NCBI GenBank assembly: GCA_964036045.1
Contig: OZ038381.1
Span: 104,661,367-104,725,366 of the forward strand
Length of the DNA stretch: 64,000 bases
From: Eutreptiella sp. 'Long Island Sound 2002'
Taxonomy: Eukaryota > Euglenozoa > Euglenophyceae > Eutreptiales > Eutreptiaceae
Reading direction: 5' to 3'
Made by a program: the position numbers and the translations under genes. The number at the start of each line of letters is the position of its first letter. Within the stretch, counting starts at the first letter, position 1. Shown here one piece after another: positions 1 through 64,000 of this stretch. The notes under the pieces were generated by a model, which saw only the letters and a list, made by a program, of their open reading frames with translations, was not told the DNA's origin and did no database searches.

Positions 1-618
1 GCGGCGTTCCGCGAAGGTCAATTTTTGCGAAAACAGTCACGTTCACGATTTTTTTTAAAAAATCCTGAGGCGATCCCAGGAATCAGCCAGGCGCCCATGG
101 TGTGGCCCAACAGTGGGCCTCTTCATATATAGTTTGAATTGGGACAGTAACGCGTCGTGTCGGCTACGCGACGCGTTGGGGGGAGACACACGAAATGAGT
201 GTTTTTGGCTCAAAAATCACTATATTTCACTGTGTTTCGCCCACAAACCACTGTTTGGCCCAGTTTGGGCAGGATCTCAGTGGAGATCCTGATGGTGACG
301 ACTCGTAGCCGTCAGACTTTCTGATGGCGGCGACGCCGCCGCCTTCACTTCGTCCTCTTTTCTAAGCTATTTTATAGTATAGAAGTGTCACATATACATA
401 ATACTTGTCTACATGTTTATATTGTCTACATATACCTTCATCTCTTGCCCAGGACGCCACATTGTGTCATGGCCGAGGCAAGGATCACAGAATTCTTTGG
501 AGAAACCCAAACTGATGGAAGATCAGCTAGAATTTCAAGAGGAAGTCTTGGATTTCATGGGATTGGGGTTTTGCATGCCAAGGGAAGCTTGGAGGATGCC
601 TCCCCCCAATGTGCACGG
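1..618. other. Intergenic or leader sequence, no gene seen
   Basis: No convincing coding frame, tRNA or repeat end is visible here. Composition is mixed and changes abruptly to very C-rich sequence near 600. Short open frames exist from about 385, but their first 75 codons look random, and the better-looking coding sequence starts at the ATG at 619. Confidence 0.4.
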
Positions 619-2997
619 ATGGACCCCGTGGACCAGCGCGCCTACGTCAGGGGCCTCGAGGCGTGCCTCAGAGTGGCGCATCGCTGGCACACCCGCTCCC
701 CGTCACCCCCGCGGGGACAGGGGGCATCACCCGCTCTCGACACCCACCAGGCCAAGAAGACCAAGACAGGCCAGGGTGCCCGCCAGCGCGCCCGCCAACA
801 AGGCACGGCACCCCAGCCGGGACCGAGGCCCAGCCATGCCGCACCACCCCACTCCCAGACCCCCGCGGCACACCAACAGCACCACCCTCACCAGCGCCCA
901 CCACCGCCACCGTACCGCAGCACCCTAACCCGGCAGCCCCGGCAAGGACCACTGCCCGCAGGCATCCGCGCCATACAAGGACCAGCATTCACGCAGGGCC
1001 ACTGAACATGGCACCACCAGCACCATCATCACGCCCCCGCCCCCCCCCACCCCTACCCCCCGACGCCCCAATACTACAGCAACCCCCACGCGCTCGATCA
1101 CCACCAAGCCCCAGCGTAGCCGGCCCCCACAGGCCACCCAGCCCACGCGGCGCACCACACCGCACCGCACCATCACGTGTACCACGGGCACACCTACCAC
1201 CACAACAAACCCTTACCACCGTACCCACCAGCGCCGTGGTACCACACACAGCCAACACACCCTCACAACCACCACTAAACGGTCCTGCACCACCTACCGC
1301 CCCCACTGCACAGGCTCGCGACATTCGGGCCACCATATGCCCCCATAGACCAACAGGGGGCCATGCACGCGCACCAACAGCACCAGGGCCTACAAGGAGC
1401 ACCCCACCACCACCGGCAGCCCCCCCCGACCCGAACCCATGCCAACAAGCACCATCCACCAGCAGCCACCCGCTGCCTACGAACCACAGGCCTACCCGGA
1501 TGCCCGGGCAGCCACCTCCCAGCCATACCTCGCCACCGCGGCAAGCCAGGGTCCGCAAGAACAGCACGGCACGCACACGCAACACCCACACGACCCAGCA
1601 GGACGCCCAGACTCCGGTCCAGCACAGCACCCATCCCCGCTCCCCCCGCCACCAGCAGTGCAACCCCCACAACATCCCCCTCCGCCCCTCCCCCGGGACC
1701 AGGCCACAAACGCACCACGCAAAGACCCCCACCAAGCCCCGCCACCCCCAGCCCCCGCCGACACACACCACCGGGATTTACCCTCCTGCAGCCACCAAGG
1801 GAAACCCCATCACCAGACCCCACACGCGAGAACGACAATCGCCCCCCCCAACCCACACCACCCCCCTCACCACCTCCCGCACCACCAGCCGCCGCACCGA
1901 CCGAACCCTACGCCCTACACAACCCCGCAGCGGTACGGCAGCACCTCCGGGACCTCGGAGACCAGGAGGTGCTACGCTTCCACACCTCTGGCACCACCCA
2001 GCGCATCCGGGCGGCCACCCTCGTCCAGGCGGCTACCCTGCGGGAGGGCGTCCGAGACTTCCTCTTCGACGCCTTCCTCCACGTCGCCCGGCACGACCGC
2101 GTCCTGTTCGCCACCCTTGACGGCGAGAGCCTGCCCCCCACAGGGAACCGAATCTGGGTACCCCCCATCGACTGGGGGCCACACTTGGTCGGAAAACCAG
2201 TGCCGGGGCGGGTGAACACCAAGGGCCGCACCCGCTACCACGAGCCCAACATGGCCCACAACCCACCCAGCGCCACCCCCGCCAATACCAAGGCGTGGGA
2301 GAGGGGGAAATGGGGCGACCGGATGGCCTCCCTGAGCAACTTCAGGGACCACGTCACGGGCAATGTCCCCACCCCCGACAACCAGCAGCCAGCCCCCTCC
2401 ACGTACATGACCCTCATGTACAACATACACTACACCCTCTCCACCACCCACTACCACGCACCCACCGGCACCTGGGTGGTACACGGTACCGACTCCCTTC
2501 TCCCCGCTGACTACGCCCCCTTCCCGCCGCACAACACGGCCCCCGACAGGTACACCAGAGAGGACAAGCCGGACGAACCCCACATCTGGGGCACGTGGGA
2601 GCGCAGGTCTCTTGACACGCTGCTCTCCATCCGCAGCCGCAACCAGGACCTTGGCAGGGTGATGTATTGCCTTGCCAAATGGACCCAAGGGACCTGGGAG
2701 ATCTGCACGGAGCGGTGGATGTGGAAAGTAACACTGCGTCCGCAGCAGAGGGAGGCCCCCCTGAACTGCATGGGACCCACCCCACGGCGCCCCACCACCC
2801 TGCAAACCTGCCCTTACATGGTTGCAGCCCGCCTCACGACTCTGCTGTGGCCGGGCCAAGATACCCCCACCCAAAACTACCCCTACCTCACGGAAGAGGA
2901 CATGCCCGGCATCCAGCGATGCATCTTCAGCACCATCGACTACCTCCAGCAAACGCGCGCACACCTCCTGGAGCTGAAGTGGACCCCCCCCGGATAA
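619..2997 (+). pseudogene. Pro/His-rich ORF of GC-rich element A (in-frame stops)
   Basis: One plus-strand frame stays open for about 790 codons except for three nonsense codons: TGA at 1003, TAG at 1117 and TAA at 1276. The start at 619 is chosen because an ordinary-looking segment (MDPVDQRAYVRGLEACLRV) begins there. It is followed by about 350 residues of Pro, His, Thr and Ala low-complexity sequence. The C-terminal half, from about 1900, has balanced composition with many Trp, Tyr and acidic residues, for example RHDRVLFATLDGES and RVMYCLAKWTQGTWEI, so it probably folds. I do not recognise the family. Its position just upstream of the 4.3-kb LTR-like repeat suggests a gag-like or ORF1-like product of a retroelement. 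That is inference; no RT or integrase motif is present. Confidence 0.5.
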
Positions 2998-3078
2998 CCC
3001 ACTCACCCACGCATCCGAGACAATGCCACTACGCCACCACATACCACACATGACACCGGCCAAAGCACTAGCACCGGA

Positions 3079-4310
3079 ATGCATGCGGGACACCAGGGAC
3101 ACTGCACGCACACATCCGATGCCCGAACCCGCACCCTCGTCCTCATTACTCACAGGACCCAACATCCGGCGCCTGCCCCCGCCGCCCGAGACCCCCCGCT
3201 GTCCCCCACATGCGTCCCCTCCGCCTCCGACTCCACAACCTCCACCACCGCAACCACCTCGTCCGCCACCACCACCACATCCTCGTCCAGCACACCACCA
3301 CCGGAGCAGCGGGGAAAACCTCCCAAACGGGCCCCGAAACCCGTCCCCACCGCAAGCCCCCCAACCAACGCCATAGCCTACGCCCTGGCAAAGCCCACGC
3401 CCGCAACCCGGCCAAAACCCAAGACGGCCGCCAAGCAGCCACCCAAGCCCTGGAACGCACCGAGGCCTCAGCCCGCTGCCAAACCCAAGCCCAAGCCCTG
3501 GCCCGGCGCCACGCCGACAGCGCGAGCTGCATCCCCCGAGGACGTCCTTCTACGACCTCCGGCCCAAGCCATCCTAGACCCGGCAGCAGCAGCGCCCAGC
3601 ACGGCGCCCCCGGACGTCACGGACACCGCCGCCACCACCTTCATGGCGGATCGCGCCGCGGCCGAGGCGCGACGCACCTCGTCCTGCCACCCCTCAAAGC
3701 CCGCAGCCCAGGTCCACGGGCTGACTCCGCCCAGACCAGAGCAGCGCGAGGGCCAACCAACAGCGTCCCTGCCCCCCTACCAACCTCCGATGCCGGCCCA
3801 CATCCAGCAGATGCCCCACTACCGCCGCCACCACGGATCCGAGCCCTACCCCGAGGCGGAGACCGTGCGCGCGTACCCAGGGGTCCACGTACGCCTACGC
3901 CCCCGCTCTCCCGGCGATCCCACCGCAACGACTACGAGGACTCCCCCAGGCCAGCCACCGCCACCAGTCCCCATGACCCCACCACTAATACCCGCGCCCA
4001 CACCTCCGCCCAAGGCCACGGCCCCGCCCAGGGCCATTGGTGGCAGTGCTGGACCCACACGCAGCTCTGGGAGCTGCGAGACTTGGCCCGGGCAGACCCC
4101 TCCCTGGATGGCCTGGTCCACCGGCCCCGCAAGGGGTCGGCGGAGAACCCCCGCCTGCAGTTTGCGAGGGGGTGGATGCCACAGGCCGCACGGGAAGCCA
4201 TGCTGGCCGATGCGCTCCATCCCGAGGGAATTTACCTGCGCAACCTCCCCGCACCCCACGACCACCCGTATGTCCTGAGACACCTGCTAGAGACCCTCCA
4301 GGAGGCGTGA
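3079..4310 (+). pseudogene. Second ORF of element A, Pro-rich with a helical C-terminal domain
   Basis: This continues the plus-strand coding of element A after the stop at 2997. The first part reads best in the same phase as the upstream ORF, with Pro/Ala/Lys-rich sequence such as KPKPKPWPGA. The last 90 residues read best in another phase, so a frameshift or small intron lies between about 3850 and 3960. The C-terminal part (WTHTQLWELRDLARAD to VLRHLLETLQEA) has balanced composition and looks like a compact helical domain. A similar pattern closes the ORF at 25154-25781: Trp-Thr, then Glu-Leu pairs, a Met-Leu-x-x-Ala-Leu segment and a final Leu-x-x-Leu-Leu-Gln. Function is unknown. It may be a structural or nucleic-acid-binding protein of the element. 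Confidence 0.45.
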
Positions 4311-4640
4311 AGAGAAGGAAGGTGCCTGTGGGACATCACCCCAAGCCTAACCCACGCACACACACCCCCTCGCCGGCCAGCAAGCGTCCACGCACAGACA
4401 CCGGCAGCACCCACAGCACCTCTCGAGCCCCGCGCGCCACACAGCATGACCTGCCTGACCCCCCGGCCAGCGGCGCAACCACCTAGCCTCGAGGGGGGAT
4501 ACTCCCTGGGTGACGCCCAGGCCGCACGCCGACAACGCTCCCTGCCACCCCAACAGCCCGCACACCGGCCCCAGCCGAGCCGACAACAGCGAACCTGCCC
4601 GCCGGCCGAGCCGCCAAGGTGCCAACCGGGCCCGACAAAG
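4311..4640 (+). other. Non-coding end of element A
   Basis: C-rich sequence between the last ORF of element A and the 4.28-kb repeat. No purine-rich tract directly abuts the repeat at 4641, so a standard polypurine primer is not obvious. No gene is seen. Confidence 0.35.
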
Positions 4641-6337
4641 TGTGTGGGCTATCCACCAACATGCTACATGGCGACAAAGCTCTCTGTATGGCAAGATGGT
4701 GCTGCATTGAAACCATTGGACTTACGCGTGCCCTGCTCTGAGGGGTCGGCCACGGCTGACCCGGAATGCGCCAGGCCTTGGTGGCCGTCGGCTCCATGGA
4801 ACAACTGCGAGGTAGTGCAACAAAGTGTGAACCCTTGGTGACCAGGCCGGGTCAAGCCCCCGACTGGGGGCTCTGGTCCGATTGGAAGAGCTCCGTACCG
4901 AATCGCCGCAGCTGGTCTATGCGGCTAGACTCCACAGTGCAAATGCAGCGAAGGGAATTTGACAAGCGTCTCACTGTCGTTCTCTCTGTGTTCCTTCGGA
5001 AGATGCGGTGGCTCATGGTGCATAGGAATCCAACAGCCAGCGTCATGCCAGTCCTCGGGCAGGGCCACAGTCCAGTCCGCAGATACACCCCCCCCCCCCC
5101 CCACACAGGGCACATGGCAACCAGGATGAGGTGAGAGACAAGGACCGAGGGAACACTAGGGTGGGGGAGACACCAGGGAAAAGGGTAGGGACGACAGAGA
5201 GGGGCAGGGGTAGAGCACGCGGCTGGCACACACGGGTGACAGCGCGGCTCAGACAGAGAGGGCAGAGGAACAGGCAGGGTCGGCCGAGAGACGGAGAATG
5301 GGAGGGGAGACGGGCGAGTGAGGGGGCACAGGGCGGCGAGACAGGGGTAGCACGGAGAAGAGCAGGCGGCACACGCAGGGCGCACGGGAGCAGTGGAGAG
5401 CGCGACCACAAGGACACCAAAAAAAAAAGGAAAACAACAGAAAAGGCGGACATGACACCCAGGAAGGACACGTAGAAGAGGCAGGGCGCGGGAGGTGGGG
5501 GGAACAGGAAGCCAACAGGGGCGCAAAGGAACACAATGTCTCTCACAGAGAAACACCATGCCGATGACACGCATAGAGCCGTACCGGCCGTCCCACCCGA
5601 CCATCAGGGAACTGATGGAGGGGCGGCTGGCGGGGGAGGACGATGGGGGAGTCCCCCCGAAGGGGTATCTGGGGAGGCCGCCCAAGTCGGCCTACAGGTC
5701 GGAAGACAGGGCGGAGGCCCTGAGGCGCGAAAAGCGCGCGAGATACAGCCATGGCGCGGGGACGACCAGCGGCGAGCACACGGAGCAGGAGAACGACAGT
5801 AAGAGGGCGGGCAGGAGACAGGGGGTAGGGGAGGGTGGAGAGGAGAGAAAGAAGATTAACTTCAACGAAGGCATAAAAGGCTGGGACGCGAGCGAGGGGC
5901 GCCCACCTGGCTTGGCCGGGGACCGCCAAGGGCCGCGCCACAGGATGACGATGAGACTGGAGGTGAGCACTGAACGGAGCCGAGACAGATGGCGGTGCAG
6001 TGTTGTTGTGCGTGCATGCAGGGAGGGGGGAACCACGCGGCAGACAGCACGACGAGGAAAAAAAACCCGGACAGCACCCCACAGCGCCACAGGAGGGCGT
6101 GCGGCACAAAGCGAGCGGGCGGCGAGGAAACGGGACGGAGCAAAAAGGGCAGACGAGGGACCGCAGGTGGCGTAAAAAAAAAATCATAGGTGCGAAGAAC
6201 AGTACCAACAGCGACGGGTGACCACGTGGGGGAAAGGCAAGGGTAACGGGGGGCACCGGGGCCAGGAAGAGGGACCCACCACAGGTCCAGAACGGAACAC
6301 ACAACGCAAGCGGAATGCAGCAGGAAGGGGGCGACCA

Positions 6338-6900
6338 GTGCTAGGCTCACGAACCAGACACGGAAAGGCAACGGACCCGGTGGGCCCGCGCCAGAGGGTT
6401 GTAGACGGCCCCAAAAAAAACGGGATGCAGGAAAAAGGGGACGGGACAGAAAAGGGCGTGTGGCTAGAGCCACAGGACGGCCCGAGGGGACTAGGACGGC
6501 ATGGGGGGCGGCACAAGAGTAAGGGGCGGGGGCGGGAGGGGAGCAACCCGTGCTAGGCGCACAAAAAGGTCCCCGGATGTATGAGGATCCAGTGGGCCCG
6601 CGCCACAGGGCTGCTGGCGGCCCGTTGGGGTATAAACACGGGATGAGGGATTGGATGGGGCCGCACAACAGCCCAGGGGAAGAGGCCGGGGCCGCGGCAC
6701 AGGGGAAAGGGGCGGGGGCAGGAAGGGAGCAACCCGTGCTAGGTGCACGAAACGGTCCCCGGATGGAAGACGATCCAGTGGGCCCGCGCCACAGGGTTGC
6801 TGGCGGCCCGGTGGGGTATAAACACGGGATGATTGTAAAAAGGGACGGGACAGAGAAGGGCGTGTGGCTAGGGCCGCACAACAGCCCGGCGGGGTAGGGA
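6338..6900 (+). repeat. Triplicated ~190-bp block inside LTR-like copy 1
   Basis: Three successive blocks start at 6338, 6550 and 6736, each opening with GTGCTAGG. Each then carries a GGTCCCCGGAT-like stretch, a CAGTGGGCCCG segment and a run before GGGATG. Blocks two and three contain GGGGTATAAACACGGG, a possible TATA-like signal. The same three blocks occur at 28209, 28423 and 28609 in copy 2, so the triplication predates the duplication of the repeat. Confidence 0.6.
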
Positions 6901-8083
6901 GTCCACGGGACGCTGGGAATGGGCCGGTGCCAGGGTGTTGCATAGGGGAATGGGACATGGGATGGGAAGGGAGACCGAAAGCGCCAAGCAACAGCCCCGT
7001 GGGATTGGGAAACCAGTCGCCATGGAGTGGTGAACCATGGGCCAACCATGGTGATCCTGACCACGGGAAGTCGGGAAAATGCACTGAACTCCGGGACGGC
7101 CGTGAGGTGTCCGCAGGGGTGAGGGTTTGCCTTGAGATCCCCGGGTCAATGGCCTGAGTACAGGTAGGTTCACGCGTGAGCGGGACCAGGGGGAACGTGG
7201 AAAGGGTCGCCCCCTGGCCTCCAGCCGTGGATGGACGACAACCAAGTGCATCCGGGAGCTGAGTGGGTAGTCTAACCCCTGAGGGATGGGGAGTGGTGGA
7301 ATGTGGTTGACAGAGAGAAATGCTCCGCTGTTGGCGAGGGCTATCCACAGAAAACCCGCCTGCAGGCGCCCAAAAGGCTGTGCTAGGGGGGGAAGGCCGG
7401 AGGATCCTTCAATGGGTGACCGGAAGGAGCTGAAACCGTAAGGGCAGCGACTGAAGGGAACCTACCGCCGGTCATGCCCCAAGGGAACCTGGTTGAAGTT
7501 CTCGGCCGTGAGGTGAGACAGGGGTCCCCAGGGGAACTGATGGTGGAGACCTCTCCTTCCCGCCAGAGGCGGCCACCATGTAAAACAAACAAGGAGATGT
7601 CAGATGAGGCTGCGGACGCGGCCGCCCTTACTTACATACTTACTCACTCCGACCCATGGAAGCAACTGATGACAGGCGTGCCGGCACACAGCCCAGGAGG
7701 GGGTCGCCTGCCAAGCAGCGGGGCCCCGCAACTGAAGCCACAGGGATGAGGAGGTCGTACCGTAGACTCGCGGGAGCAATACCCCCTGTGGTTAGAGATA
7801 CTCCATACGGCTGAGCAGCCCCCAGAGCTGCCGGCCACAGGAGGGGGCATGTGACTCTACCCACGGACACATGTGTGTACACCCTCCCACCCGGGACACC
7901 TGGGATGGGTGGCCGCGACACTGCCTTCCCAAGCACCTGCGGGAGCGGCTTAAGAGGCACCTGACCTAGGGCAGTGGGAGGGACAGGACGTCCCCTTGGT
8001 AAGACCTTCTTCTTGCATTGTCAAAGGAGGCATCCCAAGCTCCCGTAGATACCTACCTAGCTACCTCATGCTTCTCCCTAACG

Positions 8084-8917
8084 TTAGTTGGGCCTTAGCA
8101 AACCACCATATGTGACCCTAAATGCTGGTGCATCAAGATAATTGACCGGCGGCTGCCAAAATTGCCCCAAAAAACAGCCACATTTGCCCTATTTAACTTG
8201 TAGTTCTCGTGTAGGCAGATTTAGGGGAGGCATCATTAGATTTCAAATTGCTCAACCTTGCTGCTAAGGTTAGTTTGGCCTAGGCAAAACACCATATGTG
8301 ACCCTGAATCCTCTTGCATCAACACATGTCAACGGCAGGTACCAAAAGTGCCTCAAAGCAGCCATATTTGCCCTGTTTGACCTCTACTTCTAGTATAAGT
8401 AGATTGAGGGGAAGTGTCATGAGATTTCAAAGGGCTGAACTTGTTCCCAAGCTTACTGGGTCCCTGGCAAACAACCATTTGTGATCCTAAAAGCTCTTGG
8501 CTCAAGATAAATGAATAGAGGGAGCCAAAATTGCCTCAAAACAGCCATATTTGCAGTATGTAATGCGCAATTCTCGTATAAGTAGATTTAGCGGAGGTAT
8601 CTTGAGATTTCAAATTGCTCAACCTTCTTCCCAAGGTTAGTTCGGCTTTGGCAAACCACCACATGTGATGCTAAACGCTCCTGGCTCATGATGAATGAAG
8701 AGTGGGTGCCAAAACCGCCTCCAAGCAGCCATATTTGCCCTTTTTCACGCGTAATTCTAGTATAGGTAGATTCAGGGGAGATGTCATGAGACTTCAAGTT
8801 GCTCAACATCGTCCCTAAGGTTGGTCTGGGCCTGGCAAACCACAAATTATGACCAGAAATGCTGTCTACTCAAGACAAACGATCAGGGGATGCTAAAATT
8901 GCCACAAATCAGCCACA
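8084..8917 (+). repeat. ~184-bp satellite at the end of LTR-like copy 1
   Basis: Successive units start at 8084, 8270, 8453, 8637 and 8821 (periods 186, 183, 184, 184), the last one partial. Each unit has a TTAGT-GGCCTTGGCAAAC-like start, a CAGCCATATTTGCC core and an AGTAGATTTAG-GGAG-like third quarter. Units differ from one another by roughly a fifth of positions, so this is an old array. The same array closes copy 2. Confidence 0.75.
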
Positions 8918-8918
8918 T

Positions 8919-8934
8919 TCGGCGCCCAATGTGC
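8919..8934 (+). promoter_or_regulatory. Candidate primer-binding site, tRNA-Lys-like
   Basis: Directly after the CA end of LTR-like copy 1 the sequence reads TCGGCGCCCAATGTG. The standard tRNA-Lys primer-binding site is TGGCGCCCAACGTGG. The match is close, with C for T at the first base and T for C at one interior base. This supports reading 4641-8917 as a 5' LTR of an element that continues to the right. The assignment is from family knowledge and not proven. Confidence 0.4.
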
Positions 8935-8945
8935 CGGCGGCTGCC

Positions 8946-10354
8946 ATGAAGTCCATCCTCCCGGAAGTGCGGAGGCAGGAGGAAGGCAAGGGCGGGCGAG
9001 GGCAGCCAGAGGCGGGAGCGGCAGGGAGCGGGGACAGCAGTGTAAGCGCCGGAGGGAGGGGGCGGACGGGGAAGGGAGGGAAAGGGCAGGCGGGGACGTC
9101 GTGGGCTGTGCACGCGAAGGGACACCTGGCATGGAGGGGGGGAAAGGGGAGTGGACGGGGGCGACAGTGGCCGCAGCCCCAACCCTTGTTCAGGCAGTCG
9201 CCGCCGGGGTCGCCCCCACAGGTCAGTGCGGGGGTAAGGGCGGAGGAGGAGAGGGAGGTGCGCCGCCAGCAGGCAGCGCGGTACGAGGCGCTGGCACACA
9301 TGGAGCGCCAGCGCCGTGGCCGCCAGCCCCCGGAGCAGGGACCGGACACCATCTACCGGTTGGAGATGGAGCCGGGGAGGACAGGGTCGGGGCGCCAGGG
9401 GGGGCTGGAGGGGTCGGAAGGGGAGCGCGGCGGGCAGCCCAGTGGTGGTATGCGGAGGGAGGTAGGGCAGGCAGAACAGAGCAGCGCAGCGGCGGAGGGG
9501 CAGCGCGGCCAGCGGAAGGGAGAGCAAGAGACGGTAGCCAGCGCAGTGGACACACAGGCAGCGCGGTGCAGGGCAAGGGTGCGGGACAAGTAGAAGGCGG
9601 CAAGGCAAGCAGAGTGAGCACGGTAGGCAGGGGAAAGGAGCGGGGCAAGAAGGGCTCCAGGGGAAGGGACACGGGAAGGCAGGACTCCACGGATTAGGCG
9701 GCAAGGGACAGAGGGCAACGGGGCGACAAGGCAAAGGGCAGGGGAAGGAGAGTGGCCATGGGTACATGGGCTCGCCGGTGTTGCCAGGGAAGGGATTGGG
9801 ATGGTGGGGAGGTGTAGTCCTGCCAGCCGTCCCACCAATCGTCCCATCATTCCTGCCGCCACCATACCCGGCGATGGGGATGGTGTACCCACCCCCGCCA
9901 GCGTACCAGGGCATGCAGCCACAGGCACACGTGCAGCAGCGCCCGCAGGCCGGTGGGACGGCGTGGGGGGCGCAGGAAGGGAAGCAGGAAGAGCGCAGGA
10001 GGGCGTGGGAGAGGTTAGGGGAAGCAGAGAGGAGCCTGAGGGAGAGGGAGGTCAGGGTCATGGTGGGGCGGGCAGGGTGGAGGAGGGGAGGACGGAAAGG
10101 ACCGACAGGCCACAGGGAGGGGAAGCACAGGCAGTGGAGGAGCTGCAGAGGGCGTGGGCGGACCATCGGAGAAGACAGGAATGGGTTGAGAGGGCGGAAC
10201 GAGAGGCAGAAAGACAGGAGGAGGGAAGGGGACAGGAGGGTACCCCACTGGTGCCGTTCAGACAGCCGGCTATCCCGCAGGAGCAGGAGGGAGAGATGCA
10301 GGAGAGGGTATGGAGGCGGATCAGGGGGGAGGCGGCGAATCTGGCGGAAAGGGA
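8946..10354 (+). pseudogene. G-rich coding region of element B, first part
   Basis: Starting at the ATG at 8946, just after the primer-site candidate, a plus-strand frame runs to 9593 with Gly, Arg, Glu and Gln-rich sequence. Plausible coding then continues in changing phases to the insertion of element 1 at about 10355. This includes a Pro-rich linker (YPAMGMVYPPPPAYQG) and charged coiled-coil-like stretches (RRAWERLGEAERSLRERE; AVEELQRAWADHRRRQEW). Several indels or small introns must lie between. It resumes at 25154. The protein is unrecognised; position and composition suggest a gag-like or ORF1-like protein. It carries no RT motif. Confidence 0.4.
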
Positions 10355-10360
10355 CAGGAC

Positions 10361-10584
10361 TGTCCTTAGCATCGGCAGCGCAACAAAGCCATCGTGAATG
10401 TCATAGAAGGGGCCTGTTGAAGACAGTAAATGTCGGACATGAAATCCTGCATCAAATCAACAAATACACAACAATCGGAGACTATTCGGCGATACACAAA
10501 TACAAGCGCCTTAACCTCCCTAGGAATATACATGTGTGCACTGCACCGGTGCACTGTACTGCACCTGTGGTCTGATCTGCTGCA
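10361..10584 (-). repeat. Element 1, 3' LTR
   Basis: Direct partner of 24930-25153. On the minus strand it starts TGCAGCAG and ends AAGGACA, giving TG...CA. Six further bases (CAGGAC at 10355-10360) are also shared with the partner, so the end may lie at 10355. Only about three substitutions separate the two copies. Confidence 0.9.
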
Positions 10585-10598
10585 CCCCCCTCCTAGGC
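10585..10598 (-). promoter_or_regulatory. Element 1 polypurine tract
   Basis: On the minus strand CCTAGGAGGGGGG lies immediately before the TGCAGCAG start of the 3' LTR. This is the expected place and composition for the plus-strand primer. Confidence 0.75.
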
Positions 10599-10960
10599 TA
10601 GGCAACCGTCAGGGAGACAAACAGCCGATAAATACCAAAGATCTGACCACTGTGCACTGATGCAGAAACAGGCCATAGACACGACAAAACAATGCAAATC
10701 CAGGCTGAATTCCAGCTGAATCCTGTCTGAATTCCGGCTGAATCCTGTCTGAATTCTGAGGGAATCCTGTCTGACCGTTGTTAAAATTCTCCCAAATTCT
10801 GGGCCTGAACTTGACTGGGATTCTGGAATTCTGATCGGAATTCATCTGTGGGAGACAAAGAAATGGGGATGGATGGATGGCATAACAGCAAGGGGAGAGA
10901 AATAGGGGGGGGGGGGCGTAAAAAAAACGCACTCACCCCACAGAAATCTGGATCCATACT
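10599..10960 (-). other. Element 1 3' untranslated region with short tandem repeats
   Basis: Non-coding sequence between the chromodomain stop and the polypurine tract. About three copies of a 22-bp unit (GAATTCCGGCTGAATCCTGTC-like) lie at 10706-10775, and a GGAT microsatellite lies near 10868. Confidence 0.6.
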
Positions 10961-12525
10961 TCACTGGACCTGCAGATTGAGCAGCTGGTCCATAGCATTC
11001 CTCCTAAGCTCCATATCACCGTCAGTCCTATTCAGCACACGAACCAAATCATTCACTGATATATTCACACCATTAGCTTTGTTGTACCGGGCCCAGACGT
11101 TATTCACACCACCGATGAACTTATCAATGGGCTCCCATGTAGCTTGCTCATGCCCAAGCCATTTGGCATGCCACAGTCTCTTTCGACTACGTCCACTCCC
11201 TGACCACTTACAGTCCAGGATGTCTTCCAAAACATAGGAGTCATCAACTGGGGGCTTATCTTCCTCAACATAGTAATGGAAAGGGACCTTCTGTCCTCCG
11301 AAGGGGGCAATGTAAGGCTTAAGCCGAGTGGCAGGCAACACTTGTTCTCCTTTGGGCGTCGCAATCAGATAGCGTGCCTCACTGAGAACTTCAATCACCT
11401 CACAGGGACCAAACCAGAGACGCTGGATTTTAGTGACCTTATCAGTGGGTAGGTATCGGACCCAAACGCAATCTCCCACCGACAGACTCAGGGGGGGATG
11501 CTTAGCCATCCATTTCTTTCGTGCATCTGCATGAATCTTCGTCAGTCCCGTTTGGACAAGCTGACGCTCCTTGCTGACGCGGTCAAAAAACTGCAACACA
11601 TCCTCCTGTCCATATTCCAACTCATGCGGTGGACAGTCCCCAAACCCGATGGGGTCTCTCCCAAACACCAGCCTATGGGGTGAATAGGGTGAGACTACCC
11701 CAGGCAAGTCATTAAGGCACCACAATGCCAAAGGCAAAGCATGCACCCAATTGCATTTTCGCTCAGCTAAATACCGCCTCAAGCTGTTCACTACCAGTTT
11801 GACAGCAACCTCGGCCCTGCCATTGGACTGTGGGCGTTTAATAACCCCTTTGTGTTGTTCAACACCACTGAGTGCACACAAAGTCTCGAAAAACTGCTTG
11901 GACACGACCTTATCATTATCTGACATAATTTCTGTGGGCAGGCCTGTAAAAAAAACACATCTGTCTAAAAACAGCTCCGCTGCCTTTTCAGCTGTCAGAC
12001 CCTCTTCCAAACATGGTATACCCATGGTATACCCTGTGAGACGGTCCACAATTACAAAAATAAAATCAAACTCAGTTGCGCCCACCTTGGTGTGCGGCAA
12101 CTTGACAAAGTCCATGGCGTAGCTGGCAAATGGGTAATCTGGGATTGGAAAATGATCCAAAGTGTCAGGAGAAGGGTGATTCCTGGCCTTGCATGTCTGA
12201 CAGGTAGCACATGCTTGAATCAGAGACTGCACACGTGGACCTATATTGTCAGGGAAAGCAAATTTGCGCATGCACAACTCCTTCAGCTTATCCGCACCAG
12301 GATGGGAGTATGCATGCATGGCCAACACCACCTTATCAACTAAACTGGGGGGCACCAGGATCTTACCCTTACATCTGATTTTATTGCGATGTAAACCAAA
12401 CCCAGAGCGCACATTACCTTTCTGTAAGTACTCAAACAGCTCCTTCAGCACAGGATCTGCCTTGTATTCCTCTGTCCAGTCTGAAAACAAAACGGAGGTA
12501 TCACCCTGGGGTGAAGGCAAAAACT
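10961..12525 (-). CDS. Element 1 integrase with C-terminal chromodomain
   Basis: Integrates element cDNA into chromatin. The frame is open to a TGA at 10961. An HHCC zinc-binding region is visible (HAYSHPGADKL ... CATCQTC). The DDE core follows, with Asp in AMDFVKLPH, Asp in IMSDNDKVVSKQF and Glu in NGRAEVAVK. The usual GPY/F-like region (WFGPCEVIEVL) comes next, and a chromodomain (YVLEDILDCKW ... LWHAKWLGHEQATWEPIDKF) ends the protein. Chromodomains of this group bind modified histones and steer insertion. The N-terminal 50 residues of the open frame belong to the nested element at 12526-16625, so the natural link to RNase H is broken. The sequence downstream of the insertion looks intact. 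Confidence 0.9.
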
Positions 12526-12567
12526 GCCCCATGAGACCCACCACTGGGGGTATTTTCTTCGAACGAA
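12526..12567 (+). repeat. Left terminal inverted repeat of the 4.1-kb element
   Basis: Pairs in inverted orientation with 16584-16625. The two are the same length (42 bp), differing by CA plus five Gs here against eight Gs on the right. A further TTCGAACGAAG palindrome cluster follows to about 12620. Confidence 0.75.
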
Positions 12568-12739
12568 ACCTTCGAACGAAGATTATTTCTTCGAACGAAG
12601 AAAAGTTTTGAACTGTTCGAACGCCTTTGTTGTGGCCGTTTTGCTGCAAACATTGCGATAAAATGCTCAACACAGGTATTTTTGAGGGTTTGGTTCTTTA
12701 GATTCAGCCTGCAACCACCTGAATGCCCTGAAAATGTGT

Positions 12740-12820
12740 TTTCGAAATGTGGTGGACTTTTCTTCGAACGAACCTTCGAATGTTCGAACAAAGATATTTT
12801 TCGAAGAAAAAGACGCGGCG
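12740..12820 (-). repeat. TTCGAA hairpin cluster in the 3' non-coding part
   Basis: Contains TTCTTCGAACGAACC, TTCGAATGTTCGAAC and TTTTTCGAAGAAAA, alternating palindromes like those in the introns at 13936-14098 and 15472-15589. It lies after the stop of the candidate transposase gene (12903), so it may be an extra hairpin insertion or a 3' UTR intron. No splice pair could be fixed here. Confidence 0.55.
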
Positions 12821-13935
12821 TTTACAAATGCACATACAGGCAACAACAGAACCGCAGAACCACCAATGTCCCTGTCCAATGTAGCTCTCTGAGTCCTGGC
12901 TCATGACTCACTGCCTGACACTAGTACTGCAACCTCGTCTTTCTTTTCCGTATCCTCTTTGTCTCCCTCTCCGGCATCTTCTTCTTCTTGCTTTCCACAA
13001 CTCTTCGTTGGCGTCTTCTTCTTCTTCTTTGGCCTCTTTGCCTTCACTTTCTTCTTCCTGGCACTTGGAGCTGGCACGCCACCGGTTGCCGACGCCACTG
13101 CCGCCGCGTTTTTGCACTCCTCCTCTGTTGCGTAGCTTCGGGCCGCAACACAATACTCCCCCACAGAATGCCACATGGCAGAGTTGTAGTCTGCAGGGAC
13201 CCAAAAGATTGTACCGGCACGGCCCAGTTTGGTCTTCTGCTGCAGGATGTCTCTGGGTATCTCCGTTCGCCAGGGGCGCCACTTCGAAATCGGCACTCCT
13301 CTCCACGCTCCCCACTGGTCCTCTTGTTGGAGGGGAAGCCATGCCCACGGCAGTGCCCCTCGGTCTGGAATCTGTGTCTCCTGGGTTTCGTCTTCATCGT
13401 CATCATCTCGGGCAGGCGGCTCCTCCTCCTCATCTCCGGAAGGCGGCTCCTCCTCCTCATCTTCTTCAGTCTCTTCGAACTCCTCACTCTCCGAACTCTC
13501 ACCCGGCAGCAGCCTTGCCTTTTTCTTCGGAGGTTCCTTAGCCGCTGGCTTCGCTCGTGGTCTCTTCTTCGGCTTCTTTGTCTTCTTGTAAGACGAGAGA
13601 ATCTCGGCAAGGTTCTTTGCCCGTCGTCTGGACACAACGGGTTGTGGATCTTTGCCCCGCACACCAGCTCTGGTCGTCGACGCTTTTTTTTCGGTTGCCT
13701 CAGGGGAATGCAACGTGGAACCACCCTGGCTCAGGTTGACCCACGTTGGCATCGACTTCACCTTTCTGCGACCTTCTTCATGGTTTTGGAGTGCTCCGAG
13801 GACCGTCAGTGCTCTCGCAGGCTTCGTTAGGAGGTCGTTGAGCAGGCTGCCCGCAGTCACGGTCGTCTCAATTCCACGACTTGGTAGCTGAAGCTTCCAC
13901 CTGACGCCAACGGCGCTGGTTTGCGTTGCTGCAAC

Positions 13936-14098
13936 CTGTGGGCAGTGGAGCGGTAAAAGACTTCGAATACAATCTTCGTTCGAAGATTCGAATGTTCGAA
14001 CGAACGTTTTTTTCTTCGAACGAAGAATGTTTTTCGAAGAATAACGTAGAGGACGCATGCATGGTCAAAAGCGCTCAGCTACAAGGTAAATGCGGTAC
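13936..14098 (-). other. Inferred GT-AG intron made of TTCGAA hairpins (163 nt)
   Basis: On the minus strand the exon ends GAATGGGAG, the intron begins GTACCGCATT and ends CTGCCCACAG, and the next exon begins GTTGCAGCA. Splicing joins the two frames in phase 0 (…PEWE to VAATQTS…). The middle holds ATTCTTCGTTCGAAG, TTCGTTCGAACATTCGAA and similar palindromes able to form long hairpins. Without splicing the upstream frame stops shortly after the junction. Confidence 0.7.
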
Positions 14099-15471
14099 CT
14101 CCCATTCAGGAATGTCCCCTCCCATGTAGCCATGCTGCACTCCTGCTGCGACTGCTGCCTGGAGCACCGTCTGCCACTTCGCCGGTGTTGTGCTTTGCAA
14201 TTGTTGTACTCCCCCGGCTTGCTGCGCTCCTTCGTCCGTCTGGGCTGCCTCACCACCACCCCGCGCCTGAGCGGTGACCTTGACGCCTTTCAAGCGGCCC
14301 GTTGATGTACATTTGCCCCACCCTGGGGGCTCTGAGGAGGGGAATCTGAGCATCACGGTACGGTCTTCACGCCAGCTCTCCACTGCGCCGTAGGCGTGCC
14401 AAACAAGCGCAAGCATACGTATTATCGGGGTTGGGGTGCCTTTTTTGTTCGGGACTGCGAAGGGGAAGGCGCGGGCGACCAGTGCACAAGGCAAGTCCCT
14501 CTCCACAGCCACATCTTTGCAATCGGCTGATAAACACTTTCCGAAACAGCGCCCATAGGTTGACAGTGGCGTAAGCCAAGCGTACTTCGGGTCCCCGAAA
14601 ATGGGCGTATGCGGATTGGGTACGGATTTCCCTAGAATGAGGTCAAGGTAGGGGCGGGTGACTCCGGATTCAACGATTACCTGGCGGCAAGTGTCGAACT
14701 CGGCGCTGACATCGAACACTTCGTTCACCACCACGTAATCCGGATCATATTCTTCTGAATCCTGGGATCCAAAATCTAGCGGGTCATCCAAACGGCGAGA
14801 AGGGGATGGTGACGGCTCCAAATCCGCTGAACGCTGCGGCGCTGGGTGCTGAGCCAGTTGTGTACTACTCTGGGAAGGTGTTCCTGGCGCTGATCGTGAC
14901 GCTGGGGCAGAAGTTGGGTGCGCCTGAAGCAACAATATGGGAGTGCGTGTACAAGAAGGCATGCTCCATCGTTTGTAGTAGAGCAGAGAGCTGGTAGTCA
15001 TCTGTGGTGCTGCCCCCTCTGTTTGTGAACCGCAAGTAGAAATCCTTTAGCTTGGCATTCGTTGGCATTGATAGCGTTGCGTGCTTCCCTGCTGGCGGAC
15101 AAGCATAGCCTTTCCAAGTATTCCCCAAGCAAAGCACCAATTCGCATAAGCATATGAAGAACACAAATAATGGCATGGTGTCGTGGCACTTGAAGCAAAG
15201 GTTTTGAAGCGCAGCCACGAGCTCCCTTGCAGATAGGGGTCTTGCCAAGTCGGGACGCATCACCCGTGCGCGTTCTGCGCCGGTGACAGCCCAGGTAACG
15301 CCTCTTGAGAGGGTTCCAAAGGCCCAAGTTGTGAACTGACGGTATATACCAATGCTCAGTAAGTCCCAAAAACTTCTTCAAAAACGGTAAATCCCCGCCC
15401 AGCATAACACTTGCCGCACAGCGTGCGCCCTTCACGATGACGGATCGCGTAGTTATGATCCGCTGCAGGAC

Positions 15472-15589
15472 CTAGTAGCGTACAAAGCGCAATCAAAATT
15501 TTGTTCGAAAAACATGTTCGTTCGAAGGAAAAGCTTCGTTCGAACGTTCGAAGGTTCGAACGAAGGCAATATTCGAAGAAATAACACAC
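15472..15589 (-). other. Inferred GT-AG intron made of TTCGAA hairpins (118 nt)
   Basis: On the minus strand the exon ends AATCTGAGG, the intron begins GTGTGTTATTTC and ends TACGCTACTAG, and the next exon begins GTCCTGCAG. The phase is 0 and joins …WKKNLR to VLQRIITTRS…, leading straight into the GGDLPFL motif. The interior carries TTCGTTCGAACCTTCGAACG and related palindromes. The restored frame is the main evidence; no RNA data are available. Confidence 0.72.
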
Positions 15590-16583
15590 CCTCAGATTCT
15601 TTTTCCAGACCCGGCGCAAATCCTTCAGATTGGAGTCACCACAGTATGCCAGCTCTAAAACCCAAATGTGTGCTGCATTGCGGGCTAGATGCTCATGATT
15701 TCGGATGCGAATGGTAAGCTGAGTCCAGCTTACACCCGCTACAGGATAACCATCGCCACTCACAATGAAAACCAAACCATCTTTGCTGGGCTGTAGAGTT
15801 TCATAGAGGCAAGGCTGTGTGAAAACGTAGTTAATCCAGTGATCAAACGGCCAGGAGACATTTCGGATGCCAGTTTTCTTGTCGATGTGGCCAACAAGGT
15901 GCAGGGGCTCCTTCATCCTTTTCCAAGCCAAGTTGACTCTCCGGCGGCCTGGCATTGGTTTCCCAAACCTTAGGCCAGTCTGTTTGTACCATACGTCCGC
16001 ACGCTTGGAAATAAAGCGTGATAGAACCCGAAGGCGGCGTCTAGGGATTCCCAAATCGAGAAGCAAAGCGACTGCTTCTTCAGGCGAGCATTGAGCATCG
16101 CTGTGCCACCGTAGAAGTTGATTCAATCTCTGCTTGTCAGCGCCTGGGTTGACTCGTGTGTAGATTGAGTGTAAAAGCTGGCGTCCCAGGCCGGAGGAGG
16201 TGAAAAATTGCACAAGCGCGTCCTCAACGTCCTGGCTATAAGCATTCGTCGTGCCAACCGCGTTTTTGAGCGTAATTCCAAGTTGCACCATTGGTCAAAC
16301 AGTGACACCCTTAAAAATACAACAAATCAGTTGAAAAAACAAAAAAAACCCTTCTTTCTGGCACAAATCTGCGTCTCTCTGGCACAAATCTGCGTTTTTC
16401 TGGCACAAGTCTGCGGCAATCGCCTGTCAATCTGGTGCGCGCGCTGCTGTTGCTGCGCTTTTGCGGCAATTCTCCCCAGCAGCTTGGATTCAATTGGATT
16501 GAATTGAATTGCGATTAAAGCAAATACAGTCTTCGAATTCGAATCTTCGTTCGAAGATTCGAATCTTCGTTCGAAGACTGAAG

Positions 16584-16625
16584 TTCGTTCGAAGAAAATA
16601 CCCCCCCCAGTGGGTCTCATGGGGC
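16584..16625 (-). repeat. Right terminal inverted repeat of the 4.1-kb element
   Basis: Inverted partner of 12526-12567. The adjacent inner sequence (16530-16583) is another cluster of TTCGAA palindromes (GAATCTTCGTTCGAAGATTC repeated nearly twice). Confidence 0.75.
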
Positions 16626-19600
16626 TCTGAACCTGGTGGATCATGCGCATCATCACTTGCTGATGGTACAGCTGCCAAATTCAAATGGCCACCAGCTACA
16701 CTATCACGACCCAAATCCTGATCCACGTGATGCTGTGCTGGAATACTCTCATGTGACTGGCCAGAGCGAGAGCGCGTGCGGTCTGAAATGCCACTGATGT
16801 GTGCAGGCAAGAAAGCTGACTCATAGCCCCAACACTGGGACTGCATCCGCTTAACTACACATTGCACACGCTTGATGTGATTCCTCGAAACTTTCTCAGG
16901 GATTGACAACATTCCTGCTAGGCGAGCAGAGAACTGGTTATCCTCTTTCAGGGCAATACCAGAGTGTTCCATCTGCTCATTGTCCCAAGAGGCACGCAAT
17001 TGGCGAACACTGGCAAGTGCTGCCCTCTCCTCCCCCAACAGACGGAATATGCGTTCTGAAATAACTTTGTCTTCCCATTTTCGGGACTCTGACTCATCTC
17101 TGTGCACTCCCTCCCTGTCAGGCACAGAACCGTGCATTGTAGCATCCCCTGCATGCTCACACGCAGGATACACCCATCTACTGAGTGTATCTGGCACTAT
17201 ATGTCCCTTTCCAGGAGTGTACTCCACCTGGATATTAAACTGGGACAAAGATTCATGCCAGCGCCCTCTCCGGCCCACCGGCCCACTGATTGTACCCAGG
17301 TCCTCACGGAACCAGGATATCAGGGCCTGGTGATCCACTAAGGACCGCACCAACACTGTAGAGTGAATCCAGGAACGAAATTTGTGCAACGCCCCAATCA
17401 GAGCGTAGGTCTCCTTTTCACGGGTAGACCATGCACGTTGCCCTAAATTATCCTTGCCCTGGAGCTTCCGGCTGAAAAATGCCACTGGGCGAAAATTGCC
17501 CTGGTCATCCTCCTGCTCCAACGACGCCCCTACAGCATACTGACCGGCATCTGTACGAATCAGAAAAGGCTTCGTCACATCAGGAATCTGCAACATAACA
17601 GAATTTCGCATCAGTTCCTTGATTCGTTCAAACGCCTGAATCATCTCATCAGTCCATTTAATTCGCCTGTGCTGAATCTGACGCTTACTCTGCTTAACAT
17701 TACACTCCATGCCTGTCAAAGAGTCACTGAGAATTGCAGCCCAGTGAGCATAATTGGGCATATAAATAGCATACCATTGGGTAAGGCCCAAAAATGCTTT
17801 CATGTGGGTGGGGGTACGTATATGCTCAGTAGACCATCGGTCTATGGGCTCTGTCTTACTCGGCGCTGCGCGTCTGGTGCCGGCCTCTAGAATATGGCCA
17901 CAAAACTTTACACGTGTCATGAACATGTGACACTTCTCACGCTTGACTGTGAGCTTGTATTTCTGCAGGCACGCAAAAACTTTTCGTAACTGCTGATAGT
18001 GAGCTTCAATAACAGACTCATCTATCTCCCCTGTTGCATTGCCTGGGGTTCCCTCAAGCATATCATCAATGTATGGTTTCCCCTGGATATCTGGATCTTG
18101 GGACAGGCAATATTGCACCATGCGCTGATACGCCGCTGGGGCTGTTTTCAGACCCATGGGGAGTACCTCCCACTCAAATACTCCCCAAGGAGTCATAAAA
18201 GCTGTCAGCTTCTTTGACTCCTCAGTGAGGGGCATTTGGTGAAAGCCATCCTCTAGGGCGAAAATAGTCCAGAGGACATTTTTCCCCTCATCCACCAAAC
18301 GATCCTCAATGTTTGGCAAAGGAAATTGCAGATCCTTAATCTGGGAGTTCAGATGGCGGTAGTCAATCACTAGCCGCCACTTACCCCCAGGTTTTGGAAC
18401 TACAAATGCCCTTGACACCCATTCAGGATTATCCTCCTGGGCAGCGCGTAGCATGCCCCTGTCCCTGAACTTTTCAATCAAGGCCTTGAAGGCCGCTGCG
18501 CGGATACCTACGCACCGGTAAGGCTTCACAGCCTTAGGTTCAGCACTGGGCTTAAGCTCAATGTGGCAGACGCCATACGGTCCATGCAGATCCATATCTG
18601 CAGGATCTGACTGATTAATGGACTTAAAAGTGAAAACTGAAGAAAACTCCTCCTCCAGCAATTTTCTGTATTTGGTACATGCTGGATGGGCAAGGTCTGA
18701 CTCAATAACAGAGCGAATGGTGCGGTTCCTTATATTACAAGGTGTTTTGCCTGGAGTGGCTGTGTGAACACACGCCCATTTTGACTGAACCTCACCATTC
18801 GCATTCTTCTCCTCAGAAGAACGAAACTCAGAATCACCCCATGAATAATCAGAAGCAGAATGGGCATCAAAGAGGACTACAAGATGTGTGTAGTTACCCT
18901 TCTGCTCAAATTTCCTGCCTGAGGTATCCTGAAACAATCTGCAATCAGGAGGTAAATCCCACCAGTCCACTGCTGTCTCACCCATGGCCCAAAACCAGGA
19001 CTCTGATTTGGCCACTGGGACCACAATTAAACCCCTGGCTTGGTCCAGTAAAATTTTGGTGATAACTTCTTTCATCTGGTGGTACTGGGGATGTAAGTAT
19101 ATAAAATCACGATTCAATGGCTTATCCCAGGCCTTCGATCCCCAATACTTGGAAATCTGTTTCTGTCTCGTCGAAGACGTCCCAAAAACATCAACTGCTG
19201 GGCACTCACCTGCCCACTCAATAATGGAAGAGAAAATCTCAGGTGTCAGGGAATAGCGACCCCTGCGATGCTGCAAACCCAAAGCTCTCCTTTTGGCCCT
19301 CAACGAGATAGAATGGCGCAAAATTTTGCGCATAGACCTGAAACTGCCGGCCAGACTGCCTGCATTGGATTGTGGTGTTTTCCTGGATGTCTGTATATTG
19401 TGCGGGGGTTCAGGGTTGGGGTGTGTGTGATGGCTCACGCCATCTGGGTGATCCCTGGAATAGCCCCATCCTCCTGCAAAACAGTCTGGCACTGCCTGTG
19501 CCTCAGGGCCCTCAGACTCAACATCCGAAATACCCTGTGACTCAGTATCAGAATCATATGTGACCGGCTCAACAACGCAAGAGGGTACAGTAACCTCCAT

Positions 19601-19702
19601 AGAGCCTTCATCAACAGATCTCTCACTAGGGGGCCCAATAGGTCCCAGCTCGGAGGGCCGCACTGCCCGCAACTTGGTGCAGATGCAGTCCCCTCCTTGC
19701 AA
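16626..19702 (-). CDS. Element 1 reverse transcriptase and RNase H
   Basis: Copies element RNA into DNA. After an N-terminal acidic linker comes a segment with AVDVFGTSSTRQKQISKYWG and ARGLIVVPVAKSESWFWAMG, resembling the DLFAS domain known from DIRS-type elements. RT motifs follow: WVSRAFVVPKPGGKWRLVID, ALEDGFHQMPL, LPMGLKTAPAAYQRM and the catalytic YIDDML. RNase H shows FLIRTDAGQYAVGASLEQ, TREKETYALI and SLVDHQALISWF, followed by the Ty3-type tether VEYTPGKGHIVPDTLSRW. The frame is uninterrupted until the nested element cuts it at about 16625, before the integrase zinc finger. It overlaps the dUTPase frame by about 75 nt in a different phase, so expression probably needs frameshifting or reinitiation. 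Confidence 0.9.
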
Positions 19703-20230
19703 AGAGCGACATACGATTATTGTGGGACACCTGGGGCAGGTCAGGTCTCACTCCGGAGCTGCCAAACCCCTGGGCGCCCCGTACTGATGGTGGCAAGGAA
19801 TATACTTCCACCACATTACAAATACTGTTGCGTTCAACAATAAGTTGGGCTATGCGATCTCCTTGTGATACCAAAAAGGGACTAGGGCCATTATTAACCA
19901 AAAAAACGCCCAGATTTCCCCGGTAATCACGATCGACAACCCCTGCAGCAACATCAATATCGTGCTTCACAGCCAAACCGGACCTAGAGGCAATTCTGGC
20001 ATAGGTACCGGCTGGTGTCTGCACTGCCAAATCAGTCCGTACAAGGAGCCGACTCCAGGGCTCCACAATGGCATTCTCCGCCGAAGACAAATCAAGCCCA
20101 GCGGCTTCTGGCGACTGTCTGGACGGCAAAACGGCCTTTTCACTTAACCTGTGTACCAAAATCTCAGCATCCATGATTCTGGCCTGAGTGTTAGGGACCT
20201 TATCCTCATCAGGACCCCCCCCCCCCCTGG
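19626..20230 (-). CDS. Element 1 dUTPase (dUTP pyrophosphatase) domain
   Basis: Hydrolyses dUTP to dUMP, keeping uracil out of newly made DNA. All five motifs of the homotrimeric dUTPase family are visible in order: AGLDLSSAE; RIASRSGLA; AGVVDRDYRGNLGVFLVN with the catalytic Asp; FLVSQGDRIAQLIVE; and the P-loop-like RGAQGFGSSG. The frame enters at the 13-C run (13 Gs on the coding strand) at 20215-20227, where it follows the protease frame in another phase. It ends at adjacent TAG and TGA codons at 19626. The placement between protease and RT is unusual for a chromodomain Ty3 element. Domain identity is confident; enzymatic activity is inferred. Confidence 0.9.
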
Positions 20231-21405
20231 CTGAATTCATCCAACGACACTTGCAGGATCCATTCATGACAACCAGGAGTGGAGGCACCGGTGATGGGTT
20301 CCTTTGAGGCATAATTCTGGCGATCAGCTGCACATGCAGCATTGGAAGGGCAAACCCTGTGGGAGCCACAACTACCCACAGTTGAAGACTTCTGCAGTGC
20401 GGAATTACAGCCCCGCACGGGGCTGACAAATGTCTTTGGGGACGTCCAAACTCCAAAGCAACTTCTCCACAGAGAACCCGGGCAGCACTGCCCATCCGGA
20501 ATCACTGGCATTGATGAATGTCCTTCCAGCAGTGTGGCATGCCAAATCGGCGCAATGCCCGAATCACTGCATTGCCGATGACACGCACATGCGTTAGTAC
20601 ACACACACCCACACTGAAAACCTGTAGAGCATTCATTGCCATTTCCCTGTGTCGCTGCTGCACTTTTCGGCGCCTGTAGCCGCGAACTGTTGAGGAGGGA
20701 TAATAAAAAAATCGGGAGAGAGAATAACAGCGAGGCACAAACGTAATGCTGCGTGCGACAAACTGGGGTTGCCGCTGGCTTACGTGGCCGTGCCTGGTCA
20801 ACTGTATGTGTGGTCTTTTTGATGGCACCAACGTAAGGAATTTCCAGTCTGGATCGATCACTGTCGAGCTTATCCGGATGAACCGTCACGCACTCACGTG
20901 GCATGAGACATCCTGCCATTGGGCAAACCATCAACCCAAATGCCTTTAGAAACGGGTATCCAAATATCAGCTCATCAGATATTTCAGCACAGTAAATGAA
21001 AACTCGTGGGCACTGTACCCACTCGCCACCAAATTCACTGCAAATTGGCACAAGTACATCTGACCATGCCCCATATTTGCCCCCTTCCACCCTTCCTGAC
21101 GTAATTGTGGACAGAGACAGTGGCGTGCGCGCTGGTTCCAACACTCCTGCAGGAAAAAACTTCCTCGGTGCAGCAGCAAAAATCGTCGCCCCTGCATCAA
21201 CCAGGGCAGCTGGGGTTACCAAAACTCTCTCCGAAAAAGTGACCTTGATCTGCAGAATGAGTTCCACGTTCACATCAGGCCTAGTGCGGCCTGTTGCTCG
21301 CAAACGAGTCCTCTCCAGGACTCGATAAACTGGCGCCGGCATCTGAGGGCCAGCCACGCCTGGTACTTGGGAATTTACGGACATACCAGGGAGTGTCCGA
21401 CTCCC
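20209..21405 (-). CDS. Element 1 aspartic protease (retropepsin-like)
   Basis: Cleaves the element polyprotein. The active-site loop reads ALVDAGATIFAAA, with Ala replacing the usual Thr or Ser of DTG/DSG. The later flap and hydrophobic-Gly region is SDELIFGYPFLKAFGL. The frame is the same phase as the upstream gag frame, separated only by one TAA at 21406, so gag and protease could form one polyprotein by readthrough. After about 20700 this phase becomes Cys/Ser-rich with no recognisable domain. It ends just after the 13-G run that leads into the dUTPase phase. Confidence 0.75.
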   Translation of the reverse strand, partial: GSRTLPGMSVNSQVPGVAGPQMPAPVYRVLERTRLRATGRTRPDVNVELILQIKVTFSERVLVTPAALVDAGATIFAAAPRKFFPAGVLEPARTPLSLSTITSGRVEGGKYGAWSDVLVPICSEFGGEWVQCPRVFIYCAEISDELIFGYPFLKAFGLMVCPMAGCLMPRECVTVHPDKLDSDRSRLEIPYVGAIKKTTHTVDQARPRKPAATPVCRTQHYVCASLLFSLPIFLLSLLNSSRLQAPKSAAATQGNGNECSTGFQCGCVCTNACACHRQCSDSGIAPIWHATLLEGHSSMPVIPDGQCCPGSLWRSCFGVWTSPKTFVSPVRGCNSALQKSSTVGSCGSHRVCPSNAACAADRQNYASKEPITGASTPGCHEWILQVSLDEFSQGGGGS

Positions 21406-22449
21406 TTACTTACTGGTACCCCGTCCTTTCGGTTCAGGTTTCAGTTCTGGATGAAGAGTCCAGCACTCCTTCTCCGCATGTCCTTGTATACCACAGTGAC
21501 TACATTTGTCCTTGTGTGTCTGGTTCCCCTTTTCTGCCTGTTTGCCCTTTCGCCGTCCCCCATCCTTTTCTTTCTGGGACGGTCTCTCCTTACACCTCAC
21601 TCCCTTCGGATGAGGGGGGCCTCCACACCACAAGCACTTACCTGCCTTCAGGCGTCCTTGCACCGTCTGCTGGGCCAACTTTTTTTTCTTGACACCCTCG
21701 GCCAGCCACTTGGGCCAGTTTGAAGCGCTGTCAGCCCAACAGGATTCCAGTCTATGTGGTCCCTTGCACTTAGGACATACAATTGAGGACGGCGGGGCAG
21801 AACCAGCCCTGGGTTTACCATCATGCAGACCTCTGACCTGTCTATCCGCATAACGTCCCCGTATGGCCTCCGCCCTGTGCTGAGTGAGCAATTCAGGCAC
21901 GAGCCACTTATTACACTCCTCATAGGTGAATTCACGCAGGGCTTCCACATCAGCTTCCAGGAGTTCCTGAATTAAGTCACTAAAAAACCCACTCCTGGTT
22001 AATGCCCTCATGAAAATCTTCTTGGCATGGGCAGCCGTGACCTCCCCCACCCTCTGCAAAAGCACACGCCACTGCAAATACCATTTGCGATATGACCTGT
22101 AATTTCCTGCAGGGGGGGTGTGGTCCTCCCACTCATCTTCAACGACATTGTCATCAGCACATTCACGTGCCTCATCCAATAACTCCTCATGCATGTCCTC
22201 ATATGTCCATTTCAGTTCATACATAAGTTCGAGATACAATTCAGCATATTCATCGGGAAGAGAAGTCAAAAAAGTGAGAGCCTTGAGTTCGGGGCTCAAT
22301 ATCTTTCCCCAATAACCCAAAAAAAATTCCCATTGGCGCAAGTACCCACGCAGCGTTTTCCAGCTGCCATCCCAGTGTGGGCGCTTAACAAAGCGCTTCA
22401 CATCACGTTTGGTGTCCTCGTCCATGATCTTGAAATCAACGTCCTCCAA
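21406..22449 (-). CDS. Element 1 Gag, capsid-like part with CCHC zinc knuckle
   Basis: Forms the virus-like particle and binds element RNA. Capsid-like helical sequence includes WKTLRGYLRQWEFFLGYWG and FTYEECNKWLVPELLTQHR. Near the C-terminus a CCHC knuckle reads CSHCGIQGHAEKECW, with a second partial Cys cluster before it (CLWCGGPPHPKGVRCKE). The frame closes at a TAA (21406), beyond which the same phase continues into the protease. The upstream coiled-coil part is in another phase and overlaps by about 50 nt, with the join near 22480. Confidence 0.8.
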   Translation of the reverse strand: MEDVDFKIMDEDTKRDVKRFVKRPHWDGSWKTLRGYLRQWEFFLGYWGKILSPELKALTFLTSLPDEYAELYLELMYELKWTYEDMHEELLDEARECADDNVVEDEWEDHTPPAGNYRSYRKWYLQWRVLLQRVGEVTAAHAKKIFMRALTRSGFFSDLIQELLEADVEALREFTYEECNKWLVPELLTQHRAEAIRGRYADRQVRGLHDGKPRAGSAPPSSIVCPKCKGPHRLESCWADSASNWPKWLAEGVKKKKLAQQTVQGRLKAGKCLWCGGPPHPKGVRCKERPSQKEKDGGRRKGKQAEKGNQTHKDKCSHCGIQGHAEKECWTLHPELKPEPKGRGTSK

Positions 22450-24734
22450 CTCCCGGAGAGCAAACCACGAATTCTACTCACCCTCCCTCTCTCGGCCCCT
22501 TCACTGGGATGGGATCGTAATTCACCCTCTAGGTGTTTAAAAAACTCATGCAGTTTAACACCCGCACGCGCAGAGCCCTCAGGTGTTGGGGTGTGGGTTC
22601 GTTCCGCTGGTGTGTCACTCATGCTGGTGCTTGCCATGCCCGACAATTTTTCTATAGGCGTTCCACCCACCAATGCACTCAGTGTACTATGTACCTCATG
22701 CTCGTCATCCCGGGTCTTACCAGGCTTCCCGAGGGTGGAAGGGTTCTCCAATTTTATCCCTTCACTCACTGAATGCGAATACGGTGTATGCACACACAAT
22801 GTCGTACCTCTTGTACTGGCCGTACCTGGCTTTACTTCTTCTGTGGGATCATCGCCCGTGAGGTTTTCAGCCGTCAGCTCGGCAATCGCAAGCTGTATGG
22901 GCGAAAGAGAGTCCTCAACGAATGACCGCAAAACGGCCATAGTAACGGGCGAATCACGGACAAAAGACTCACCACAATTCAACCGTTGAGACGTGTGTGT
23001 ATTCCTCCCATATGTGCGCAATGCATTGATTTGTTCCCAAACCTCATGAGAGAAATGTTTGAATGAGCGTTCCAAGCGGAAAACTTCACCCTTCAACGCT
23101 TGTAATGCCAACTGTGGTAAAGAATCTAATTCTTGATCGGATTCCTCTCCCGCATTAAAGTTCAACCGGCGTTCTACGCTCTTGTCTTCCAATGATTGAA
23201 CCCGCAAGCAAAGAGTCGTTAGCCTATCAACAAATGAGTCTACACCCGCCACCTTGGTTGCGAGTGAGTTTACCTGTTTTCGCAACGACTCAATTTGAGC
23301 CTCATCCTGCATATCACGAGAGGGATTTGCAAATGATGTACCTCGGGCCGAGGCATCACACCTCGCTCTTTGATCATCACCCGCTGGTTCTCCACTCCCG
23401 GCTCTCGAATTTTTCGTTGATTTAGCTTCGTACTCCTTGCTCTTCGACTCTACCAATTCAAGTCGAAAAGTGTCGAGACGAGCTTCCACAACGTCGAGAG
23501 TACAACAATGAGCTATTACCTTATCCACACGTGACAAGCGGTCATTAATTCTATCGAGTTGCAACGCAATCGAATTTGAATCACGACCCTGCTCCCAAGA
23601 AGCAGAAATAGGGGAGGACCGAAGTTTGGAAATGGAATCTTGCATCTCCCGAACTTGCCTCTCCAATGCTCTTCTATGTTGCTCTTCCTCACTGCAAGAA
23701 TAATTGACAAATTGTTTGATGTCATGAATACTCGAGTCCAAACGCTCATCGGATGCACATACTTTCACCAATCCCTCAAGTTCAGATACTCGGTCCATGA
23801 CACCATCCCATTTTTTTGATTCTTCTCGTTTGAATTCATTAATGCGCTTATCAACCTCTAAAGCAAGAAGATGAGATAAATTGGGCGTTGGTTGAGGACA
23901 TTTAAACTCGTCCCGAATCCGCCCCATTTCGGTCGTGAAATGTCGATGATACTCCTCAAGAGTGGACCGAAATTGCTTGCGAACCGATTGCAAGGCGGTG
24001 TCTAGTTCATTAAAAAATTAAGAAATCCTACGTTCCATTACACTCAATCGGTCGGCAAGTTCATCATGCCTAGATTGCAAAGTATGAATGGAAGAACGAA
24101 TTATATATTTTTTTTGATAATTCTCAATCTCAACATTCACCACCTTGTTCAATGGTTCTCCAAACACCCCAACTTGGTGACTCAATGTCCCAACCTCACC
24201 TTGTAAGGCATTAAAGCGACCATGCAACCGAGATTATAAATCACTAAAATGGCGAAATTCTTGGTGCAAATCTTCCACTTCGGACCTCACCTTCAAGGAA
24301 TGTTTGAAAGTGTTCTCAATGTGAGTACTCAATTGTATAGCAAATGCACCAAGACGATCACCCTCACGCACAACAACTTGCATTCGTCCCTCAATGTTGA
24401 GTAAATATTGATCCACGTTCACATTAAAAGAAACAACATCAGACATGAGTTGTCCTAAGACATGAACACGTTCCTCAATTTCCTCAATGCGAGGGTCTTC
24501 ATCAATAGTTCTACTCGCACGAAGGATCTCAAATGCTGCCCCATCGGGTCGGACCATCCGAATTCTCTCCACTCGCTCAGATCCAAATACAAAACCTTCA
24601 TGTTGAAAGTCGGGCTGTCTGAACCTTGGTTCTCTACTCGGAGATTCCGACTTTAGGAGCGCATTTATGCCCACTAATTGTCCTTCGTGACGAGGATCAT
24701 GACGAAATTCGATGGACTTCCTCTCCATTTGCAA
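22398..24734 (-). CDS. Element 1 Gag, N-terminal coiled-coil part (two in-frame TAA)
   Basis: A single minus-strand phase runs from the ATG at 24734 to 22398 and is rich in Glu, Arg, Leu and Gln with heptad-like patterns (DRLSRVDKVIAHC; LHQEFRHFSDL). The likely role is Gag multimerisation. Two TAA codons at 24234 and 24018 interrupt an otherwise continuous phase of about 780 codons. Both could come from CAA by one change. The last 60 codons are Pro/Ser/Thr-rich and lead to the phase change into the capsid part. No known domain is recognised. Since the LTRs are nearly identical, the stops are recent or are read as sense. Confidence 0.7.
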
Positions 24735-24896
24735 TGTTGTACGTGGCCTAACGGACGATCACTAAATCGATGAGCTCGACGACGAATATCTACCAATGCG
24801 ATAAAGACGTCCACAAATCAAAAAATGTTGTTCCCTATGTCGACTGACCCTGAATCTTGGAAATCCTGATTGGAACGGGAATTCTGTTCAGTCGCG
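24735..24896 (-). other. Element 1 5' leader
   Basis: Short untranslated stretch between the primer-binding site and the gag ATG at 24734. Nothing else is seen. Confidence 0.6.
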
Positions 24897-24921
24897 CAGG
24901 ATCGAAACCAGTCTGCTACCA
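24897..24921 (-). promoter_or_regulatory. Element 1 primer-binding site, initiator tRNA-Met-like
   Basis: The minus strand reads TGGTAGCAGACTGGTTTCGA and continues TCCTG. It matches the 3' acceptor end and also the T-arm region of plant-type initiator tRNA-Met (…GGATCGAAACC…CTGCTACCA), with a small gap in between. It starts eight bases from the 224-bp LTR end, or two if the LTR is 230 bp. Confidence 0.8.
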
Positions 24922-24929
24922 TGCAGGAC

Positions 24930-25153
24930 TGTCCTTAGCATCGGCAGCGCAACAAAGCCATCGTGAATGTCATAGAAGGGGCCTGTTGAAGACAGTAAAC
25001 GTCCAACATGAAATCCTGCATCAAATCAACAAATACACAACAATCGGAGACTATTCGGCGATACACAAATACAAGCGCCTTAACCTCCCTAGGAATATAC
25101 ATGTGTGCACTGCACCGGTGCACTGTACTGCACCTGTGGTCTGATCTGCTGCA
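24930..25153 (-). repeat. Element 1, 5' LTR
   Basis: Direct partner of 10361-10584, with the same TG...CA ends. The transcription start and any TATA signal are not clear; ATGTATATTCC near its start is a weak candidate. Confidence 0.9.
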
Positions 25154-25781
25154 GGAGGTTGCGGCGCGGGAGCGCAGAGTGCGGGTGGAGGAGGAGGCGA
25201 TGGACCGGGGGGCCCACAGGGTCCTCCCGGATCCGGAAGGGGACACCCCCTCCACGGATGTGGAGGGGCGGTCGCCGTCAGGGAAAAGGGCCAGGGAGGA
25301 GGAAGAGGAGGCGGGGCAGGAGAGGGGGAAGCGGCGCAGGGGGGAGAAGCGGGGGGCAGGGGAGGCGGAGGGGGCGCCGCGGCCGGCCGGCCCCAGCCCA
25401 GAGCCGACGCCGACGGACTCTGACTCGGAGTCGCCACCACCGCGGCAGTATGCGCCGCCACCGGTGCGGAGGGGACCCGGGACGGTCGCGGGGTGGACAG
25501 CGGGGGAAGTGGCGGAGCTGGTCCGCTACGTGAAATGGGGGGGGAAGACGAGGGGAAGCCGGGAGAAGAGGGGTAGCTGCCCCTTCAGCGACCTGGTCAG
25601 CAGGGCAGAGAGGCCTAGGGAAAGGGGGCCAGAGATGGATGAGGGGCGGTTGAGGAGGATGCTGGGAGAGGCGCTCCCGGGGGTGAGCCTGGACTGTCCC
25701 CAGGAGAAGGGGAGGAAGCCCAGGGTTCAGAAGCTGCGGGAGCTGTTGCAGCGGGAGCGGTGGTACGGGGGCGACGCGTAG
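25154..25781 (+). pseudogene. G-rich coding region of element B, second part
   Basis: The frame is open straight from the LTR junction and resumes the charged helical sequence cut at 10354 (EVAARERRVRVEEEAMDRG). It goes on to a nuclear-localisation-like basic/acidic stretch (SGKRAREEEEEAGQERGKRR) and an acidic Ser/Asp segment (TPTDSDSESPPP). It ends in a compact C-terminal domain (GWTAGEVAELVRYVKWG … LRRMLGEALPGVSL … KLRELLQRERW). That domain resembles the end of the ORF at 3079-4310. The stop at 25779 is followed by non-coding sequence. The function is unknown; the element is presumably mobilised by another element's enzymes. Confidence 0.5.
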
Positions 25782-26508
25782 GACTGGGCAGGAGCAGGGC
25801 CAGGAAGCGCCAGGGGCCGGGGGCCAAGGGCGTGCGGGGGGACGGGCAGACGGGATGCGAGGAGAGATGCAGGGGAGGCGGACGCGGGGGGTCCGCGAAG
25901 GTGGAGGAGGGTGAGGGGGGGATGTGACGGACACGAGGAGAGGAGGAAGGGAGCGGAGAGGCGCAGGTACGCAGGGAAGGGTAGGGACACGGCTGACGGT
26001 AGAGGGGGATGTGGTGATGGCGGACACGGACGAGAACCCTAAGCGGAGGGCACAGGGCCAGCGGCGGGGGAGAGAGGAGATGGAGTGGCGGAGTACAGAG
26101 GCGCAGGCGGGTGGGGAAGGAGCCCCGAGGCAGCGGGACGCGGGACGTATCGTGGGTACAGCGAGCAGTGTGGGGCAGAACGAGAAGCCTGACGGGATGC
26201 AGTAGTGGAAAGGGGTACTGTACTGGAGCAGAGCACAAGGTCGTGACCAACGAGAACAGCCGGAGAGGGCGTGGAGCGGCGCTGTGCCCTTCGGGTGAAG
26301 CACGGTGCCAGGGCTCTGCCTTGCAGGAGTGGCGAATGGGCAGACGAATCCAAAAGTCGGAAAAGCTTGTACCAGGGTCTTGGCTGATGGTGCTCGGAAC
26401 GCATTCTCGGAGAGATTGCTGGGAAGGGCAGGTGGCAACGCTGGTGTACTCAAGTCCAATTCTGCGGAGCCACGTCTCCGTGGCGCCCCTGTGGACTGAC
26501 AGCTGGAG
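25782..26508 (+). other. Non-coding 3' region of element B
   Basis: G-rich then mixed sequence between the end of the element B ORF and LTR-like copy 2. No gene, tRNA or strong polypurine tract is visible next to 26509. Confidence 0.4.
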
Positions 26509-28208
26509 TGTGTGGGCTATCCTCCAACATGCTACATGGCGACAAAGCTCTCTGTATGGGAAGATGGTGCTGCATTGAAACCATTGGACTTACGCGTGCC
26601 CTGCTCTGAGGGGTGGGCCACGGCCGACCCGGAATGCGCCAGGCCTTGGTGGCTGTCGGCTCCATGGAACAACTGCGAGGTAGTGCAACAAAGTGTGAAC
26701 CCTTGGTGACCAGGCCGGGTCAAGCCCCCGACTGGGGGCTCTGGTCCGATTGGAAGAGCTCCGTACCGAATCGCTGCAGCTGGTCTATGCGGCTAGACTC
26801 CACAGTGCAAATGCAGCGAAGGGAATTCGACAAGCGTCTCACTGTCGTTCTCTCTGTGTTCCTTCGGAAGATGCGGTGGCTCATGGTGCATAGGAATCCA
26901 ACAGCCAGCGTCATGCCAGTCCTCGGGCAGGGCCACAGTCCAGTCCGCAGATACACCCCGCCCCCCCCCCACACAGGGCACATGGCAATTAGGATGAGGT
27001 GAGAGACAGGGACCGAGGGGACACTAGGGTGGGAGAGACACCAGGGAAAAGGGTAGGGACGACAGAGAGGGGCAGGGGTAGAGCACGCGGGTGGCACACA
27101 CGAGTGACAGCGCGGCTCAGACAGAGAGGGCAGACGAACAGGCAGGGTCGGCCGAGAGACGGAGAATGGGAGGGGAGACGGGTGAGTGAGGGGGCACAGG
27201 GCGGCGAGACAGGGGTAGCACGGAGAAGAGCAGGGGGTACACGCAGGGCGCGCGGGAGCAGCAGAGAGCGCGACCACGGGGACACCAAAAAATAAAAAAA
27301 GAAAACAACAGAAAAGGCGGACATGACACCCAGGAAGGACACGTAGAAGAGGCAGGGCGCGGGAGGTGGGGGGAACAGGAAGCCAACAGAGGCGCAAAGG
27401 AACACAATATCTCTCACAGAGAAACACCATGCCGATGACCCGCATAGAGCCGCACCGGCCGCCCCACCCGACCATCAGGGAACTGATGGAGGGGCGGCTG
27501 GCGGGGGAGGACGATGGGGGGGTCCCCCGAAGGGGTATCTGGGGAGGCCGCCCAAGTCGGCCTACAGGTCGGAAGACAGGGCGGAGGCCCTGAGGCGCGT
27601 GAAAGCGCGCGAGATACAGCCATGGCGCGGGGACGACCAGCGGCGAGCACACGGAGCAGGAGAACGACAGTAAGAGGGCGGGCAGGAGACAGAGGGGAGG
27701 GGAGAGTGGAGAGGAGAGAAAGATGATTAACTTCAACGAAGGCATAAAAGGCTCGGACGCGAGGGAGGGGCGCCCACCTGGCTTGGCCGGGGACCGCCAA
27801 GAACCGCGCCACAGGATGGCGATGAGACTGGACGTGAGCACTGAACGGAGCCGAGACAGATGGCGGTGCAGTGTTGTTGTGCGTGCATGCAGGGAGGGGG
27901 GAACCACGCGGCAGACAGCACGGCGAAAAAGATAAACCCAAACAACACCCCACAGCGCCACAGGAGGGCGTGCGGCACAAAGCGAGCGGGCAGCGGGGGA
28001 ATGGGACGGAGCAAAAAGGGCAGACAAGGGACCGCGGGTGGCGCAGAAAAAAAAACATAGCCGCGAAGAACAGTACCAACAGCGACAGGTGACCACGTGG
28101 GGGAAAGGCAAGGGTAACGGGGGGCACGGGGGCCACAAAGAGGGACCCACGACAGGTCCAGAAGGGAACACACAACGCAAGCGGAAGGGGGCGGGAAGGG
28201 GGCGACCA

Positions 28209-28775
28209 GTGCTAGGCTCACGAACCGGACACGGGAAGGCAGCGGACCCGGTCGGCCCGCGCTAGAGGGTTGCAGACGGCCCCAAAAAAAAAACGGATTG
28301 CAGGGAAAAGGGGACGGGACAGAAAAGGGCGTGTGGCTAAAGCCACACGACGGCCCCAGGGGACTAGGACGGCATGGGAGGCGGCACAAGAGTAAGGGGC
28401 GGGGGCGGGAGGGGAGCGACCCGTGCTAGGCGCACGAAACGGTCCCCGGATGGATGAGGATCCAGTGGGCCCGCACCACAGGGTTGCTGGCGGCCCGTTG
28501 GGGTATAAACACGGGATGAGGGATGGGATGGGGCCGCACAACAGCCCAGGGGAAGAGGCCGGGGCCGCGGCACAGGGGAAAGGGGCGGGGGCGGGAAGGG
28601 AGGGACCCGTGCTAGGCGCACGAAACGGTCCCCGGATGGAAGACGATCCAGTGGGCCCCCACCACAGGGTTGCTTGCCGCAGGGTGGGGTCTAAACACGG
28701 GATGATTGTAAAAAGGGACGGGACAGAGAAGGGCGTGTGGCTAGGGCCGCACAACAGCCCGGCGGGGTAGGGAGT
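28209..28775 (+). repeat. Triplicated ~190-bp block inside LTR-like copy 2
   Basis: Blocks start at 28209, 28423 and 28609 and correspond one to one with 6338, 6550 and 6736. Confidence 0.6.
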
Positions 28776-29956
28776 CCACGGGACACTGGGAATGGGCCGG
28801 TGCCGGGATGTGGTATAGGGGAATGGGACATGGGATGGGAAGCAAGACCGAAAGCGCCAAGCAACAGCCCCGTGGGATTGGGAAACCAGTAGCCATGGAG
28901 TGGTGAACCATGGGCCAACCATGGGGATCCTGACCACGGGAAGTCGGGAAAATGCCGTGAACTCCGGGACGGCCGTGAGGTGTCCGCAGGAATGAGGGTT
29001 GACCTTGAGATCCCCGGGTCAATGGCCTGAGTACACGTAGGTTCACGCGTGAGCGGGACTAGGGGGAACGTGGAAGGGGTCGCCCCCTGGCCTCCAGCCG
29101 TGGATGGACGACACCCAAGTGCATCCGGGAGCCAAGTGGGTACTCCAACCCGTGAGGGATGGGGAGTGGTGGAATGTGGTTGACAGAGAGAAATGCTCCG
29201 CTGTCGGCGAGGGCTATCCACAGGAAACCCGCCTGCAGGCGCCCAAAAGGCTGTGCTAGGGGGGGAAGGCCGGAGGATCCTTCAATGGGTGACCGGAAGG
29301 AGCTGAAACCGTGAGGGCAGCGACTGAAGGGAACCTACCGCCGGTCATGCCCCAAGGGAACCTGGTTGAAGTTCTCGGCCGTGAGGTGAGACAGGGGTCA
29401 CCAGGGAAACTGATGGTGGAGAGCTCTCCTTCCCGCCAGAGGCGGCCACCATGTAAAACAAACAAGGGGATGTCAGATGAGGCTGCGGACGCTGCCGCCC
29501 TTACTTACTTACTTACTCAGTCCGAGCCATGGAAGCAACTGATGACAGGCGTGCTGGCACAGAGCCCAGGAGGGGGTCGCCTGCCAAGCAGCGGGGCCCC
29601 GCAACTCGAGCCACAGGGATGAGGAGGTCGTACCGTAGACTCGCGGGAGCAATACCCCCTGTGGTTAGAGATACTCCATACAGCTGGGCAGCTCCCAGAG
29701 CTGCCGCCTACAGGAGGGGGCATGTGACTCTACCCACGGACACATGTGTGCACACCCTCCCAGCCGGGACACCTGGACCGGGTGGCCGCGACACTGCCTT
29801 CCCAAGCACCTGCGGGAGCGGCTTAAGAGGCACCTGACCTAGGGCAGTGGGAGGGACAGGACGTCCCCTTGGTAAGACCTTCTTCCTGCATTGTCAAAGG
29901 AGGCATCCCGAGCTCCCGGAGATACCTACCTAGCTACCTCATGGTTCTCCCTAACG

Positions 29957-30751
29957 TTAGTTGGGCCTTAGCAAACCACCATATGTGACCCTAAGTGCTG
30001 GTGCATCAAGATAACTGACCGGCGGCTGCCAAAGTTGCCCCAAAAAACAGCCATATTTGCCCTATTTAACTTGTTGTTCTCGCATAGGCAGATTTAGGCG
30101 AGGCATCATTAGATTTCAAATTGCTCAACCTTGCTGCTAAGGTTAGTTTGGCCTTGGCAGAACACCATATGTGACCCTGAATCCTCTTGCATCAACACAT
30201 GTCAACGGCAGGTACCAAAAGTGCCTCAAAGCAGCCATATTTGCCCTGTTTGACCTCTTTTTCTAGTATAAGTAGATTGGGGGGAAGTGTCATGAGATTT
30301 CAAAGGGCTGAACTTGTTCCCATGGTTACTGGGTCCCTGGCAAACAACCATTTGTGATCCTAAAAGCTCTTGGCTCAAGATAAATGAATAGATGGAGCCA
30401 AAATTGCCTCAAAACAGCCATATTTGCAGTATGTAATGCGCAATTCTCGTATAAGTAGATTTAGCGGAGGTATCTTGAGATTTCAAATTGCTCAACCTTC
30501 TTCCCAAGGTTAGTTCGGCTTTGGCAAACCACCACATGTGATGCTAAACGCTCTTGGCTCATCATAAATGAATGGTTGGTGCCAAAACCGCCTCCAAACA
30601 GCCATATTTGCCCTTTTTCACGCGTAATTCTAGTATAGGTAGATTCAGGGGAGATGTCATGAGATTTCCAGTTGCTAAACATCGTCACCATCATGCTGTC
30701 TACTCAAGACAAATGATCAGGGGATGCTAAAATTGCCACAAATCAGCCACA
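29957..30751 (+). repeat. ~184-bp satellite at the end of LTR-like copy 2
   Basis: Same array as 8084-8917, unit for unit, with part of the final unit deleted. Confidence 0.75.
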
Positions 30752-31227
30752 TTTGCAATCAAAAATTTTTGACATAATTGAGGCAGTTTGAGAACATTGC
30801 CTGGCTTCGTGTCTGTGCTGCCATTGCTTCATTGCCCACATGCGACTCATGTCATGTTGATATTTCATGCCGGTTCAAATGTGATTGCTGCCCATGTCTG
30901 GTGTCTCGTTATGGGAAGATGAAATATCACTCACACAAGACACAACACACACCACAGGCACCCAGTGGAAAGTACTAATGGGCCGACCTCCTCTTCCATG
31001 GCACAAGCTGTCGGAGAAATCAAAGAGGATATTGCAAAGCAAAAAGCGTGCATTGCAACTCGCGTTGGATGGCAATCCAAAGAGCCGGCTTAGGCAAACC
31101 CTAACCCCAACCCGGATAGCTGGTAGGCACAGGGCAAAAAAAAAAAGAGACGGCTTAGGCAATGTCCTAGGAAACCATTGATGGCACGCCTAAGGGCCTT
31201 CTGAGATGCTGACTCCCTCTTTTTCTG
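30752..31227. other. Unique-looking sequence, no confident gene
   Basis: AT-richer stretch between LTR-like copy 2 and the next satellite. A 98-codon plus-strand frame at 30885-31181 ends in a Lys/Arg-rich part, but it has no recognised domain and could be chance. Confidence 0.3.
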
Positions 31228-32062
31228 AGGGTGCTACGTGCAAAAAAGCAGGTTGTAGGGGCACACAGATCACGAGAACAAAATCTACAGCATGCGTATG
31301 CATGAAAATGTGCCATTTCTCGTGACAAAACCCCCCGAAATGGCCATTTTTGGACAAGAATTGAGTTTTTGGGCTTCAGACTAGCAGTTGAAGACCCCCC
31401 CCTATTTCAGGTTGCTGGATGCAAAAAGGCAGGTTGTAGGCATACAAAAACCAGGAAAACACAACTTACAGCACGCCTATGCACGAAAATGTGCCATTGT
31501 TCATGAAAAACCGGCCAAGAATGGCCGTTTTTTGATCAAAAGTGAGTTTTTTGCCTTCAGACAAGCAGTTGAAGACCCTCCCCCCCTATTATGAGGGTTC
31601 TGGATGACAAAAAGCTGGTTGTAGGCATACACAGATCACGAAAACACAGTTTAAAGCATGTGTATGCACGAATATTTGCCATTTTTCATGAAAAAACGGG
31701 GAAAATTGGCCGGTTTTTGCTCAAAAACTGAGTTTTTGGCCTCAGACAAACACTTGAACCGCCCCCCCCCCCATCGTGACGGTGCTGGAAGCAAAAAAGC
31801 AGGTTCTAAGGGCACGCAGATCAGAAAAACACAATTTACAGCAAGTGTATGCACCAAAATGTGCCATTTGTCATCAAACAAACAGCACAAATGGCCGTTT
31901 TTTGCTCAAAACTGAAGTTTTCCGGCTTCAGATAAGCAGTCGAAGACCTTCCCTCCCCTTTTTTGAGGGTGCTGGGTGCAGAAGGGCGTGTTGCATGGAC
32001 ACACAGACTGCCCCAACACAATTTACAGCATGGTAACTACTTAAAAGTGTGCTTTTTTCATG
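31228..32062 (+). repeat. Second satellite, ~186-bp unit, five copies
   Basis: Units start at about 31230, 31412, 31599, 31783 and 31969. Each reads roughly GCTGGATGCAAAAAGCAGGT, then a stretch with ACAGCATG-TATGCACGAAAA, a TGCCATTTTTCATGAAAA segment, GAGTTTTT-GGCTTCAGACA, and a run of Cs. The sequence is unrelated to the 184-bp satellite but has nearly the same period. Units differ considerably from one another. Confidence 0.75.
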
Positions 32063-32290
32063 GTGCAGTTTTCGGATTTTCGGACGTCATAAAATCCCAT
32101 GTGCAGCACAACAGGGCAACATAGCACTGCGCCAAGGACACAGCGTCACAGCAGAAGACAGGGAAAGGCGGCACAGAAAAACCAGAAGAAACTGAATAAC
32201 AGAACCCAGAGCAACAAAGCACACCACAGCAGGACGCAGCACCAAGCGGCACAACACTGCAACACCAGCACACAACAGCGCAACGCGGCA
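32063..32290 (+). repeat. T-depleted CA/GCA-rich tract (left side of element 4)
   Basis: From about 32095 the plus strand is made mostly of A, C and G with very little T, built from degenerate CACAACA, GCAGCAC and AACAGC words. The same kind of sequence resumes at 62817, so element 4 inserted into one continuous tract. Confidence 0.6.
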
Positions 32291-32294
32291 CACC

Positions 32295-32559
32295 TCTTAT
32301 GGTTTCGAGCAGCAGCAGCGCAGCGAGCGCCCAAGTCGCAATCGCACTGCAGTCTGCACATACATATGAAGCATCCAGATGCCAGTTGCTGTGAACCAAG
32401 TGTTTTATAATACTTCGATATCGTTAAACAGGGCTTTTGTCTTCGAATTTTTGAAATGGGTACTGTTTGGTGCTCCGCCTACAGATCCTGCGCAGAAAGG
32501 GGTTCGTTGTATTTTGGGATTTTTGAGAAACAAGACAGTTCCCAGGTCAAACCACAACA
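32295..32559 (+). repeat. Element 4, 5' LTR
   Basis: Aligns to 62547-62810. Conserved stretches include GAGCAGCAGCAGCGCAGCGA and CATACATATGAAGCATC. The first bases (TCTTATGG) have lost the TG seen in the partner (TGTTACAG). The end …CCACAACA is kept. Confidence 0.8.
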
Positions 32560-32561
32560 AG

Positions 32562-32571
32562 TGGTAGCCAG
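32562..32571 (+). promoter_or_regulatory. Element 4 candidate primer-binding site
   Basis: TGGTAGCCAG two bases after the LTR end. It begins like the initiator-Met sites of elements 1 to 3 but diverges after seven bases. Confidence 0.4.
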
Positions 32572-32645
32572 TTAGGTGGCAGGGAAATCATTATGGTCCA
32601 CTACTGCGTTACAATCTCCGACGCGGTCTTTGATTTCAACTTGAA

Positions 32646-33281
32646 ATGAAGCGACCTTTTGACGACGCAGCTATGCTGCACTTTATTCGACATTGCTTGT
32701 TTCGATCCCACTCGCCGTTGCACCACGAATTTTCGAGTTTGCTAGATACGTTCATCGCAGAGCGCATCACAAGTCGAGAAAGCGAGTGGTTTCCATGCAT
32801 ATCTCGTGATCTTCACAGCTTGTCGCAGAAGCTTGCAGAAGTTCCAACCAAGCTCATCGAATTGGAGCAGCGCATCGATGCGTTGCAGATATCAGCAGCA
32901 AAGGCCACTGTGGCAACTGTTCACAGAGTCGACACATTGCAGTCTTCGACGGAGGATGCAACATCAGCAGCAGTAAGTGAACTTCCAAGACTGGATCATG
33001 AACGTTCGCAAAGTTGCGACCTTCTCAACGAGTTTGCACAATTTTTGAGCCAACAACCTTGGAATCACTCCCAGTTTCCACCGCAATACCCTCACCCACA
33101 ACCACCTTCTTTGAGCTATCCACCCTATTCGCCATCGAACAACCAGCCGCCTCAACATTACCCACTGCATCAACCACCTCTACAAGCACCTTCCTTTGAT
33201 CCGTCGATGAATCAAGCCAATCTGATGAATATCATGAGTCCTCGCGCTCCAACGTTCCAGATCCTGGGTTCGTTGAGTTGA
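32646..33281 (+). pseudogene. Element 4 Gag-like N-terminal fragment
   Basis: First good frame after the 5' LTR. Helical N-terminal half (SLSQKLAEVPTKLIELEQR), then a Pro/Gln/Tyr-rich region (PQYPHPQPPSLSYPPYSP), an arrangement common in retroelement Gag proteins. It ends at a stop after ILGSLS. The next coding-like segment is in another phase, so frameshifts separate the pieces. Confidence 0.45.
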
Positions 33282-33294
33282 ACGCCTACGCAAA

Positions 33295-33851
33295 TTGATT
33301 CGATTATTTTCTGCGAAGCCAGGATCAGGAGAGGTTCGGACTTGGAAGGAGGATCTTATGCGAGCCTTCGTCCCTTCGGACAGCACTTCACCACTCCATC
33401 AAGCCACCACCATACCGTTTCTCCTCGAAGGCGACGCTGTCGAGTATTGTCACTGTTTGACAAAACACGTACAAGATGATTGGTTCGAGGTCATGCGTGT
33501 GTTGGGCCAGCGAGTCGATTGCATATCCCATGAGCCAGTGTACCTGTGAAGAATGTTCACCTTGCGAGAAAGTGAGTTCCCTCGACATGCCGACTAGTGA
33601 AGGAGTTTCGAACTTGCGTCATCAAGTCGAAGGTCAACACCAGTGACCTCCAGATGGGTTACGTCGTTAACTCTCAATTTGTGGAAGGGTTGTCGAATGA
33701 CGCTGTGCGCCGACAGTACATCGTCGAAGTCCGTTCCAGATGGTGCTCAGGGAGACCATTTGGCTTCTACACGCTAGTGGAGACGATTGCAGAGGCTTAC
33801 ATAGCAGCCGGCTATCAACTCAAGAGGTTCAGAAAGCGCCGAGACCGATAG
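33295..33851 (+). pseudogene. Element 4 Gag-like capsid fragments, frameshifted
   Basis: Two pieces in different phases. The first, 33295-33549, has RTWKEDLMRAFVPSD, IPFLLEGDAVEYCHCL and QDDWFEVMRVLGQR, the usual layout of a Ty3-type capsid helical core. The second is 33597-33851, with MGYVVNSQFVEGLSNDAVR and FYTLVETIAEAYIAAGY. The order and spacing fit a retroelement capsid broken by indels. No zinc knuckle is seen. Confidence 0.5.
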
Positions 33852-34013
33852 GAGACACCACGGGTGCTGCGGTGTTGAGACCCCTGCCTGTGATGGTTCC
33901 GCCAACTTGGACTTCAACAATGTTTCCTTCAAGTCCTATGCCAACACCGCATGTCAATTATATGCCGACTCCAGCTGCGGCTCCAAGGGCTTCGGCTACG
34001 CTAGAGCCCATGC

Positions 34014-36482
34014 ATGTCGACACCATTGCAAAGCTTCAAGAAGAGCTACAGGCCTACATTGGCGAACGTCACATTGATCGGTTCAATCGCCAAGATGGTC
34101 GAGAAACTAAGTATAACCGCCCGTAGCAACTCACCACCTGTCTCATCACCCGTATCCGACTCTCCTCCACCACAAAACTTGCTCTCATCGCCTAGTTCCA
34201 AGCTCGAAGCCGCGTCCGCACTTCTGCTTTCTATCAACGCCGACACTAGTGATGCAAGCCTCTTTGTTGCTCCGACCGTGTCACCCAACGATTAGCCCGT
34301 ATCTTCCACTTCTTCCTTCTGATCGAAGGTTCCCGCTCCAACTGGCTTGCCCGAAAATGAAAACACTAGAAGTAGCGGCCATATGCCTACTCAAGAGGCC
34401 ATAAATTCTTCCCCGTCCACAATGACTCATACGAAGATGGTACCTACGATGGTGGTACCTACAATGATGGCAACGAGGACAATTTGTACGCCGCACAGAG
34501 TTGGTCGAGTCCACCGCCCTGCTACGATTCCGTTCGACGACGAGAACCGCTGTGGCAGCCATAGTATATGGAGCAATACAAACATGAGATCAACACTGTT
34601 GAGGAACTCCAGCACCTGGGCACATTCGGAATGAAGCCGGCCTATCGATTCGGCACGCACGAAGATGACCCACTCGCAAACGAGTATACCAAACTCGACC
34701 CGCAAGTGCTTGTCATCGCGTCGAGTGTCATTGCCGGTCAGCAACGAGGCCATCAATTCTCGAGCATGCGCCACGCGGTAGGGGTGTCGAAGACAAATAC
34801 CACCATTTACAATCTGCGTGACGTTGTCGACATGGAGAGCTACGCAAGACAGCGCCGTTCCCCTATGAGACGATGCGAAGCGCGCCTGACACATCCTTCG
34901 ACGAAAGTGGAACCCCTGGCAGCGCACCAAGCTGCCAATGGCACACGAAGATCGAAGTGGCCTGTCAGAAGTTTTGAAATGTTCTTGTGGACTGGAGAGA
35001 ATGCAACGAAGAACTGGACTGGGGAATCGGGAACAACCTCGTTGAGACCGACCTGCTCAACCAAAGTCGGATGCCTGAACCGCATGCATCCAGAGTTTTT
35101 CCAGGTTCTACGACCTGACCCATGTTACCGATGGAATACACCTGTTCTTCAAGTACCGACGTTTCTGGACAGTATCGAAGATGCGCCAGACGGCAACATC
35201 CGCTATTTCGATCCTTGAACTCATTGGAGACCTCCAGAAGGTGTGTCAAACGAATGACTGGTTATTCAAAGACCGAGCACGCTTTTTTGCGTATAAGGTC
35301 GACTTGCTTCTTCGATGACACCAATTTAGAAGCCTTCCAGGTACGACTCGACTCGGGTACAAACGAACCGGGGACCTCATGGTCCAGCTTGAAGAGTGCC
35401 ATCAAGTGGAACAGTCGACTGGTCCGTACGCCTACAATGCGGTCACACCAAGGGGCCCCAATCGATCTGGTCCAGCTGGCGACGATTTACCAGACTGGCC
35501 CTGGACACATCAGATACTACGACTTTGACAAGGAAATTCAAAGGGTTGCACGTCTCCATTTGACCAATGAAGCGTACCTCAACTTTTTCCTTTCGAAGAC
35601 GCCACTGATCTGACTAGACGCCTGGATACTTCGAAGTATCTCATGTCCCCTTTCAAAAGCGGATACGAAAACAAACAGTATTGGCGTCGAGAAGTCTCCT
35701 TTGGAAGGGATGTCTTTGTTGATGAACAGGAGGAGCTCGAGTCCAGCGGTTCGCCCGCAAGCGACCCTTTCCATCCGGAACCTGTCAACCACCGGTTCTG
35801 GCCGGCGGATTCGAACGTCTACCGACATGCCTTCGACGTGCTGATGTTCAAGCACCTCACGCCGATCCACGATGACTTCAAAGCTGCCCATCGACGCAAC
35901 GTCCACTGCCGGGACCAAATTCTCAAGGCAGTCATTGTCCACACAGCCTCGAGCCTTGTGACTGCAGAGGCGGTTCGATTCACTGTGCAGGACGCTCTCG
36001 CCGATGAACAATCTGTGCATCAACACCTCGGTTGACTCCAAGCAAACTCTGGAACAACCAGCCTCGAGATCATTGACTGATATGCCCTCGGTCCCGTAGT
36101 GGACGATGTCAGCGCCATCATCGTTGCTCGGAGAGTTTCAATCGCCGACACACCGTGGTGGCGAGTCGACACGCGGACTGGTCAATTTTACCACCGCAGT
36201 GCCGCTGGTACTGGTTCGAAGCAAACATACCGATGGACCACCGCCCGGAATGACGCGTTGTCCTTCGAGACCACCAATCGAGTGTTTTGTGATACCCTGT
36301 CATCTGGTAGCTGCCGAACCTTTTGGATTTCTTGACCACTAAATTGCAGAGATTGGGACTTGGACAGTTTCGAGCTCTTGCCCGTGAGCATGTCTTGGTA
36401 TTCCAGTACAAGTGCCCTGTCGACGGCCGGCCTGGCGATCCCAACCCTCGATTGATCAACCATCGATCTGGTATCCTGATAG
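34014..36482 (+). pseudogene. Element 4 decayed coding remnants
   Basis: Coding-like segments in mixed phases, for example 34568-35218 (VEELQHLGTFGMKPAYRFG) and 35643-36035 (RREVSFGRDVFVDEQEELES; DAFDVLMFKHLTPIHDDF). None shows RT, RNase H, integrase or protease motifs. They may belong to an element-specific second ORF. The region is cut by element 3 at 36483. Confidence 0.3.
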
Positions 36483-37196
36483 TAAGAAAAAGTTACTGCC
36501 TTGTCTTTCTTGGAGGGCTTGATCCAGGCCAAGCCCCCTTTAAAACCCTCTTGTTGATGCTAGGACTAATTTAAGTATTTTTGTCACTCTTTTGAAGCCT
36601 TTAGTACACTTGCTCAAAGTAACTAGGGTTATAACCCTAGCCCCCCCCCCATGAAGTTCACCCCTACCACTCACCTGAGCGGAGGTATCTTCCTTCATGG
36701 AGGATATACCGAAATATAATGGGCATTTCATGCTTTAGGCCTTGGAGGTTAAGCCTAGTGGTCTCCCACCCCAAGACCCCTATCCTCAATTGTTTCTACC
36801 ACTTATTGCGGTTCTACGTTTTCACTGTTTCTGAATTCAGTTGCTTGGCCAAGTCATATTCTGTGTCTGGCCTGACACCTATGCCCCACATTCCCAACCA
36901 GCACCATTACACCCAATAGAGTGCACCTGAAGTGCTTGATGCTATCTTTGAGGCTAGAGTCAGTCCAGTTTTCATATAAAATCTTTTGTATTATCCATTT
37001 GTGATTGAATCTTTGTGTATATACCTGCTTTGTCTATCTGCAGCCCTTCTGTGTTACACTGGATTTCAAACTATTCATTGATTCGATCCACATCCTGTTC
37101 TTGCTCTACTTGCTCCTTTGGTTTTGGGATTTCACCATCAAAAGCCTGCAGGATTTCATCAAAATCTATAGGGCACTAATCAGGGACATCTTTCCA
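36483..37196 (+). repeat. Element 3, 5' LTR
   Basis: Partner of 61209-61920, differing at about one in twenty positions. It starts TAAGAAAA and ends TTTCCA. The TATA position reads TTTAAAA (36539), changed from TATAAAA in the 3' copy, so this promoter may be weakened. Confidence 0.88.
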
Positions 37197-37206
37197 GTAG
37201 CAGAGG
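37197..37206 (+). promoter_or_regulatory. Element 3 primer-binding site, initiator tRNA-Met-like
   Basis: GTAGCAGAGG directly after the LTR, part of the TGGTAGCAGAG site. Confidence 0.65.
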
Positions 37207-37448
37207 TAAACCCTGAGAACCTTTCGAACCGACTCTGAGCAGAAGCACAAGAAAAACACACTGAACATGTCCTACGGAACCTGGCCGATCAGAAGTGTAC
37301 AAGTTCAACTATCTCACCCAGTGAGTGAACCGCCACTCAGAGCAGCATCTGGGTCTCAGGAAGATCCAGAGCACAGAAGGGCGAAACTAAACACACCCAG
37401 AACAATCCCATTAACCATGGAAACCTTAGCGGCCCATGGTGAAGACAG
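37207..37448 (+). other. Element 3 leader and first copy of the duplicated gag start
   Basis: The 62 bases 37387-37448, including ATGGAAACCTTAGCGGCCC at 37414, are repeated exactly at 38405-38466. In this copy the gag frame runs into the insert after 11 codons. Confidence 0.7.
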
Positions 37449-38404
37449 GTAGGTAGGTAGGTCGACTCGGGACTGGGGTTGCCCCGCAGGGGGGACTTAC
37501 CAAGGGGCTTTTGCTCACCCACCCACGGCCCTACTGCACGTGTCCCCACAAAGCGGCTCCCCCACATGGGGGAAGGGCGCGGTCGCCGCGAGCAGTACCC
37601 TACAGCGGGTTCTGCCCAGAGAGGTAACCCATGTTCCACCGAAGTCTCACATTCCTCTCCTTCGGGCGGATGATACGTGGGGGAGGGTCCCATCGCACAT
37701 CCTCATCAACCTCCGAATTCTGGGGCCCAGGGGCCGGGAGCCAGGCCAAAGGCCCTGTCCTGCAGGCACCCCCACCTGGGTTGGTTTTCAGTAGGCGTGA
37801 GGCGCCTTGAAGAAGCACGTGCTACGGGACTCGCATGCCGTGGCGCACACTCACGCCTCCTGACTCGGTCGAGCTTGCGCTCTCACGGGGGGCCGGGGGT
37901 TCGAAGTAGGTCGTTGTGGTTCGTTGGTCGGTCGTTTAACTGTTCGGCGTAGTTTGTTAATGTGGGTTGGTCGGTTGCGTGATGGTAGAGTCACGTTTTT
38001 GTTCTTGGGTATGGTCGTCGGCGGGCGTGGCGAACCACGGTGTCGCCAGCCCGTTGGACGCCGTTCCCGTTTCGACCCGTGCACGCCTCGCTGGTTTGGT
38101 GTTGGCTGGCTTGCGTGTGGTCTGTTTACGGTCAAGTGGCGGCTGCAGCTGCGGTGTGGTTGGTGGGTGGTTGTCTTGGCCGCCTCATGGTTGGCTTGGT
38201 TTGCGTGGGTTCGATCGCGCTGCTGCTGGTGGTCGTATTGCCGAATGTTGTTTGTGTAGCCGGCACGTCCGTGTCGGTGCTGGTTAGTTGCGTCTTGGTT
38301 TGTCGAAGTGTAGTGTTGTGTAGTTTGTCAACGTCGGTTGGTCGCGTTCGTAACGGTAGAGTTGCGGCGTTCTGCTGTGTTTGTGGGCATGGTCGTCGTC
38401 GACG
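37449..38404 (-). mobile_element. 956-bp insert flanked by 62-bp target duplications
   Basis: It sits between two identical 62-bp copies of the gag start. One end is the microsatellite GTAGGTAGGTAGG. Read on the minus strand this is a terminal (CCTA)n tail, as at the 3' end of many non-LTR retroposons. The other end (CATGGTCGTCGTCGACG) is plain. Inside, a G/T-rich segment (GTAGTTTGT-AA-GT-GGTTGGTCG then GGTAGAGT) occurs twice, near 37946 and 38316. A GGGTTCGAA word near 37900 may be a B-box relic. No RT was seen, so it is a SINE-like or truncated LINE-like copy. Confidence 0.55.
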
Positions 38405-38434
38405 CTAAACACACCCAGAACAATCCCATTAACC

Positions 38435-40456
38435 ATGGAAACCTTAGCGGCCCATGGTGAAGACAGCCTGCAAAGGCTCCGCAGGCGTGTTGAAGCTTCC
38501 ATCGCCCGGTCGGCTTGTTGAGCTTCGTCTTCTTCCGAACTTGGAGTTGGTCCTGAAGAACAAGAGGACCTACGAAGGAGGATGGACGAGTTCATGCTCC
38601 CCGAAGAGTACCACCTGTCCACCGTAGGAGTAGATGGAGAACTACCTCTTGATGCCCTCAGGTCGCCGCCCCAAACTGAGATGGGCTCCTTCCTCTATTC
38701 TGGGCCATCTACAGACATAGCGGACACAGTATCATTACCGAGACGACCGAGAGTACATGAACACCGGAGAGCAAGGCATCCAGACCTGCCAATAATGGAT
38801 GCACCTCACCCAGAGCCCACCCATGGGGCTCTGGATCGTACGGCCGAACTATTGGCCAAACTTCTATCCGGATCAGAAGACCCGGATGTGACAGCTCTGT
38901 CAGAGGCTGTCAAGGCAAAATTGGGTATCACTGAACCCTTACCCAAGCCAGCGCTACTCCCACCTTCACCAGGATTGAGCACGTTGGCTGATGATCTCAA
39001 AAGATCAAGGGTGTCCAGGTTGCTACCCAAGGTTACTTGCCCCAGCCCTTTTCATCCTCGCGCCAGGACAGTCCCTACTGCTGAACTACAGGACGTGCCG
39101 GTGACGGAGACTGAGAAAAGAGGGCTGTCAGCCCTGGCACCTCTTGCCGGCGTATCTCCTTCTCCTTCTGGCCTAACCCCAAGGGGTGGGAAGATGGGCA
39201 GACCTATTGCCCAGGCGAACATCCAGCTAGAACTGCCGGAGTTCGACCCGAAAAATTTGCCTGAATGGGCAGAATAATTTGCTGAGTTTCTTTTGCTCAC
39301 TGGCCAATCCCATGTGGATGTCGCCACCAAATGCTCCTTGCTGAAACGCTCCTGCAAAACAAAATTTTTGCAAAAACAGGTGAAACAGATTGGGAAAACC
39401 TGTTCAACCTGGGTAGATATACTCCAGAGGTTGGAGAAAACGTTCCCAGTCTATGAGACTGACCTCAGTGTGCGCACACAGATAGAGGAGCTACCTATGC
39501 TCCCTGAGTTTCCTTCCGCTGCGCGAATCTCTGAATACCTGTGCGACCTGGAGTATCTGTTTTCACGGATGAACGTATGCTCCTACGGAGCCACTGAGCC
39601 CCACCTGTGACTCATGAGTAAGATCCCCCAACGTACGTGGGATGACTGCCGCGCTACCTCTGAGAGGAAAAGCCGGACCCACTCGTACGACGAACTGGTG
39701 GACCTGCTGATTGAGCTGGCTCTTGAGAGGGGGAATGACTCCCAGGTTAGGAAATTCCTCAAGAAGCACTTGGGTCGGGGTGGTACCCCTACCCCCGAGC
39801 GTGGCGAAGGAAAAGGGCCTGAAAATCCCACTAACACCAACCAGGGAGGTGGTAAAGGGAGGGATAACCTACGTGCCATGAATGAGGTTAAACCTGATGC
39901 AGGTGCACCCCCTTTGTTCTACTGCAAACCTGTCAATGACAAGGGGCGGCCTTGTCATGCCCCTGACTACGATCAACGCAGTAGCTGTATGCTGCAGATG
40001 AAACGACAGCAGCATACCAAGGATGGGAAACCTGTGACCCATCAGGAACACTTCAGGTGTACCATCACCTGTGGCTATTGTGGCAAACATTGTCACTACG
40101 AAGATGAATGTCACATAAAGAAACGCGAGAGTGATAAACTCAGGCGGCAGCAGGCTCGACGCCAGAAGGCCCAAACACTCACCAAAAACCCTCAGAATGG
40201 GGAGAAGGGGGTAAAGGAGGTGGCAAGGGGGGTGGCAAAGGTGGACCCCCTAACCCCCAGAGGCGCTCATCAGCGCCTGTTGCTACACCCCCTCCTGCTA
40301 CCACACCCCCTCCTGCCGCAGGTGATCCCAAGAAGCGCCCAGAGGGGGATAACGCTACCCCTGAGGGGAATAACTCTAAGAAGAGGCGATTGGCCTGGAC
40401 TGGCCAGGTCCCTCATAGCTGCAGGGGTGGATGTCAAGTTCCCTGATGAGGAGTAG
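38435..40456 (+). pseudogene. Element 3 Gag with CCHC knuckle (in-frame stops)
   Basis: One phase from the ATG in the second duplicated copy to 40456, interrupted by TGA 38519, TAA 39275 and TGA 39608. The N-terminal region is Pro/Leu-rich. The capsid-like part includes LPEWAE then FAEFLLLTGQSHVDVATKC, and TWVDILQRLEKTFPVYETDL. A basic zinc-binding segment reads CTITCGYCGKHCHYEDECH, followed by a Lys/Arg-rich tail and a Gly/Lys/Pro linker. The TAA lies where Gln or Glu fits and the second TGA where Trp fits. The protease frame begins in another phase over a 26-nt overlap, so a frameshift between Gag and protease is likely. Confidence 0.75.
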
Positions 40457-41336
40457 GGGGGCGGCTCCGAAGAGGAGGACTTGGTTTTTCTGGATCGTCG
40501 TGAAAATCGGGGATCAAGTCTTTCGAGCGGTGCTTGACACCGGTGCAACACTTTCCATAGTGGCCCGGCGCTTGCTGAAGACTCTCAAGAAAACTAACAC
40601 CGTGGCCATAAGAGTAGGGGATGGGCGTACCATCCATTCCTTGGGAGGGGTCGATGTGACTATATGCCTGGGGGACGAAACCGTGACCCAACACTGCAGA
40701 GTGCTGGACACCGACGCCTTTGACATCGTGATTGGTACAGACTTCCTACGAAGAAACCCCCAGGTAAAAATGCTGTCTCTCCAGCGCCCCAATTCTTTGC
40801 ACTGCGACTTTGGCAGTGGGCTGTTCTCCGTACCTTTGGAGCTGTCAGGACGAAAAGAGTCTGGGCTGTGCTACGCATCCAAGACTAACTATCGTACTGA
40901 AAACTACCAATTGGCCCGTCACGTTCTTGAAAATGGACTGGCGGCCCTTCAGGTAAACCTGGATGAGATCCAGGTGGAATTGTTTGCGAGCCAACAACAG
41001 CACATCATGCAGTTGTGCTGCTCCAAACAACTGAACAATGCTTTCCGTTTCTTCTGGAAAGCAATGGGCCTAGCGTATGCTAACCCTCCCTTCTCCCTGC
41101 TCGCGAAGGTTCTAACCGAAATCGCTTATGAGGGAGGAAGGGTTGTCATGTGCACCCCCGACTGGGGCTGCTCTGGTGAACATGCGTACTGACGCCGTAT
41201 GCTAGATCGAATGACCGTGGGAAGAGTGCAACTCCCCGACGGCCCCGTCTATGTGCCTGAGGACTCAGACACAGCTATGCAGGCCCCTGAGTGGGCCAGT
41301 TTCCTGTCCATTGTTGATGGATCTCCCAATCCTGTA
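40431..41336 (+). pseudogene. Element 3 aspartic protease, cut by element 2
   Basis: Retropepsin motifs are clear: FRAVLDTGATLSIVARRLL with catalytic Asp, then VGDGRTIHSLGGVDVTI and FDIVIGTDFLRRNPQV. A TGA at 41190 interrupts the phase. The downstream linker (VQLPDGPVYVPEDSDTAMQ) runs to the insertion point. The frame resumes at 54605, exactly in register after one copy of CCTGTA is discounted. Confidence 0.85.
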
Positions 41337-43766
41337 AAGAAGGTCCCTACCAGGACCGGCCCCTGGTGTACCCCTTCCACCATTTCCTGTCACTCCTATG
41401 GTCTTGCTTCTCACCAGGTTCTGCATGATCTTGCCTTATCCTGCACAATTTCCCACAAAAAATAGTAAAATATGGCTCCTTCACACAAATTCTGACCCTT
41501 GCAATAACCAACTCCCAAGTACAATAGCTCCGATCCAATAATCCACACTGTGGGCTTGCAGGGCTGTTTGAGGTCCCGCGTTGACACTCAACAACTCTTT
41601 TCAACACGCCGGTCATCTCACGGTGCACACGGAGACACGGGCGTTGGGCATGTACATAGAATTGTACCAAAAAGGAAGCCGTGAAATTGGCATATGAACA
41701 CAAATCAAACAAAGTTGAGGAAAGATGGAAACGTACACAATCATAGCCATAGACCCCTCATTCCCTGGACTCAGGACCTTCCCTTGACTCGCCAGCATGA
41801 TGCCCTGAACCAAGTCAAATAAGATGGCTAAATGCCATGTGTCAAAACTCACTACACAAACCCCAAAAATGTGTTCCCTCCCAAGCCTCTAAATCCTAGC
41901 CCAATGGGGGAGGTGGCGTGTCATGGCGTAGAGTGGCACTCAGCACCATGCCCTACCCTGACATAACCTTGGTTGGACTTGGGATCGATTGGGTTTGGAG
42001 AATTGCCCCATGAAGATGACCTCACAACATAGCAAAATCAGGTAAATCACACCATAGTGCCGAAAATTCAATTATATACTCAAAAATGCATACGGCAAAT
42101 ATTCAACTGCTCCATGCATTTGTCAAACCGGAAAGTAATTTACAAAGGTGATATAGATCGAAGATGGATGCCCAAGAATATCCCAACGTTGGCTCCCAAA
42201 CCCCTCCGGATATGCACATGCCATGCTTCACAAGTCAACTCACGAATTTGAGACCTAATTTTGTGAGGCCTTGTGTGCCACGCCAAAGTGACCACGTGAT
42301 CCGGCATATGGTGAGTTGCAACACCGAAGCATATGCAACATATAAGCAACATACCATAGTTCACAGATCTCTAGGCACTTTACTGTTAGCCGACCAGTTG
42401 AGCACATAAAATACAAAAATGAGCATAAAATGGGGTCAAAAACATGCAAAAATTGCCAGATTCAAAGTAATCACAATAGTATATAACTTCGCTCACCCAT
42501 GGTATCAACATATGGTTCAAAACACAACTGATTGGGACCATTTGCAAACAATCCCCCCACTTGGATCCCCACATGGACGCAAAGGGACACCTTCGAACCT
42601 CCTCCCGACAGGCACCATGAAAATTGGAAAATTGATAGTGGCGCTTGTGGGTCGCTTCGTAAGCCCTCCCACATGCACTATATGTGGGGTAGACTTAGTC
42701 TAGCGCTATGGAGCTCACCATTGGGACATGGGCGAAGCCCTTGCTACATATGACTCCATATATCTTCCTACAAACGGAGATGTATAACATGGGCGTGAGC
42801 AGAGTGAAGCACATACCATGCATATAACACATACCCTCAAAAAGTGGCTCCACCATGATATGCCATGCCCCTCCATGGACATAACTTCACGTTAAAAATA
42901 CGTAGGAACCCAAGAAAAGTTTCTATACAACACCAACGCGCATGCGCTACACTCGAAAGTCGCATTAAAACATTCAGTTGCATGGTCCAAGAGTTATAAA
43001 TCATTGTCTACCCTCTTGACCATTATCCCTTGCTACACCAGGCATGTGTACACATCAAAGGCGTTTGATGCTTCTTAAATTAAGTTGAGACTGAGGCGGT
43101 TCCAACCCGATTCTCAAAACTGGGATACCTCGCCGTGAGCCGGAGATATGACCTTTCAAAGTGGCCTCACGAATCAATTTTGTTTCGCCTATGTCTCCAA
43201 GAAAAATGAAGGGGACAACAAAAGGAAGGTTGATTCGTGATCGGGGAAAAATGTAGGACCACTCGAAATTCATCATATCAAGTGCGGCGACCTCGAAGTC
43301 GAAAATCCGATTCTGAATGTCTGAAAAAATCGGATTAATTTTGCGAGTGTATAACATGAAAATTGCGGAAGCAACGAACCCTTTACTGATGAGATCTGAC
43401 CCTTCATAGGGGTTTCCGCCAAAATATCTGGAAATAACAGTTAACCAATCGGTTACCGCAAAATCGCGAGCCAACTGACAGTCGCCGATACATTGACAAT
43501 CAGAACGGATAGCCGAAAAATTATGGAAACATTATGATAAAAAAACCCTGTTGATTCCTGACAATTTGATGTATAAATCTCAGCCGGCGGCGCCTCGGTA
43601 TTGAATATGGCCGCTCATAGCTGGAATGGCCAAGCCTATCACACTATCAGATCAGGTTAGGTCAGGTGGATGGGAGAGTGTGATATCAGCCAATGGCGGC
43701 TTGCCGGCACATAGATACACACCCCAAGTGACCCAAAGATGGCCACCGGGGTCCGAACCGGCTTCA
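41335..43766 (-). repeat. Element 2, 3' LTR (2432 bp)
   Basis: Partner of 52164-54598. On the minus strand it starts TGAAGCCGG and ends CCTTCTTTA. Short frames in it, such as one at 43055-43474, appear in shifted form in the partner and are not called as genes. Confidence 0.9.
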
Positions 43767-43780
43767 CCCCCCTTCTCAGA
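43767..43780 (-). promoter_or_regulatory. Element 2 polypurine tract
   Basis: On the minus strand GAGAAGGGGGG directly precedes the TGAAGCC start of the 3' LTR. Confidence 0.75.
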
Positions 43781-44163
43781 GCGTTGTATCCGCTCGAAAG
43801 TCATTGAGGAGAGGCCAGGAGGACCCCAATGGGCTCCAACCCCCCCCTTCCCATGTCCCAAGGACACATGGAGGCCCCACATACGGCATAGGCGTCCCCC
43901 ATGCCCCAAGGGAGGGGCGAGGACACTCATAATCGGTGCCCTCCGCCATATCCGGTCTCCTCTTGATCTACAACATGGACCAAGGGGATCAACGATAGAG
44001 AAACGCCGTCGATCGATCTAAATACGTATACCACAATGAAATATATATGTATGGAGATTGGGTGAAGGGGGTATATGGCCAATCAAGGCCCAAAAATCCC
44101 CGGATGAACGCCCTCACCCGTCTCCCAAGCACAGAAACAAACAAAAATGCCAAGGGGGATCCA
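43781..44163 (-). other. Element 2 3' untranslated region
   Basis: Non-coding sequence between the chromodomain end and the polypurine tract. Nothing else is seen. Confidence 0.55.
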
Positions 44164-44310
44164 TTACGGTGCTGTAGCAGCCACCAAATGAACCAACACG
44201 TCCTTGACATCCAAGGAAATGTTCTTCCTCCTTAGATACTCCATCCAGACCGTGGTATACCTCGGCACGAAACTGCTCGGAGGTTCCCACGAATCCCTGG
44301 ATGCAGCAAA
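44164..44310 (-). pseudogene. Element 2 chromodomain end, after an in-frame TGA
   Basis: Beyond the TGA at 44311 the integrase phase stays open for 48 codons to a TAA at 44164. It supplies the rest of a chromodomain: before the stop YKVRWK, after it FAAS-DSWEP and a final helix. The stop replaces the residue normally Gly in this fold. Without it the protein would end in a complete chromodomain. Confidence 0.65.
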
Positions 44311-45957
44311 TCACTTCCAACGGACTTTATAAAGCCTCACCCCAGGCGTCCCCGGGTCTGTCTTGTCCGTCAGGATCCTCTCCGCGGTGAAGTCGTCGTC
44401 CTCACCCTCGTCATCCGAGTCCAGATCTCCGGCTGTGAACTCGAAGGTGACGGGACGTCCGCTGGGGTCCGGCGCTCGGGGACGAAGCTGGGTGTGGTCG
44501 CGGTCAAGGATCTTGTTATCCCCCACACGAACCGCATACACATCCTGCCCGACCTTCCGCACGATTACCCCCGGCACATACCAAGACGCCTGCCGATGCC
44601 TGGACAGGACATCCTTGTGGTGCCGCTCCACCCATACGGTGTCTCGGAGAGCATATTTCTGGACTTTTCCCTGCTTGAAGTACTTGGCCCTCTTTTCATG
44701 CTCCTCCTGAAGTGCTTTGCACACGTTGGCTGCCGTGTCGTCCGCCTCAGTCATCATAGCACTCGCATCCCGGGCCACTTTGCCATGGTTCAACCACGGG
44801 AGAGTGCGTGACACTCGATCCCGTAGGAACAGGATACGATTGGGCGACAGTCCAGTGGGCCCCGAAAGGTCGTGGTACGCCCGGAGTACTCTCCACAGCA
44901 AATTATACCAATTCCGGCCCGGTTCGTCAATGTGCAACTGGCGGAACTTCTCGAACATCTGCCTGCCGGCAACCTCAGCCCAGCCATTTGACCGGCTGTG
45001 GTACGCCACGGTCTTCGCGTGCCAAATACCCATGTGCTTGCACATTGTCTTGAACCACGTCCCCACAAATTGACTGCCCCGATCGCTGCAGATGACAGCT
45101 GGGACATCAAAAATCGTCAGCCAATGCCTGATCATGGCGTTGGCGACGGTCTTGGCCTGCAGACCCACTCCATACTTGTCCTTCTTGTCCTTCTTCTTGG
45201 ACTTCTTGCCAGGGACCGCCACGATATACCCGCTGTGCCTATCCACCCCAAGGATGACACAGTCGTAGGTCTCTCCTTCCACAGTGACCTCAGGCATGGC
45301 GAATACATGCATGGCCACGGACCGCATAGGGGCCTCAGGTATAGCCGTATACACCGGGTTGCCCGCCGTGGAGTGGTTGGGGCTCTTCGTGGCCCGACAC
45401 ACGGCGCAGTCGCTGCAGTACTTGTCCAGGATGGCGTAGTACCCCGGTGGGAACTTGAAGCGCCACTCCAGGTCCTGCTGCATCTTGTCCCGACCAGGAT
45501 GCATGAGCTGGGCGTTATGCCAGTGGTCAATGAGCGCTTCCATTCGGTTCTCAGGGACCAATAGCTTGTTCTCGAGGAACAGTTTATCCCCATCCTCGGT
45601 CAAGCCCTCAGGCCATTCGTCGTCCGACGGGGTGCTCACGGCATTCCAGTACCTGCTCCAGTGGTCGGATGCCGCATAGTCATCCGACCAGTCCTCCGTG
45701 AGCACCGACCTGACTAGCTGTACGGGGGCCACCATCCATTGCTCGAGGGTTTTCTCCCGAATAGCTTGGACTCGGGCGCCCCGGAACTTGGCCAGGTCTG
45801 TATGGTTTCCATTACCACAAAGCACTTGACCCCCTCTTGCTCCATGGCCTTCTCCGTCTCGATGATGCGCTTGGCCTGCTCGGTCTCCTCGGCGTCCTAA
45901 TGGCTGGATATGTCCATCCAAGCCTTGCCGGCGGGGTAGGCCCATCGACTGAGGCAA
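44311..45957 (-). CDS. Element 2 integrase
   Basis: Inserts element cDNA. The HHCC region is HWHNAQLMHPGRDKM … CSDCAVC. Catalytic residues are visible as Asp in CVILGVDRHSGYIVA, Asp in VICSDRGSQFVG and Glu in SNGWAEVAGRQMF. An SH3-like end part (YALRDTVWVERHHKDVLS) and an acidic linker (DLDSDDEGEDDD) precede the start of the chromodomain. The RNase H/linker phase upstream joins this one through a frameshift near 45800, so the true N-terminus lies in the other phase. The catalytic core appears unbroken. Confidence 0.88.
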   Translation of the reverse strand: MPQSMGLPRRQGLDGHIQPLGRRGDRAGQAHHRDGEGHGARGGQVLCGNGNHTDLAKFRGARVQAIREKTLEQWMVAPVQLVRSVLTEDWSDDYAASDHWSRYWNAVSTPSDDEWPEGLTEDGDKLFLENKLLVPENRMEALIDHWHNAQLMHPGRDKMQQDLEWRFKFPPGYYAILDKYCSDCAVCRATKSPNHSTAGNPVYTAIPEAPMRSVAMHVFAMPEVTVEGETYDCVILGVDRHSGYIVAVPGKKSKKKDKKDKYGVGLQAKTVANAMIRHWLTIFDVPAVICSDRGSQFVGTWFKTMCKHMGIWHAKTVAYHSRSNGWAEVAGRQMFEKFRQLHIDEPGRNWYNLLWRVLRAYHDLSGPTGLSPNRILFLRDRVSRTLPWLNHGKVARDASAMMTEADDTAANVCKALQEEHEKRAKYFKQGKVQKYALRDTVWVERHHKDVLSRHRQASWYVPGVIVRKVGQDVYAVRVGDNKILDRDHTQLRPRAPDPSGRPVTFEFTAGDLDSDDEGEDDDFTAERILTDKTDPGTPGVRLYKVRWK

Positions 45958-47105
45958 TCTGCCACAGTGTTGTCCTTGCCCGGGACGTATACAACGCTGA
46001 GGTCGAACTTGGCGAACGTCTCATGCCATCGGGCCCTCCGTGCCGCCGGTCCCGAGGGAGTGTCGACGTGCTCCTTGTGCCAGCTCTGTAAGGACTGATG
46101 GTCCGTACAAACCACCACCGGTTGCAATCCGATGTGGCCAGACCACTTCCTGAGCGCACAAACAATGGCGTACGTCTCCTTCTCCCTCGCGGTCCAGGTT
46201 CGACGTTGGCCCTCGGCCAGGATCCGGCTCCAAAACGCCACGGGTACGTGCGACCCGTCGTCCCGGACTTGCTAGAGGACTTCCCCTACAGCATAGTCCG
46301 AGGCGTCCGTCCGTAGCACGAATGCCTTGTCCGGGTCCACCAGGAATAGCCCCAGCTGCCCCAGGAGTCGCTCCTTCAGGCGGGTGAACGCATCCTCGGC
46401 CTCAGGGGTCCAGGCAAGCTTTTTCTTGCTCCCCTTCCGACCATCGAACTTGCCCACCTGCAGCATCTTGTGCAGTGGCCCCGACAGTTCTGCATACATT
46501 CGGACATAGCCCGAATAGTAATTACAGAACCCCATGAAGGATCGGAGTTCGCTGATGGTCTGGGGCTTCTCTCAGTGGTGCAGGGACGCCAGCTTCCCAG
46601 GCATGGGGCGGCGTTGCCCGTGACCAACCACGTGACCCGCAAACTCCACTTCCTTCACGAAGAGTGAGGCTTTGGTGGGCTTGCACACCATGTTGTGCTT
46701 GTCCAGCTCGCTGAGCACTCGGCGCAGATCCTTCTCATGCGCTTCGATGAGCTAGTCCTCAGTCATGTCTTCCGTGCCGGACCTGATGATGATGTCATCA
46801 ACAAAGGGGTCGGCACAGTCCCGGAAAGGACCGAGTAGGTCCTCGATCATGCGCTGGAAAGCGGCGTTGCCATTCTTGGCGGCCATTGGCACCACTTTCC
46901 ACTGCATGGGCCCCAGCTGCGTCGACATCGCTGTGCAGGGCCTGGAGTCCGGGTGTAGCGGCATCTGGTGATAGCCGTGTCTCAGGTCCAACACCGTGAA
47001 GCTTCGCTTTTTCTGTTGTTTTTGGAGGATGGTGTCGATCAGAGGAGGCGAGTACGAGTCGTGCTCGGTTTGCTTGTTCAAACCTCTGTAATTAACCACC
47101 AACCT
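45897..47105 (-). pseudogene. Element 2 RT palm and RNase H (four in-frame stops)
   Basis: Continues the same phase as the upstream pol frame. RT motifs: LVVNYRGLNKQT, LDLRHGYHQMPLHPDS and the catalytic FVDDIII. RNase H: VLRTDASDYAVGEVL, TAREKETYAIVCAL, CTDHQSLQSW and the tether VYVPGKDNTVADCLSRW. Stops are TAG 46752, TGA 46572, TAG 46272 and TAG 45897, with another TGA at 47106. The TGAs at 47106 and 46572 sit where Ty3 proteins have Trp (KGE-RLVVNYR; LHH-EKPQTISEL). Despite these, no frameshift is needed over this span. Confidence 0.82.
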
Positions 47106-49355
47106 TCATTCGCCCTTGTCCTTCTTGGGCACGATGAAGGCTGGGCTGGCCCACTCACTGTCGGAGGGTTCGATCCAGCCCCGCTCAATAAACTCGGCCA
47201 GCAACTTCTTCATGGCCTTGGCTCGATCGCCCTGAAGTTGGTACTCCCGATGACGATAGATCTTGGGGTTCGGCTTCAGCTTGATCCTCGCTGTGCCAAA
47301 CCTCCCACGATCTGGAGGGTTCTTGATGGCGACGCCACTGAATAGCCGTGGATAGGCATTTATCAGCCTCTCCTTCAGCTCGGCGACCTTCGGGTTCTCC
47401 TGGGCCTTTTCAGCCGCTTGCTTTGGTATCGATACAACCGACCGCACTGCGGTATAGGCCTCTTCCGGGTCCGAGTCCGACTTCTCCTCGTTCGATATGC
47501 CGTCTTCATCGTCGTGAGGCATGCTTCCCAGCGATAATCTTCGGAAATTGGCGGCATCAGCCGAGTTCTTGTCGCTACCGGCTCCCATTCTGGGAAAATC
47601 CCACGTCAGCGGGTCCGACCCAACCGGACTATCATATTGGTCCGCGATGTGGTCCATGACCCTCGCCACGAACTCATCCTTCTCATACTTGCCGGTGACC
47701 AACATCTTGTCATCCCACCAATGCGGAGATGTGACCATGGCCCGCCTCTTCTTGGCTGCCACACAGTCGTGCATCCCCATCCGCATGTAGTTGACGACGT
47801 CGCCGATATCGGAGTGGGACAGGATGTCAATGCCATCAACTGGCTGATCCGTCCCCTCCTTGGGCTCAAACAAGATCCGCATGGGCACCGCCTCAACCTG
47901 ACGGATGAATGCTTCATCACCAGTGGGCTGGGCTTGCGCCCCATCCACCAGGAAAGCCTTTGTACCCCACGCTTGACCCGGGGAGGGCATTGATAAGCCC
48001 CTGGCGTCGATGAACAACTCCTCCTCTGGCCCGGAAGACATCTCGTTCAGGGTGATGGAATCCAGCGTCGACTTGAGACCTTCCAGCGGACATGGGGTGG
48101 ATCCTATGCCGGTTATGACCAGGATCCCCTTCGCCCTATCCGGGACGATCTTCTCCACCGTACGTCTGGTATTTTCCAGGGAGCCATGCCAATACATGGG
48201 CCCCCACTCCTTCAAACCCCAATGCCTGTGCCAGTCTGAGTCTCCTCGATGCAAATGCCTCCTACACTTCCTCAAAAGTGGGGCATCCAGGGAAGCGAAG
48301 ACGTCTGTCTCGGGCGCTTCGGCTCCCAGCGTCTGAATCATCCTGGCATACACCTGCGGCGCCATTTCATACTCCGTGAGCTGAACTCCGCGGTCTCCTC
48401 TGGACTTGGCACCCACAGCTTGCACCGCTTGGACGCTCCGATCCTCTTCCTCAGCATTCCATTGGGAGGATCCGCATGCATAGTCCGTGGACAGCCATGT
48501 GAGACATTCATTATCCTCCCGGACCAGCGTTGCACGATCGGGAAAGGCTCCGATGGCGTTTCCCACAATGAAGTTATACCCCATGATCATATCCCAATCT
48601 GTAATGTCGGCCACATAGAAGTTCCCGGACAGAGTGCTTCTCTTCGCCAAATCAGGGCGGTTCAAGCGCTCATGCTCCCAGAATTCCATACTGATAGTGG
48701 CTTCATGGGTGCCACCACCCATAATCTCTCCATTGGCCACCTTCAGGCGTACCGGTCTACGGCTGGGCTGCAGGGATTCCTCCTTGAACAACCCTCTCCG
48801 GACGGGGCTCACCTGGGCACCCGTATCCACAAACACATCCACCACCAACTCCTCTTGTCCGCACCGTACACGCACCTTCAAGTGCAACTGCCGCTCGTCA
48901 CCCTGCGGTGTATGGACAACTCCCACGGCATGCAACTCTAGCACATCCGGGTGCATCAGGACTTCGAGGGTATGGTCACGGATGGTGTAGATCCTGGGCT
49001 GGTCCTGCCCGTCCACGGGGCTCTCCGTGGTTGCTCCTTCTTTCTTGCCACGTCCCTTGCCCACATAAACTTCCCTTGGCAGGGCGCTCCAGGGGTTGGG
49101 AGTGGCGAAACTCAGTGGTTTTGGCTCTTCTGGAGCCTTCTTTGGCACCTGATGTGCCTTCACGTTCTCTAGGATTCCACTGATTTTTGGAGGAGAGACC
49201 TCCGAGGTCCCACTCCCGTGGGGGCTCCCCAAGACGTGGCCTGCCGCAGCTCCCTCCTGCTGCGATCCGCTCAGACTTAGTCCACCACGTTGCTGGGCTT
49301 TGAGTTCCTCCAACGTCCTCAACATGTCCTCAGCAACCTCCTGGACCGACCTCAC
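47106..49355 (-). CDS. Element 2 protease, DVFAS-type segment and RT N-terminus
   Basis: Open for 749 codons. Retropepsin: VDVFVDTGAQVSPVRRGLF and later WDMIMGYNFIVGNAIG. The middle has TDVFASLDAPLLRKCRR, WGPMYWHGSLENTRRTVEK and AKGILVITGIGS, parallel to the segment before RT in element 1 and similar to the DLFAS domain of DIRS elements. The C-terminus starts RT (IERGWIEPSDSEWASPAFIV) and is cut by the TGA at 47106. There is no dUTPase, in contrast to element 1. The same phase continues upstream to the zinc knuckle through a TGA at 49359. Confidence 0.85.
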   Translation of the reverse strand: MRSVQEVAEDMLRTLEELKAQQRGGLSLSGSQQEGAAAGHVLGSPHGSGTSEVSPPKISGILENVKAHQVPKKAPEEPKPLSFATPNPWSALPREVYVGKGRGKKEGATTESPVDGQDQPRIYTIRDHTLEVLMHPDVLELHAVGVVHTPQGDERQLHLKVRVRCGQEELVVDVFVDTGAQVSPVRRGLFKEESLQPSRRPVRLKVANGEIMGGGTHEATISMEFWEHERLNRPDLAKRSTLSGNFYVADITDWDMIMGYNFIVGNAIGAFPDRATLVREDNECLTWLSTDYACGSSQWNAEEEDRSVQAVQAVGAKSRGDRGVQLTEYEMAPQVYARMIQTLGAEAPETDVFASLDAPLLRKCRRHLHRGDSDWHRHWGLKEWGPMYWHGSLENTRRTVEKIVPDRAKGILVITGIGSTPCPLEGLKSTLDSITLNEMSSGPEEELFIDARGLSMPSPGQAWGTKAFLVDGAQAQPTGDEAFIRQVEAVPMRILFEPKEGTDQPVDGIDILSHSDIGDVVNYMRMGMHDCVAAKKRRAMVTSPHWWDDKMLVTGKYEKDEFVARVMDHIADQYDSPVGSDPLTWDFPRMGAGSDKNSADAANFRRLSLGSMPHDDEDGISNEEKSDSDPEEAYTAVRSVVSIPKQAAEKAQENPKVAELKERLINAYPRLFSGVAIKNPPDRGRFGTARIKLKPNPKIYRHREYQLQGDRAKAMKKLLAEFIERGWIEPSDSEWASPAFIVPKKDKGE

Positions 49356-49358
49356 GCG

Positions 49359-49655
49359 TCAGTCTGGGCCGGGTCCTCCACCATAGCCTTTTCCTCCGCC
49401 TTTCCCTTGGCCCTTTCCTTGGCCTTTTCCACCGTCTGCGCCCTTTGCCTTCCAATCAGCAATTCGTTGTTCCTTGGGCTTCTTGTCGGGATGGGCGGCG
49501 AAGTAGGTCTTCTTGTCATCCTCATATGCCTTGCAATGCCGGTGGTCATGTGCATGGTTGTTCCCCTTGCGATAGCAGACCCAGCATTCGGTGTGCTGTG
49601 ATCTGTACTCGCGTCCTGGGGTCAAGGCGGTTCCACCTGGACCTGTCCTGCCCAT
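49359..49655 (-). CDS. Element 2 nucleocapsid-like segment with Cys/His knuckle
   Basis: Short segment in the pol phase: CWVCYRKGNNHAHDHRHC, a CCHC-like zinc knuckle with an enlarged loop, then a Lys/Gly-rich RNA-binding tail (GKGQGKGQGKGGGKGYGGG). It is separated from pol by a TGA at 49359. The capsid part upstream is in another phase, so a frameshift lies between 49660 and 49790. Confidence 0.65.
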   Translation of the reverse strand: MGRTGPGGTALTPGREYRSQHTECWVCYRKGNNHAHDHRHCKAYEDDKKTYFAAHPDKKPKEQRIADWKAKGADGGKGQGKGQGKGGGKGYGGGPGPD

Positions 49656-49791
49656 TCTCCTTCATCTTGTGCGCTACGAACGCGAAGAAGTGGGCTTCTT
49701 CATGATCCTCTGGGGTGGTCGCGGTCGAGAGATCTTGGCTGCTTCCACTTCCTTCCTCCGCGGTGCCGACCGTGTCCCCCTTGACCTCTCG

Positions 49792-51477
49792 CTAGTGGCG
49801 ATCTTCTTGATGGCCTCGATGTCCTTGGCCTTGTCGATCCTGCACGTGGGCCTCGTCCTTGGCGTTGAGCTTCAGCTCCACCGTGATGTACTTCACAATT
49901 TCGTCCAGGCACATGCGGGCGAAGATGACCTGCATCCTCAGCGGCTCTCCGCGCCTCCACTCCACGCTGTTGAGGCGCATCAGCCTTTGCCCCATGGTGT
50001 CGCCGAATACCTCCACGTAGACGGCGTTTTTCAACCCCAACATTTGGATGGGCTCGCCGAAGTTTCGCCGGAAAAACTCCAGTATTCCGGCGTGGGTGCC
50101 CTCCGATGCCATGATCCGTACGGCCACGCGCTTCTTTGCTCTCTTCTTCTCGTCGTCCTCCACTCGCCTCTTCCAGTGGCCGGGGGGGACGTCCTGCAGC
50201 AGGTGTCAGATCTCGCTGGCCTCATTCCAGTCCTCCACTAGCTTGAGGCTTCTTCCGTACTTGCGGATGTACCGATTCCATGCCCGGACCCTCAATTCCC
50301 CGCGCTCCAGCGGCAGCGGAATGGACCTCAAATCCTCCAACTTCTGGTTAGGGGCGTCCACTCGCTGTTCGTCCTTCAGCCACTGGAGGCAGGCCTGCTC
50401 TGTCTGGATCACTCCCTCGCGGATGTGATCCCTGACCTCCTCCTTCAGGTCCTGCGCCAGCCTGTGTGGGAATGTCCGACATACCCACTTGTCCCTTGGC
50501 GCTCCCTTCATCTGGCCGACGACCTCCTCGGCGAAATCCTCCAAATCCGGGATAAAATCATCCAGGTTGGAGGGGTTGCCATCGTAGTAGGGGATTTTGA
50601 TTCCCCTGAGGTCATCAATCCTGATGGCGTCTCCGACGTCCTCAGCCAACACTCCACCGAGACGGATACCACCTGTGGCCGGGGGGTGTGAGTACACTCC
50701 TCGTACATCCCTCTCCTCCATGGAGTGCGGTCCAGTTGGGCCTGAACCCATGGGGTTTGGGATGCGGGAAGGACTTGCTCCACCGGCTGTCCATATCCCT
50801 GTAGTGGGGTCCTTCACCCACAGGTTTCCGCCCGGATGGCCTCGATAATGTCTGTTGGCCCTTCCCATGGTTCGCCCCTGCATGGTCTGGTGCTGGATCT
50901 CCTCTCCCGCATAAACTGCATGGGCAGTCGTAGTGGTCTGTGGATCCTGGGCGGCATGGGACATCTGTACCGTCAGATTCCTCAGGTCCGTGGTTGCGTG
51001 CTCTTCCCGCATGGACCCAGCTGGTACCGTATGCTCCCCGAGCATTATGGATTCGCTGAACTTGGGAACAAACGGCAGCAGGCCCGGGTCAACACGCAGA
51101 GGCGCGTAAGGTGCCTCTGCAGGGCCGCCCATGGGTTTCTCCATGGTGCTCCGGAGGGTCTTAACCCTCTCCACCAGCTCTGCCGCTGCCGGCTTTGCCG
51201 GGAGCTCCGGACCCGAGGCGAGGGGTTGTAACTCCTCTAGCCTTTTCAGGCGTCCCGACATGTCCTCCACCAGGTGGAGGAGGCTGTCCACCACCCGCTG
51301 CTGCTTCTGCAGGGCCATCTCCAGCTTCTCCCGGTACCGGTCCTGCTCCGCTCGCAGTTCCGCCATGTCTCTCTCCGCTGCCGACTGGTCATCCAGGATC
51401 CCCGCGACGTCCTCCTCTAGGCCGTCTTTCGCGTTGTCCAGGCGGTCGAGGTGCTGCACGATGGCGTCCATCCCCAT
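49792..51477 (-). pseudogene. Element 2 Gag (coiled coil and capsid), one in-frame TGA
   Basis: Starts at the ATG at 51477 with a strong coiled coil (IVQHLDRLDNAKDGLEED; RAEQDRYREKLEMALQKQQ). A capsid-like region follows (YDGNPSNLDDFIPDLEDF; WVCRTFPHRLAQDLKEEV; ACLQWLKDEQRV). A TGA at 50206 interrupts the phase, then capsid sequence continues (GILEFFRRNFGEPIQML; RRGEPLRMQVIFARM) to a TAG at 49792. It has the general organisation of Ty3 Gag with a long coiled-coil N-terminus, as in element 1. Confidence 0.75.
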
Positions 51478-51523
51478 CTTTGGCTACTTGCCGATGAGGA
51501 AGGATACGTGCTCGCAGTGGCAC

Positions 51524-52130
51524 TCAACGTGCTTTCCACGTGATCCGGCGCATCCCACGGTTCCCGGCACCTCGGACTCCTCTGCTTGGTGTGTCGCCCA
51601 TGCTATCCCGCGTTGGCTCCGTGTGCCGGGCCACAGGCGCCGTTCTGGCTCTCGCAGGCCTCTCCAACGCCTCGGCGTCATGCTCCAGGCTGGGTTCGGG
51701 GGCCGTGTGCGCCCTTGTGGGCGGTCTGGCCATCTCCTCCGACTCCGAAGGCTAAGCTGTCCGATAGCCCTCGGAGTGCCCCTCGGAATCTGCAGTTGAC
51801 CACAGCCTGACCGGGCTGGGATCCGTCTCCATCGCCCTGGCTTCCGACGCGGGTTTCGGGGACCCGCGCTTCTGGTAACGCCGGGCTCTGCCGTTACTGC
51901 CAATCTCCTCCAATTCCTCCTCCGCGAAGCGGAGATTGCAAGCCTTGCGGCATTGCCTTTCACACATGGAGGCCAGGTCCTCCATGTCTAGCCCATGTCC
52001 TGCAAGGGCTCTCCGTTCTGAGCATCTTTGCTCTTCTCGGGCTTCCCAATCCGGCGTAGACTCCACGGACTTGACGATCTGCACCCGGGGTGTCCTTGGG
52101 CAGGGCTCATGAGGGCCCAAGTCCCCGGTG
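51524..52130 (-). pseudogene. Element 2 upstream ORF before Gag, unrecognised
   Basis: Between the primer site and the Gag ATG one phase stays coding-like through a TAG at 51752 to a TGA at 51524. It is charged and Ala/Arg-rich (CNLRFAEEELEEIGSNGRA), with no domain recognised. It could be an extension of Gag in another phase, or a leader-encoded protein. Confidence 0.35.
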
Positions 52131-52148
52131 CGGCGGTAGGGGGCAGGT

Positions 52149-52163
52149 ACTCCTCTGCTACGA
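52149..52163 (-). promoter_or_regulatory. Element 2 primer-binding site, initiator tRNA-Met-like
   Basis: The minus strand reads TCGTAGCAGAGG directly after the 5' LTR, one mismatch from TGGTAGCAGAG. Confidence 0.65.
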
Positions 52164-54598
52164 TAAAGAAGGTCCCTACCAGGACCGGCCCCTGCTGTAC
52201 CCCTTCCACCATTTCCTGTCACTCCTATGGTCTTGCTTCTCACCAGGTTCTGCATGATCTTGCCTTATCCTGCACAATTTCCCACAAAAAATAGTAAAAT
52301 ATGGCTCCTTCACACAACTCCTGACCCTTGCAATAACCAACTCGCAAGTACAATAGCTCCGATCCAATAATCCACACTGTGGGCTTCCAGGGCTGTTTGA
52401 GGTGCCGCGTTGACACTCAACAACTCTTTTTAACACGCCGGTCGTCTCACGGTGCACACGGAGACACGGGCGTTGGGCATGTACATAGAATTGTACCAGA
52501 AAGGAAGCCCTGAAATTGGCATATGAACACCAATCAAACAAAGTTAGAGAAAGATGGAAACGTACACAATCACAGCCATAGACCCCTCATTCCCTGGACT
52601 CAGGACCCTCCCTTGACTCGCCAACATGATGCCCTGAACCAAGTCAAATAAGATGGCTAAATGCCATGTGTCAAAAGTCACTACACAAACCCCAAAAATG
52701 TGTTCCCTCTCAAGCCTCTAAATCCTAGCCCAATAAAGGAGGTGGAGTGTCATGGCGTAGAGTGGCACTCAGGACCATGCCCTACCCTGACACAAACTTG
52801 GTTGGACTTGGAGTCGATTGGGCTTGGAGAATTGCCCCATGAAGATGACCTCACAACATAGCAAAATCAGGTAAATCACACCATAATGCCCAAAATTCAA
52901 TTATATACTCAAAAATGCATACGGCAAATATTCAAATGTCCCATGCATTTGTCAAACCGGAAAGTAGTATACAAGGGTGATATAGATCAATAATCGATGC
53001 CCAAGAATATCCCAACGTTGGCTCCCAAACCCCTCCGGATATGCACATGCCATGCTTCACAAGTCAACTCACAAATTTGAGACCTAATTTTGTGAGGCCT
53101 TGTGTGCCACGCCAAAGTGACCACGTGATCCGGCATATGGTAAGGTGCAACACCGAAGCATATGCCAAGATATAAGCAACATATCATAATTCACAGATCA
53201 CTAGGCACTTTACTGTTAGCCGACCAGTTGAGCACATAAAATACAAAAATGAGCAGAAAATGAGGTCAAAAACATGCAAATATTGCGAAATTCAAAGTAA
53301 TCACAATAGTATAGAACTTCGCTCACCCATGGTATCAACATATGGTTCAAACCACAACTGATTGGGAGCATTTGCAAACAATCCCCCCACTTGGATCCCC
53401 ACATGGACGCATAGGGACACCTTCGAACCTCCTCCCGACACGCACCATGAAAATGGGAAAAGTGATAGTGGCGCTTGTGGGTCGCTCCGTAAGCCCTCCC
53501 ACATGCACTATATGTGCGGTAGACTTAGTCTAGCGCTATGGAGCTCACCATTGGGACATGGGCGAAGCCCTTGGCACGTATGATCCCATATATCTTCCTA
53601 CAAACGGACATATATAACATGGGCGTGAGCATAGCGAAGCACATACCATGCATATAACACATACCCTCAAAACGTGGCTCCCACCATGACATGCCATGCC
53701 CCTCCATCGACATAACTTCACGTTAAAAATACGTAGGAACCCAAGAAAAGTGTCTCTACAACACCAACACTCATGCGGTACACCCGGAAGTCGCATTAAA
53801 ACATTCGGTTGCATGGTCCAAGAGTCATAAATAATTGTCTACCCTCTTGACCATTATCCCTTGCTACACAGGTCATGTGTACACATCAAAGGCGTTTGAT
53901 GCTTCTTAAATTAAGTTGAGACTAAGGCGGTTCCAACCCGATTCTCAAAACTGGGATACCTCGCCGTGAGTCGGAGATATGACCTTCTCAAAGTGGCCTC
54001 ACGAATCAATTTTGTTTCGCCTATGTCTTCAAGAAAAATGAAGGAGACAACAAAAGGAAGGTTGATTCGTGATCGGGGAAAAATGTAGGACCACTCGAAA
54101 TTCATCATATCAAGTGCGGCAACCTCGAAGTCCAAAATCCGATTCTGAATGTCTGAAAAAATCGGATTCATTTTGCGAGTGTATAACATGAAAATTGCGG
54201 AAGCAAGGAACCCTTTACTGATGAGATCTGACCCTTCATCGGGGTTTCCGCCAAAATATCTGGAAATAAGAGTTAACCAATCGGTTACCGCACAATCGCG
54301 AGCCAGCTGACAGTCGCCGATACATTGACAATCAGAACGGATAGCCGAAAAATTATGGAAACATTATGATAAAAAAACCCTGTTGATTCCTGACATTTCG
54401 ATATATAAATCTCAGCCGGCGGCGCCTCAGTATTGAATATGGCCGCTCATAGCTGGAATGGCTAAGCCTATCACACTATCACATCAGGTTAGGTCAGGTG
54501 GATGGGAGAGTATGATATCAGCCAATGGCGGCCTGCTGGCACATAGATACACACTCCAAGTGACCCAAGGATGGCCACGGGGGTCAGAACCGGCTTCA
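52164..54598 (-). repeat. Element 2, 5' LTR (2435 bp)
   Basis: Partner of 41335-43766. Differences are scattered and include many C/G and A/C transversions as well as transitions. Confidence 0.9.
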
Positions 54599-54604
54599 CC
54601 TGTA

Positions 54605-56992
54605 CCCCTGTGTGACCTAGACCAGGTGCCACTGAAAGAGGTCATGGCCGAAAATCGTTTCCTGACCCTTTCTGATCTCAAAAATCGATCTCCTGAGCAC
54701 CTATCTGCCACACTTACAGGGTGTCAGTCTCCCGATGGCTATCTGGATCCTGCAGCTGTAAAGGAGGATGCTGACGACCAACTCTCTGAGATCGCCAGCA
54801 CTATTCCTTCTTTTGATCCGAGCTGTGTCGACCTAAAACACAGTGCCTTCCTAGCCCAGCTGTTGCTGGAGGAGGTAGATCTAGAGTCAACCTCTGAGCC
54901 CGCTTCCCCTGTTGGGAAGCCAGTGCTACACATGTAGCCTATGCACACAGGTGAACCCGTGGCCCAGATTGCTGATGCTCTGGCGCGGCCTGCTTCTAAT
55001 AACATGCCATTGTCTGAGCATGACATTCAGGAACTCCGGCGGCTGTTGTACCTGAAGGCCGAAGGTATTGAGCGCCAAGAGCGGCTGCAATACCTCAGAC
55101 AAACCTGGAAATCCTCCATCTGGTCTGAGGAGGACGATGATTCCTATACCCTGCCTGATCCTGAGATACCGCTAGTGTATTCTCTGCACTATGGGCAGCA
55201 ATGTTCCCCTGAGTGGGACGATTGTTCTGTGCCTGCCGAAACTGCTGATCGGCAGAAAAAGAAAGAACATGGAAAGAGCAACCTCCATGCTGAGGAGGAC
55301 TTCCTGCAGAAACTTGAGAGTCTTAACCTTGACCCCCGACTGAAGAAACTGCTGATAACCTATGAGGAGGTATTCGGCGCCTTGCCGCCCCCCCTCTTTT
55401 GTAAAAAACTGGTCCAGATGGACCTGAAACTGAAACCTGAATTTGAAAAGATTCGAGTGAGGCGTCGTCTCTATCCCGCTCCACAGGAAGAGGTCGAAGG
55501 AATCCAGCGCCAGATCCAGGAATGTATTCATGCTGGCCTCGTTGAGGAATATAAGAAGGGGGACTACCCCCATCACTGCAGTCCCTGTTTCCTGGTTGCC
55601 AAACCAGGGTCGACCGCCCTACGACTGGTTGTTCAATATGGTGAGGTCAACAAGAAAACCCAGAACCACTCAGGGAGTATTCCTAACATGGAAAATACCC
55701 TGGAGCGTATTGCCAAATGCAGGTACAAGGCCAAAATGGACAAACGCTCTGGTTTCTGGCAGGTGGACCTAACCGCCGCAGCTCAGGAGCTGCTGGCTTT
55801 TATAACCCCTAAGGGCCGTGTCTTTAAGTGGAAGGTTATGCCCTTCGGGGTGGCTAATGCCCCAGCGCTTTTCCAAGAGCTAATGAACAAAATTTTGTAC
55901 ATACTGAGGCGCAGGCCTCTAGTACAGGAGCTGATTTCTCGGGGTGCAGAAATGGAGGCCCACATCGACGACGTGAGTATGGGTACTAATACCCAAGAGG
56001 ACCATGTCCTTCTCCTCCGTGAATTTTTCATTGTTTGTCAAGAAAACCATCTCCGAATCAAACTCGAAAAATGTGAATTTATGAAAGAGGAGATGGAATA
56101 TTTGAGTTTCGACGTGGGGTATGGTTGGTGGAAACCAGCCGCGTCTAAGATGCAGCCCATACAGGACATGCAGATTCGCGATGACCCTAAGAAGGGTCTA
56201 CACGACGTGAGGAGTTTTGTGGGTGCCTGTAATTTCTATCGGCGTCACATCCACAATTTTACTTACTCCTCTGCCCCCCTCACTGACCTAATCAAGAAAA
56301 CTACTCCCTGGAGGTGGACCGCCATAGAGGAAGAGTGTTTCCAGGAGTTGAAGAAGAAAATTGCCTCCTCCAACTGCCTGGGAGTACCCCGCCCTAAGGG
56401 CGAGATAGTCCTGATCACTAATGCCAGTGATGTAGGGGGGGGTGGTACGATCTACCAATGGCAGGAGCTTAACCCCGCTGAACTAACCCACTGCCATTAT
56501 CGTACTAGTGGACTGAACCGTGATGGTTCGTTGAAACATGACTATCCTACCAGTGAGTGGCGGCTGGTGCCACTGGGACACTGGAATTGGAAATGGAACC
56601 AAGTGCGTTCCAATTACAGCACCTATGACCAGGAACTCCTGGCCGGTATGTTGGTGCTTTCGTCACAATCCTGACTCCTGGGATCTAACCCTATTGTCTG
56701 GCTGTGTGACCAGGAACCTGTGAAGTCTTTTCAGAAGGGCCCACCACCAGAGAAAGCAAAGCTGAAGCGGTGGTGGACTTACCTGAGCCAGTTCAGGCTG
56801 ACAGTTCATCATATCCCCGGATTAAAGAATGAACTGTCTGACTATATATCGCGCAACAACTTCGATGCGCTTATAGATGAGAGCTCTGAGGCGCTCGCCG
56901 GAGAGGCTTTCCAGCGTATGGATGTCCAGCTTGACCTGTCCATGCGCACTGCTGGTATTCTGGAGGGTTGGAGTCTAACCGCCTATCAGTGA
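54605..56992 (+). pseudogene. Element 3 RT and RNase H (in-frame stops)
   Basis: Continues the element 3 frame after element 2. A linker with Asp/Glu-rich sequence ends at TAG 54935. RT then shows PCFLVAKPGSTALRLVVQYG, KMDKRSGFWQVDL, MPFGVANAPALFQELM and the catalytic HIDDVSMG. RNase H has LITNASDVGGGGTIYQW, in which Asn stands where the first catalytic Asp is usual. It continues past TGA 56672 (QS-LLGSNPIVWLCDQEP) to HHIPGLKNELSDYISRN. A second TGA closes the segment at 56990. No indel breaks the phase. The Asn and the stops suggest the element is inactive unless the stops are read as sense. Confidence 0.85.
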
Positions 56993-58081
56993 GAGTATAA
57001 AGAAAGACTCCAAACCCCCAGCACTGGTCTCGAACCCCGTGTCATTGACGGGCACCAGTGGTATACAAACAATCAGTACCTCTTCTACGAGGACCAAATT
57101 GTGGTGCCTGAGGCACGAATGGATGGGTGCCTACAGTGGTGCAATCTCAGTTCTGGTCACACTGGCGCTAATCGCTCAGCGGACTTCTTCCGTGAGTGTT
57201 TCTACTCTAGTCTAACCCTGACTGAACTGAGGTCGCATATGCAGACCATTGTGGATGCTTGTGGCTGTCATGCCAGCAAGCAGAGCGACAGTAGGAATAG
57301 GGGCCTGATCTCCAGCTTACCCATACCCTATTGTGCTAACTCTCTTCTCTACGTGGATTTCATCCACGGCCTACCACGCTTCGGCGGCTATGATAGTTGC
57401 CTAGTGGTCACCTGTGGCCTATCTCGCTTCACCCGTGTGTTCCCTTGCAATAAGAAAATCACAGGTGAGCAGACTGTGAAAATGTTGGTCGAACAATGCT
57501 TCGAACCCTATGGACCACCTAAGCAGGTGCACTCTGATGAGGATGTACGCATCCGCAGTGACACTGGGTGGTACAAACAAGTGCTAAATGCCCTCAACGT
57601 GGAGGTAACCACAGGTGTGCCCTATACCCACACGTCTAACCCTCTCTGTGAGAGACAGAACCGTGTGGTGGAGCAAAACTTAAGAATCCTGATGAAACAG
57701 GAGCGTACCAAGGACTTGGTACGCCTAGTGCCCTGGGCAGTGCTGACCATGAACTCACAGCGGAGCTCCTCTACGGCCTTCACCCCCCACGAACTGTTCC
57801 ATGGAGGACGACCTGCATGGTTCTTCAAAACACTCTTTCTTGAGGACTTCAAGAGCCCTGTGGGAGATTGGCTGGAACACAAGCAGTCTCTGGCTAACCA
57901 GGCTGGGACTAACCTGAGACACATTCGTGACCGTGAACTGAGCCGACGGAACCGCCTATGGCGACCTGCCAGCTTCAAGGTTGGTGACCTTGTTTTGGTT
58001 CACCATTCACGCCTACCCTCCTGGCCACGTAACTGCCTACAGGACTCTTATTTTGGACCCTATCGTATCATCAGGATAGAT
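56993..58081 (+). CDS. Element 3 integrase core
   Basis: Same phase as RT. The zinc-binding region is degenerate (HTGANRSADFF … CGCHASK). DDE residues: Asp in SLLYVDFIHGLPRFGGYD, Asp in KQVHSDEDVRIRSD and Glu in NPLCERQNRVVEQNLRIL. Downstream come TPHELFHGGRP and the SH3-like FKVGDLVLVHHSRLP with a GPY-like YFGPYRIIRI. A TGA at 58082 separates it from the chromodomain part. Confidence 0.87.
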
Positions 58082-58084
58082 TGA

Positions 58085-58528
58085 TCCAGGATCCATGTCA
58101 GGTGCAGTCCACGTCTAGGTGGTGAACTACTGTGTGCACCTAAACAGTTGAGGCACTATCACTCCCCTGACAATTTGTCGTGCGATGAGTGGCGCCTCAG
58201 CGACAGTGAGGTTGAGCGTATAGACCTAGAGAACGCTGCAAGTCCAGAGGAGGCAGACGAACTCGAAGAGATGACTGCAAATGAGATGGCAGTCGATGGT
58301 TACTACGTGGTTGCAGGTATTGCTCGCCAAGAGTATAAACAGGACTGGAAATTCCTAACCCTGTGGGATGGCTATGGGTTATCTGAGGCGACCTGGGAAC
58401 CTATGTCAGCCTTCATACAACCAGATGGGAGTATCAACCCCATCTTCCGCTCCTACCTCGTTGAGAACAACGAGGGGCAGCTACTAAGCCGTGCTGAGAC
58501 TATGTCCCAGCGTAAAAAGCGAAACTAA
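58085..58528 (+). CDS. Element 3 chromodomain, C-terminal end of pol
   Basis: Same phase after the TGA at 58082. An acidic linker leads to a chromodomain: YYVVAGIARQEYKQDWKFLT, then WDGYGLSEATWEPMSAF and a C-terminal helix, ending RKKRN before TAA. Such domains target insertions to marked chromatin. The aromatic positions (Tyr, Trp, Trp) are kept. Confidence 0.8.
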   Translation, partial: SRIHVRCSPRLGGELLCAPKQLRHYHSPDNLSCDEWRLSDSEVERIDLENAASPEEADELEEMTANEMAVDGYYVVAGIARQEYKQDWKFLTLWDGYGLSEATWEPMSAFIQPDGSINPIFRSYLVENNEGQLLSRAETMSQRKKRN

Positions 58529-59706
58529 TTCCCCTGTGTCAGTCTACTGACTGTGTCCTAACCTCGCAGGTGCAGTGAGCACTGCAATGACCCTGTCTGT
58601 GCCCTGCAGACCCATGCCTATGGTTTCCAGCGTGGACCAGGTGGCCGCTTATAAGCGAGTGTATGCCGTGTTGACCATATGTTGCATGGGGACTGCCCTG
58701 ATGTAATGACCTTGGGGAGCCAACGAAGAACGGTGGCTTACTACACCACGGGAGAATGACAAGCAAGGTGTTATGAGGCAAGGTGTGTCTTCCCTCCTTG
58801 GGGACAAGCGAGCCCACAGTTGGGACCTCTCACTGGTCCAGACCCATGGGGTTCTACCCTTCCTTACTGGGTTTATCGTACCCCTAAGTGTGCTACGTAT
58901 GTCTGTGTGTTTCTCACTGCTCTCCCGGTCGTGGCTCCGAACTCAATGGGCTTCGCTGATGTCGGACCGAAGCTCCTAGTCAGTTACTAGTACCACTCCT
59001 ATGGCGCCCAGCTTCTGTGCTGGCGCCCATCCTTGGGGGAAGACGGCAAAAGCCCTACCTACTAGAGGGGAGGGGTGGCCAAGTGTGCTAAGGGCATACA
59101 AAACGCCTATTTTTGCTAAAGGCCAAAAGCTAACGCACTCCCCTGCCCACGTGGAAAAGCACGCGGGACAGGAGACACCACTACACTACAATCACTAACG
59201 CCAGCACTGGCCTTCGAAGGCAGTGAGCACTCATCACCTGCACTCAACTCCTGCCAGGCCTGCTGACCCTAACACCTACACATGCTACTTGGTGTTGCTG
59301 TGAATGAGGTCTCGGGTCCTATTATTCCTCCTGTGAGAAAGCAAGAGAACACAGCGCTACTAAGCGGCTGTGGCCTAACAGGGACACCGCCACGCGTTTC
59401 CCTGTCAGGGCTTGGACGGAGGGAGTGCTCAGCGTGCGTGCACAGCGTGGATGGCGGTGAAGTCGGACTGCACTCACCACTCCTGGTTGAGCTGCAGTTA
59501 TTTGTTTTTGTGATCCGCGCAGCATATTTTAGCGCTGCAAAGAGGGACTGCACTAATCGCCCTTACCTTCCCACCTGTAAAGCAAAGGCCAATGACTGAG
59601 GTTCAAGACTGAGGAACCAAGACAGCCCCCACGTGTTATACGCTTCTCAGGCTGCCCTATAATACGCTGTTCCTGAACCTCAGTACAAGCAAGCAAGCTT
59701 AAGGAA

Positions 59707-59740
59707 CTCCACCCGTTCTCTTAAAGAACGTAGGGTGGAG
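59707..59740 (+). other. Hairpin in the element 3 3' region
   Basis: CTCCACCC at 59707 pairs with GGGTGGAG at 59733, and the inner GTTC/GAAC can also pair around TCTTAAA. Function unknown. Confidence 0.45.
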
Positions 59741-60878
59741 CCTCTGGGTAACCCAAACAAGAGTTATACCGTGCGCACTCCGCGTGGCCTACCCTTTAAT
59801 GCGTCATATTGCATGCACAAGTATGCACTGATCTTTCAACATAGCCAATCTCAGCGTGACTCAACCGGGAGGTGGGCTCCTCCTGGGCTTACCTACCTTA
59901 CTCACCACGCATCATGTGAATGCCGAGGAAAACACGAGCGCAAAACAACCCTACGCGCATAAACAAACCTACGGCGAATTATAAACCACCCTAAGCGATT
60001 AATGCACTGTGTGTCATGCACGCTTCCCCTGTCTTGTTTCCTGCAGAAAGAGGAGAGATAGTGGCGCACTGCACAGCGCAAAACAAGCCTAAGTGTTTTA
60101 AGCAACCCTACTTTAGCGCTACGGCTACACACGACCAAACAAACGAGAGCAAGCACTTTCTTTACTTACCTGTGAAGAGAGAACAAGGGTGAATTGGGGT
60201 ACATGGAAAGCGCCACAGCGTGTGAATGCCTCAATTAGGCACATGCATCGCGAGCACAGCGCATATTCTAACCCTACGTGCGCGCTGCGCGCTCCATTCG
60301 CATCGCATACCTTTCATTCCTTTTTTGACCTGTGCAGAGCGAAGGAGAGGAGAACCCGAACCCCGAACGAACACAGCGTTGACAACCCTAACGTTTTGAC
60401 GAAGCAACCAGCACGAACACAATGCATGCGTGTGAAATGACACTGGCATACCTGAGAGGTGGGTTGTCCACCTGCTCTGTGGTGTGGGCTGAGTTTGAAA
60501 ACTTTTCCCTAAAGTTCATAAAAATGTTCATGCAACTGTGCAAAAATTTCCTTTAGAACTTTAAATACTATGGCTCATACCTTTTTTTTCAAAAGCCGTT
60601 TTCGCTTGCGCAACCTTGTTTTTGAAGTCCGTTTCCGTTGCGCTTGTCTGCGACTTTGAGTTTTGGTGTAAAAATGACGATTTCTCGTGTGATTTCGTCA
60701 ATTTTCAGCGATTTGACTTCTTAAATCGCTACACCTTTCGCTAAACCGCAGGAATCACTCCCTGTTGGTTACATTTTCTATTTCTTTCAGCTCCTGGAGA
60801 TTTGTGTCCTCCATTGGGAGTATTGCTCCGCCCTGGCCCTTGGTCAGGACGTTTACTAAAACGCTGTTTATGCAGCGA

Positions 60879-60970
60879 TAGCCATCCGCATTAGAGCGTT
60901 CGACTGTACCCTAGTGGGCAAGCATGTGTGCTCTAGGGAGGGAGTCCTGGGTTCAAACCCCACTACCCCC
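60879..60970 (+). tRNA. tRNA-like or tRNA-derived sequence
   Basis: Contains a D-arm-like TTAGAGCGTTCGACT and a T-arm-like CCTGGGTTCAAACCC (B box), the right distance apart if an intron-like loop between CCCTAG and CTAGGG is allowed. The acceptor ends do not pair, so it is probably a tRNA pseudogene or SINE remnant rather than a working tRNA. No anticodon can be assigned. Confidence 0.3.
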
Positions 60971-61208
60971 AAAATGTTTCCAAACGTCTTCGTCGCACGC
61001 TGGCGACTTTTGAGGAATGCCCCATCAAAGGGACATCATTCACGGTACATTACACTGTTTTTCAAAGGTACCTACAGCGTGATAGGCTTCTATGAACTGA
61101 TGAGAATGTTTTTCGTAAGTTTAATGCATTTTCTGGGGTAATTTTGGGAAGGTTTGAGCCTTTTTCCTTGGTCCTACTAGCTTAGCTAACTAGTACTCCA
61201 GGGAGGAG

Positions 61209-61920
61209 TAAGAAAACGTCACTGCCTTGTCTTTTTTGGAGGGCTTGGTCCAGGCCAAGCCCCCTATAAAACCCTCTTGTTGATGCTAGGACTAACTTAA
61301 GTATTTTTGTCACTCTTTTGAACCCTTTAGTACACTTTCTCAAAGTGACTAGGGTTATAACCCTAGCCCCCCCCCATGAAGTTCACCCCTACCACTCAAC
61401 TGAGCGGAGGTATCTTCCTTCATGGAGGATATACCGAAATGAAATAGGCATTTCATGCTTTAGGCCTTGGAGGTTAAGCCTAGTGGTCTCCCACCCCAAG
61501 ACCCCTATACTCAATTGTTTCTACCACTTATTGTGGTTCGACGTTTTAACTGTTTCTGAATTCATTTGCTACGTCAAGTCATATTCTGTGTCTGGCCTGA
61601 CACCCATGCCCCACATTCCTAACCAGCACTATTACACCCAAAAGAGTGCACATGAAGTGCTTGATGCCATCTTTGAGGCTAGAGTCAGTCCAGTTTTCAT
61701 ATAAAATCTTTTGTATTATCCATTTGTGATTGAATCTTTGTGTTTAAACCTGCTTTGTCTATCTGCAGCCTTTCTGTGTTACACTGGATTTCAAACTATT
61801 CATTGATTTGATCCATATCCTGTTCTTGCTCTATTTGTTCTTTTGGTTTTGGGATTTCACCATCAAAAACCTGCAGGATTTCATCAAAATCTATAGGGCA
61901 CTAATCAAGGACATCTCTCA
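61209..61920 (+). repeat. Element 3, 3' LTR
   Basis: Partner of 36483-37196. It contains TATAAAA at 61265, a likely TATA box, changed in the 5' copy. Confidence 0.88.
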
Positions 61921-62079
61921 GATGTTCGTCGACACTATATGGGCCATGACACCTTCAAGTTCATCGCTAGCGTAGAAACGATGAAGGAGGTGCACGAAGT
62001 ATATCGACTTCAGGTGAAAGATTCGTCCACGTTGTTGTGCGGCACGGACTGCAGATTTCACAGTCTGAATGCCAGGTAA
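61921..62079 (+). pseudogene. Element 4 C-terminal coding remnant
   Basis: After element 3 a plus-strand frame reads RRHYMGHDTFKFIASVETM and KEVHEVYRLQVKDSST to a TAA at 62077. It looks like the end of an element 4 protein and is unrecognised. Confidence 0.35.
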
Positions 62080-62546
62080 TGGCTGATTCGACAGTCGGAA
62101 TGCCAAGTATTGGCTGATTTGACAGTCGGAATGCCCAGTAATGGCGTCCACTGCCTTAATATGCCCCCTCGATCAGACAGATGTACAGTCCTGTTGATTG
62201 TTTGTTTGCTGGGCAGTTAGCTTCGATAGCTGTGCCTAATGTTATGGTATCTCGACGAGCCCACAGCCTTGCTTTGGGTAGCATCGTACCCTGGGGAGGC
62301 TTCTGCAGCTTCCGCCAAGACGCGGTCTGTGGCAAAGTCGGCCACGGCGCGTGAATGAGGCGCTGAGGACAGGTATACCTTGCAAGCGACCCCAGTCTAT
62401 GGGTTTCCACCACTATTATGCGCCAAGAAATCTGCACACATCGAGGTCCTGAAAGTGTTTTTTCTCTGGCGACTGTCTGGTCAGTCCTGACAGTGCGAAA
62501 CCCGCCCAGACGAGTGAGAACTCTCCGAGGTCTCAGGGGGTGGTAG
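62080..62546 (+). other. Element 4 3' region and polypurine tract
   Basis: No gene is seen. A 35-base unit (TGGCTGATTCGACAGTCGGAATGCCA-like) recurs two to three times at 62060-62140. CAGGGGGTGGTAG before 62547 is the likely polypurine tract. Confidence 0.5.
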
Positions 62547-62810
62547 TGTTACAGTTTTGAGCAGCAGCAGCGCAGCGAGCGCGCGAGTCGCAATCCCACT
62601 GCAGTCTGCGAATACATATGAAGCATCGAGATGCCAGTTGCTGTGAACGAAGTGGTGTAAAATAATTCGACATCTTTGAACAGGGTCTTTGTCTCGCAGT
62701 TGATGAAATGGGTACGATTTGGTGCTCCGCTTCAAGATCCTGCGCAGAAAGGGTTTGTCGTATTTTGGGATTTTCGAGAAACAAGACAGTTCCCAAGTCA
62801 AACCACAACA
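62547..62810 (+). repeat. Element 4, 3' LTR
   Basis: Partner of 32295-32559. It starts TGTTACAG and ends CCACAACA, followed by the target copy CACCTC. Confidence 0.8.
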
Positions 62811-62816
62811 CACCTC

Positions 62817-64000
62817 AGTCAAACAGCGAGGCGCACCACGACAGATCACAACATGTACAGAAACAGACCACCCCAGAACGGCAAGGCAGAGCACTGACAA
62901 GGGCAGCACAGCACAAAACGACGAAGGACAGCTTGAGACAACAAAAACAACACAACTGGAAGCAGCACAGCACCCCACCGGACGACACGACGCAAGAACA
63001 GCTGCCCAGCGCAGCACAGCACCACACACAACACAGAGCAATGAGGTGCACCACCGCACCAAACAGCATGGTACACAGTGCATTGCAGTGAAGCAAAAGA
63101 AACAAAGCTGCAAACAACAACACACAGCAGCAAGGATCAAAACAAGCAACACAACACACCACAGCACCAAAGGGCAAGGGACAAGCAGGCCAGCACAGCA
63201 CAGCACAGCACCACGCAAACCGCAGAATATACCACAACACAGACCACGGCACAACAGAAAACAAGATGCAGGACACCACACAACACCGGAATGAACCCGG
63301 CAGGGGGGGAGGGGGGCGTGTGCAGCACAACCATACAACGCAAACCTGAAAAGTCGGCATGGCACAGTCGCGTACAAAAAAATGCAGCGCACCGCGCCAC
63401 AGCAAAGGACGACGCCAAAATACATGCACAACATGTACCAAAATGCGACAGCAAGAAGGAACACCAACAGCACAACACAATGCGGCGTAGCACCAAAAAA
63501 CGCGACAGCACACACGTCAAACCGTCAGGCTGCAACACAACAAGACGAAAGACACAACACAATACCAGGAGCAACGGCCAGGGGTGGGGAGCACCGCGCA
63601 CCACCAACGCACAATGCAACACGGTGCATGACAACAGGACAGAGCACGGCACAACAGAAGACAGCATAGCACAGAGCATTGCAAGGCGAGACAACACAAC
63701 ACAAAGAAGGGGCAGCGACCCAGCACGGTACCAAGCAGGAAGCAAGCAAAGTACCCCGCCACAGCGCCGGAGCACACACACCGCAGAGCAACAAAAGAGG
63801 ACACAGGACACCATACAAAACCAAGAGCAACCGCGGGGGGGGAGGGAAGGGGGTACAACACACAACAGCTGCACAACCAAACAAAGCGCACCACACCAGG
63901 GGAAAGCACGACACGCAACAGAGCGGCAGAGCACACAGGAACCCAAGGCGAGATAACACAATACCAAAGACACGCGGCACTGTAGCACAGCACCTAGCAG
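62817..64000 (+). repeat. T-depleted CA/GCA-rich tract (right side of element 4)
   Basis: Low-complexity sequence of A, C and G with scarce T on the plus strand, made from degenerate ACAACA, GCACAGCAC and AACACAC words. Both strands have long open frames simply because stops are rare in such composition; none has a recognisable domain. It continues the tract seen at 32095-32290. Confidence 0.6.

What the first reader, a model, noticed from the sequence alone, without database searches (positions are those of the whole stretch)
12526..16625. TIR element whose ends and introns are made of the same TTCGAA hairpins: a candidate introner-type transposon
The terminal inverted repeats, both inferred introns and the 3' non-coding part of this 4.1-kb element all contain clusters of TTCGAACGAA palindromes. 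If the introns are short relatives of the element's ends, the family would be one in which a transposon supplies sequences that behave as introns (introners), here caught together with a candidate transposase gene. Introners arising from TIR DNA elements are known in several protists; an autonomous partner with hairpin introns in its own gene would be unusual. The sharing of motifs is seen directly; the mobilising role is inference.
Basis: partly seen in the sequence, partly recalled or inferred. Interest (0 to 1): 0.88.

Follow-up and report, generated by a model that had tools for sequence, protein, structure and literature searches.

The report
Transposon carrying its end-hairpins as introns
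This is a deleted copy of an abundant cut-and-paste-like DNA transposon in a large eukaryotic genome; the palindrome clusters that mark its two ends also fill each predicted intron of its genes, and the copies examined suggest that these clusters travel inside the element instead of making new introns in other genes.

Summary
The window element (12528-16623) is a deleted copy of a 4.76-kb, two-gene DNA transposon with TIR CCCATGAGACCCAC; 2-bp target duplications flank 24 of 30 copies examined (window). It sits in a Ty3/gypsy-like pol gene; two relatives of that protein read through the site. Full copies carry six TTCGAA palindrome arrays: two at the ends, four in predicted GT-AG introns (one deleted in the window copy, one 3' of ORF2). 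Exons hold 3 TTCGAA in 3,590 nt, introns 5-8 each. Arrays resemble each other beyond the motif (13 of 15 pairs above all 200 controls), though a longer shared binding site would do the same. The introner reading is not supported: of the genome's 597 hairpin matches 50 were listed, 38 distinct hairpins; 20 lie between element exons by their flanks and 18 fit element spacing or known copies. 114 kb of other sequence held no array. Best account: end-type arrays became resident introns of the element. Splicing and binding are untested, selection tests negative, the transposase unclassified, the species unnamed.

The parts
12528..16623 (-). DNA transposon copy (genes on the minus strand), internally deleted: 4,096 of about 4,756 bp
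   Evidence: TIRs and full-length relatives
12526..12527 (.). 2-bp target site duplication GC, one side
   Evidence: (P0040 and P0041 read GSEQF through the site)
16624..16625 (.). 2-bp target site duplication GC, other side
   Evidence: as above
12528..12567 (+). terminal inverted repeat, 3' end of the genes
16584..16623 (-). terminal inverted repeat, 5' end of the genes
12558..12621 (.). TTCGAA palindrome array A (end array)
16532..16593 (.). TTCGAA palindrome array E (end array)
15590..16291 (-). ORF1 exon 1 (candidate transposase, 234 codons)
15472..15589 (-). intron D, 118 nt, GTGTGT...TACTAG, with palindrome array 15504-15577
   Evidence: same length in 13 of 13 copies aligned
15067..15471 (-). 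ORF1 exon 2, first part; the rest is cut by a deletion of about 369 bp
15062..15067 (.). junction of the first internal deletion relative to full copies
14928..14933 (.). junction of the second internal deletion (about 289 bp), which removes ORF2 exon 1 and intron F with its array
14099..14923 (-). ORF2 exon 2
13936..14098 (-). intron C, 163 nt, GTACCG...CCACAG, with palindrome array 13962-14038
   Evidence: fold z -4.57
12901..13935 (-). ORF2 exon 3, stop at 12901 (acidic and lysine-rich part)
12728..12837 (-). intron B, predicted beyond the ORF2 stop, GTATGTG...TTTTCAG, with palindrome array 12741-12805
   Evidence: no reading frame constrains it
10961..12673 (-). target of the insertion: integrase half of a Ty3/gypsy-like pol ORF (its first codons lie in the element)
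16490..19702 (-). target of the insertion: RT/RNase H half of the same pol ORF (its last codons lie in the element)

Best explanation
A deleted, non-autonomous copy of an abundant class II (TIR, cut-and-paste-like) transposon with two genes. Its ends carry arrays of TTCGAA palindromes, most simply read as binding sites for the transposase or for the second, charged protein (inference). Arrays of the same build also lie inside the element about every 1 kb, each enclosed in a predicted GT-AG intron, so that they can stay in the DNA without interrupting the proteins. I think they arose when end-type array DNA was inserted or duplicated into the element's own genes and was captured by splicing; since then they have spread as passengers of the element. 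Shown: TIRs, TSDs, empty site at protein level, many copies, six arrays, splice-compatible borders and frames. Inferred: protein binding, actual splicing, transposase identity, origin of the introns from the ends.
For: Mobile: 2-bp TSD in 16 of 20 and 7 of 9 further copies (six of the seven compared by eye from the printed flanks) plus the window, 24 of 30 against about 2 expected at 1 in 16; of 31 scored places one (C16) was not examined at its other end. Two of three pol relatives read through the insertion point. Young: each of 20 full copies has 9-19 substitutions against their majority sequence. Arrays: exons 3 TTCGAA in 3,590 nt, introns D/F/C/B 6/8/6/5, end stretches 6 and 4, in L032. 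Likeness beyond TTCGAA: 13 of 15 array pairs exceed all 200 motif-preserving shuffles, 14 of 15 the 95% level; spacing 17-8 in D, F and B, 8-17 in C. Hairpins of types C, D and F stay with the element: 20 of 20 isolated ones have element flanks. Intron D: 118 nt in 13 of 13 copies; 61 of 1,416 intron sites against 10 of 493 flanking exon sites changed, Fisher p 0.019, sites taken as independent. Splicing gives ORF1 563 aa and ORF2 635 aa.
Against: No RNA. Distinct substitutions among the 20 copies give no sign of purifying selection on the spliced frames (ORF1 42 of 60 nonsynonymous, 44.2 expected; ORF2 50 of 69, 50.6 expected); raw ratios of 0.38 and 0.54 were inflated by variants shared between copies. 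Read-through of intron D is open: 117 of 127 scored matches have no stop anywhere in the 311 residues, so a 311-aa read-through protein is not excluded. The donor of intron D reads TT in place of GT in 4 of 19 copies read and the acceptor AG is lost in 1 of 19. The introns lack the CCCATGAG termini; the likeness concerns the inner arrays only, which a common binding motif could also give. End array 1 against D is within the control range. No Pfam, PDB or fold support for a transposase.
Confidence: 0.55

Rival explanations
1. Introner source: the element is the autonomous partner of a family of short hairpin introns that its transposase inserts into host genes; its own introns are such insertions.
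For: Introns and ends share arrays. The ends contain splice-like borders: G-run|GTATTTTC at one end and TACCCCCAG or TACCCCCCCCAG at the other. Introners from TIR elements are published (PMC9860276, sections 7 and 26 read).
Against: All 38 distinct hairpins listed were assigned to element copies, 20 by their flanks and 18 by spacing or known copies; no array in 114,396 nt of other sequence; no CCCATGAG ends on the introns. Odds lowered from 0.12 to 0.06. Limits: only C1 up to 126 Mb was listed, and this pattern does not see the end arrays.
Confidence: 0.06
2. Binding-site array only: the arrays are transposase or accessory-protein sites needed along the DNA; they were never insertions, and introns are simply where such arrays can be kept.
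For: Recurrent spacing within arrays; arrays near 0.05, 1.07, 2.27, 3.28, 4.5 and 4.7 kb of a 4.76-kb element. Subterminal repeats of this kind are known from CACTA elements (recalled).
Against: Does not say why each array is enclosed in its own intron with GT-AG borders; no binding data.
Confidence: 0.22
3. Splicing aid: the hairpins were selected as RNA structures that bring splice sites together; likeness to the ends is convergence on simple palindromes.
For: Introns C and D fold better than shuffles (z -4.57, 0 of 200; z -2.16, 7 of 200). Hairpin-bearing introns are described in Amoebophrya (PMC7789003, passages) and euglenids (PMC6221363, passages).
Against: The end arrays, which are not introns, fold about as well (z -4.24 and -2.04), while the stretch of array B folds less clearly (z -1.63, 15 of 200); the shared sequence and spacing exceed what pairing needs.
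Confidence: 0.09
4. The inferred introns are not spliced: ORF1 is a 311-aa read-through protein and the downstream frames are separate or decayed.
For: Open read-through frame in 117 of 127 scored matches; no selection signal; lost donor in 4 of 19 copies read.
Against: Intron C carries an in-frame stop that the splice removes; D, F and C each join long open frames in phase; intron D changes faster than its flanks.
Confidence: 0.08

Closest known systems
Introners derived from TIR DNA elements (PMC9860276; passages and sections 7 and 26 read)
   Same: Intron sequences related to the ends of a DNA transposon, GT-AG borders
   Different: Here the introns lie in the transposon's own genes, lack TIRs of their own, and no host-gene copy was found among the hairpins listed
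Hairpin introner elements of Amoebophrya (PMC7789003; passages read)
   Same: Introns with inverted repeats that form hairpins
   Different: There in host genes, largely with non-canonical borders; here canonical borders inside a transposon
Euglenid nonconventional introns and the idea that they come from MITE-like elements (PMC6221363, PMC11170887; passages read)
   Same: Structured introns, proposed transposon origin
   Different: Here GT-AG borders and pairing in the middle, not at the intron ends; species of the window not established
CACTA/EnSpm transposons with subterminal repeats and two products (recalled)
   Same: Repeated short motifs near both ends, two genes
   Different: TIR starts CCCATGAG, no Pfam transposase match, arrays also in introns

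Membership tests
Class II TIR DNA transposon | terminal inverted repeats | tested here: met
   14-nt TIR CCCATGAGACCCAC; both ends identical in 19 of 20 full copies, one last-base change
Class II TIR DNA transposon | target site duplication of fixed length | tested here: met
   2 bp in 24 of 30 copies, varied sequence; and the window
Class II TIR DNA transposon | empty site known | tested here: met
   P0040 and P0041 read through the insertion point (protein level); third hit P0042 (39% identity) not compared there
Class II TIR DNA transposon | DDE-type transposase | tested here: inconclusive
   no Pfam or PDB match; exon 2 model mean pLDDT 34.9
Introner | many copies as introns of unrelated host genes | tested here: not met
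   in the listed part only: 38 of 38 distinct hairpins assigned to element copies; the rest of 597 matches not seen
Introner | intron bounded by the element's termini | tested here: not met
   no CCCATGAG end in introns D, F, C, B as printed
Introner | spliced from transcripts | not testable with these tools
   no RNA data
CACTA/EnSpm | TIR beginning CACTA or CACTG (recalled) | tested here: not met
   CCCATGAG
CACTA/EnSpm | matching Pfam transposase | tested here: not met
   no family for ORF1 at E up to 10
Tc1/mariner | TA target duplication (recalled) | tested here: not met
   TSDs CT, CA, GG, AT, TG, CG, AG, TA, TC

The most novel reading that the evidence does not exclude
The element is a self-contained intron-making transposon: its end arrays, with splice-like borders already present in both TIRs, became introns by insertion into its own genes, and the same process can turn insertions in host genes into introns, so that the autonomous source of an introner family is caught in the act. 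(Probability lowered from 0.12 after the flank check.)
Probability: 0.07. Interest if true: 0.9.

Novelty: new variant of a known kind. Interest (0 to 1): 0.58.

Why it matters
Where new introns come from is an open question. A young, abundant transposon in which each predicted intron contains the same kind of array as its ends gives a defined system in which to ask whether mobile-element end sequences can become introns, and whether introns serve as storage for DNA sites that coding sequence could not bear. Near-identical copies make splicing, excision and site binding testable.

Tried and rejected
Purifying selection as proof of the spliced frames: the raw ratios vanished once distinct substitutions were counted against base-matched controls; rejected. 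A first alignment held one copy (L038) in the wrong orientation; redone. The ORF2 rows used wrong coordinates; corrected. The array count (128,110 nt, 23 TTCGAA, no cluster) masked by similarity to the element and counted some flanks twice; replaced (114,396 distinct nt cut by TIR coordinates, 21 TTCGAA, no cluster of three in 80 nt). One search was first sorted by hairpin sequence alone, with one hairpin (C1:123288728) unassigned; the flank check placed it in intron C of an element copy. Structure of exon 2: mean pLDDT 34.9, not used; no fold search was run. Relatives elsewhere: none in viral contigs, genome contigs or plasmids, near mode; the profile search returned 27 proteins, all but P0043 and P0044 already known. 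Seven viral contigs with one 17-nt end motif each have no array and no TIR: chance. Species: Euglena gracilis was considered from genome size (2.28 Gb here; 2.37 Gb in PMC11252322, passages), but its longest chromosome is given as 121.4 Mb and C1 here is 201 Mb; the spliced-leader search did not complete; left open. Paper searches gave listings; two failed. Also seen as passages: PMC12730881, PMC11453091.
Full report
What is there. The finding describes a TIR element at 12526-16625 with TTCGAA palindromes in its ends, two inferred introns and the 3' non-coding part. All of this is in the sequence. The element lies inside a Ty3/gypsy-like pol ORF on the minus strand: RT/RNase H on one side, integrase on the other, a dUTPase ORF beyond. 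Two of three database relatives of that pol protein read straight through the insertion point as GSEQFLPSP, so the empty site is GA-GC-AG and the filled site GA-GC-[element]-GC-AG.

The family. The window's genome (unnamed, 2.28 Gb, 2,205 contigs) gave 268 matching pieces from 31 scored of 486 first-look candidates in the DNA search, and 127 matches from 127 scored of 5,669 first-look candidates in a search with the protein P0016, which spans exon 1 and the read-through of intron D. These are lower bounds, and candidates are not confirmed copies. Twenty full copies were fetched with flanks. They are 4.74-4.76 kb long, with the same 14-nt TIR (one last-base change in 20 copies) and a 2-bp target duplication in 16 of 20. 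Nine more copies give 7 of 9 (one true and two false printed by the script, six matching pairs compared by eye from its output). With the window that makes 24 of 30; one further scored place (C16) was not examined at its other end. The duplicated pair varies. Each full copy has 9-19 substitutions against their majority sequence: a recent burst. The window copy has 13 substitutions and two deletions, about 369 and 289 bp, which remove the end of ORF1, the start of ORF2 and one intron.

Genes. In L032, ORF1 is 333-1034 plus 1153-2142 (563 aa) and ORF2, whose ATG overlaps the end of ORF1, is 2133-2180, 2361-3185 and 3349-4383 (635 aa). ORF1 has no Pfam or PDB relative; ORF2 only sub-threshold matches to charged families. 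Calling ORF1 the transposase is inference from its place in the element. The protein searches returned 37 and 27 proteins, as far as identities show of this family alone.

Introns and arrays. Six TTCGAA arrays occur in L032, and by the near gap-free alignment in the other 19 full copies: both ends and introns D (118 nt), F (180), C (163) and B (110). Exons have 3 TTCGAA in 3,590 nt; the introns 6, 8, 6 and 5; the end stretches 6 and 4. D, F and C join long frames in phase. B lies beyond the ORF2 stop and rests on its borders alone (GTATGTG, as in F, and TTTTCAG). Against controls that keep every TTCGAA in place and shuffle the rest, 13 of 15 array pairs exceed all 200 shuffles; end 1 against D does not reach the 95% level, and end 1 against B exceeds 95% but not the maximum. 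D and C are the closest pair, in opposite orientation (score 86, control maximum 54). Spacing lists share 17-8 in D, F and B and 8-17 in C. A longer shared binding motif could give the same result, so common descent is likely but not shown.

Intron D across copies. The 21 ORFs that run past residue 234 all continue into it (counted by eye, one with a 7-residue gap), as do the 127 scored matches; no copy without it was seen. In L032 and twelve other copies picked it is 118 nt, with GT in 12 of 13 and AG in 12 of 13; it changes at 61 of 1,416 sites against 10 of 493 in the flanking exon (Fisher p 0.019, sites taken as independent). Six further copies read have GT in 3 and TT in 3 (the three are neighbours at C1:41.70 Mb) and AG in 6. 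Together GT stands in 15 of 19, AG in 18 of 19. It is an old resident of the family, not an insertion special to the window copy; some copies have lost its donor.

Is it an introner system? The hairpin pattern has 597 forward matches (it is its own reverse complement, so the reverse count is the same) and none for the reversed control. Fifty forward places were listed, all on C1, some nested: 38 distinct hairpins. Twenty had no listed partner; for all twenty I fetched the flanks, and each is bordered on one or both sides by element exon sequence at 86-100% identity, three of them at deletion junctions. The other 18 lie at element-like spacing from one another (1.0-2.2 kb) or inside copies known (placed by eye). 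So none of the 38 is a free-standing intron in another gene. Limits: the pattern does not see end arrays, most of the 597 matches were not listed, and a search for TIR pairs did not complete.

Splice-like ends. Both TIRs hold a G-run followed by GTATTTTC at one end, or read the other way a C-run followed by AG. The abstract of PMC11170887 reports C-rich tracts before the 3' splice site in Euglena gracilis (passages). This keeps the bold reading alive; the species here is not established.

Against my reading. There is no RNA; the selection test is negative; the read-through frame of D is mostly open; the introns have no terminal CCCATGAG; and a DDE fold could not be shown. I put 0.55 on 'end-type arrays resident as introns of a TIR transposon'. 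After the flank check I lowered the introner source from 0.12 to 0.06 and the bold case to 0.07, and raised the two array or read-through rivals slightly.

Noticed in passing
window 10961-23993: A Ty3/gypsy-like retroelement with pol ORFs and a dUTPase ORF (19626-20495); the transposon is nested in its pol gene.
   Followed up: partly
window 8071-8843, 29948-30680, 31226-32032: Arrays of about 184-185-bp tandem repeats; the first two share much of the unit.
   Followed up: no
window 16353-16415: Three 21-bp tandem copies in the leader upstream of ORF1.
   Followed up: no
G000:C1:41699620-41705264 (L097-L099): Three exon 1 - intron D - exon 2 segments spaced 2.7 kb apart, all with the donor of intron D changed from GT to TT: perhaps a local duplication of a deleted copy.
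   Followed up: partly
proteins P0023, P0028, P0039; L082, L092, L094: ORFs and stretches that join distant parts of the element: further internal-deletion derivatives.
   Followed up: partly
window 12540-12560 and 16590-16612: Both TIRs contain splice-like borders (G-run|GTATTTTC; C-run followed by AG).
   Followed up: no
window 40431-41192, 44311-45957, 47106-49355, 54941-58084: Further retroelement-like protease, integrase and RT ORFs.
   Followed up: no
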